Origin: a virus
IMG/VR virus record: IMGVR_UViG_3300038701_002844
Coordinates: 1 to 30,093 of that record
Reading direction: 5' to 3' (one strand)
DNA length: 30,093 nt
Part shown: positions 1-30,093 of the stretch, in pieces
Position numbering within the stretch: the stretch's first letter is position 1
Layout: the number at the start of each line of letters is the position of its first letter
Position numbers and translations under genes: made by a program
Notes under the pieces: model-generated
What the model saw: only the letters and a program-made list of their open reading frames with translations
Database searches by the model: none
What the model was told of the DNA's origin: nothing

Positions 1-5
1 ATCGC
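1..5. other. Left flanking bases outside the element
   Basis: Five bases (atcgc) precede the inferred terminal TG. They do not match the five bases after the right end (agcgg), so they are not a visible target-site duplication. In Mu-family virions the phage DNA is flanked by random host DNA, and a consensus assembly would end close to the phage termini, as seen here. Confidence 0.5.
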
Positions 6-30
6 TGTAACGCGATAAAACCCTTGGACA
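6..30 (+). repeat. Terminal transposase-binding-like site (left, outermost)
   Basis: The terminus TGTAACGCGAT is followed by the core AAAACCCTTGGACA at 17-30. The outermost right-end site has the same arrangement in inverse, with a core differing at one base in 14. The position fits the end-proximal binding site of a Mu-type transposase. Binding itself is inferred. Confidence 0.75.
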
Positions 31-34
31 CCTT

Positions 35-60
35 ATGTTGCAAAACCCTCGGACGGGTCA
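35..60 (+). repeat. Second left-end transposase-binding-like site
   Basis: The core AAAACCCTCGGACG at 42-55 matches the outermost core at 12 of 14 positions and lies 25 bp inside it in the same orientation. It runs on into GGACGGGTCAG (51-61), which recurs inverted at the right end. Two closely spaced end sites resemble the Mu right end, where R1 and R2 abut. Confidence 0.6.
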
Positions 61-63
61 GGT

Positions 64-1173
64 TTAGGTTGGTTCGGTGGTCGGATCGCAGGACGGGACT
101 ACAATTTCGACGTCCGCGCCATTCGTGCTCAAGCCGTCCTTGTGAGACCACCTGGCGAATTCAACTCCCTCGCAATTCTTGAAGATCAAGGCCGCATTTT
201 TTCCGTTTCCATGGATGCGGACGAACTCGTCCTCGTTCGTGATTCGGATCTCCTTCTCATCCGCCCCAGCGCCTTGTAACAGCGATTTGAACTTCGCCTT
301 TTGAGCGCAGATATCCTCGCCGGGATCTTCCTCCGCCTTGTCGATGAGCACCCTCGCGCCAGTGCCCGCCGTGCCCTCGCCGCCCCCTCCGACATTCTCC
401 CCGGCCCACTCCACCTTGAGCACGTCGCCGTCTTCTGCGATCTCGCTCGCCCAGCATCCTTTGATCGTCCGGAAACGATAAACTCCCGCCTGCTCGGCGT
501 GCTCTTTGAAGACTCTCTGCTGGCCTCCGACATTCTCCCCGGTCCACAAAAACGGAGTCAGCTCGATGTCGCTTTCGCGCCAGATTTTCAGCTCGATCTC
601 CCCATCATCCAGGTCGAAATACAAGATGCGGATCAAGTCAAACTCGCTCTCGTGGCCGCTATCGACCGGGTCTTCGGGCTGGTAATGATCCGAGTCCTCG
701 CCCTGGTCATCTGCGACCAGCTGCACCGGCGGAACAATAAGCCCCGCCTCGTTGCGATTGACCTTGCAATAAACCCCCTGCCCATCGGCCACGGTCAGCT
801 TCGGGAGGTCTCCATTTGAATCCTCTTCGTCCATCGGAGTGCCGTCGATTTCCGGCACGAAATAGTCGTATCCATCGCCCGAATTCGCGGCCTGTTTCGG
901 GTTCGCAATGATCACTCTTCCAGGCTCGAAAGTCAGGTCGAAATCATCGCCGTTTTTCTCGGCGGTTTTCAGCGCAAAAGGCGGGTATTCCGATGGGGGG
1001 AAAATCACCTTGAACATCCGCCCCAGGCCCGTGTCGGTTTCCTTCAATCCGGCCCCAGGCAATGCTCGATCCGCCTCGATCTGCTTCTTCCAGTCCAGCA
1101 TCGTTTCGCCCTTGATCAGGTAGCGCTTTCCGGCCTGGAAATCGCCGGGGAGATCGAGCTTATTGTCGGCCAT
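64..1173 (-). CDS. Virion-associated protein, last gene of left arm (unknown)
   Basis: The 369-aa acidic product is not recognised. It follows the tape measure gene and one other gene, the place where tail-tip or fibre genes usually sit, so a tail role is inferred from position. Residues 210-217 and 256-263 hold two copies of W-x-GENVGG, a short internal repeat. The middle is rich in Asp and Glu (about 112-200), and a Gly-rich stretch follows the second copy. No signal peptide or membrane segment is seen. The ATG overlaps the stop of the upstream gene as TAATG, so the two are probably translationally coupled. It ends about 8 bp inside the second left-end transposase-binding-like site, making it the outermost gene of this arm. 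Confidence 0.75.
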   Translation of the reverse strand: MADNKLDLPGDFQAGKRYLIKGETMLDWKKQIEADRALPGAGLKETDTGLGRMFKVIFPPSEYPPFALKTAEKNGDDFDLTFEPGRVIIANPKQAANSGDGYDYFVPEIDGTPMDEEDSNGDLPKLTVADGQGVYCKVNRNEAGLIVPPVQLVADDQGEDSDHYQPEDPVDSGHESEFDLIRILYFDLDDGEIELKIWRESDIELTPFLWTGENVGGQQRVFKEHAEQAGVYRFRTIKGCWASEIAEDGDVLKVEWAGENVGGGGEGTAGTGARVLIDKAEEDPGEDICAQKAKFKSLLQGAGADEKEIRITNEDEFVRIHGNGKNAALIFKNCEGVEFARWSHKDGLSTNGADVEIVVPSCDPTTEPT

Positions 1174-1832
1174 TACGTGCGAGGGGAATAGGACCGAATG
1201 TACTGGTACCGGTCATCGACAAACGCCAGATTCGTGCCTGCCAAACGAGTCGTTTTCGACGCCATCAGAACCCACCCGTTCGGGTAGTGATACGTGAACT
1301 TCGCCAAGCTGGTCCAGACACTCGCCGCGACCGATGGCGCAGACGTCGGAACCTTAGCCGTCCCGACCTCATCTGTCGGCGCGGAAGAGATGCTCGGGGT
1401 GACATATCGCACGGACGCCGTCGGCGTATTTTCGTGCGTCGAAACGGACTCGAAATAGCCATCCGGCGTCACGATATTCGTCCCCTGCTGCTGGTCCGCC
1501 GCGCCATCGTAATTCACCACCACCGGCTTGGTCGAAACCATCCCCAGAAGCGTGACTGAGAAGGTGTAAAGGTTCGCTCCCAGCGGCTTGAAATTATTGA
1601 CCGCCTGGACATACAAATGCCGCGCATCCGGCTTGTCGCCGGTGTCGAATAAATTGACTGCCACCCAGCTGATATCGATCTCCGTTTCCGAGAGCAGAGC
1701 ATACCGCTGCGTGACCGTGTCCCAGCCGTCCGCCTGCGTCGATCCGACCTCTTCCAGCAGGGTCGGCGTGGTCTTGTCGATGTCGAGATCCGAGATGATA
1801 ATCGGGCTCGTGAAACGTGTGGAAAATGACAT
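1173..1832 (-). CDS. Putative tail protein downstream of tape measure
   Basis: The 219-aa product is not recognised by motif. It looks like a soluble beta-rich protein with many Ser, Thr, Val and aromatic residues and no membrane segment. Its place just after the tape measure gene suggests a distal tail or tail-tip role. Its start overlaps the tape measure stop (ATGA at 1829-1832), and its own stop overlaps the next start, so it is in a tightly coupled tail operon. Only one further gene follows in this arm, so these two products would have to provide most of the tail tip unless right-arm proteins also contribute. Confidence 0.75.
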   Translation of the reverse strand: MSFSTRFTSPIIISDLDIDKTTPTLLEEVGSTQADGWDTVTQRYALLSETEIDISWVAVNLFDTGDKPDARHLYVQAVNNFKPLGANLYTFSVTLLGMVSTKPVVVNYDGAADQQQGTNIVTPDGYFESVSTHENTPTASVRYVTPSISSAPTDEVGTAKVPTSAPSVAASVWTSLAKFTYHYPNGWVLMASKTTRLAGTNLAFVDDRYQYIRSYSPRT

Positions 1833-3727
1833 CAGGCCGTCGCTAAATTTTCGAATTTCTCCTCAATACTCTTCACCACGGTCAGCATCGCTCTCGATGC
1901 CTCGATCTGTGGATCTTTCCCGGCAGGTTTGCGCCCCTGGGCGGGGTTCGCGCCCCCGGCCAAAGCGACCAATCTTTCCCGCGCATCGGCTAGGCTCAAA
2001 TCGTTCTTATTCGCGAATTCCCGCACGGCCCGGCGGCCTCCCAGAGACTCCGCGATGAAGCGGTTGAATGACTTCCCTTGGCGGTTGTCCGGGTTCGCAA
2101 ATTTCTTCGCCAGCGTCTCCGCAGCTGAGAAAATGGCACCCCCGCCGAGAGGCTTATCCAGGCCCGGCTTATCGACCGGGCGGGCCAGCGCCGCCGTGTT
2201 TCGGTTCAGCGCAGAAATCTGTTGATCGATCTTCGTTTTTTCGACCTTCTTCGCCCCGTTCACCGCCTCAATCGCGGCCTTCAATCCCTCCGCCTCATTC
2301 GAGCCGGTCTCGGTCAATTCCTTCGGCAAAAATGAACTCGGGTCCAGAATCCGGCCTGCCGAGTTCGGATTCAATTCCTTCGCCATTTTCTCCCAGCGAG
2401 CCAATGCAGGCCCGCCGTCGATCAGTGCTTCATCCGTCGATTTCTTCCAGGCTGCCGAGCCATCCGACATCGCCGCCGAGAAGCCATCGGTGAAGTCTTG
2501 GAGTTCTTTCCCCAGGTCGGCATACGCCAATTCCTGCCCCGCGATATTGAACTCGATTTGTGCCGCCCGGCCCTTCGAATCCGCCAGGCCAAACAGTGAC
2601 TCGCTCGCGCTATCGCCGCCCGGCAACGCCTTCACGATCGCCGCCGCTGCCAGCACTCCGCCTTGCTGAATCTTCAAGCCTGCCGCCGTGAAAATCCGGC
2701 TCACCACTTGAATCAGCGAGGTATTGAAAAGGAGGCCGCCCGCTTCGCTGAAAATCTTCGGAATCGTTGCCCCCAGGAATGCCACCGCGCCTCGAAAACC
2801 TCCCGAGACCAGGTTGATGAAATTGATTCCCGCCACTTGCAGCGAGGTGCCAATCAGCCCGCCAATCTGCCCTTGCGAACCCGCCTCTTTGAAAAGCTCG
2901 ATGATCCCTTGCAGCTGAATTCCGAACAACTTCGACCGCTCAATCGCGCCCGTCAAAACCGGTTTGAACGCATCATTCAGCGGCTGGCCGATGACCAGGA
3001 AAATCTCGTTCGCCGAGTCCTTCAACGTGGACATCAGGCCGTTCGTCGTCGCGCTCTGCGCCTTCATCATTTGGAAGAACTTCCCGCCTTCCGAGGTCAG
3101 ATTGATGAAGGATTGTTCCAGGAGCGGGAAGGTGATTTTCCCTTCGCTCGCCAGCTTCTTCACTTCGCTCGCATTCACTCCCAGGACCTTCGCGACCTGT
3201 TGGAGAATCGGGATTCCCCGCTCCATCAGCTGATTGATGTCTTCCGCGTAAAGCGTGCCCTGGACACGCGCCTTGCCGTAAAGTTCCGCCAACTCCTCAA
3301 TCGGGGCCTGCACCCCCGCCGCAACATCGCCGATGCGACGCAGCGTGGTCGGCACCGTCTGCGCCGATTCCTCGAAGGCGATCAGCTTTCGTGTCGAATT
3401 CGCCAGCTCTGGAAATTGAAACGGCGTTGACGCGGCGAGCCTGCGGACCTTTTGCAGCGTCGCATCCGCGAGCTCAACATCTCCCACCAAAGTCCGCAGG
3501 GCGATCTGCGTGGATTCCAAATCAGCCGCCGCCGTGAATGCTTTGAAGGCAAGCGTCGCCCCGGCAATCGGGGCCGCGATGGCACCGAAGCCAATCGCCA
3601 ATTTCCCCAACTTCGCCCCGGTTGAAACCACCGTCGATCCGAAGCCCGTCAACAACCCACGCGACGCCGAAAGCGGGCGGTCGAAACCGCCCGTCTTTAG
3701 ACTCATCGCATAGCTGAGAAGACTCAT
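1832..3727 (-). CDS. Tail tape measure protein
   Basis: The 631-aa protein carries the N-terminal tape-measure domain typical of Mu-like and lambdoid phages. Residues about 55-260 show the expected pattern: a helix with AADLESTQIALRTL, then PFQFPEL, then a segment ending in GIPILQQVAKVLG. Hydrophobic Ala/Gly/Ile-rich stretches near 40-65 and 290-370 are usual in proteins that thread through the tail tube and later meet the host membrane. It sets tail length and scaffolds tube assembly. At about 630 residues the predicted tail is rather short, on the order of 90-100 nm by the usual 1.5 Å per residue rule. It follows the tail chaperone gene, the classical order. Confidence 0.92.
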   Translation of the reverse strand: MSLLSYAMSLKTGGFDRPLSASRGLLTGFGSTVVSTGAKLGKLAIGFGAIAAPIAGATLAFKAFTAAADLESTQIALRTLVGDVELADATLQKVRRLAASTPFQFPELANSTRKLIAFEESAQTVPTTLRRIGDVAAGVQAPIEELAELYGKARVQGTLYAEDINQLMERGIPILQQVAKVLGVNASEVKKLASEGKITFPLLEQSFINLTSEGGKFFQMMKAQSATTNGLMSTLKDSANEIFLVIGQPLNDAFKPVLTGAIERSKLFGIQLQGIIELFKEAGSQGQIGGLIGTSLQVAGINFINLVSGGFRGAVAFLGATIPKIFSEAGGLLFNTSLIQVVSRIFTAAGLKIQQGGVLAAAAIVKALPGGDSASESLFGLADSKGRAAQIEFNIAGQELAYADLGKELQDFTDGFSAAMSDGSAAWKKSTDEALIDGGPALARWEKMAKELNPNSAGRILDPSSFLPKELTETGSNEAEGLKAAIEAVNGAKKVEKTKIDQQISALNRNTAALARPVDKPGLDKPLGGGAIFSAAETLAKKFANPDNRQGKSFNRFIAESLGGRRAVREFANKNDLSLADARERLVALAGGANPAQGRKPAGKDPQIEASRAMLTVVKSIEEKFENLATA

Positions 3728-3739
3728 GGTCAGGAGCGT

Positions 3740-4570
3740 TTAGCCAGTCGGCTCAGGATAGCCGCCATGGATGTTCCCCAGGCTGGATGTCAAAGTGGGC
3801 TCGCAGGAAGTCCCCGCACCGGTTTCGGGCCGCGATGGCTGCGGTCTGGGTGTAGCTGGGGCCGGTCTCCCCTCCGTGCCGTTCGTTTCGGGCGGGCAAG
3901 AGGGCGTGGGCCGCGACGAGGGGAAACTCCCAGATTGCGGCGTCGAGTCCGAGTCCGTATTCGGACATGAGCCAGTCGATGATTGCGAGGGTGCCCCCGG
4001 CTGCCGAGTCAGCTTCCCGCTCGATTGATTGGGGGCTGATTGCTTTCCCGGCTTTGGTGTCGTTTGGTCATCCTTTTGAGCGACCAACCCCACCGCCGCC
4101 ATCTCGGCTTCCAGCTGGGCTTGAATCTTATTCCGTTCGAGCAGCGGATAGTCGAACGTCAGCGCCTGCGCCTCGTCGAGAATTTCATCGGGCAAGCCAT
4201 TTTGAGTCGCAACGTAAATCCGGCGAGGGTCGGAGAAGATGAGAATCATCAGCGCCAGTTCCAGTTCGTCGAGTTCGCTCGGCTCTTCCGGATTTGTCGA
4301 GGGTTTCAAACGCCACTGCTCGGCATGTTTAAGCAACAAAGGCGCGATTCTCTGAATCGCCATCATGGTGCCACGGGTGGCCGGTTTGATGACATAGTTT
4401 CCGATGCGCGCGCGCTCGATCGTAGCATCGACCACGGCCCCGACGATCTCCGGATCTTCGCCCCGTTGGCGGGCTTCTTCCGCAGCTCGGTGCCCGGCTT
4501 GAACCTCGTGCCAGCTGGCTTCCTTCTGAGCCATGACCGGCTTGGCCGGCTCTTGGTTTACGTCGTTCAT
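3740..4570 (-). CDS. Tail assembly chaperone, unshifted form
   Basis: Without the frameshift the frame stays open for 276 aa. The first 165 residues (MNDVNQEPAK...) are a plausible helical chaperone domain. After about residue 170 it turns into a Ser/Pro/Thr-rich, low-complexity tail that reads like a GC-rich out-of-frame translation of the -1 product. In most phages the unshifted form ends soon after the slip site; here it does not, so both forms would be nearly the same length. Whether the Ser/Pro tail is a working part or tolerated overlap is open. It ends 12 bp before the tape measure start. Confidence 0.6.
   Translation of the reverse strand: MNDVNQEPAKPVMAQKEASWHEVQAGHRAAEEARQRGEDPEIVGAVVDATIERARIGNYVIKPATRGTMMAIQRIAPLLLKHAEQWRLKPSTNPEEPSELDELELALMILIFSDPRRIYVATQNGLPDEILDEAQALTFDYPLLERNKIQAQLEAEMAAVGLVAQKDDQTTPKPGKQSAPNQSSGKLTRQPGAPSQSSTGSCPNTDSDSTPQSGSFPSSRPTPSCPPETNGTEGRPAPATPRPQPSRPETGAGTSCEPTLTSSLGNIHGGYPEPTG
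3753..4570 (-). CDS. Tail assembly chaperone, long form made by -1 frameshift at 4043-4049
   Basis: The initiating frame begins at 4570 and encodes 176 codons up to a G-GGA-AAG slippery heptamer. Slipping back one base joins it to a 96-codon frame ending at 3753, giving about 272 aa. The downstream frame starts AISPQSIEREADSAAGG and continues IIDWLMSEYGLGLDAAIWEFPL, which looks like a folded protein typical of phage tail genes. The heptamer is the one used in lambda gpG/gpGT. Position between the tail tube candidate and the tape measure is where tail chaperones with programmed frameshifts lie. The fused form would bind the tape measure during assembly. Residues 1-165 are helical and acidic. 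The function is known for the family; use of the shift here is inferred from sequence. Confidence 0.75.
4043..4049 (-). promoter_or_regulatory. Ribosomal -1 slippery heptamer GGGAAAG
   Basis: On the minus strand the bases read G GGA AAG in the chaperone's own frame, a canonical X-XXY-YYZ heptamer and the same as in the lambda G-T frameshift. Codon AAG is residue 176. The -1 frame has a stop (TGA) just upstream of the site and is then open to 3753, so it can only be entered by slipping here or nearby. Confidence 0.75.
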
Positions 4571-4588
4571 TCTTCCAGGGTTTTGAGA

Positions 4589-5020
4589 TTAAGCGATGCT
4601 CACGAAATCGACGCCGGGGTTGTAGTAAACAGCATAGCCGCTGCCGCTCACACTGAGATGATCCCAGCTCGTCGCGGTAATGTTCAGCATGCGCTGGCCC
4701 GCTTTCTCCCAGTCCACCGACCAATCCAGAATGCGACCCTTGATCCCTCCGATCGGGAAATCAATCGTGCCGCCGAGAACGGGCTCGGTGGCCCCGGTCG
4801 TGAAGAGAGTTTTCAGAGTCATCTCGAAACGTGGGTTGCTCAGGATGGCCGCAAACAATTTGTTGCCGCATCCTTTCAACTCTTCGAGGTCGGATGCTCG
4901 CTTGATGCTGGCGCTTTCGACCGAGCCGAAAGTTTCGCCGAGCATGCAGGTGCCGAAGACGATGTTTTCGGGACTGTCGGCAATGACAATGTGGTCGGGA
5001 AATGTAGTGGTTAAGGACAT
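4589..5020 (-). CDS. Putative tail tube protein
   Basis: The 143-aa product comes just before the tail chaperone gene, where the major tail tube gene lies in long-tailed phages. Its length suits a minimal tube subunit, and its sequence alternates beta-type segments (MTLKTLF, GTIDFPIGG, GRILDWSVDWEK) with glycine turns, ending in a hydrophobic beta strand. No sheath gene stands next to it, which points to a non-contractile tail. The start is an ATG after an A-rich leader without Shine-Dalgarno. Identity rests on position, size and general look rather than a clear motif; a minor tail protein is the alternative. Confidence 0.6.
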   Translation of the reverse strand: MSLTTTFPDHIVIADSPENIVFGTCMLGETFGSVESASIKRASDLEELKGCGNKLFAAILSNPRFEMTLKTLFTTGATEPVLGGTIDFPIGGIKGRILDWSVDWEKAGQRMLNITATSWDHLSVSGSGYAVYYNPGVDFVSIA

Positions 5021-5023
5021 GGT

Positions 5024-5527
5024 TTATTCAGGGGCTGGGATGATAATGGTTTCGGAAAATGAAGGGAGAGCGGTTTGAATGGTGAAGGTCATGGCATGCG
5101 CTCGGGTGTTGCCGGGAGTCTCGGCGGCCCACTGGGAGTCCGTGAGAACGAAGCCGTCGCAGTCCATCCCGCGACCAGGGAAACGCAGAGCGCGGAACCA
5201 GGCCGAGACTTGTTCCAGGCGCGCCAGGAAACTCAGCTCGCCGACTTCGTGGGCCTGCGTGTGGAGACTCGTTGCCGGATCTTTCGCAAGGCCGGGATTG
5301 TGATGGAGAATGACCAGGAAATTGCTGTTCGCCATTCCGTTCCGAGAGGTCGGGTGGTCGGAGTACCCTTCCCAGGTCATAATCACTCGAAAGGTCTTCG
5401 GCGAGGTCGCGAGGATTTTCATCGCGTGATCGAGATCGACCGCGACATCGAGGCTGCCGGACTGCGCTTCCACCAGAGGCTTCAGGGCGGCTTCGGTCAG
5501 CCTGAGAATTTCCCCGCTTTGACTCAT
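5024..5527 (-). CDS. Putative tail terminator or head-tail joining protein
   Basis: The 167-aa protein lies just before the tail tube candidate, the place of tail terminator or completion proteins. It has an N-terminal helix (ILRLTEAALKPLVEA), a beta segment (FRVIMTWEGY), and a central LARLEQVSAWFRALRFPG region. Such a small alpha-beta layout is usual in terminator and completion proteins, but no diagnostic motif is visible. The start overlaps the upstream stop (ATGA, 5524-5527). Its last codons and stop share 18 identical bases with the end of the 15520-15846 gene, both encoding PAPE before TAA. Confidence 0.5.
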   Translation of the reverse strand: MSQSGEILRLTEAALKPLVEAQSGSLDVAVDLDHAMKILATSPKTFRVIMTWEGYSDHPTSRNGMANSNFLVILHHNPGLAKDPATSLHTQAHEVGELSFLARLEQVSAWFRALRFPGRGMDCDGFVLTDSQWAAETPGNTRAHAMTFTIQTALPSFSETIIIPAPE

Positions 5528-6009
5528 GCTTGATCTTTCGCCTGGGCTTTATCGAGCGCGGTCAGGAATTTTTCGACCGCTTTCAGATCGATCCCTTGGA
5601 GATCGGACTCGGCCTTCGCCAGCTTGTCCGCCTTGATCGCGGCGACGGCCTCCTTGGCCGCGCCGAGTTTCGCGTCCAGAGCATCGCGCATCGCAGAGAG
5701 CGACGGGGCCAGGGTGTTGACCAGGGCGCGGGCTTCGACCAGTTCAGGACTCGGCCCATCGTAGGCCGGATCGTGAGGGCGGACCGGAGCGGCAGACCGC
5801 GCCTTCGCGGCGGCATCGCGGGCCACGTATCCTTCCGGATAGGGCTCGGGCACGCTGACCGGCACGAAGGAAGTCGGGTTGGTCGGAGGTCCGCCGAGAG
5901 CGCCGGCCAGGCGGTCTTGAAATTCAGGAGAAGACTCGATGGGCGGGATGGTGTCCGGAGCGGTTTCGGCTGCCGGTTCGGCGGTAGTGGATTTGGTGTC
6001 GTCGGCCAT
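5524..6009 (-). CDS. Hypothetical protein with Ala-rich helical C-terminus
   Basis: The 161-aa protein is not recognised. Residues 1-90 are Pro/Ala/Thr-rich and probably disordered. Residues about 95-160 form an Ala/Lys/Glu-rich helix or coiled coil (LDAKLGAAKEAVAAIKADKLAKAESDL). It lies between a glycosyltransferase gene and a tail completion candidate in a run of abutting structural genes, so it is probably expressed late and is virion-related. Its stop overlaps the next start by ATGA. Confidence 0.65.
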   Translation of the reverse strand: MADDTKSTTAEPAAETAPDTIPPIESSPEFQDRLAGALGGPPTNPTSFVPVSVPEPYPEGYVARDAAAKARSAAPVRPHDPAYDGPSPELVEARALVNTLAPSLSAMRDALDAKLGAAKEAVAAIKADKLAKAESDLQGIDLKAVEKFLTALDKAQAKDQA

Positions 6010-6012
6010 GAT

Positions 6013-6708
6013 TTAAGCGGGAGTTGAGAGGTGGGAGGGGGAGGAGATCGCCTTGCGAGGCGGCAGCTTGAGAGCAGCGCGGGACTGGTCGGATAGCCAG
6101 CTCCCTTCCCAGTGATGGATCGCGAGCGAATCCGCAGGCGGCACGCCGGGACGTTCCCAGGGAGCGAAGGGGCAAGTGATCTGGTAAGGGAGCAAATCGA
6201 CGCCGCCGGAGTCTTTCGCGACCGATTCCAGCCACGGGCCGGAGAAGGTCAGAGCGAGAAGTTGCCCAAAGGAGGATCGCTCGATGCGGTCGATGACTGC
6301 CGCCATTTGGCTTGATCCTTCCTCGGCATAGATCCAGCCGTTTTGAGAGGTCAGCCCCCAGGGATGGCCCGGGGTGTGCCAGTGGGCTCCGGACGCCCCG
6401 AGGGCGAATTCCTTACCGGCGAGAACTTTTGAAAAGTTACCCAGGCATTCCATGTCCATGTCGGCATACATGCCGCCGAATTCAGCGAGCACGACCAGGC
6501 GCAGGAGATCGGCGCGGGTCGCATTGCCCAGGCAAAGAGGAGCGAGCTTGCGGTAAAGCGGGAATTGTTCGGCGTTCTGGTCGGTCCAGATTTTATATTC
6601 CCAGTCGCCATGGTGGAAGCGCCAGCCTTTCGACCACTTGACGAATTCCGGCGGCTTCGGATTGTCGCCGAGCCAGATTTGATGAATGATTTTCGTTACG
6701 TTGTTCAT
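6013..6708 (-). CDS. Family-32-type glycosyltransferase (DXD)
   Basis: The 231-aa protein has the hallmarks of the GT32 glycosyltransferases (DXD sugar-binding region): N-terminal IIHQIWLG (about 7-14), the ADLLRLVVLAEFGGMYADMD block (67-86) with metal-binding D83-x-D85, and a late HHWEGSW motif. Such enzymes transfer a sugar from a nucleotide-sugar donor, using a divalent metal held by the DXD. It has no signal peptide or membrane segment and should act in the cytoplasm. It lies inside the head-tail operon, overlapping the gp36-like stop by ATGA. This suggests it modifies a virion protein or phage-induced surface component; the acceptor is unknown. A glycosyltransferase at this place is not part of the classical Mu gene set. 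Confidence 0.85.
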   Translation of the reverse strand: MNNVTKIIHQIWLGDNPKPPEFVKWSKGWRFHHGDWEYKIWTDQNAEQFPLYRKLAPLCLGNATRADLLRLVVLAEFGGMYADMDMECLGNFSKVLAGKEFALGASGAHWHTPGHPWGLTSQNGWIYAEEGSSQMAAVIDRIERSSFGQLLALTFSGPWLESVAKDSGGVDLLPYQITCPFAPWERPGVPPADSLAIHHWEGSWLSDQSRAALKLPPRKAISSPSHLSTPA

Positions 6709-7127
6709 GATGAGAGATAGTTGCTTCCGGAAGTCGTCCGGGCCGCTTCTGTGATGGTGACCACCGAGTTCGACTTCTGCGACTTCCCGGCGACCAGGGG
6801 CCGGTCGCCATTCCCAATTTCGGCGAGCATCTTGCAGAATTTTTCCTCTTCTTCTTCGAAGGGATTGTCATCGCCTTTGAAGCCGCGACGGCGATAGAGC
6901 ATATCTCCGGTGAAGACTCGCGCGGCCTGTTTGACCAGGGGCGGAATATCGACGACGAAGGGAGTCTCGAAGCGCTGGGAGAGGTACCCGTGGATCTTGT
7001 CGGCGACCGCCTCCTGGACGGTTTCGAATAGATCGGTGATGTCTCCATCTCCCGCATCATCCAGCGACTGCACGATGAAATCCTCAGGGATTTCCGCCGT
7101 CATTTCGGCAAGTGTCAGATAGCTCAT
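6705..7127 (-). CDS. Mu gp36-like head-completion protein (DUF1320 type)
   Basis: The 140-aa product begins MSYLTLAEMTAEIPEDF and has a helical body with LVKQAARVFTGDMLYRRR, the pattern of DUF1320/Mu gp36 proteins, thought to act in the head-tail connector. The reading frame is open upstream to an ATG at 7181, but those 18 residues would be translated from a 13-bp-stem hairpin and do not fit the family start, so the ATG at 7127 is chosen. It follows the major capsid gene after that hairpin and precedes the glycosyltransferase with ATGA overlap. An acidic EEEEE run sits near residue 92. Confidence 0.75.
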   Translation of the reverse strand: MSYLTLAEMTAEIPEDFIVQSLDDAGDGDITDLFETVQEAVADKIHGYLSQRFETPFVVDIPPLVKQAARVFTGDMLYRRRGFKGDDNPFEEEEEKFCKMLAEIGNGDRPLVAGKSQKSNSVVTITEAARTTSGSNYLSS

Positions 7128-7147
7128 GATGATAAGGGAGATGGAAA

Positions 7148-7187
7148 GGCAGCTTGAAGCCAACAACGCGAAACGCTTCAAGCTGCC
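7148..7187 (-). terminator. Hairpin after the major capsid gene, possible partial terminator
   Basis: A perfect 13-bp inverted repeat (7148-7160 with 7175-7187, arm GGCAGCTTGAAGC) has a 14-nt loop and is followed on the minus strand by TTTCC. It starts 23 bp after the capsid stop codon and ends 20 bp before the gp36-like start. It could be a leaky terminator or an mRNA-stabilising 3' end that keeps capsid expression above that of downstream genes. The short T run makes full termination unlikely. Confidence 0.65.
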
Positions 7188-7210
7188 AGGGGTCCTGCTT
7201 TGGAAGTTGT

Positions 7211-8116
7211 TTAGGCGTCGCCGGTCGATCCCACGATCAGCTGAGGCAGCCCGTAACCGACGTTCTTACGATCATAGGCTTGATAGATGAACTCGTGATT
7301 CAGAATGGTTCCGCGATCATCGAGACGGTCAGCTGCGTTGAAGACGGTATCGACTTCATACTGCACGATGAACGGCTTGACCTCGCGGCTGTCATCCATC
7401 AGGAACCAGGCGGTGTCAGAGGTAAGTTGGTTGATAACGAGGACGTCGAACGTCCCTTTCAGGATATTCGTGGTTCCGTCGATTTCCGCAGCGTCGCGGA
7501 GTTCGAGGGCGGTGTGTTCCAGGGCAGGCGGAACGATCAGCAAAACCTTGTCGCCGAGGCCGAGGTTTTGACCTTTGGCATCGGTGCGCTCGCGAAGCAT
7601 GGCGCGAGCTTCTTGGAAGCGGGCGGCGTTGAGGCTCCAAGCAATTTTGTTCGTGAAGGTCGCAACTCCCTTTCCGCTGTCTGACGGGTTGATCTTTTTG
7701 TTGAGCGCGAAAAACGCCTTGCCGGTGTAATCGAGGTCGGCGAATCCGTTATTGAGGAGGTCGGCGACCATGGCATCGGGATGATGCGCAGCCGAACGGC
7801 CCATCTCCGCGAACTTCGGACCGTAAAGGCCCATGTTGTCGCGTTCGAGGTCGGCCTGCTTCACGCCGACGGTCGCTTCGAATTCCTTGTTCAGGATGGT
7901 GAAGGTCGCCTGGCTGAAATTCTGCACGGCAGCCTCGCCGATGAGTTCCCGCATTGACGGGATGGAGGTCGCGAAATCATAGACCTCGCTGGCCCCGGTG
8001 GAGGTGGTCTTCATGGCGATGCGGGACCATTTCGGATCGCCGCCGCCGTAGGTTTTCAGGAAGAGCGCCCGGAACCCCTGGCTTGCTCTGTCAACGATGG
8101 TTTGTGTCAAATTCAT
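7211..8116 (-). CDS. T: Major capsid protein, Mu gpT-like
   Basis: The 301-aa protein matches the Mu gpT family in length and layout: an N-terminal helix (VDRASQGFRALFLKTYGG), a segment ending SIPSMRELIGEAAV equivalent to the family's reactive PxMReWiG block, a central FEATVGVKQADLERDNMGLYG, and C-terminal FNAADRLDDRGTILNHEFIYQAYDRKNVGYGLPQLIVGS. It would fold as an HK97-type subunit and build the icosahedral head. The gene is preceded by the decoration protein and protease/scaffold genes, the usual head order, and followed by a strong hairpin. The ATG has no Shine-Dalgarno (upstream bases A/T-rich). Confidence 0.92.
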   Translation of the reverse strand: MNLTQTIVDRASQGFRALFLKTYGGGDPKWSRIAMKTTSTGASEVYDFATSIPSMRELIGEAAVQNFSQATFTILNKEFEATVGVKQADLERDNMGLYGPKFAEMGRSAAHHPDAMVADLLNNGFADLDYTGKAFFALNKKINPSDSGKGVATFTNKIAWSLNAARFQEARAMLRERTDAKGQNLGLGDKVLLIVPPALEHTALELRDAAEIDGTTNILKGTFDVLVINQLTSDTAWFLMDDSREVKPFIVQYEVDTVFNAADRLDDRGTILNHEFIYQAYDRKNVGYGLPQLIVGSTGDA

Positions 8117-8142
8117 AGTAAATTATCGGTCTGGTTTGAGGG

Positions 8143-8529
8143 TTAAACAGCAGTCGCCAGGGTGACGTCCACGAGGGCCTTGCCGTCCGGATCGAGACCG
8201 AGGAAGACCCCGGCTGGGATGGAGGCATCGACGACGGCGGTGTCGCCAACAGTTTCGTTGTCGGTCGCGTAAACTTTCGCCCCAGGCACCAGGGTGTCGC
8301 CGTCCTCAATATGGAGCGGATACGTTCCCCGGCGGCAAATGACGGTCTCGCCGATAGCAGCATCGTTTTGAGCAACGCCGAGGATGACCGCGTCTTCAGT
8401 CGCGGCGATGACAGTTTCCGGAGCGGCCACGATGGAAGTGGCCACAGCGACCAACGACCCGGCTTCAATCGCGCCGGTGGCGGTGAGTTCGCCGGTAAAT
8501 TCTCCCGGCTTCAATTCAGTATCATACAT
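8143..8529 (-). CDS. Capsid decoration protein (DUF2190-like)
   Basis: The 128-aa beta-rich protein with repeated AG/GV turns (IEAGSLVAVAT, VILGVAQNDA, GAKVYATDNETVG, GVFLGLDPDGKALVDV) resembles DUF2190 head-decoration proteins. These are small beta proteins that bind the outer capsid. It lies between the protease/scaffold gene and the major capsid gene, where such proteins are found in many phages. The closing residues LVDVTLATAV are typical of the family's last strand. Confidence 0.75.
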   Translation of the reverse strand: MYDTELKPGEFTGELTATGAIEAGSLVAVATSIVAAPETVIAATEDAVILGVAQNDAAIGETVICRRGTYPLHIEDGDTLVPGAKVYATDNETVGDTAVVDASIPAGVFLGLDPDGKALVDVTLATAV

Positions 8530-8553
8530 GATTCTTCTTGGTGAGTGGTTGAG

Positions 8554-9000
8554 TTAGGCTTGAGCCTGGCGAAATTCGTCTTCGGTCAGCCCGAGCTGGG
8601 CCATGATCTTCCTGTCATCAGCAGAGAGCGCGGCGGACTTGTCGCCCGGCTTCTCCTGAGGGGACTGGCGAGAGGTCGGAACCTCCCCGGCGGGAAGCTT
8701 GTCAACGATGGCGCGCAGAGTGCCGATGTCAGTGACATCGATCTGTTCGGCGGACAGCGGAATCACCTTTCCCTGAAGCACGGCCCCTTGGACGATGTTC
8801 GAGCGCTCCATCGCATCGAGGCGGGCGGACATGGCGGCGACCTCGCCCTCGGGCGCGTCCTTCTTTGGAGAGGGCTTCTCCATGTGTTTGGCAGCCGCTG
8901 CCGCGATTGCCTCGTCGCTCACCTTATCTTCGCCGTCCTCGGCCTTGAGACCGAGGATTGAAATGAGAAGGTCGCGGAATTTATCAGTGTCTTTATCCAT
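8554..9000 (-). CDS. Possible internal-start scaffold product (Mu Z-like)
   Basis: An in-frame ATG at 9000 begins MDKDTDKFRDLLISILG and would yield a 148-aa protein of only the scaffold half. Mu and lambda both make separate scaffold from an internal start in the protease gene, so this is a reasonable proposal. No Shine-Dalgarno is visible, but nearly no gene here has one, so its absence says little. Confidence 0.4.
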   Translation of the reverse strand: MDKDTDKFRDLLISILGLKAEDGEDKVSDEAIAAAAAKHMEKPSPKKDAPEGEVAAMSARLDAMERSNIVQGAVLQGKVIPLSAEQIDVTDIGTLRAIVDKLPAGEVPTSRQSPQEKPGDKSAALSADDRKIMAQLGLTEDEFRQAQA

Positions 9001-9573
9001 GGTTTGAGGGGAGTCTGGTTTGTCTTGAGTTTGGATTTGAGAGGGAGTTTGCGCGGAGAGCGCGGCGACAGCCTCTTCGAAGGTTAGCCCGGCGACATCG
9101 CCAGTCTGAGTCAATGCGACAGAGTCGATGAGGAGAAGGTTGCCGTCTGAGTCGAAACGAGCGACCGGCGAAACGTCGGAATAGGAGAGCGCATGCTCGC
9201 GCCCGTTCGGCGTATAGGCTAGCGAGGTCATGAAGACGCCTTCGCCTTCGACGATTTCAATCTGACCGTGCGCGGCGTTATGACGCGGATCCTCTTTATA
9301 ACGAGGGTGACCAGGGACGCTTTGATGTTCGTAGTCCAGGACGACGGTATCGCGGGCGAATCTCTTTTGATTCGCAGAGAGACATTTCAGTGACTTCTCG
9401 CCAACGACGATTTTCGCGCCCGTGGTTCGTCCGAGATTTTCACCCCAATCGAGGATTTTGATCCGCTTGGGAAGCTCCCCTTCGACAGCCTCGCCAGCCC
9501 GGAAGGCGTGCGCCGCGCCAAGCACGGCGTGGCCGGGGAGAGCTGAAGGAGTTTTGACGTTTTCGTCGGACAT
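8554..9573 (-). CDS. I: Prohead protease with scaffold region, Mu I-like
   Basis: The 339-aa protein matches Mu protein I. Residues about 30-170 form the protease-like domain, with RIKILDWGENLGR, TVVLDYEHQS (the conserved DYEHQ), a PRHNAAHGQIE segment and YTPNGREHALSYSDVSPVA. Residues about 190-339 are helical, charged and scaffold-like. It cuts itself and other head proteins during maturation while the C-terminal part shapes the prohead. A Met at 9000 opens a 148-aa product covering just the C-terminal part, as Mu makes scaffold Z from an internal start within I. A 28-bp element that recurs before the lysis arm lies just upstream. Confidence 0.88.
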   Translation of the reverse strand: MSDENVKTPSALPGHAVLGAAHAFRAGEAVEGELPKRIKILDWGENLGRTTGAKIVVGEKSLKCLSANQKRFARDTVVLDYEHQSVPGHPRYKEDPRHNAAHGQIEIVEGEGVFMTSLAYTPNGREHALSYSDVSPVARFDSDGNLLLIDSVALTQTGDVAGLTFEEAVAALSAQTPSQIQTQDKPDSPQTMDKDTDKFRDLLISILGLKAEDGEDKVSDEAIAAAAAKHMEKPSPKKDAPEGEVAAMSARLDAMERSNIVQGAVLQGKVIPLSAEQIDVTDIGTLRAIVDKLPAGEVPTSRQSPQEKPGDKSAALSADDRKIMAQLGLTEDEFRQAQA

Positions 9574-9603
9574 CGGGCATACCTTGCCCGGAATCCCGAC
9601 TTA

Positions 9604-9631
9604 CCACAAAACGCCGTGGGAGCGATGGAGG
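9604..9631 (-). promoter_or_regulatory. 28-bp element upstream of protease gene, candidate late promoter
   Basis: Read on the minus strand this contains CCTCCATCGCTCCCAC, one variable base, then GCGTTTTG, one variable base and GG. It matches 21098-21124 at 26 of 28 positions (the second copy begins at 21097). It sits in the 69-bp gap between the gp31-like and protease genes, ending about 30 bp before the protease ATG. In Mu the late promoter P_I lies before gene I, so this is a plausible activator-dependent late promoter. Confidence 0.6.
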
Positions 9632-9642
9632 GGCGCGGATGA

Positions 9643-10083
9643 TTACAATCCGTGAACCCGCAGGCTGGCCGAAAGTGCCCGGTTGACGGCGAGGCTGCCT
9701 CGCGGAGTCAGCTTGCGGCGCAGAAAGGGCAGATAGGGCCGCGCAGGGATTTTCGAGGCCTTATTCCGCCCGGCTTTGCCGCCAAGCTGATGGATGGCAG
9801 CATACTCGCGATCGCTACCGACCGTCACCACTGAATTCGTGGTGCGGGTGATTCGAATCGACTTCCGCAGCATCGTCGATTTCTGAAGGAGATTGTGAGG
9901 AAGGTCATCCTTGCGGGGGGCCCAGGCGCGAGCACGCAGCGAGGGGTCGGTGAAGGCGCGTTTTCCCAGGGAAACCACGGCCCGGCCCATCGCGTTCAAA
10001 TGCGGCTTACGATCCTTCGTGGCCAGAGCCTTGCGCCGGAGATCGGGAGCGATGCCATCGCGGATTTTACGAAAGGTGGCCAT
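9643..10083 (-). CDS. Virion morphogenesis protein, Mu gp31/gpG-like
   Basis: The product, 146 aa from the ATG at 10083, has the family's C-terminal signature: a REYAAIHQLGG segment followed by KIPARPYLPFL (in Mu gpG-type proteins, IHxfGg then iPaRpfLgl). The N-terminal half is basic and helical. The family acts in head completion and head-tail joining. The frame is open to a GTG at 10107, but the ATG at 10083 overlaps the stop of a 29-codon upstream ORF as TAATG, which favours it. It follows the F-like head protein gene, as in Mu. Confidence 0.85.
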   Translation of the reverse strand: MATFRKIRDGIAPDLRRKALATKDRKPHLNAMGRAVVSLGKRAFTDPSLRARAWAPRKDDLPHNLLQKSTMLRKSIRITRTTNSVVTVGSDREYAAIHQLGGKAGRNKASKIPARPYLPFLRRKLTPRGSLAVNRALSASLRVHGL

Positions 10084-10172
10084 TACAGAAAAGTTTCCAC
10101 GATCCACTTAATCAACCAGAGCAATGGAAGAAGCACCATGCCAAGAATGAGATATTGAGGAGCGCGGAACAT
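10083..10172 (-). CDS. 29-aa single-pass membrane microprotein
   Basis: This ORF encodes a 29-residue peptide beginning MFRAPQYLILGMVLLPLLW; residues 7-21 are almost all hydrophobic, enough for one membrane segment, followed by KW and a short tail. It lies between two head genes, 11 bp after one stop, and its stop overlaps the next start as TAATG, which suggests translation coupling. It has no recognised family. A role in lysis timing or membrane-associated assembly would be speculation; it could also be only a coupling leader for the next gene. Confidence 0.5.
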   Translation of the reverse strand: MFRAPQYLILGMVLLPLLWLIKWIVETFL

Positions 10173-10183
10173 GGAGGCGGTTT

Positions 10184-10438
10184 CTAAGATTCGAAATCTG
10201 CGGCAGGCTCGTCGGCGGTTTCCGACTTGGTGATTTCATACTGGAATGATCCTTGAAATGCTCGCTTTAAAATTTCCCGAGTTGGGATGTGGTGACCAGC
10301 ATGGAGATCGACCTGGCGTTGCAGAAGCTCGCCGAGGGCTCGCGGGGCGCTTCCGGTTGACTCGATCTGGTGAGATCCATCGAGCGCGAAGCTGTGATCT
10401 TCCAGGCGAAATTCGATTCGTTCGTTTCCGGGGTTCAT
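10184..10438 (-). CDS. Hypothetical small protein between gp30 and gp31
   Basis: The 84-aa product is not recognised. It starts with a charged beta-like segment (RIEFRLEDHSFALDG), includes LGELLQRQVDLHAGHHIPTREILKRA, and ends acidic. Its start overlaps the stop of the F-like head protein (ATGA, 10435-10438). Its place in the head operon suggests a morphogenesis role. Confidence 0.65.
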   Translation of the reverse strand: MNPGNERIEFRLEDHSFALDGSHQIESTGSAPRALGELLQRQVDLHAGHHIPTREILKRAFQGSFQYEITKSETADEPAADFES

Positions 10439-12033
10439 GATTGATCTTTGATCTGAAGAGTTGAGATGACGAAGTCGAAATATTCCGGGTCTTCTTTGGC
10501 GAATGCTGCCGGGTTACGGTCGAGCCGCTCGATGCCCATGGTGAGAAGTTCGGTGGCGCGCCCACCATAGTCTTTTCCGCAATAGTGATCGCCGCCGAGG
10601 TTTTCCCAGCCGTCTTCGAAGGTGACTTCGCCGGGGCCGTATCCGAGGCCAGTCAAGTCCCGCAGGCGCTGGGGCTTCTCCCCGGCGGCCCGCTTGTCCA
10701 GAAAGGCGAGGGACTTCTTAAGCACGGAAGCGGTTTGTTGCTCGGTGCCGTGAGTGATTTCGTGAGCCATTACCGAGGCGGAGGTTTTGCTACCGACATA
10801 GATGGCCCGCTCGGAACCGAGATGGAAAGCGCGGCCTCGGTTTGCTCTCACGGTAAGCTGGGGCAGAAAGTCCGGATGCGTGTAGCGCTCGCAAATCGCG
10901 GCCCCTTCGCGAGCTTTCTTCATGATGGGAGCGCTCGTCTTTTTGGTCTTCCCCAGGCGATCCACGTAGGTTCCCTGGAGAGACATTTTACCGCGTTTGG
11001 CGGCGGGGATTTCAACCACTTTTCGAGCTTCCTCGATCTTGCGGCTCACCTCATCCATGAGGCGATGACGGTCTTCGAGTGTGAGAGCGCGCTGGCTGAG
11101 GTCAACGGCTTCGATTTGCAGCTGGATTTTAGCCAACTTGAGACGAGCGGCGGCGAGGTCCAGGGGGGGAATCGGATTAGAAGGGAGAGTTGGAAGCTTT
11201 TTGACAGTCGGCTCTCGTTCCAGGAGCCAGTCCATGATGGTACCGATTTCGCCGATTTCGGTTTCGGCGGCCCAGGCTTCGAAGGCTTCGCGGACGTCGG
11301 GAGTCCAACGCTTTTTGATGTCGTCGTAGGGCAGACTGAGGTCGCGGACATTGTTCTCGTAGTTCCCGCCTTTCTCCTTGGCGGTGCGGACATCGACGAT
11401 GACGTTGGGGCCTCGGTTGAGGTTGCCGAGTTCGAGCTGTGTCAGGGCCGCGCCTTCGAGGACTCGCTTGTTCTCCGGATTACGGCGGCGGTCGCGGGCC
11501 TTCTCTTCTTCGGCGTCGATCTCGGTCAGTTCGACGACGTCGCAACGGCAATTCCATTCCCAGGGCGGAGTGTGGTTGAGCCAAAAGGGATGATCGGCGG
11601 GAAGGACAATGCCATTGAGCGCGGCATGAGTGGGCCGGACGACATGGTCGTCGGTGGAGAGGTATTGACGGAAGGGAAAGACGTCGATGAGAGCGTCTTG
11701 CGCCTGGGCCTGGGCGGAGGCATAGGCGGAGAATCCATGATGCCGCATGAGGATGGAGGCGCGGCGATTGGCAGACTCCAGGGACATGTGCGGGGAGAGG
11801 TCGGCGACGACGTCTTTCTTGACCTCATCCCAGTCGGCACCACGGGGCAACTCGGCGATGCGGTCGCGGAGGGATTGCAGGACGTCGTGCGATTCGATGC
11901 CGGGGACGACGAAGGCACGCGCCTGGATTTCCTCCGGCATGCGGTCGAAGATGTCGCGGGTAACGATGGCCTTGCCCTCGATGAGCTTGGCCGCTTCGTC
12001 GTGCGGGACGGGAGTGAGGTGGAAGTTGATCAT
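10435..12033 (-). CDS. F: Mu F-like head protein (gp30) fused to a zincin-like domain
   Basis: The 532-aa protein has two parts. Residues about 50-170 are the Mu F-like minor head domain, ending in the typical VRPTHAALNG, HPFW and WNCRCDV series (about 130-166). The C-terminal part contains SVMAHEITHG, with H424-E-x-x-H428-G, the zinc-metallopeptidase signature, and a downstream ATELL where E495 could be the third ligand. Between them lies a helical linker (about 285-350). F-like proteins sit at the portal vertex and may be injected with the DNA, so a fused peptidase could work in head maturation or in the new host. The motif is seen in the sequence; peptidase activity is inferred. Its stop overlaps the next gene by ATGA. 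Confidence 0.88.
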   Translation of the reverse strand: MINFHLTPVPHDEAAKLIEGKAIVTRDIFDRMPEEIQARAFVVPGIESHDVLQSLRDRIAELPRGADWDEVKKDVVADLSPHMSLESANRRASILMRHHGFSAYASAQAQAQDALIDVFPFRQYLSTDDHVVRPTHAALNGIVLPADHPFWLNHTPPWEWNCRCDVVELTEIDAEEEKARDRRRNPENKRVLEGAALTQLELGNLNRGPNVIVDVRTAKEKGGNYENNVRDLSLPYDDIKKRWTPDVREAFEAWAAETEIGEIGTIMDWLLEREPTVKKLPTLPSNPIPPLDLAAARLKLAKIQLQIEAVDLSQRALTLEDRHRLMDEVSRKIEEARKVVEIPAAKRGKMSLQGTYVDRLGKTKKTSAPIMKKAREGAAICERYTHPDFLPQLTVRANRGRAFHLGSERAIYVGSKTSASVMAHEITHGTEQQTASVLKKSLAFLDKRAAGEKPQRLRDLTGLGYGPGEVTFEDGWENLGGDHYCGKDYGGRATELLTMGIERLDRNPAAFAKEDPEYFDFVISTLQIKDQS

Positions 12034-12290
12034 GGTTCGTAATCGTTTAGGAAGTAGTCTTCAGGAAGCTCGACGGGTGGAAGGCCTTTCTTTTTGGCGA
12101 GCTGACAGGCTTCCCAGTGGCCCCGGCATGAGGTCTCGCCAGCGCCGTACAAATCATCGAGGTGACACGGGAACTCCTGGTTTGAGATTGAGAGGGCGTG
12201 AGAGAGTTCCTCATCGGGAAGTTTAGAGACTTTCCCCATGTAGGGGCATTCACGACACTTCCGGAAGCGACGTTTGAGAGGTTCGGTCAT
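12030..12290 (-). CDS. Cys-rich, probable zinc-binding small protein
   Basis: The 86-aa protein has a CRECPYMG knuckle (C12, C15), then PCH (C42, H43) and CRGHWEAC (C55, H58, C62). This CxxCP...CH...CxGH spacing resembles the DUF6283 type of phage proteins and suggests one bound zinc. The role is unknown. It starts the block that leads into the head genes and overlaps the F-like start by ATGA. Confidence 0.7.
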   Translation of the reverse strand: MTEPLKRRFRKCRECPYMGKVSKLPDEELSHALSISNQEFPCHLDDLYGAGETSCRGHWEACQLAKKKGLPPVELPEDYFLNDYEP

Positions 12291-12304
12291 GACTTACAAG
12301 CGAG

Positions 12305-12475
12305 CTAGGAATTCGTGACGGTTGTGTCAGAAAAGAGGCGAGAGGAGAACGCGGCGACGAGAATCCAGGGGATGGCGGCGAGGAACCATGCGGGGTCGCC
12401 GTCGATTCCGCGACCGAGCATAATCCCCGCGCCGAGGGTGTAGGCAAATTGCCGGATTTTGATTTCACCAGACAT
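12305..12475 (-). CDS. 56-aa small membrane protein
   Basis: The ORF encodes 56 residues with a glycine-rich stretch (FAYTLGAGIMLGRG) and a clear hydrophobic segment (WFLAAIPWILVAAF, about 30-43). It would be a one- or two-pass membrane protein. It overlaps the upstream gene's last 11 bases (ATG at 12475, upstream stop at 12465), the usual packing in this operon, and is followed by a small zinc-binding gene. A second frame over the same bases is Ser/Pro-rich and looks like a shadow. The function is unknown; a lysis-related role is only a possibility. Confidence 0.65.
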   Translation of the reverse strand: MSGEIKIRQFAYTLGAGIMLGRGIDGDPAWFLAAIPWILVAAFSSRLFSDTTVTNS

Positions 12476-12923
12476 AGCTTTCCCTCCAGGCGTCGAGTTT
12501 TTCGGAAGTCCAGAATCCCCCCTCTTCGTCGCGGCTGTTTTTAGTAGCGTCGATGTGCATCATGAGGGAGTCGATGGAGACCAGCATGGTGTGGGGGGCG
12601 ATCTGGATGTAGTCGACAAATCCGGCGTAGCAGAGACGCCGCATGGTGGTGTACGATAAACCCTCGATTTTGAGAGCTTTGGCGATGGTCATGGTCTCGG
12701 TGAGCCGGACGTAGCCGAGTTGATCGCCTGCGGGTTCGAGGGCGAATTCGCCGTCTTGGCCGGTGACAACTTTGGCGATGGTGTAAACGGGGAGGTCGGT
12801 TTCCTCGCCTACGACAAATTGACCAGGGGCGACTTCGGCCCAGTCGGATTCTCCGGAGGGTGGAGGGGCGGTGTAGGTGGCCTCCATGCCGGGTAATTCG
12901 GCGAAATCCAAATTTGCGCTCAT
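12465..12923 (-). CDS. Putative winged-helix DNA-binding protein
   Basis: The 152-aa product has an acidic N-terminal half with beta segments (PGQFVVGEETDLPVYTIAKVV) and a C-terminal part that looks like an excisionase or MerR-type wing helix: VRLTETMTIAKALKIEGLSYTTMRRLCYAGFVDYI (about 71-106). The helix-turn-helix reading is from pattern alone. It follows the DnaA-like gene with an ATGA overlap, so the two may form a regulatory pair at the early-to-late border of the operon. Direct family membership is not recognised. Confidence 0.55.
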   Translation of the reverse strand: MSANLDFAELPGMEATYTAPPPSGESDWAEVAPGQFVVGEETDLPVYTIAKVVTGQDGEFALEPAGDQLGYVRLTETMTIAKALKIEGLSYTTMRRLCYAGFVDYIQIAPHTMLVSIDSLMMHIDATKNSRDEEGGFWTSEKLDAWRESYVW

Positions 12924-13399
12924 TTGCGATCTGAGGGGGGGTTGGGTTTCTGGACCTCATGCCACGTTCTTTCCGCGATAGGCTCTCTTACCCTGCGGCG
13001 AAGTGCGGCGGCGGGCATATTTGAGAGCCGCCGTTGATACGCTTGGTCGATGACCTGCCATTGCTGGCCTTCGATGGTGTTTTCGCGAATCGCGGCCTGG
13101 ATGCGGCGGACCCAGTGGATGACGGTACCGTGGTGGAGATAGAAGACGCGACCAATTTCGGTGAGGGTGCGCTCGGTGTGCCTCCGCATGAGCCAGAGGG
13201 CGGTGCCACGGGCCTTGGCGAGGTGGGCTTCGCGGGTGCCGCTGCGGAGGGCACTCTCGGTGACACTGAAGGAGGCGCAGACTTGCTCGACGGCGGGCCG
13301 AAACCATTCGATGGGATGGCCGCGCCGGATGGCGTGCAGGCGGGCTTCGATCTCGGTGGAGAGTTCGCTGAGGGTGAAGTTTTCAAGGGCGGGGTTCAT
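12920..13399 (-). CDS. DnaA domain-IV-like DNA-binding protein
   Basis: The 159-aa protein resembles only the C-terminal DNA-binding domain of DnaA. Residues about 30-108 contain FSVTESALRSGTREAHLAKARGTALWLMRRHT, then LTEIGRVFYLHHGTVIH. The AR..A.WL.R..T...L.EIG..F...H.TVIH pattern is the DnaA signature. No AAA+ part is present. It lies between early and late genes where Mu encodes Mor and C, whose fold is also helix-turn-helix, so it may be the switch to late expression. A role in replication is the alternative. The start overlaps the upstream stop by ATGA. Confidence 0.75.
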   Translation of the reverse strand: MNPALENFTLSELSTEIEARLHAIRRGHPIEWFRPAVEQVCASFSVTESALRSGTREAHLAKARGTALWLMRRHTERTLTEIGRVFYLHHGTVIHWVRRIQAAIRENTIEGQQWQVIDQAYQRRLSNMPAAALRRRVREPIAERTWHEVQKPNPPSDRK

Positions 13400-14217
13400 T
13401 GGTCGCCTTTCTGCTTGCGGTTGCGGTTGCGGGTTTTGCCTCTCCCCTCCTTCGCGGCGATGCGGTTCTTGATGGTATGGCAGAGCTGTTCCAGGGCGAG
13501 GGCCGGGAGGGTGATGAGGCTCTCGAAGTCGCTGAGGGTGTTTTTGGGATTCTTACGCTTGGCGACAGTCATGACGTAGGCCGCGCCGATGGTCCCGGCG
13601 TTCTCGTGGCCGCTCTCCTGGTGGTCTTTGAGGAGTCTGACCAGGCGGTCGATGAGTTGCTCGCGGTTCTCGATGGTGTCCTTGGGAGCGCGGGATTGCT
13701 TGCCGGTGACGAGGCTTGTGGGTTCATCGAAGGGCTTGCCGGCGAGGGCGAGGAATTCGGCGCGGAGGGGGCGGAAGTCATCGTTTCGCAGTTCCTGGAA
13801 GGAGCGCTTGCCGGTGATGCGGTGGCAGACGTTGGCGCGGAAGTTGGTGAAACGTTCGGTCTTGGTCTTGCCGGTCTCTTCGACGAGGTCGTAGGCTTCG
13901 AGGTGGTCGAATGCTTGGCGGGCGGTGATGGCCATGGCCTGAATCTGCTTCCTGGAAAGCGGCGGATTACTGGTGGTCTGCGGCTTGGCGGCGGACTTGC
14001 GGCGGGGGCGCTGTTTCCAGGACTCGCCTGCGAGGGGCTCGACAGTTGGTTCGAGCGGCTGGGCCTTGCCATCGAAGCGCCAGCCCATGGCGAGGCAGAG
14101 TTCTTTGGCGAGTTCCTCGTTGGTGGCGTCGAACTGATGGGACTTGGCACCGGCGTCTTCGGGCTGGCCGTCCTTTGGCGGGATGGTGGCCGTGAAGGTG
14201 ATCTGGGGGATGCTCAT
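13396..14217 (-). CDS. Hypothetical middle gene, possible gp16/GemA-related
   Basis: The 273-aa protein has a basic linker (about 70-85) and a helical centre, TARQAFDHLEAYDLVEETGKTKTERF and CHRITGKRSFQELRNDDFRPLRAEF. The TGK-x-S...L block recalls Mu gp16-type (DUF1018) proteins, but the match is weak and the protein is longer. The C-terminus is very basic (RGKTRNRNRKQKGDQ), which could bind nucleic acid. It comes directly before the DnaA-like gene with ATGA overlap, which fits a middle regulatory gene. Confidence 0.55.
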   Translation of the reverse strand: MSIPQITFTATIPPKDGQPEDAGAKSHQFDATNEELAKELCLAMGWRFDGKAQPLEPTVEPLAGESWKQRPRRKSAAKPQTTSNPPLSRKQIQAMAITARQAFDHLEAYDLVEETGKTKTERFTNFRANVCHRITGKRSFQELRNDDFRPLRAEFLALAGKPFDEPTSLVTGKQSRAPKDTIENREQLIDRLVRLLKDHQESGHENAGTIGAAYVMTVAKRKNPKNTLSDFESLITLPALALEQLCHTIKNRIAAKEGRGKTRNRNRKQKGDQ

Positions 14218-14516
14218 GACTTCGGGAGGGTGTTTTGAATTTCGGCCAGCTTTCGTTTCAGCTTTTTACGCTTCTTGCGCTGGCGCTTGCGTTCCTGGTT
14301 ACGACCCTCCTGGTATGCGTCCTGGACATCATATGGGGTGAAGTCCTGTAAGCGATCCAGTCGTTCCTCGCGGACTTTATCGACGAGGCGCTCGATGGAG
14401 ATGGCGAGGGATTCGAGGATGACTTCGTCGGCGAGGCCCTGGGAACGCTGGTCGCGCAGCCAGAGGTCGAGCTGGCTGGCGATGTTGTCAGTGGTGACGG
14501 GTTCGAAGTAGTTCAT
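14214..14516 (-). CDS. Hypothetical helical protein with basic C-terminus
   Basis: The 100-aa product starts MNYFEPVTTDNIASQLDLW; residues about 20-55 are acidic helix and residues 72-92 are a dense Arg/Lys helix (QERKRQRKKRKKLKRKL). The frame is open upstream to 14735 but that part is Arg/Pro/His-rich shadow of the next gene, so the ATG at 14516 is chosen, two bases after that gene's stop. The basic tail suggests DNA or RNA contact. Family unknown. Confidence 0.65.
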   Translation of the reverse strand: MNYFEPVTTDNIASQLDLWLRDQRSQGLADEVILESLAISIERLVDKVREERLDRLQDFTPYDVQDAYQEGRNQERKRQRKKRKKLKRKLAEIQNTLPKS

Positions 14517-14518
14517 GA

Positions 14519-14812
14519 TTAGCGGGGGCTGATTTTGACGACGGGCGGAGTGGCCCCGAATTCGATGGTTTCGGGCTGCCAGGGCTGGCCGACTGAGACC
14601 ATGGAGGTGGACTGGGTGGCGCAGGCGGTCATGACGGTATTGATGCCGAGGTTGGCGACGAGGGCGCGGGCGCGGGCTTTGGCTTCCTTCGGCGAGGCGG
14701 CAGAGATTTTGACTTTGGCCTTGCGGTTGAGACATTCGGCGACGGGTACGTAGTAGATCTGCTCGCCTTTGGCGGTGTTTTTGATTTTGGGTTTTTCGCT
14801 TGTTGGGTTCAT
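14519..14812 (-). CDS. Hypothetical small protein
   Basis: The 97-aa product is not recognised. It has a basic N-terminus, a stretch AKVKISAASPKEAKARARALVANLG that looks like a small alpha-beta element, and a hydrophilic end. It lies in the run of small middle genes between Gam and the DnaA-like gene. Confidence 0.6.
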   Translation of the reverse strand: MNPTSEKPKIKNTAKGEQIYYVPVAECLNRKAKVKISAASPKEAKARARALVANLGINTVMTACATQSTSMVSVGQPWQPETIEFGATPPVVKISPR

Positions 14813-14837
14813 GGTTTTTGATTGGTTGAGGGTTGGT

Positions 14838-14921
14838 TTAACGTTGGCGGCGCAGGATGGCGGCGAGGAAGATCAGGGTGATGACCAGGACCATGGGGAC
14901 GGATTCGATGATCTTATCCAT
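14838..14921 (-). CDS. 27-aa membrane microprotein overlapping gam
   Basis: The ORF encodes 27 residues: MDKIIESVPM followed by VLVITLIFLAAIL and RRQR. One strongly hydrophobic helix with an Arg-rich end predicts a single membrane pass. Its ATG lies in the last eight bases of gam (ATGGATAA), the same packing as other true genes here. Family and role are unknown. Confidence 0.5.
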   Translation of the reverse strand: MDKIIESVPMVLVITLIFLAAILRRQR

Positions 14922-15498
14922 TGGCGGCCTCCTTATCTGCGACGACGGGAGCGCCGGTTTTGCCGCTGGCGGAGGGGGCGAACTTGAAGGCTTCGTCTTT
15001 GATGACCTCGATACCGAGGGAGCGGAGGAAGGATTGTTCTTCCGGGCCTTGTTCCCAATGCTCGATGATGGCATCCTTGGCGAGACCGGCTTTGACGGTG
15101 GTCAGCTTTTCGGAAAGAGGCTGGTCTTCGATGACCAGGAGGCCGTCGATGACGTCTTGAATTTTGTAGCCTTTCAGGGCTGCGGTGCGGCCTGGGCTTT
15201 GACGAAAGCCGATGGTGTGACCGGCGATTTTCGCGCTTTGCTTTTCACCGAGCACCTGCTTGCGGTTGGCGACGACGTATCGCTGGATGCGGGCGACGAG
15301 TTCCTTGGCTTCTTTCGCCAGGGATTCGGCTTTGATGTCGAGTTCCTCGCGGACAGCGCGGACCTTGCGCTCGACGAGGATTTTGATTTCGTCGTGTTCG
15401 AGCAGGAGGGATTCGGCTTCGGTGACAGCTTCGGTGAGCTGGTCTTCGGATTGGATGACGGCGGACTTGGCGCGGGTTCTTGCGGTGGTGGTATTCAT
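14914..15498 (-). CDS. gam: Gam-like DNA-end-binding host-nuclease inhibitor
   Basis: The 194-aa protein matches Mu Gam: an N-terminal long helix pair (about 18-75) with many Glu and Lys (EHDEIKILVERKVRAVREELDIKAESLAKEAKELVARIQRYV), then the IAGHTIGFRQSPGR strand segment and a C-terminal LGIEVIKDEAFKFAPS ending. Gam dimers are Ku-like, bind double-strand DNA ends and block host exonucleases, guarding the transposing genome. It lies downstream of A and B as in Mu. The start ATG follows a strongly A-rich leader without Shine-Dalgarno. Confidence 0.9.
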   Translation of the reverse strand: MNTTTARTRAKSAVIQSEDQLTEAVTEAESLLLEHDEIKILVERKVRAVREELDIKAESLAKEAKELVARIQRYVVANRKQVLGEKQSAKIAGHTIGFRQSPGRTAALKGYKIQDVIDGLLVIEDQPLSEKLTTVKAGLAKDAIIEHWEQGPEEQSFLRSLGIEVIKDEAFKFAPSASGKTGAPVVADKEAANG

Positions 15499-15519
15499 AA
15501 TTTGTTCTTTTGGTTTTTT

Positions 15520-15846
15520 TTATTCAGGGGCTGGGAGTCCGAGTCGAGGGGCTGGAAGGCCCTTTCTCGCCGGAGGAGTGCGTTTCTTTTTATCGATTTT
15601 GATGTTTGTCTTGATGGTGGTTTCCACTTCGGTCTCGTCGGGATCGACGTATTCGTAAAAGTCGTATTTTTCCGCGTCGGGAAAGTCGGGATCGTCGGCC
15701 AGCCAATGGGTGGAAACTTGGACTGACTTCTGGAGGAGATTGGCCATTCGAGTGGCATCGGCGAGGGATCTGAAATAGTGCTCGCTTCCGTTGTGACTAA
15801 CCTTGTGGAGAGTTACTTTCGGGGTCTGGGCTGTTTTTTTAGGCAT
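15520..15846 (-). CDS. Hypothetical early protein
   Basis: The 108-aa product is not recognised. Residues 1-50 look alpha-beta (VTLHKVSHNGSEHYFRSLADATRMANLLQKS), residues 52-75 are acidic and aromatic (DDPDFPDAEKYDFYEYVDPDE), and the end is Pro-rich and basic. The last 18 bases with the stop region are identical to those of the 5024-5527 gene. It sits between an 81-aa gene and gam in the early block. Confidence 0.6.
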   Translation of the reverse strand: MPKKTAQTPKVTLHKVSHNGSEHYFRSLADATRMANLLQKSVQVSTHWLADDPDFPDAEKYDFYEYVDPDETEVETTIKTNIKIDKKKRTPPARKGLPAPRLGLPAPE

Positions 15847-15851
15847 TGTTT

Positions 15852-16097
15852 TTATTTGCGGAGTTTGGCCATTTTTAGGCGGCGTTCGGTTTGTTTGATG
15901 GTCTCCATTTCGAGACCATGGCGGTAGAGGTAACGGACGGTTGGCTTTGACTGGGTCTCAACGACAAGGATGCGCCCGCCCGATTTTTCGATGAACGCGC
16001 TAATCACCCACCGGAGATCTTCGTCCTGTGGAGAATCGGCGTCGAACGGGCCGGCGAGAACGCGGAACCCTTTGCCTTTTGCTTCGGTGGGAGTCAT
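15852..16097 (-). CDS. Hypothetical early protein
   Basis: The 81-aa product is not recognised. It has a small alpha-beta look (GFRVLAGPFDA, WVISAFIEKSGGRILVVETQS) and a basic helical end (IKQTERRLKMAKLRK). The start overlaps the stop of the ATPase B gene (ATGA, 16094-16097), so it is translated with the transposition genes. Confidence 0.6.
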   Translation of the reverse strand: MTPTEAKGKGFRVLAGPFDADSPQDEDLRWVISAFIEKSGGRILVVETQSKPTVRYLYRHGLEMETIKQTERRLKMAKLRK

Positions 16098-17110
16098 GAG
16101 ATTTCGGCTTGAGCTTGGTTCGCGGCTTGTAAGAGGGTGGCATCATCGGTGTCGGGGCCGGTGATGCCGCCGTCGCGGATGAGGTCGGAGACGCGGCGAA
16201 GGAAGGCCCAGTGACCGGCGTTGGCGGCGAGTTTGACAACCTGGGCGAGGGTGCCTTTTTTCCATTCCCCGCCAGCGAGACGGCGGTTGAGGAATTTGGC
16301 AGCGCCGTCTTGACCTGGGGTGGAGAGTTCGACCTTGGCGAAGAGGCGATTGTGGAAGAGCTGCTTGCTTTCCTCGCTGGCGATGAAACGAAGCTTTCGA
16401 AGAAGGGTGTTCATTCCGGCGAGGATGATGAGCGCTTCGGACCGGTTCAGGATGGTCTTGATGCAGTTGAGAACTTGACCGGTGCAGTGTTGGGCTTCGT
16501 CGATGGCGAGCATGATGCGGCCTCGCTGGTTGATGATTTCGAGAAGCTTGCGGAGGCGACCGGCTGTTGAGACGGGGCGGTGCTTCTCCGGAACGGCGAG
16601 CGCTTCGAGGATATCACCGAGGGCAGCGCGGAGAGATTTCCAAGTTTCGTCTGCCTCGATAACGGTGAGCATGCCAGCGGCGGGGCCTGCTTTGAGGAGT
16701 TCGAGCGAGGTGGTCTTGCCGCTGCCGCTGCCGCCTTCGATGAGGACGAGGCGGTCTTTGCCATGGTGCTGCATGAGGCGGAGGGCGGTCAAACTGACGA
16801 CCTGAGCGGGATCGAGATCGGAATAGAATTCCTCATCAGCACGTTCCTTGGCGTCGGTTTCAAGCGAGGCCAAGACACCTTTGTAATTGACGAGCTGGCT
16901 GGAGATGCTGAGACCACCGAAATCACGCTTGAGGATTTTGCGCCAGGTTTTGTCACTGCCAAGTCCGGGAAGGCGCTTGGTCCAGGCGCGGATACTGGGG
17001 AGCGGCTTGATGCCCTGGCGAATGGCGTCGATGCGCTCGGCGACGGTGACGAGGTCTTCGGCCATGGAATCGGATTGCTGCCGAGGAGAGGTCTCGACGG
17101 ATTTAAGCAT
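16094..17110 (-). CDS. B: AAA+ ATPase, Mu B-like target-DNA-binding protein
   Basis: The 338-aa protein is the MuB counterpart. Walker A GGSGSGKTT lies at 126-134 and Walker B IMLAIDEAQH at 199-208. The N-terminal 80 residues (AERIDAIRQGIKPLPSIRAWTKRL...) look like the small DNA-binding domain seen in MuB-type proteins. MuB forms ATP-dependent filaments on target DNA, chooses the insertion target and stimulates the transposase. The frame is open further upstream to 17374, but that part is Ser/Pro/Arg-rich shadow; the ATG at 17110 overlaps the stop of the 113-aa gene by 8 bp. It follows transposase A, the standard A-B order. Confidence 0.92.
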   Translation of the reverse strand: MLKSVETSPRQQSDSMAEDLVTVAERIDAIRQGIKPLPSIRAWTKRLPGLGSDKTWRKILKRDFGGLSISSQLVNYKGVLASLETDAKERADEEFYSDLDPAQVVSLTALRLMQHHGKDRLVLIEGGSGSGKTTSLELLKAGPAAGMLTVIEADETWKSLRAALGDILEALAVPEKHRPVSTAGRLRKLLEIINQRGRIMLAIDEAQHCTGQVLNCIKTILNRSEALIILAGMNTLLRKLRFIASEESKQLFHNRLFAKVELSTPGQDGAAKFLNRRLAGGEWKKGTLAQVVKLAANAGHWAFLRRVSDLIRDGGITGPDTDDATLLQAANQAQAEIS

Positions 17111-17444
17111 TGGCGGCCTCCTCCCCTGCGGTAGCCATGACGTGGCGGTGACAATGCGGGACGAACTGCTTGCCGGTGCCGTTGAGGTCGGCGACGACGC
17201 AGGCAAGGGATCTCTCGTACTTGCGCTCGATGCGAGCCATGGCGAGGAGTCGGGCCGGGTAGTCCGGGCCGTGACGCTTGGCGAAGAGGGCGAGGCGGAG
17301 ACCGAGGGCTTGCGCGGAGGTCTTGAACCCGGCGGGGGCCATGATGGTGTGAAGTTCCAGGGCGACCTCGTCAATGGTGAGAGCTGCGGAGGAATCGAGG
17401 TCGCCAGGGAGGCCTGGCGGGCGGTGGTGTTTAATGGGTTTCAT
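17103..17444 (-). CDS. Hypothetical protein between A and B
   Basis: The 113-aa product is not recognised. It has a basic start (MKPIKHHRPPGLPGDL), a helical middle (TIDEVALELHTIM, ALGLRLALFAKRHGPDYPARLLAMARIERKYERSL) and a His/Cys-containing end (FVPHCHRHVMATA). The start follows an A-rich leader. It lies between transposase A and ATPase B in an otherwise classic pair and overlaps B, so it is made with them and could adjust transposition. Confidence 0.65.
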   Translation of the reverse strand: MKPIKHHRPPGLPGDLDSSAALTIDEVALELHTIMAPAGFKTSAQALGLRLALFAKRHGPDYPARLLAMARIERKYERSLACVVADLNGTGKQFVPHCHRHVMATAGEEAANA

Positions 17445-17474
17445 CGTTGTTTATTGTTTGGGTTTGAAAGCGGT

Positions 17475-19301
17475 TTAGGCTTCGGAGATTTCGGTTTCGA
17501 GGCGGGCAATCTCGGCGGCGCGGGCCTCGGGGGAGGCGAAGCGAGAGAAGCGGGATGAGGTAGCGGCCTCGGGGGCGACGGGGCGCGGAGATGGGGCCGG
17601 GGCGGGCATAGTCTCGGCGGGGGCCGGGGTTTGGGCTTGGGTTTCGTTGCGCTTGATGGTGCCTGCTTTGGCGGAGTTCCCCTGGCCATCGGCGGCGGCG
17701 ACTTCGCGGGGGCCTTGACCGTTGGCGACGATGGCGCGGAATGATGTCCGCGCCCCTGCCGTGGCCTTGCGGCGGGCGATGAGATGCGGGGAGAGTGCTT
17801 CGGCGGCGCTGAATTGAGGGGCGAGACCATGGCATGGAGCGGCGGTGAAGAGGACTTCGTGCAGACCGAAATGTTCCCGGTTGCGCGGGCCGGTTTCGTT
17901 GTTGACGATGCGGGCACCGAGTTCGGGCCGGGCGGGATCGCAGGCGACGAGCACTTTGTGACCGGTTTCGAGGTGGAGGCCGTCGATGATGCCGTTGACG
18001 GTGAAGTAGAGAGGAGCCCAGCCCGCGCCGGGGTTGATGCGGACCTGACCAGAGCTGACGACTGCCGCCTTTTTGGTGGGGTAGAAATACCAGGCGGAAT
18101 CTTCGGGAAGAGACTTGGTGTGCCAGCCGTGGCGGGCGACGAGGTCGTTTGGCGCAACCCGCTCGTTGAGATGCTCGCGCATGGCCTGGCGGTCGTTGAT
18201 GACGCGGGCGGCGGCTTCGTGCTTGTCCGAGGATTCGTGAATGGAGAGGAAACCGAGTTCGCGGGCGTCGAGGTTGACGTTTCGGGATTGACGGAGGCGC
18301 TTGGCGGCGAGTTCGAACTGGCCACGCTTGCGACCGATGTCGATGCCGGTGTGACCGAGCCAGCGTTGCAGGAAGTTGAAGCCACCTTCGATGATGCTTT
18401 TCGACTTCGACTTGAAGACGTGCTCGACGCGCATGATGTCGCGGAGGTCTCCCCATCGGTCGCCATCGTCGAGTTTGAGGCCATGAACGCCGGATGATTC
18501 CCAGATGCCGCGTTCGAGGCGGAGGAGGCCGGGGAGTCCGTGCGAGCGGACGAGACGCTCGATGAAGCGGAGAACGTCTTCGGCGCGGTAGGCATCGCGC
18601 TCGCGGCCAATATGGTCGAATCCGAGCCAGAGGGAGGCGGCGAGGTCTTTTGCGGCGAGGACCTGGCGGTTGACGTTGACGGTCTTCGACTCGGGGCATT
18701 CGTGCCAGTAAGGTTGATTGGTCGAATAATCGTCGAGTTCCCAGACCATGCCGGGGAGGATCTCGCGTTGCGTTCCGTCTTCGAGCATCTCGAACATGCC
18801 GCGACGGGTGACCATTTCGGTTTGCTGGTGGGATTTTTTGCCCTCGAAGAGCGATCGTTCCTCGTCGGTGACGTGGAAGGCGCGGAGGACAGACCGGGGC
18901 CAGGCGATGCGCTTCCGCTCGGACATGGCCTTCTCTTCGTACCCGCGCATCATCTCGGCGATGGCGGGGCGGACGATGAGTTCGTCGGTGCCGTCGTAGG
19001 TTTTATCGCTACGGATGAAGAACCAGGCGGCGACATCGACGGACTCCTTGGTGAGTCGATACCAGCGGGCGAGATTGGTTTCAGCGGCGTTGAATTCGAG
19101 CTTTCTGGGGCGGCCCGTTTTGGACTGAGTGAGGCGCAGGGCTTCCTCGCAGTCGCCCCCAGACTCTTTAATCTTCTTGAGCCAAGTGTAAACGGTCTGG
19201 CGCGAGCAACCAACCCGGAAGGCGATCTCCTTTGGCGCGACCTTGGCGGCAGCGAGACGCTGGATCTCTTCGAGCTTGGCGAGTGTGAGGGGCTTGGACA
19301 T
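17475..19301 (-). CDS. A: Mu-like DDE transposase A
   Basis: The 608-aa protein has an N-terminal helix-turn-helix (IAFRVGCSRQTVYTWLKKI, about 26-44), a linker, and the retroviral-integrase-type core: WELDDYSTN gives the first acidic residue (D190 or D191), RLERGIW (E263) stands where the second Asp is expected, and SIIEGGFNFLQ gives the closing Glu (E305). A beta-barrel-like part follows (about 425-480, INPGAGWAPLYF..GHKVLVACDP), as in Mu transposase C-terminal domains. The last 80 residues are Ala/Pro/Thr-rich and may carry the B-binding tail. It cuts and joins both phage ends for integration and replicative transposition. It follows the ParB-like gene with a 5-bp gap. Confidence 0.93.
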   Translation of the reverse strand: MSKPLTLAKLEEIQRLAAAKVAPKEIAFRVGCSRQTVYTWLKKIKESGGDCEEALRLTQSKTGRPRKLEFNAAETNLARWYRLTKESVDVAAWFFIRSDKTYDGTDELIVRPAIAEMMRGYEEKAMSERKRIAWPRSVLRAFHVTDEERSLFEGKKSHQQTEMVTRRGMFEMLEDGTQREILPGMVWELDDYSTNQPYWHECPESKTVNVNRQVLAAKDLAASLWLGFDHIGRERDAYRAEDVLRFIERLVRSHGLPGLLRLERGIWESSGVHGLKLDDGDRWGDLRDIMRVEHVFKSKSKSIIEGGFNFLQRWLGHTGIDIGRKRGQFELAAKRLRQSRNVNLDARELGFLSIHESSDKHEAAARVINDRQAMREHLNERVAPNDLVARHGWHTKSLPEDSAWYFYPTKKAAVVSSGQVRINPGAGWAPLYFTVNGIIDGLHLETGHKVLVACDPARPELGARIVNNETGPRNREHFGLHEVLFTAAPCHGLAPQFSAAEALSPHLIARRKATAGARTSFRAIVANGQGPREVAAADGQGNSAKAGTIKRNETQAQTPAPAETMPAPAPSPRPVAPEAATSSRFSRFASPEARAAEIARLETEISEA

Positions 19302-19306
19302 GGCTT

Positions 19307-20236
19307 TTAGGCTTCGCGGTCTTCGAGGATGCCGGAAATGACGACGGCGATCTCGCTGGCGAGTTCTTCGTTTTGGGCGAAGATTTCACGGGCGCAGATT
19401 TCGATGAATTGCTCGCGGTCTTCGCCGGAGAGCTTCGCGAAATGATCGCGAGTGGGAGCGAGAGCGGAACGAAGTCGGAGGGCGGTCTTGCGCTTGACCT
19501 CTTGCCACTTTTGCTCGGGAGTGCGGGACTTTGAGGGCTTGTCTTCGCCGAGAGAGAGGGCGATGACGGCGGAAATGACGCCGCGAAGACTGCTGCGAGG
19601 GGAAAAGATGGAGTCTTCGAATTTGGCCTTGGCCCCTGGGACGAAGACGAGACGACCTTCGGCGTCGCGCTTGCCAGTTTTATGGAAGAAGTGGAAGAGC
19701 TTGACCGCATCCGACATGAGGGCCTTGGAGACACCGACTTTATCGGCGAGAGCGGAGGCGGTTAAGAGTTCACTCAGTGAACTCTTGCCGCGATTCTCTT
19801 CGGTCGCGGCCTCGGGATGGATGAGGGTGGCGAGGTAGGCGATTGCCCCTTTGCTCATGGGCTTGTTGAGCGTGGCGGATGCGATGACACTCTTGGCGTC
19901 GTCTTTCGCGAGGATCTCGACAGGAACCTTGGAGAGTTTGAGTTCCTCGGCAATCTCCAGGCGGTGACGACCATCGAGAACATGGAAGCTCTTGTCCTTG
20001 TCGCCTGCGGAGCAAACCTGAATGGGCTTGCGGATGCCGTTGGCGCGGACGTCTTCACGAAGGGCAGCGAGGTGAGTCTCGATCTCTTCTTTCTTTTCGA
20101 GATGGAGCGCCTTCTTGTCGCCGCCTTTTTTGGCCAACTCCCCTTCCCGCTTGGCGAGCCGGGAGAGCATGCCGGTTTGTTTGAGGAGTGGATGCGGCTT
20201 GAGTCGCGAGACCGCGATGGTGGTAAAATTGTTCAT
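19307..20236 (-). CDS. ParB-like N-terminal domain protein
   Basis: The 309-aa protein has the ParB/sulfiredoxin-type domain: LREDVRANGIRKPIQV followed by SFHVLDGRHRLEIAEEL (about 58-104), with the DGRHR motif. A DNA-binding-like helical part follows, including ALADKVGVSKALMSDAVKLF (about 170-190). No plasmid-type ParA partner is present. As the second gene of the early arm, directly before transposase A, it may bind phage DNA or regulate early steps; this is not proven. Its ATG overlaps the Ner-like stop as TAATG. Confidence 0.82.
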   Translation of the reverse strand: MNNFTTIAVSRLKPHPLLKQTGMLSRLAKREGELAKKGGDKKALHLEKKEEIETHLAALREDVRANGIRKPIQVCSAGDKDKSFHVLDGRHRLEIAEELKLSKVPVEILAKDDAKSVIASATLNKPMSKGAIAYLATLIHPEAATEENRGKSSLSELLTASALADKVGVSKALMSDAVKLFHFFHKTGKRDAEGRLVFVPGAKAKFEDSIFSPRSSLRGVISAVIALSLGEDKPSKSRTPEQKWQEVKRKTALRLRSALAPTRDHFAKLSGEDREQFIEICAREIFAQNEELASEIAVVISGILEDREA

Positions 20237-20433
20237 TAGTTAGACTGAGTTGACTTTCTTACAGGGAGATTCTCGACACGCTCGAGAAGGCTTCGGGATT
20301 GGCGTTCTCCTTTGAGAACACGATGAAGATGGCTGAAATTCACTCCCAGGCGACGAGCGCCAGTTCGTAAGCTCCAACCCTTTTCCTTGAATTTCGCGAG
20401 TTCCTTGGTCATGTGGGGTGCGTCCTTGGTCAT
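20236..20433 (-). CDS. Ner/Cro-like regulator, first gene of left arm
   Basis: The 65-aa product contains a helix-turn-helix: LAKFKEKGWSLRTGARRLGVNFSHLHRVLKGERQSRSLLERV (about 12-53). It is the size of Mu Ner and stands where Ner does, divergent from the repressor and first in the transposition operon. Ner-type proteins damp early and repressor transcription. The frame runs open to 20541 over the repressor gene, but the ATG at 20433 is the likely start; a second ATG at 20412 is possible, since ATGACCAAGGA occurs twice. It overlaps the ParB-like start. Confidence 0.75.
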   Translation of the reverse strand: MTKDAPHMTKELAKFKEKGWSLRTGARRLGVNFSHLHRVLKGERQSRSLLERVENLPVRKSTQSN

Positions 20434-20448
20434 GTTGCCAGCAACCCT

Positions 20449-20464
20449 AATCACGTAAACGCGA
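20449..20464 (+). promoter_or_regulatory. Candidate operator 1 in the divergent control region
   Basis: The 16 bases AATCACGTAAACGCGA lie in the 37-bp gap between the two divergent start codons. An inverse copy with 14/16 identity is at 20501-20516, 52 bp away, about five helical turns. Such a pair fits binding of the repressor or Ner-like protein to both promoters. Binding is inferred. Confidence 0.5.
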
Positions 20465-20470
20465 CACGCA

Positions 20471-20917
20471 ATGAAAAAATCACACAATAGCGATTTTATT
20501 TCGCGCTTACGCGATTTAATGAAGGAGCACAACCTGAGCAATGCGGCGGATCTGGCTCGGCATTGTGATGTAGGGTGGTCAACTGCTAACCAATGGTTGC
20601 AAGGCTCGATCCCTCGAAAGCATTCACTTCACAACCTGGCATCACGTTTACGAGTCACGTCTTCATGGCTTGAAACTGGCGAGGGAAAGCGGGAGCCAGT
20701 GAATAAGGACGCAGTCGAGAGCGGGAGCCTTGCCGAACACGAGGTCGAATTTAACCAAAACCACGACCACCACCGAGCGCTCGTGAAGGCGCTGGTCGAG
20801 AAGATGCGGAAGGTGGAGGTGCTTGACCTGGTGGATGAGCTTCTCCGGAAGTCAAAGACAGCGAAGGCACAAATCTTGATTGACTTATTGCGAGAAAGAG
20901 AGAGGAGAGAGGAATGA
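20471..20917 (+). CDS. XRE-type phage repressor
   Basis: The 148-aa protein has an N-terminal XRE helix-turn-helix (about 9-70: ISRLRDLMKEHNLSNAADLARHCDVGWSTANQWLQGSIPRKHSLHNLASRLRVTSSWLETG). The rest is acidic then helical (ALVKALVEKMRKVEVLDLVDELL) and may form the oligomer contact. There is no LexA-like peptidase domain, so RecA-driven self-cleavage is not expected and induction would differ from lambda. It is divergent from the Ner-like gene with 37 bp between start codons, which matches the lysogeny switch of transposable phages. Confidence 0.85.
   Translation: MKKSHNSDFISRLRDLMKEHNLSNAADLARHCDVGWSTANQWLQGSIPRKHSLHNLASRLRVTSSWLETGEGKREPVNKDAVESGSLAEHEVEFNQNHDHHRALVKALVEKMRKVEVLDLVDELLRKSKTAKAQILIDLLRERERREE
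20501..20516 (-). promoter_or_regulatory. Candidate operator 2, inside the repressor gene start
   Basis: On the minus strand the bases read AATCGCGTAAGCGCGA, differing from operator 1 at two of 16 positions and opposite in direction. It lies in codons 11-16 of the repressor gene, as might be expected when the intergenic gap is too short to hold all binding sites. Confidence 0.45.
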
Positions 20918-21096
20918 AAAACCCAAGCGCAAAAGACCTCCCGATAATGTGGCAAGTGTTCGTCTTGGTGGCGATGGTGGTGGCGTTTTTCGTTTTCGCT
21001 TATGGGGCGAGACCGATTTTGGCGGCTGGCATTTTCTTGGGCGCGATTGTTGCGTCGTGGATCAAGGGGCTGACGATGCGGTCGGCTGGGGATTGA
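20914..21096 (+). CDS. Small two-pass membrane protein after the repressor
   Basis: The 60-aa product has two hydrophobic segments (about 12-31 and 35-50) separated by a short GARP loop. The start overlaps the repressor stop (ATGA) so it is likely made in the lysogen together with the repressor, and a late-promoter-like element follows it. A membrane protein made with the repressor could serve superinfection exclusion; a holin role is less likely given the separation from the lysis operon. Family not recognised. Confidence 0.65.
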   Translation: MKNPSAKDLPIMWQVFVLVAMVVAFFVFAYGARPILAAGIFLGAIVASWIKGLTMRSAGD

Positions 21097-21124
21097 CCTC
21101 CATCGCTCCCACCGCGTTTTGAGG
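21097..21124 (+). promoter_or_regulatory. 28-bp element upstream of lysis-packaging arm, candidate late promoter
   Basis: Starting right after the stop of the 60-aa gene, this holds CCTCCATCGCTCCCAC, one variable base, GCGTTTTG, one variable base and GG. It is 26/28 identical to the element at 9604-9631 before the protease gene. The distance to the next start codon is about 32 bp, against about 30 bp for the other copy. It is in non-coding DNA at the head of a late arm, as expected of a promoter or activator site (compare Mu P_lys). Confidence 0.6.
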
Positions 21125-21156
21125 CGGATTGAAATAGCGTTCATGCTCTCTCTTGC

Positions 21157-21480
21157 ATGGACGCTCTTTTTTTACCTTTGGCAGCTGGCTCGACCGGATC
21201 GAATTCGGGTTGGGCTTGGGCGGCGGGCTTGATTGTGGCGCTTTGCCTGGTTGATCGAGCGATGGCAGCTTGGCGGGGGGCGAAAGTGGAGGATATGGCG
21301 CGAGATTTGAAGCGGGACGGGATTGTGACGCGGTCGGAATTTACCCAGGAGACGGCGCGGATTTTAGAAACGCACAAGGAAACGGAGGCTCGCCTGGAGA
21401 GTCTGGAGCGGTCGTTTGAGCAGGAACTGAGGAGCATTCACCGGACGCTGGGCCGGATCGAGGGGGCTTTGCAAAAGTAG
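21157..21480 (+). CDS. Membrane-anchored coiled-coil protein, Mu gp25/DUF2730-like
   Basis: The 107-aa product has one N-terminal membrane segment (about 18-37, GWAWAAGLIVALCLVDRAMA) followed by a long charged coiled coil (about 48-106) ending LESLERSFEQELRSIHRTLGRIEGALQ. This layout is that of the DUF2730 proteins which precede the packaging genes in Mu-like phages. The role is unknown; it is often placed near lysis genes. It is the first gene after the 28-bp element, so it opens the right late arm. Confidence 0.65.
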   Translation: MDALFLPLAAGSTGSNSGWAWAAGLIVALCLVDRAMAAWRGAKVEDMARDLKRDGIVTRSEFTQETARILETHKETEARLESLERSFEQELRSIHRTLGRIEGALQK

Positions 21481-21486
21481 GACGCT

Positions 21487-21792
21487 ATGGACTTGGATTT
21501 ACTGACGAGCATTCCATCGGAGATTTTCGCCGGGGCGATTGCATGGTTTCTGATTCGCTGGCTGACGGGGCAGATCGCGGGTCAGCTGCGGGAGATCAAG
21601 GCGGCGACGACGGCGCAGACGCTGACGAACATCGAGCATTATAAATTCGCGCTGATCCACGATGCGCAGAGTCGCGGGGTGCATGAGCCAGGAGAAGAGG
21701 ATGTCTCGGCGGTGCATCGCCTGGCGTTCGAGGAATACCAGAAGATCAATGATTCTCTCTCCAACCTGAAAGACCAGATTTCGAAATTATGA
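21487..21792 (+). CDS. Membrane-anchored helical protein
   Basis: The 101-aa product has one hydrophobic segment (about 12-32, FAGAIAWFLIRWLTGQIAG) and a long helical remainder with a C-terminal coiled coil (INDSLSNLKDQISKL). It resembles its upstream neighbour in plan but not clearly in sequence. It could partner it in the envelope during lysis, for instance as a spanin-like or hemolysin-like accessory; this is inference. Its stop overlaps the next start. Confidence 0.6.
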   Translation: MDLDLLTSIPSEIFAGAIAWFLIRWLTGQIAGQLREIKAATTAQTLTNIEHYKFALIHDAQSRGVHEPGEEDVSAVHRLAFEEYQKINDSLSNLKDQISKL

Positions 21793-22049
21793 ATAACGAT
21801 CAAGAAGCGCGTGAGGAATGCCGTCGGGAGGTGTTGAACTATTTGGCCAACCGGCCTGCGGTCGCGTTGAGTCGCGATACGATCCGGCGAGGTCTGGCGA
21901 GGGAGTTCGACTTTGAGGACGCGGAGATCCTGCATGCCTGCGCGTTTTTGGTGAGCCGGGGTTTCGCGAGCGAGAAGCACGCGGACCTGGGGGCAACCCG
22001 ATACTATCAAATTTCTGCCGATGGCACGCTGGCGCACGAACGCGCTTAA
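21789..22049 (+). CDS. Winged-helix protein, Mu gp26-like
   Basis: The 86-aa protein reads as a winged helix: REVLNYLANRP, then LSRDTIRRGLAREFDFEDAEILHACAFLVSRGFASEK and a wing with YYQISADGTLA. The pattern and place fit the Mu gp26 type found before the packaging genes. DNA binding is inferred from fold. ATGA overlap with the upstream gene shows coupling. Confidence 0.6.
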   Translation: MNNDQEAREECRREVLNYLANRPAVALSRDTIRRGLAREFDFEDAEILHACAFLVSRGFASEKHADLGATRYYQISADGTLAHERA

Positions 22050-22076
22050 TCCCGAACCTGAACCTGATATTTTCTC

Positions 22077-22229
22077 ATGAACGAAACTTACGCTCCCCTC
22101 ACCTACGTCCCCAACTTCGAGCGGGGGCCTGCGAATTTGGCGATCCCTGCGCCGCCTAGCTATTACCGGCCCGCGAGCCAGCGACAGAAGCGCAAGACGG
22201 CTCGGCGGGCGAACAATCGTAAACGATAA
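22077..22229 (+). CDS. 50-aa Pro/Tyr-rich basic-tailed protein
   Basis: The ORF encodes MNETYAPLTYVPNFERGP, a Pro/Tyr-rich middle (AIPAPPSYYRPAS), and a strongly basic end (QRQKRKTARRANNRKR). It fills the gap between the winged-helix gene and the holin candidate, with short spacers on both sides, no Shine-Dalgarno. The family is unknown. The basic end suggests nucleic acid or membrane surface binding. Confidence 0.5.
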   Translation: MNETYAPLTYVPNFERGPANLAIPAPPSYYRPASQRQKRKTARRANNRKR

Positions 22230-22240
22230 CTTCCACCCTT

Positions 22241-22462
22241 ATGAACGAAATTCCGAAACCTCTCCCGGTCTCGCGGTCGGGAATCCGAACGACCGAGTTC
22301 TGGCTGGTGCTGCTGGCCAACCTGCTGATCGCGGCGATGACCTACTTTGACCAGGTGCCCGGCGTGGCCGGAGCGGTCGCGATGGGGTTGTTGACGCTGG
22401 TCTATAACTCTCTTCGTACTTCCATCAAAACCAAACTGCTCGAATCCAATGAAACCGATTAA
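22241..22462 (+). CDS. Putative holin
   Basis: The 73-aa protein has a polar start, a first membrane segment (about 19-36, TEFWLVLLANLLIAAMTYF) and a second (about 42-58, AGAVAMGLLTLVYNSL), then a short charged C-terminus. Two-pass topology, length and position one gene before the amidase match a class II-type holin, which would open the inner membrane for lysis. It overlaps the lipoprotein gene by 14 bp. Holins share little sequence, so this rests on topology and context. Confidence 0.65.
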   Translation: MNEIPKPLPVSRSGIRTTEFWLVLLANLLIAAMTYFDQVPGVAGAVAMGLLTLVYNSLRTSIKTKLLESNETD

Positions 22463-22718
22463 ACCAACCCTCTTGTCTCTGGCCTGCCTTGCCCTGGCAT
22501 CGTGCGCGATTCCCGATGCGCTGAAATCGGGAGTGAGCGGCGGGGTCTATTTGACGAGCGAAGAATACGGAGCGAAGGCGGGGCTTGAATATGAGGACGG
22601 CGAGGGCCGGGCCTTTGCGCGAAAAGATTTCCGCGATCCGGTGACGGGCGAGTTGCTCGCGCGGACGGAGATTGAGAAGCGATTCGGCACGGAGCCGGAA
22701 ATCCTCGGCGATAAATAA
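22449..22718 (+). CDS. Small lipoprotein in the lysis cassette
   Basis: The 89-aa protein has a signal peptide ending in the lipobox LASC, with C19 as the lipidated residue. The mature part is 71 aa, hydrophilic and acidic. Placed between holin and endolysin genes, it may be an outer-membrane spanin-like subunit that helps break the outer membrane; it lacks the usual Pro-rich stretch of o-spanins, so this is tentative. Its presence fits a Gram-negative-type host envelope. Confidence 0.65.
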   Translation: MKPIKPTLLSLACLALASCAIPDALKSGVSGGVYLTSEEYGAKAGLEYEDGEGRAFARKDFRDPVTGELLARTEIEKRFGTEPEILGDK

Positions 22719-22719
22719 T

Positions 22720-22778
22720 TTCTCACTGCATGAGAACCCGAGCCGGGAGGGTTTTGGCTGTTTTTTCCCTCCCGGCTC
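22720..22778 (+). promoter_or_regulatory. Tandem hairpins before the endolysin gene
   Basis: A 6-bp hairpin (22720-22725 with 22731-22736) is followed by a perfect 12-bp hairpin (arms 22740-22751 and 22767-22778, GAGCCGGGAGGG; 15-nt T-rich loop). The second ends 19 bp before the amidase ATG. There is no T run after the stem, so a leaky terminator, RNA processing site or translational brake on the endolysin is more likely than a full terminator. Confidence 0.55.
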
Positions 22779-22797
22779 ACTCCCCCTCTTTAATACT

Positions 22798-23562
22798 ATG
22801 TCTGAACAAACCACGTTAACGTCGGCCCGCTGGGAGCTGCTCAATGGCGATCATGATCTCTCTCCGGAGACGGCAGAGATTGCGCTGAATTTGCTGAATG
22901 AGCGCATTGGATACCCGCCGCCGAGACTCGGGCTGACGGAGAGCGATCACGGCGAGGCTTATGATTTAACCGGGACGATCGCGCTGGTCGTGGGCCATGG
23001 GCGACCGGTTGACCAGGGCACGACGGCGCATGACGGGACGGTGGAGGAGGTTTGGAATCGGGCGTTGGTCCAGGCGGTCGCGAAGCGAATCCGGGCGCTG
23101 GCCCCGGGACTGAATGTGGTGAGGCTTCTGGATTACGAGGGATCGAGCTATGGTCGAGCGATGAGCTGGGTCGCTGGAAAGCTAGATGCGATTCCGGGGC
23201 TTTTGTTCGGGGTTGAGTTTCATTTCAACGCTTACAATGGGAGCGCGGAGGGGTTCGAGTATCTCTACTGGCATAAGAGCTTTAAGGGAAAGCGGCTGGC
23301 GTCGATTTTCCAGGACCGGCATGCGAAGAAGTTTCCTCGCCAGGAAAACCGAGGGGTTGAGCCTCTGGGCGACCAGGCGCATGAACGGGGTTTGCTTTTT
23401 TGCAAACTGCCGAAAGCGCCGACGATCATTGCCGAGCCGGGCTTTGGCGATAACCCGGAGGATGCCGAGCACTTCCTGCACGGCGCAGGGCGCGAGCGGC
23501 TGATCGAACACTATGCGCAGTCGTGCATTGCCGCCGCCGCTGAATTTGACACCGCAATTTAG
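22798..23562 (+). CDS. N-acetylmuramoyl-L-alanine amidase endolysin (Amidase_3 type)
   Basis: The 254-aa protein has the zinc amidase pattern: IALVVGHGRP (H67), TVEEVWNRALV (E83 or E84), VEFHFNAYNG (H142) and IIAEPGFGDNPEDA (E213, the usual catalytic Glu). It cleaves the bond between MurNAc and L-Ala in peptidoglycan. The first 50 residues (RWELLNGDHDLSPETAEIALNLLNERIGY) lie outside the catalytic domain and may help in substrate binding. No signal peptide is seen, so it depends on a holin for release. The frame is open upstream to 22672 but that would run through the hairpins; the ATG at 22798 is chosen. Confidence 0.88.
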   Translation: MSEQTTLTSARWELLNGDHDLSPETAEIALNLLNERIGYPPPRLGLTESDHGEAYDLTGTIALVVGHGRPVDQGTTAHDGTVEEVWNRALVQAVAKRIRALAPGLNVVRLLDYEGSSYGRAMSWVAGKLDAIPGLLFGVEFHFNAYNGSAEGFEYLYWHKSFKGKRLASIFQDRHAKKFPRQENRGVEPLGDQAHERGLLFCKLPKAPTIIAEPGFGDNPEDAEHFLHGAGRERLIEHYAQSCIAAAAEFDTAI

Positions 23563-23565
23563 ACT

Positions 23566-23814
23566 ATGACATTCGAAACGACAGACCCGCAGGAGTTCAC
23601 GATCCGGAACTACCAACGACATTACATCTCGGCTGACGGCGGAGACCTGACCGTGAAGCGCAAGCTTGAGGATGGGACTTGGTCGGAGGTTGAGGGCTCG
23701 CCGGTCTCGGACGGCGAAGAACGGATTTTGCTGACTTCAACAAGCGGCGGAAAGATCCAAGTGACGCCGTCGGCTATCGATACTCAAATGAGCCTGGGAG
23801 CTATCTTGGAATGA
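23566..23814 (+). CDS. Hypothetical small beta-rich protein
   Basis: The 82-aa product is not recognised. It has an alternating beta pattern (FTIRNYQRHYISADGGDLTVKRKLEDGTWSEVEGSPV, ILLTSTSGGKIQVTPS). Small proteins of this kind are common in fibre or head-decoration cassettes. It comes right after the endolysin, overlapping the next start by ATGA. Confidence 0.55.
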   Translation: MTFETTDPQEFTIRNYQRHYISADGGDLTVKRKLEDGTWSEVEGSPVSDGEERILLTSTSGGKIQVTPSAIDTQMSLGAILE

Positions 23815-24032
23815 TCTATCGCGATCCAAATTTGACGGCGGGGATTCTGCCAGGCGGCGGGATTATCGGCGGGGCTGGGATTCATACGCTGTCCGGGGAG
23901 TCGCCAGCGCTAGAGCCTGCGAACTTACTCAGCGAAGGGGGCACCGATAGACTAATCCGACCTGTCGGAGACACCACGACTGAACACCTGGTAGCACCCG
24001 GCGGGCAGCGATACGACATTCAACCAATATAA
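23811..24032 (+). CDS. Hypothetical Gly/Pro-rich small protein
   Basis: The 73-aa product is not recognised. It has a Gly-rich stretch (AGILPGGGIIGGAGIHTLSG), then a soluble end with GGQRYDIQPI. It belongs to the cassette between lysis and packaging, probably virion accessory genes. Confidence 0.5.
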   Translation: MIYRDPNLTAGILPGGGIIGGAGIHTLSGESPALEPANLLSEGGTDRLIRPVGDTTTEHLVAPGGQRYDIQPI

Positions 24033-24035
24033 ATT

Positions 24036-24476
24036 ATGGCAGACGTAAATTTAACGACCGCGACATTCAGATTCTTGACAGACCAAAGCCTGTCGGGCGC
24101 TCAAAAAACAGCGCTGCTAACAGCGCTGGGAGCAGCGAGTCAAGACATCGTCGATAACTACCTCACCCCTCTTACTCCTACGGCGGGGGCGGCGATTTCA
24201 ATCGACTTTAACGGCAAGAGTCAGGCACACATTGACGGGGCACTCTCGACGAATGCGACGATCACAATTGCGAATGTAAACGACGGTCAGACATTCGCCA
24301 TCGCCGGACAACAGGACGGAACCGGCGGGCGGTCAGTGACTATTTCAAGCACTGGTTGGAGCGACGTGATCGGGGACACGTCCAGCATTGCGGAGGCTGG
24401 AGCCAATGCTCACTTCATCGTCACGGGGCGACGGACGGGAGCTAGTCTATTCGTGACCACAACTGTATTCGAGTAA
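24036..24476 (+). CDS. Putative tail-fibre or virion accessory protein
   Basis: The 146-aa product starts MADVNLTTATFRFLTDQSLSGAQKTALLTALGA and continues with Thr/Ser/Gly-rich beta strands (ATITIANVNDGQTFAIAGQQDGTGGRSVTISSTGWSDVIG). This looks like a small trimeric-fibre or adhesin-type domain. The local base composition is less GC-biased than the neighbouring genes. The function is inferred from look and position. The next gene starts at the last base of its stop codon. Confidence 0.5.
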   Translation: MADVNLTTATFRFLTDQSLSGAQKTALLTALGAASQDIVDNYLTPLTPTAGAAISIDFNGKSQAHIDGALSTNATITIANVNDGQTFAIAGQQDGTGGRSVTISSTGWSDVIGDTSSIAEAGANAHFIVTGRRTGASLFVTTTVFE

Positions 24477-24964
24477 TGGATGGGATTGCGGGTCAGATGC
24501 TGCCGATTGCCTCGGGGCTCGGTAGAGTCACCAAGTCTGCTTTTGTGCGGGGAGGGGCATATTCGGCCACCCCTCAAGACTCCTCAACGGAGCTACTTAT
24601 GAAACACGCGGCCAGCGATACCTACGTGCGGCGGATCTATGTCAGAATCGAGGGTCACGATGGGGCTGATGCCACGTTGACGCTGTTTGACAATGGAGCT
24701 GATGCGCGGGATTTTTCGCTGGCGTTCGACGTTATGATTATCACCGGAGATTTTGTTTCCGGCACGGTCACATGGGACAATGCCCCAACTGGCTCTCTCT
24801 TAACAACGGGTAATCACGATCATCCCGGCAACCTTGTCCTGCCGTTAACGGGTTTGCCAGTCGGAGATTTCACAATCGGTCTGTTCCCGACATCTCAAGG
24901 CGCTGATGATCCTCAGGGCCGGTTTGCCTCTCACGGGGGCAGTTCTCCCCCAACTCTTTCTTAA
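24476..24964 (+). CDS. Putative virion/fibre protein, beta-sandwich-like
   Basis: The 162-aa product has a beta-rich look (TYVRRIYVRIEGHDGADATLTLFDNGADARDFSLAFDVMIITGDFVSGTVTWDN), as in carbohydrate-binding or fibre head domains, and a Gly/His-rich late part (TTGNHDHPGNLVLP). No diagnostic motif. It may form the receptor-binding part together with its neighbours. The ATG overlaps the upstream stop by one base. Confidence 0.5.
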   Translation: MDGIAGQMLPIASGLGRVTKSAFVRGGAYSATPQDSSTELLMKHAASDTYVRRIYVRIEGHDGADATLTLFDNGADARDFSLAFDVMIITGDFVSGTVTWDNAPTGSLLTTGNHDHPGNLVLPLTGLPVGDFTIGLFPTSQGADDPQGRFASHGGSSPPTLS

Positions 24965-24966
24965 AT

Positions 24967-25452
24967 ATGAACCCCTATAAACTCTACGACACACAGACCT
25001 CCGAGTTCGCGACCCGGCCCGTTGGCGGCCACCCCGTTATCCGGCGCGTTGGAGACCCTCAAACATTCAATTTCGGCCTGCCTGATGGGTATGAATATGT
25101 GGAAGATTTGCCTCCTATTCAAAACCCCACGCCCGCTACCCATAAGCTAGCGCGGATCAAGCCTACAGATGGGGTGTATGGCTGGCAGCTGGTGGAACTT
25201 TCGCCAGAAGAAATCGCTTCGCGAAGACTGCAACCTATTACCAAGCTGACGCTCATGCGGAGGTTGCAAAACGTCGGCAAGTGGGATTTGTTTAAGGCTG
25301 TTTTGATGAACCTCGATGAGGAGCTGCAAGATGCCTGGGCGCTCGCCCAAGACATTCGGGGAGACGACCCTCTGTTTACGGAAAACGCGGCTGCGCTGCG
25401 TGAGTTGCTTAATCTGACCGAGGCGGAAATGAACGATTTGTTGACTCCGTGA
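24967..25452 (+). CDS. Putative fibre-assembly or tail accessory protein
   Basis: The 161-aa product has a polar N-terminal half (MNPYKLYDTQTSEFATRPVGGHPVIRRVGD) and a helical C-terminal half (ITKLTLMRRLQNVGKWDLFKAVLMNLDEELQDAWALAQDIRGDDPLF...LLNLTEAEMNDLL). A short protein with this split after fibre-like genes recalls fibre-assembly chaperones, and its second half also resembles small phage proteins of the same position that follow tail fibres. Not firmly recognised. Confidence 0.5.
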   Translation: MNPYKLYDTQTSEFATRPVGGHPVIRRVGDPQTFNFGLPDGYEYVEDLPPIQNPTPATHKLARIKPTDGVYGWQLVELSPEEIASRRLQPITKLTLMRRLQNVGKWDLFKAVLMNLDEELQDAWALAQDIRGDDPLFTENAAALRELLNLTEAEMNDLLTP

Positions 25453-25464
25453 TTTTTCAAAGCG

Positions 25465-26127
25465 ATGAAATATTTTTTGATTTTTACTCTGCTTTTGACG
25501 AGCTGCACGACGCGGCATGGGGTTGGCCTGGGCGCTTTGGTTTTGGCCGGGGGGGCGGCGATTGCGATTGCGCAGCAAAAAGACTCCGATGAGGAGGATC
25601 GCGCGGCGCGACGGGAGGAACTGGAGGTGATCGAGGTGGATCAATCCGGGACGGTTTCTCAGCTGGGCGGGGCGATTATTTCGGCGACCGAGATCGCGCA
25701 TGTGACGCATTGGCCGGTGACGCCTGGGCAGACGATTACGATTGCGACGAACGATGGCGGGAGGGTTTCGCGGAAGGTGGTTTTGAAGACAGAATTGCTG
25801 GCGGATTTGTCGATTTTGCATTTGGACAGGCCGCTGGATTTATCCCGGCACACTCTGCTGGGCATCGCGCCGGCGCAGGTCGGGGAGGCGGTGACGATTG
25901 AGCGGCTGAACCGGCAACCGATTGCGACCTGGATCACGAATGCGACAGAGGCGCAGGTGTTCGCCGATACGGATGAGAGGACGATTCAAAGCGGGGATTC
26001 GGGCAAGCGCCGGATTCAAATGATCGAGGGCAAGCCGCATGTGGTTTCGCTGAATTCGACGATGAAAGGGCAAGGACCGAACTTGCACAAACTTCTCCAA
26101 GATTACTCCCAGACTGGACAGAAATAA
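25465..26127 (+). CDS. Trypsin-like serine peptidase-fold lipoprotein
   Basis: The 220-aa protein starts with a signal peptide and lipobox LLTSC (C14 lipidated). The body follows the chymotrypsin plan: GGAIISATEIAHVTHW with H79 or H82 as candidate His, ELLADLSILHLDRPL with D114 in the place of the catalytic Asp, and RTIQSGDSGK with GDSG at 177-180 (S179). After it comes KPHVVSLNST like the strand that follows the active Ser. It would be anchored in the envelope. Activity is not shown; the site is intact by eye. It lies between the fibre cassette and the packaging genes and touches the gp27 start. Roles may be in lysis, exclusion of other phages, or lysogenic conversion. Confidence 0.72.
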   Translation: MKYFLIFTLLLTSCTTRHGVGLGALVLAGGAAIAIAQQKDSDEEDRAARREELEVIEVDQSGTVSQLGGAIISATEIAHVTHWPVTPGQTITIATNDGGRVSRKVVLKTELLADLSILHLDRPLDLSRHTLLGIAPAQVGEAVTIERLNRQPIATWITNATEAQVFADTDERTIQSGDSGKRRIQMIEGKPHVVSLNSTMKGQGPNLHKLLQDYSQTGQK

Positions 26128-26768
26128 TGGCTCGCCAAGGTAAAATCGCACGTCTGCCGCATGCTCTGCGGGACCGGGTAAATCGGGCTCTCCTGAATGG
26201 GGAGACGGCTCGGGAATTGTTGGGCTGGTTGAACCAGGAGGCGGAGGCGATTGAGACTTGGGAACAGCACTTCGAAGGAGCGGAGGCGAATCCGCAGAAC
26301 CTGAGCGAGTGGCGGCTTGGAGGATACAAGGACTGGATCCGGAAACGGGAGAAGGTTGAGAATCTGAAGACGCTGTCTTCGTTCTGCCTGGACGCGGCGA
26401 AGGCGGGGCAGAATATCAGCGATGGCGCGGCGGCTATCGCGGCGGGCGAGCTGCTCCAAGCGCTGGAGGAAGCGGCTCACGATGAGGACGCTGACCTGGG
26501 GAAATTGACCTCGGCGATCTCGGGGATCCGGGCGGGAAACATCGCGCAGGCGCGGCTGGATCTGGACCGCGCGAAGCACGAGACGAAGCGCGAGGAAGTG
26601 GCGCTGAGTCGCGATAAGTTCGAGCGGCAGACGGTGGAGCAGTTTTTGAAATTCGCGAAGACGAAGGAGGCACAGGCGATCCTGGACAGCGGGAAGTCTA
26701 AGTCGGTGCAGATGTCGGAGATGCGCAAGCTGATGTTTGGGGAGCGACCAGGGAGGAAGAAGAAATGA
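26127..26768 (+). CDS. Terminase small-subunit-like protein, Mu gp27 (DUF3486)
   Basis: The 213-aa protein matches DUF3486: RQGKIARLPHALRDRVNRALLNGETARELLGWLNQE (about 3-38), then NPQNLSEWRLGGYKDWIRKRE (about 55-75), followed by a long helical and coiled-coil region. The family lies directly before the large terminase in Mu-like phages and is taken as the small terminase that recognises phage DNA. The C-terminus is basic. It overlaps the terminase start (ATGA, 26765-26768). Confidence 0.85.
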   Translation: MARQGKIARLPHALRDRVNRALLNGETARELLGWLNQEAEAIETWEQHFEGAEANPQNLSEWRLGGYKDWIRKREKVENLKTLSSFCLDAAKAGQNISDGAAAIAAGELLQALEEAAHDEDADLGKLTSAISGIRAGNIAQARLDLDRAKHETKREEVALSRDKFERQTVEQFLKFAKTKEAQAILDSGKSKSVQMSEMRKLMFGERPGRKKK

Positions 26769-27682
26769 GTGAGGCGATTATTCAACTGCGGCCTTATCAG
26801 GACGTGGCTTTCGACCGGATGGAAGGCATGATGGCTTACGTTTGGAGACGGCAGAGCGGAAAGTCATTCACGCTGGGCTGTGTGGCGCTGGACTGGATGA
26901 TGGAGGCGGTTTGCGATGTGATTTTTGCGAGCGCGGCGATTCGCCTGGGAACAGAGAATATCCGGAAGGAGGCGGAGGTTTGGCGCATTATGACGGAGAC
27001 CTTGAGGGGGCAGATTAAAGCGGGCGGCGGCTACGATTTAACGACGAACGCGGATAACGATAAGGGCGAGTTGCTCGACGTTGACGCGATCGCGGACCTC
27101 TTCGAACATCAGAAGCTGGAGACGCGGCTTTGGCATAACCGGAGCCAGTGCAGCCGGTCGTTGGTGGTGGCGCCGAACCCGGACACGGCGGTCGGTTGGA
27201 CCGGTCATGTCATCATGGATGAGGTGGGGAGGATTCCGGATTTTCGGGACGTTTATGAGGCGATGGAGCCGATTGTTTCGGCGAATCAGAATTTCAGGAT
27301 TCGGCTGGCGACGACGCCGCCGCCGGATGATAGCCACTATTCCTATGAGCTGCTCGCGCCACCGGCAGGAAGCGAATTCAAGCCGAACGAAGCGGGGGAT
27401 TTTTACGAAAGCGAGGCAGGGCTTTTGGTGCATCGCGTGGATGCCTGGGACGGCTACGAGGCGGGGGTGCCGCTCTACAATCTGAAGAGCCGAGAGCCGC
27501 AGACGCCGGAGGAACATCGGGCGCTGGCGGTGGACCGCACGGCGTGGGATCGGAACTATGGCTTGAAGTTTATTTCCGGGGGGGCGGCGGCGATTTCTCG
27601 GCTCGCTTTGATGCGGGCGCAAGAGGCCGGTGCCGATGAGGGTTTCGGACGAAACATCACTGACCAACTGACTGCGACATGA
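26765..27682 (+). CDS. Large terminase, ATPase half (Mu gp28 N-terminal part)
   Basis: The 305-aa protein corresponds to the ATPase domain of Mu gp28-type large terminases. A Walker A-like RRQSGKS lies at 28-34, Walker B HVIMDEVGRI at 148-157, and the coupling motif RLATTPPPD follows near 178. The gene ends in a TGA that overlaps the ATG of the nuclease gene (27679-27682). Other Mu-like phages carry both domains in one protein of about 540 aa; here the sum is 537. Reading across would need a one-base shift, but termination and re-start on ATGA is used by many gene pairs in this genome. Confidence 0.85.
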   Translation: MSEAIIQLRPYQDVAFDRMEGMMAYVWRRQSGKSFTLGCVALDWMMEAVCDVIFASAAIRLGTENIRKEAEVWRIMTETLRGQIKAGGGYDLTTNADNDKGELLDVDAIADLFEHQKLETRLWHNRSQCSRSLVVAPNPDTAVGWTGHVIMDEVGRIPDFRDVYEAMEPIVSANQNFRIRLATTPPPDDSHYSYELLAPPAGSEFKPNEAGDFYESEAGLLVHRVDAWDGYEAGVPLYNLKSREPQTPEEHRALAVDRTAWDRNYGLKFISGGAAAISRLALMRAQEAGADEGFGRNITDQLTAT

Positions 27683-28377
27683 TCAATCCACGAGAAGCAA
27701 TTCCCCGGTCCTGGCTCGATTACCTCGGCGGCGGAAGCCTGGGCGTGGGGATGGATTTGGGGACGACTGACAAAGGGACGTCGAACCCGAGCGCGATCAC
27801 GGTAGCGGAGAGAGATGGGCGCGGATTTAAGGGGCGACTGGTGGTGGCGTGGAAGACGGCGAACCCGGATATTTCGGAAGGGATTCTGCGGATGATTTTG
27901 GCGGACCTGGAGGATGCCGGGAAGCCTGCGCGGCGGGTTTGTCTGGACGCGTCGAACGAAACGTTTTTTTGCAAACACCTGAAGAAGTCGTTGTCGAGAT
28001 ATGCGCCGTTCTCGCTGATCAAAGGGGGGGAGAATTTGACTTTCGAGGGCGAGGAACACCAGGCAAAGACGTTGCTTGGAAATCTCTATGTGAACGCGCT
28101 GGAAGATGGGTTGTGGACGCTGCCATCGGGCGAGTTTATCCGAGACGATCAACGGCTGGTAGCAAAACAAAAAGGGTCGTTCATTTCGGCGACGAGCAAC
28201 AGCGGACAGCACGGCGATACTTTCGACTCCTGCAAGCTCGCGCAGTGGGCGCTGATCAAAGGCGGCGGACGGGTGCAGGCGGAGGCGGTGGCCGTGGGAG
28301 GATCTCAAAACAAACCGTTGCGGCCCGGACTCATCGGGCCGATTGGAAGGATCATTAAAAGCGTTCTGAATTCATGA
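27679..28377 (+). CDS. Large terminase, nuclease half (Mu gp28 C-terminal part)
   Basis: The 232-aa protein is the RNase H-like nuclease domain of a large terminase. Acidic metal ligands by position: D26 in GVGMDLG, D90 in RVCLDASNE and D180 or D183 in GQHGDTFDSCKL. These cut concatemeric or integrated phage DNA for headful packaging. It begins in the ATGA overlap with the ATPase gene and overlaps the portal start the same way (28374-28377), so the three are translated in series. Loss of the covalent link is unusual; see the matching finding. Confidence 0.85.
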   Translation: MINPREAIPRSWLDYLGGGSLGVGMDLGTTDKGTSNPSAITVAERDGRGFKGRLVVAWKTANPDISEGILRMILADLEDAGKPARRVCLDASNETFFCKHLKKSLSRYAPFSLIKGGENLTFEGEEHQAKTLLGNLYVNALEDGLWTLPSGEFIRDDQRLVAKQKGSFISATSNSGQHGDTFDSCKLAQWALIKGGGRVQAEAVAVGGSQNKPLRPGLIGPIGRIIKSVLNS

Positions 28378-29930
28378 ATATTATCCAAAAAGCCCTGGCG
28401 AAATTTTTGCCAACTACGACGCGCATTTTTGCAAACCGCCACCAGGAGCCGCGACCGGAATCGCGGACGATGGACGTGGACGAAATGCACACGATTTTGA
28501 AGCTCGCGGAGAGCGGAGATTGCGAGCGGCTTTTCGGGCTCTACCGGGACATTGTTTCGAGCCACTCGCACACGCAGGGCGAGTTCATGAAGCGGAAGCT
28601 GGCAGTGCTCGGCGACCCGATGAATTTCATTCCGGATGATAGCGAAAACGAGGTGCAGGTGAAGTTGGCGAACGATGTGAAGTCGCACCTTGAAGCGATG
28701 CCGAATTGGCTGGAAATCATGGCGCATTTGCTGGACTCGACGCTGTATCCGGTGGCCGTAGCCGAGCGGACTTATCGGCAGTCGCAAAAGCCGGGCTGGC
28801 GGTGGGAGATTTCAGAAATTTCCCAGCTGCCACACCATCATTTGACGTGGCCCGATGGCGTTCTCGAAATCCGCGAAACGGACGCGAGCGGATACTTCTC
28901 GGGACGCACTTCAGAGCTGGACGAAACGCGCCATATCCGGCACCGGGGAAACCTGCTGACGTCCGTGCCAGACTGGTGGGGAGGGCCGATGCGCGCGGTG
29001 GTTTTTTGGTGGCTATTTTCAGTCATGGACCGGGACTGGTGGACGCGGTTTTTGGACCGATTTGGCGCGCCGTTTTTGGAGGGCACCTACGACTCCTCAG
29101 ACGAGCGGGCGCGGTATGAATTGCAGAGCGCATTCAGCGCGGCGACGAAGCTGTTCGGGATCGTTGTTTCGGACGGGGCAAAGGTGAAAATGCATCAGGC
29201 GAATACAAGCTCGGCGGGAGATGCGTTTGAGAAATTTCACGCGGTCGCGAACAAGGAGATTTCCAAGATCATCGTGGGGCAGACGCTTTCAGCCGAAGGG
29301 GCGAACCTCGGCCTCGGCGGCGGCCAGGCCGGGGCGCAAGCAGAAGTGCGAGACGACATTCGGAAGTTGGATGCTCTGCTTCTCTCGACGACGATCAAGA
29401 CGCGCATCCTTCAGCCTCTCTGGAGAGTCAATGGTTGGGATACGCCAGTTCCCTCTGTCACGTTTGGTGGCGAGTCAACCAAGGATCAAGCTATTACCGG
29501 CACTCTTCTAAGCTCCCTTGCAGAAGCGGGTCTTCAGCTGACCGAGGATGGCCTCAATATCCTCTCCACGAGGCTCGGGCTTCCATTGGAGCGAGTGGCT
29601 CGGAATCCTGAAGAGACGATTGCTTTATCAGCCCGGACGCATGGCGAAATCTCTCTTCTCTCTGGGCCAGCTCGCAGGAACGAAAGGCAGCGGCAGGCCC
29701 GCCGCGCCACCGACGCAGTGATCGCGGCGGCATCGCCGCGCTTGGCCAAACACCTGCACTCCCAGACCAAGGACATCGAGGCCGCGATTCTCTCCGCCGC
29801 CTCCCCCGACGAAGCCGTCGAGAAGGTCGCCGTTCTCACGGCGGGTCTCGATCAAACCGAGGCCGCAATGCTGGTCGCCGCGACGATGTCCGCCTGCTCT
29901 TGCAACGCCCTTGCCGCCCGCGACGACTGA
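28374..29930 (+). CDS. Portal protein, Mu gp29-like (DUF935)
   Basis: The 518-aa protein matches DUF935 portal proteins: LFGLYRDIVSSHSHTQGEFMKRKLAVLG (about 52-80), AERTYRQSQKPGW, RHRGNLLTSVPDWWGGPMRAVVFWW and WTRFLDRFGAPFLEG (about 185-245), and ISKIIVGQTLSAEGANLGLGGGQAGAQAEV (about 300-330). It forms the ring through which DNA enters and leaves the head. It is the last gene of the right arm; its stop overlaps the 11-bp terminal inverted repeat. In Mu it would be followed by gp30, which here is nearly 18 kb away on the other strand. Confidence 0.93.
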   Translation: MNIIQKALAKFLPTTTRIFANRHQEPRPESRTMDVDEMHTILKLAESGDCERLFGLYRDIVSSHSHTQGEFMKRKLAVLGDPMNFIPDDSENEVQVKLANDVKSHLEAMPNWLEIMAHLLDSTLYPVAVAERTYRQSQKPGWRWEISEISQLPHHHLTWPDGVLEIRETDASGYFSGRTSELDETRHIRHRGNLLTSVPDWWGGPMRAVVFWWLFSVMDRDWWTRFLDRFGAPFLEGTYDSSDERARYELQSAFSAATKLFGIVVSDGAKVKMHQANTSSAGDAFEKFHAVANKEISKIIVGQTLSAEGANLGLGGGQAGAQAEVRDDIRKLDALLLSTTIKTRILQPLWRVNGWDTPVPSVTFGGESTKDQAITGTLLSSLAEAGLQLTEDGLNILSTRLGLPLERVARNPEETIALSARTHGEISLLSGPARRNERQRQARRATDAVIAAASPRLAKHLHSQTKDIEAAILSAASPDEAVEKVAVLTAGLDQTEAAMLVAATMSACSCNALAARDD

Positions 29931-29946
29931 CCCGTCCAAACCTTTC
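29929..29946 (-). repeat. Inner right-end site and 11-bp inverted repeat of the left end
   Basis: Read on the minus strand this contains GGACGGGTCAG, identical to 51-61, preceded by a degenerate core (GAAAGGTTTGGACG, 29933-29946; 9/14 to the consensus). It begins at the portal stop codon, just as the left copy sits just past the last left-arm gene. It is probably a weak third transposase site, 22 bp from the next one. Confidence 0.45.
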
Positions 29947-29954
29947 GCCGCAAC

Positions 29955-29968
29955 TGTCCAAGGTTTTT
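29955..29968 (-). repeat. Second right-end transposase-binding-like site
   Basis: On the minus strand it reads AAAAACCTTGGACA, 13/14 identical to the left outermost core. It lies 81 bp inside the outermost right-end core. The wide gap followed by a pair of close sites recalls the Mu left end, with L1, a spacer, then L2 and L3. Confidence 0.6.
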
Positions 29969-30035
29969 GTTCATGCTCATCCTGTCAAAGCCCTGGGAGC
30001 CTTGGTAAATCAAGCCTTCTAAGACCTTCTCGCTC

Positions 30036-30060
30036 TGTCTAAGGGTTTTGCTGCAACTCA
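30036..30060 (-). repeat. Terminal transposase-binding-like site (right, outermost)
   Basis: On the minus strand it reads TGAGTTGCAGC followed by AAAACCCTTAGACA (30036-30049). The 11-nt distance from terminal TG to core equals that at the left end, which fixes both ends of the element. Confidence 0.75.
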
Positions 30061-30093
30061 AGCGGAAGCTTCCACATGTATGCCCTCACCAAT
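30061..30093. other. Right flanking bases outside the element
   Basis: Thirty-three bases follow the inferred terminal CA. They hold no gene and no copy of the end motif. They are probably host DNA from a packaged or integrated copy. Confidence 0.5.

Follow-up and report, generated by a model that had tools for sequence, protein, structure and literature searches.

A paired 28-bp element as the probable late-promoter switch of a Mu-like transposable phage

INTRODUCTION

How does a transposable phage coordinate late genes that are split into two blocks on opposite strands? The question is raised by a viral sequence of 30,093 nucleotides (IMG/VR record IMGVR_UViG_3300038701_002844, positions 1 to 30,093; the whole stretch is called the window below). 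It belongs to a Mu-like transposable phage whose genes are arranged in two divergent arms, of which the minus-strand one reads ParB-MuA-MuB, further genes and then Y-Z-MuF-G-I-T-tail, and the plus-strand one reads repressor-lysis-terminase-portal. Near-identical short elements stand before gene I on the first arm and before the lysis genes on the second. In phage Mu, protein C activates the promoters P_lys, P_I and P_P, and the lys and I promoters share sequence (PMC4461284). A preliminary description of the window proposed that its two elements are the site or promoter of a late activator, likened them to P_I and P_lys, and named two small regulators, of 159 aa (Y) and 152 aa (Z), as those to be tried.

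RESULTS

The element pair and the genes behind it

The lysis copy, CCTCCATCGCTCCCACCGCGTTTTGAGG, lies at 21097–21124 (+) and the gene I copy, CCTCCATCGCTCCCACGGCGTTTTGTGG, at 9631–9604 (−); they are identical at 26 of 28 positions. The window contains no third copy at up to three mismatches, and 100 dinucleotide shuffles of its sequence gave 0 copies, so that none is expected by chance. Both copies sit in a non-coding gap shortly 3' of the preceding stop codon. The lysis copy directly follows the stop codon of a 60-aa ORF (20914–21096), 32 bp 5' of the ATG (21157) of a 107-aa ORF, and the gene I copy lies between gene G (end 9643) and protease gene I, 30 bp 5' of the gene I ATG (9573). Beyond these 28 bp, the flanking DNA of the two copies is unrelated, and the pair is thus not part of a longer duplicated segment. 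The pair, its orientations, its non-coding location and its distance of about 30 bp to late-gene start codons are therefore as first described.

Gene I (8554–9573, −) encodes a protease/scaffold protein of the Mu-like_Pro family (PF10123, 4e-27). The 107-aa ORF (21157–21480, +) is the first gene of the lysis arm and shows, by eye, a hydrophobic segment and a coiled coil. A gene of this kind, encoding 100–134 aa, comes directly behind the lysis copy of the element in the window and nine relatives; the products have a hydrophobic N-terminal part and mostly end near an LGRLEG-like motif.

Elsewhere in the window, the large terminase (26765–28377, +) consists of two overlapping ORFs of 305 and 232 aa, whose counterparts are matched separately in relatives, with roughly 0.9 kb between the matches in G457. 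The MuF-like head protein (10435–12033, −) is extended at the C terminus by a segment with a HEITH (HExxH) motif, which suggests a fused metalloprotease domain; several relatives match its N-terminal half only. A 231-aa glycosyltransferase-like ORF with a DxD-type motif seen by eye (6013–6708, −) lies between capsid and tail genes, and a ParB-like gene (19307–20236, −) stands between the divergent repressor region and MuA, a position kept in most relatives.

Pairs at the same two places in related phages

Relatives were found with capsid T and terminase queries, and whole regions were retrieved and oriented through homology to window genes; viral-contig scans for close relatives with the 159-aa protein, protease and MuF as queries gave no matches. 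By capsid protein the nearest relatives are prophages in Verrucomicrobiota genomes (53, 46 and 43% identity), followed by a viral contig (42%), and from these prophages we infer a Verrucomicrobiota host for the window phage. Two of the retrieved regions, G457 and G621, are one and the same prophage and were counted once. Relatives that cover both arms keep the layout of the window, except the rearranged G630 and G011.

Across 15 phages, the window included, most have an element pair at the same two places and in the same orientation, that is 5' of protease gene I and 5' of the orthologous first lysis-arm gene. The element sequence is largely phage-specific, near-identical within a phage and differing between phages. 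When the two arms were compared for ungapped matches, the window pair came back, together with TGGTCAAAACAGTCCAATAGGTCCGCTGG in G457 (29/29), CCTTCACCCGCCCCACGGCTTTTTG in G013 (25/25) and TCCCACCACGAGCCCCAC[C/G]GCTTTTTGAG in G622 (28/29). Further pairs were obtained in G051, G625 and G106, and weaker ones in G623, G624 and G012, which together with G001, G632 and G631 make up the weak pairs. A restricted search added a weak pair in G631 and one in G630; in the latter, gene I has been relocated away from G, and the element still stands 5' of I. No element pair was found in G293, and G011, with its different layout, has no clear one.

We also ranked the best same-orientation arm-to-arm match in 14 phages (window included) after masking tandem repeats. 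It fell into the gap between G and I in 7 of the 14 and ranked second or third there in 4 more, as against 0 of 14 for the antisense control. This gap usually makes up 1–2% of the late arm; in G106 it takes about 20%, so that the match of this phage counts for less, and the G632 match, one of the seven, is weak. The G051 pair was lost through masking and stands out clearly when the repeats are left unmasked. Conservation in relatives with both gene blocks, on which the preliminary description had made its reading depend, is thus borne out, G630 included.

A further copy of the element occurs in the tail region of G106, G625, G012 and G624, and in the first three of these a −10 hexamer and start codon follow at matching distances. 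The contig of the window may end before the region where such a tail-gene copy would lie.

Other repeats were noted in the relatives. G106 (contig C11) has a separate second pair of 40 nt at 19357 and 32366, 5' of the lysis arm and shortly past gene G. Families of short intergenic repeats, tandem or dispersed, occur in L003 (1754–11053) and in the G013 prophage, examples being TTCGACCTTCAGACC and CCCATGACCCATGACC, respectively.

Promoter-like architecture

Clear copies of the element share an arrangement in which a degenerate −35 hexamer at the element end is followed by 16–20 bp, the hexamer [TC]ANNNT, 6–9 bp and the start codon. The −35 variants are TTGAGG, TTGTGG and, in G457, CGCTGG; the gene I copy of G051 is an exception, with TTTAAT 10 bp from the start codon. 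At the lysis copy of the window the putative −35, TTGAGG, is formed by the last 6 bp of the element (21119–21124, +) and the putative −10, CATGCT, lies 9 nt before the ATG (21142–21147, +). At the gene I copy the corresponding candidates are TTGTGG (9604–9609, −) and CAAGGT, 7 nt before the ATG (9581–9586, −), and for both copies the spacing from −35 to −10 is conserved in relatives. The hexamer [TC]ANNNT precedes the start codon by 5–10 nt in 12 of 18 copies versus 2.6 expected from shuffles, and among the other genes of the window in just 6 of 38; the probability calculated for it, 3e-7, is optimistic, since the motif was recognised in the same sequences before scoring. Consensus scans found no ordinary sigma-70 promoter, which fits the expectation for activator-dependent promoters. 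Transcripts from such promoters would be leaderless or nearly so.

Within the elements two direct repeats recur nine bases apart. In the window they read CCAT-N5-CCAC (21100–21112, + in the lysis copy; 9616–9628, − in the gene I copy), and we propose them as half-sites for an activator dimer; elsewhere they are GCCAC/GCCAC (G012 and G625), CCCAC/CCCAC (G051) and three GTC[A/C] (G457). Self-match of the elements is 0.44 at lag 9 versus 0.23–0.31 at lags 5–8 and 10–15, and none of 5000 shuffles reached the lag-9 value at any lag from 7 to 12, a statistic that overstates independence, as several elements are related and the repeat was spotted in the sequences later scored. A regular expression that combined repeats, −10 and start codon and was derived from the scored sequences themselves gave 27 hits versus 6.7 expected, with sites found in the window, G013, G622, G012, G625 and G051, and missed the sites in held-out phages.

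The lysis start of the window also carries an intrinsic terminator with an 11-bp stem and a T7 run (21136–21173, +). In 5 of 7 phages examined a terminator and the lysis copy overlap, and the left arm of the hairpin lies 5' of the putative start of transcription; with this geometry the terminator would stop read-through from the repressor operon and spare the late transcript. Most gene I copies, that of the window among them, have no terminator.

Candidate regulators

The gene for Z (12465–12923, −) lies between gemA and MuF and is present in 17 of 17 phages having that region, the window included. In Mu, mor and C occupy the same position. A Mor/C homolog (PF08765) was sought in 10 phage records of the group, some of which may be fragments, with no match at E≤1. 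Z has no Pfam family, and a diverged homolog in G051 alone passes the HTH_17 cut-off; a PDB sequence search gave no match and a PHROGs search only a sub-threshold Cox-like one. The structural model of Z (mean pLDDT 76) predicts a winged helix at residues 69–129, for which the best solved match is Xis of mycobacteriophage Pukovnik (Z score 4.6, 53 residues, 2.2 Å), with BldC at 4.0 (VIA-align), Z scores of 4–5 being weak. BldC protomers bind 9-bp direct repeats, one each, head to tail (PMC5859096), and the Xis-like RdfS activates promoters (PMC11963761). Similarity of elements and similarity of Z were not significantly correlated (rho 0.26, P 0.13), nor above the phylogenetic control. It is position, universality and the predicted fit of fold and site, not covariation, that point to Z as the best activator candidate.

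Y (12920–13399, −) overlaps Z through ATGA and has a DnaA domain IV-like helix-turn-helix (Bac_DnaA_C, PF08299, 5e-15); it is a possible co-regulator. Among these phages homologs of Y were identified in the window, G013 and G622 only, those of the two relatives sharing the domain by domain match, and between gemA and Z of G457, G012, G631 and G001 no Y-like ORF was identified. We favour Z over Y for this reason, so that of the two regulators named at the outset the 152-aa protein stands as the main candidate and the 159-aa protein recedes.

DISCUSSION

We conclude that the 28-bp element is very probably a shared switch of two separated late-gene blocks. The reading as a late promoter is well supported by the pairs in relatives, the promoter-like spacing, the −10 motif and the near-leaderless starts that these predict, and agrees with the late-activator promoter suggested earlier. 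We consider it likely that the element is the activator site of two coordinated late promoters, with Z as the probable binder and activator. One promoter would serve the protease-capsid-tail block from gene I, the other the lysis-terminase-portal arm on the opposite strand. Z, whose gene lies a short way ahead of the late genes, would bind the two 9-bp direct repeats head to tail and so adjoin the poor −35, and host sigma-70 polymerase would then use the −10 about 17 bp downstream and start transcription at the start codon or just before it. Binding by Z, activation by Z and the transcription start sites are the parts of this scheme that we infer.

Several other explanations have to be weighed against this one. 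Since Y carries Bac_DnaA_C and forms with Z a tandem with an ATGA overlap, like gafYZ of the Caulobacter gene transfer agent, the element might be the binding site of Y as a GafY/GafA-type activator with Z as partner; GafA of Rhodobacter binds promoters of the main particle cluster and the lysis cassette (PMC6363796), and the elements of the window, G013 and G622, the phages with Y, rank among the most alike. However, G457 has a perfect pair and no Y-like ORF identified before Z, the pairs of G012 and G631 are recognisable and likewise have none identified there, and the GafY site is placed about 120 bp 5' of where transcription starts, unlike the element here. We regard this explanation as unlikely; GafYZ homology was dropped as the main answer because Y was not identified in pair-carrying phages. 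It seems quite unlikely that control is exerted at elongation, with Z (or Y with Z) a promoter-loaded antiterminator like lambda Q, AlpA or GafZ and the element its loading site. The element overlaps or abuts the proposed promoter, a terminator does stand at the lysis start, and GafZ offers a precedent, but in the window and G457 the left arm of the terminator starts upstream of the proposed start, and the hairpin would not form in the late transcript; nor does a terminator accompany most gene I copies.

The same hairpins raise the idea that the element is an RNA feature or an intrinsic terminator between operons and not a protein site on DNA. It is indeed part of a terminator-like hairpin at the lysis copies of G622, G106 and G625 and at the gene I copy of G013. 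Yet within one phage the two copies share their primary sequence and not the terminator, and the gene I copy of the window has none, which makes this idea very improbable. Mu-type repressors and transposases bind repeated sites, and the lysis copy does lie downstream of the repressor gene, so a repressor operator or a transposase-binding site could be imagined; the copies, however, are outside the divergent repressor-transposase region, and both are oriented and at a near-fixed distance from late-gene start codons, so that we give this last explanation hardly any chance. We thus retain the activator-dependent late promoters as the preferred reading.

The likeness to the late promoters of Mu (P_lys, P_I, P_P and P_mom, driven by C of the Mor/C family) holds at the two places first pointed out, the lysis genes and gene I (PMC4461284). 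The further tail-gene copy in some relatives may be compared with P_P. At the level of sequence, both systems have the activator site, putative here, just 5' of a non-consensus −35, with a poor −10, and a regulator gene before the late block. Unlike in Mu, a Mor/C homolog was not found in the records searched, the sites contain 9-bp direct repeats, near-leaderless starts are predicted and the lysis-terminase-portal arm is on the opposite strand. Judged by these comparisons the window system would work like the Mu late promoters and is not a member of the Mor/C system. With the Xis/BldC/RdfS proteins it would share the predicted winged helix of Z, direct repeats spaced as for BldC and, in RdfS, a known activator, although Z carries additional strands at the N terminus and a helix at the C terminus and belongs to no Pfam family; the literature consulted on these proteins reports no role as phage late activators. 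The GafA and GafYZ regulators of gene transfer agents resemble it in having a DnaA-like DNA-binding protein beside a second small regulator, and GafA activates both particle and lysis genes, but Y is not universal in these phages, and nothing shown here corresponds to the distant GafY site or the need for IHF in the Caulobacter system.

It is possible, if somewhat doubtful, that we deal with a new class of late activators in transposable phages of Verrucomicrobiota, in which an Xis/BldC-type winged-helix protein replaces Mu C, binds paired 9-bp direct repeats and drives near-leaderless transcripts at the lys, I and tail positions, diverging together with its sites into a largely private switch for each phage. 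On the preferred reading, the logic of Mu, one activator for several late promoters at fixed places, recurs in a distant group without the Mu activator. Z and the element make up a concrete candidate pair for late control in Verrucomicrobiota phages, and the natural variants of the element provide material for studies of specificity.

Follow-up and report, generated by a model that had tools for sequence, protein, structure and literature searches.

A Mu-like phage of Verrucomicrobiota bacteria encodes a protein, P0001, that almost certainly holds a chymotrypsin-fold protease domain. Judged by its sequence, P0001 belongs, as a divergent member, to a protease family of Verrucomicrobiales and phages that has no name, and its relatives are no more than 25% identical to it. 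Chymotrypsin-fold proteases are a known kind of protein; none of the reference libraries searched has an entry for this family. The preliminary description had proposed that the Mu-like phage encodes an envelope-tied peptidase of the chymotrypsin fold, and the predicted fold, the conservation of the His and the lipobox all support that proposal. The window, that is, the whole stretch of DNA analyzed, is an entire IMG/VR record of 30,093 bases. The features of P0001 and its surroundings are given in Table 1.

Table 1. Coordinates of P0001, its sequence landmarks and the neighboring genes in the window
Feature	Position	Strand	Basis
Lysis region	22241..23562	+	PF01520 E 2.6e-14 for the Amidase_3 endolysin, 22795-23562
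Holin-like gene	22241-22462	+	Match to ORF of kin
Small lipoprotein	22449-22718	+	Lipobox by sequence
Putative receptor-binding (fiber) cassette	23811..25452	+	ORFs 23811-24032, 24036-24476, 24476-24964, 24967-25452
P0001 gene, chymotrypsin-fold lipoprotein-type protease (predicted)	25465..26127	+	ORF, profiles, hhalign, predicted fold, aligned relatives
Signal sequence and lipobox LTSC (residues 11-14), predicted	25465..25506	+	Sequence; Cys14 codon 25504-25506
Second hydrophobic stretch, residues 18-36 (linker or membrane segment)	25516..25572	+	Hydropathy
Predicted catalytic His82	25708..25710	+	His in 66/66 aligned relatives; in register in hhalign
Predicted catalytic Asp114 (DLSIL)	25804..25806	+	Asp in 66/66 aligned relatives
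GDSG, residues 177-180; Ser179 at 25999-26001	25993..26004	+	G177, D178, S179 66/66; G180 65/66
Terminase small subunit	26127..26768	+	phrog_426 E 0.0019; kin 33-51% identical
Terminase large subunit, two ORFs (26765-27682, 27679-28377)	26765..28377	+	phrog_2 E 2.3e-8 (first ORF)
Portal protein, Mu type	28374..29930	+	PF06074 (Portal_Mu) E 2e-57

Sequence features and predicted catalytic residues of P0001

The P0001 ORF runs from an ATG at 25465 to a TAA ending at 26127 and encodes 220 aa. Its GC content by codon position (0.59/0.43/0.70) is close to that of the terminase and portal genes. The N terminus, MKYFLIFTLLLTSC, includes the lipobox, and Cys14 of the lipobox is matched by a Cys in 29 of the 30 host relatives described below. 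We predict with good confidence that P0001 is a lipoprotein. However, the second hydrophobic stretch comes after the lipobox, and the membrane topology is therefore not certain. P0001 also carries the sequence GGAIIS.

When 66 relatives were aligned together, the columns of H82, D114, G177, D178, and S179 are identical in every sequence, and that of G180 is identical in all but one (65/66). Column 79 is mostly M or F. The preliminary description had left the catalytic His as either H79 or H82. We assign it to H82, because H82 is conserved in all of the aligned relatives and residue 79 is not, and H79 falls away as a candidate. The same description had named the absence of the His from close homologues as a sign against a protease. 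The His is kept in all 66 relatives, every one of which is distant, since no close homologue was found. A lipobox, DLSIL and GDSG, which it had listed in that order, are all present in the ORF (Cys14, D114, and S179). The His-Asp-Ser order is in register with the relatives both in this alignment and in the hhalign comparison given below.

The H-D-GDSG pattern of P0001 is more than chance. When the protein was shuffled 200,000 times, the pattern arose 14 times at the spacings of P0001. Among background ORFs of at least 100 aa, it was present in 1/12,608, 0/1,416, and 0/325. The sole background ORF with the pattern (L246) is a real HtrA protease. This protease also came up in a phylum-wide tblastn search, but its His is two positions off H82 in the pairwise alignment.

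The motifs of P0001 differ from those of its relatives. The motif around the Ser is GDSGK(R), and is neither GDSGGP nor the GDSG[NH]P of the family, and HVTH is found where the family has an AxH motif. Membership in the family is also marked by GDSG followed by [N/H/S]P and by an ETHT-type strand, and P0001 has GDSGKR and VVSLNST instead. By motif, P0001 appears to be at best a divergent member of the unnamed family. The triad is kept, and we predict with high confidence that P0001 is an active enzyme.

Relatives in Verrucomicrobiales and uncultured phages

A tblastn search of 386 genomes from the order of G004 (Haloferula luteola) gave a match at E<=0.02 in seven of them. From these loci we retained L351, a 246-aa Verrucomicrobiales lipoprotein that aligns to residues 6 to 191 of P0001 with 24% identity. 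The best match, in L349 (E 4.3e-4), was dropped because it contains stop codons and other ORFs occupy the stretch. The matches in L350, L353, and L354 fall in unrelated proteins, and those in L244 and L352 are limited to the N-terminal region.

At E<=0.01, 51 of the 239 genomes searched in the order of L351 had relatives of it, which are lipoproteins. Across the phylum, a profile search at E<=0.001 detected the family in 23 of 240 genomes. Along with the lipobox Cys (29/30), the 30 fetched host relatives have the His in 30/30, the Asp in 30/30, GDS in 30/30, and the following G in 29/30. Among 22 family members scanned, no Pfam or NCBIfam match above the cut-off was reported; Trypsin (PF00089) appeared in two of the 22, with a best E value of 0.01.

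The Verrucomicrobiales lipoprotein proteases (L351 and L355 to L384) resemble P0001 in having a lipobox, the triad and GDSG in register, and a domain of similar length. However, they are host genes with the GDSG[NH]P and ETHT motifs, both of which are missing from P0001. Inspection by eye also indicates that L351 has no counterpart of the long hydrophobic stretch that follows the lipobox of P0001. Judged by eye, four host relatives (L484, L486, L487, and L488) seem to carry a PEP-CTERM-like sorting signal at their ends in place of an N-terminal lipobox. In L486, two of these PEP-CTERM-like protease-family genes are consecutive.

Family domains were also found in phages, at 10 loci at first and later in 108 confirmed viral stretches, the best 80 of which were kept. 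After removal of similar or short sequences, 36 of 101 viral domain stretches were used. The triad columns are identical in 36/36 of these domains, which are 15 to 25% identical to P0001. A looser triad pattern fits 59 of 72 distinct viral ORFs. The viral members are usually the C-terminal part of an ORF (median length, 409 aa), and a lipobox-like start is present in only 1 of the 72, apparently as a chance match. Thus, the phage-borne domains (L385 to L474, for example, L394) share the triad columns with P0001 and give it its best profile score, but they lie at the C-terminal end of long ORFs that, unlike P0001, have no convincing lipobox.

At E<=1e-3, the family domain was found in only 1 of 50,697 phage records. 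The host and viral profiles match each other with an E value of 3.6e-40. By sequence comparison, the family thus consists of lipoproteins in Verrucomicrobiales and of protein domains in uncultured phages. Within the library and terms searched, we found no description in the literature of the family or of a lipid-anchored phage form. The analysis makes visible an unnamed protease family that is common in one host order and in uncultured phages, and whose tested members reach no Pfam or NCBIfam cut-off.

Two arrangements were seen among the viral loci. The ORF at L394:2966-4549 has a T4-type tail sheath stabilizer (PF16724; E 1.5e-61) fused to a C-terminal protease-family domain with an intact triad, and its product is possibly a protease carried on the virion. 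L386 and L390, which are large uncultured phage contigs, have tandem gene pairs with the protease-family domain (ORFs near 2.9-4.1 kb and 5.4-6.7 kb).

Profile and single-sequence searches

Profiles built without P0001 recognized it. Among 24,737 ORFs, P0001 took the top rank both with a profile of 30 host relatives (E 0.0055) and with a profile of the 36 viral domains (E 5.3e-4). With both profiles, P0001 was also first against 5,000 shuffles. In hhalign, 22 host relatives matched residues 50 to 206 of P0001 with a probability of 89 and an E value of 2.3e-6, and H82, D114 and GDSG were in register. The terminase small subunit, used as a control in the same test, gave a probability of 0.2. An 8-member viral profile matched only the first barrel of P0001 (probability 41, E 2.9e-4). 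With an HtrA-type profile, made from 24 of 30 trypsin loci after six off-pattern loci were left out, P0001 came first in a set of 2,001 and, behind a true HtrA, second in the set of 24,737. However, profile A5 missed P0001 in a six-frame search of the window's own record.

Searches that started from the single sequence gave little. P0001 had no Pfam match even at E 10, the curated cut-offs of PF00089 and PF13365 were not reached, and nothing usable was obtained from PHROGs or NCBIfam. Peptide scans of viral and genome contigs found no relative, nor did tblastn of phages. A plasmid search gave one match only, at E 5. In the phylum-wide tblastn search, matches at E<=0.1 were present in 16 of 387 genomes, and these were partial or chance-like. 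Two phmmer matches in the PDB were rejected. The match to a TAL-type repeat protein was driven by the repeats, with one 22-residue stretch matching every repeat, and a receptor kinase was not accepted as a relative.

Predicted fold of P0001

The preliminary description had suggested structure prediction as a check, and AlphaFold2 with relatives returned a chymotrypsin-like fold. The model of P0001 made with the 36 viral domains had a mean pLDDT of 65.6 and a pTM of 0.63. It has the double beta-barrel of S1-like proteases in clan PA, with lower confidence in the second barrel (pLDDT of about 90 in the first and 56 to 83 in the second). In a Foldseek search with this model, the nearest solved structures were of the trypsin fold (best E 1.1e-5). 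VIA gave a Z of 14.5 against kallikrein 10 (rmsd 3.2 over 163 aligned residues) and a Z of 14.4 against chymotrypsin. A model from the single sequence of P0001 failed (pLDDT 37). Since the AlphaFold2 input alignment carried the triad columns, we take the model as support for the fold, not as independent proof.

P0001 therefore resembles trypsin/chymotrypsin (PF00089, S1) and HtrA (PF13365) in its predicted fold and in the order of its triad. HtrA/DegP proteins combine a protease with a PDZ domain, whereas P0001 has no PDZ or other Pfam match in its 220 residues. A DegP-like protease was ruled out because there is no PDZ domain.

The phage and its kin

Judged by its genes, the phage is Mu-like and belongs to Verrucomicrobiota hosts. 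The genome loci with the most similar head proteins (the five best, 41 to 46% identical) are Verrucomicrobiota prophages, and their portals are 40 to 49% identical. As far as each reaches, the five kin right arms have the order MuB, MuA, and ParB-like/repressor, and then terminase small subunit, terminase large subunit and portal. The same kind of terminase small subunit was found in 23 viral loci; one of these records is the same as the record of the G006 arm among the five.

No P0001 homologue was found in the kin. A phmmer search over 40 loci gave a best E value of 1.0, and tblastn of the 23 kin virus records gave 0/23 at E<=1. A profile search of the kin for the P0001 family was also empty, but the profile used, A5, had failed to pick up P0001 in the window itself, and the absence from kin is therefore evidence against close copies only. 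The gene had been described as lying outside the known Mu set, and this holds insofar as no copy was found in the Verrucomicrobiota Mu-like kin, although an equally diverged copy could be missed.

Gene neighborhood and expression signals

P0001 lies in a same-strand run of a holin-like gene, a small lipoprotein gene, an amidase gene, receptor-binding-like ORFs, P0001, terminase and portal. A gap of 12 nt separates the receptor-binding-like cassette from the P0001 start, and the P0001 stop overlaps the start of the terminase small subunit gene by 1 nt (TAATG). A scan for consensus-type sites, which was at chance level overall, turned up nothing promoter-like around 25465 and, on the same strand, nothing terminator-like directly downstream of 26127. 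We therefore do not regard P0001 as a classical prophage moron, for which an own promoter and terminator would be the mark.

The ORFs just upstream of P0001 appear to behave as a receptor-binding cassette. ORF 24476-24964 has a sugar-binding-type domain (CBM96, E 1.7e-4; DNRLRE, E 7e-5; both under the cut-off). The outer ORFs of the cassette are 77% and 83% identical to ORFs in L503:3835-5486. L503 is a temperate phage with a tyrosine integrase, and the cassette is thus shared by a Mu-like and an integrase-type phage. The middle cassette gene is swapped in L503 for one with a different sugar-binding-type domain (F5/8 type C; E 6.9e-10). The next gene after the L503 cassette is a 208-aa ORF in place of the protease gene; by eye, it is similar to one of the lysis-region ORFs of a kin phage. 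P0001 is therefore not an obligate partner of the fiber cassette, since L503 has the cassette without the protease gene (n = 1), and this weakens the link to the receptor.

Proposed role of P0001

We suggest that P0001 is a late, membrane-anchored serine protease that cuts host envelope proteins and perhaps strips the phage receptor, a role to which we give even weight for and against. In this scenario, P0001 would be exported and lipid-anchored in the envelope. It would be made late in the lytic cycle, because its gene is in a same-strand run before the terminase genes and overlaps the terminase start. The anchored enzyme would cut host envelope proteins and would strip off or change the surface receptor that the phage itself uses. 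With the receptor gone or altered, infected cells and debris would neither readsorb progeny nor admit a second phage.

Receptor removal or alteration is our tentative first choice among the purposes of P0001. It is favored by a gene position analogous to that of llp in phage T5. According to the accessible part of a T5 report (PMC9586334), the gene for this exclusion lipoprotein lies directly downstream of the receptor-binding gene. P0001 is likened to Llp by gene position only; Llp is a small protein that binds FhuA and thereby blocks it, whereas P0001 has a protease domain. If true, the proposed role bears on superinfection exclusion by cutting, not blocking, a receptor, and an envelope protease would give direct access to the question of what phages of Verrucomicrobiota do to the surface of their hosts. 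A wider proposal, that phages of Verrucomicrobiota and others have repeatedly taken up the chymotrypsin-type family and that P0001 cleaves a receptor to bring about exclusion by proteolysis, seems to us rather unlikely.

Help with lysis is the next purpose and the main rival. The same enzyme might work with the holin, the amidase and the small lipoprotein to open the envelope or free virions. P0001 and the lysis region are on one strand and are likely coexpressed late, and kin have endolysin and small lipoprotein genes in that same interval. However, a holin-like gene, a small lipoprotein and an amidase are already available in the lysis region, the fiber-like cassette stands between it and P0001, and no such protease was found in kin with the same layout. 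We consider a lysis function somewhat unlikely.

It is improbable that the enzyme acts in the virion, where it might trim a tail or fiber protein or ride in the particle, as family domains of other phages appear to do. The P0001 gene does come after fiber-like ORFs, and in the viral relatives the domain forms the C-terminal end of a long ORF, in one case on the tail sheath stabilizer noted above. However, the signal sequence and lipobox should direct P0001 to the envelope, away from assembling particles, and the viral ORFs, with their single chance-like lipobox, do not share this start.

Equally improbable is a repurposed, inactive trypsin fold, which would bind a partner in the envelope but leave it uncut. 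Such folds exist, as in MamO (according to the accessible part of PMC4794232), and the GDSGK of P0001, in place of GDSGGP or GDSG[NH]P, and a different loop before the His fit this explanation. Against it, the triad and the GDSG of the oxyanion region are all kept, and a triad kept at no more than 25% identity elsewhere suggests selection for catalysis.

The least favored of the three roles in the preliminary description (lysis, exclusion of other phages, and change of the lysogen's surface) is lysogenic conversion, in which the prophage would express P0001 constitutively and alter the host surface: the close kin are prophages and surface lipoproteins are indeed encoded by temperate phages (Ltp of TP-J34, in the accessible part of PMC3952083), but the late-type same-strand run, the overlap with the terminase start, and the lack of an own promoter or terminator in the chance-level consensus scan make it very improbable.

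Other features of the phage genome

ORF 6013-6708 (-), between the head and tail genes, is presumably sugar transferase-like, judged by eye; NCBIfam gave a chance-level match only. One arm of the genome carries the terminase and portal genes and the other carries MuA, MuB, head and tail genes, and the arms diverge from the repressor (64-20236 on the minus strand and 20471-29930 on the plus strand). The same separation of the arms is seen in the kin loci, in contrast to the contiguous order in other Mu-like phages. As in the window, four of the five kin arms (L274 to L278) have a split terminase large subunit; in L278 it is fused, as a 563-aa frame. In L275, an extra ORF (about 12760-13545 in the reversed locus) is present between the two halves of the terminase large subunit.
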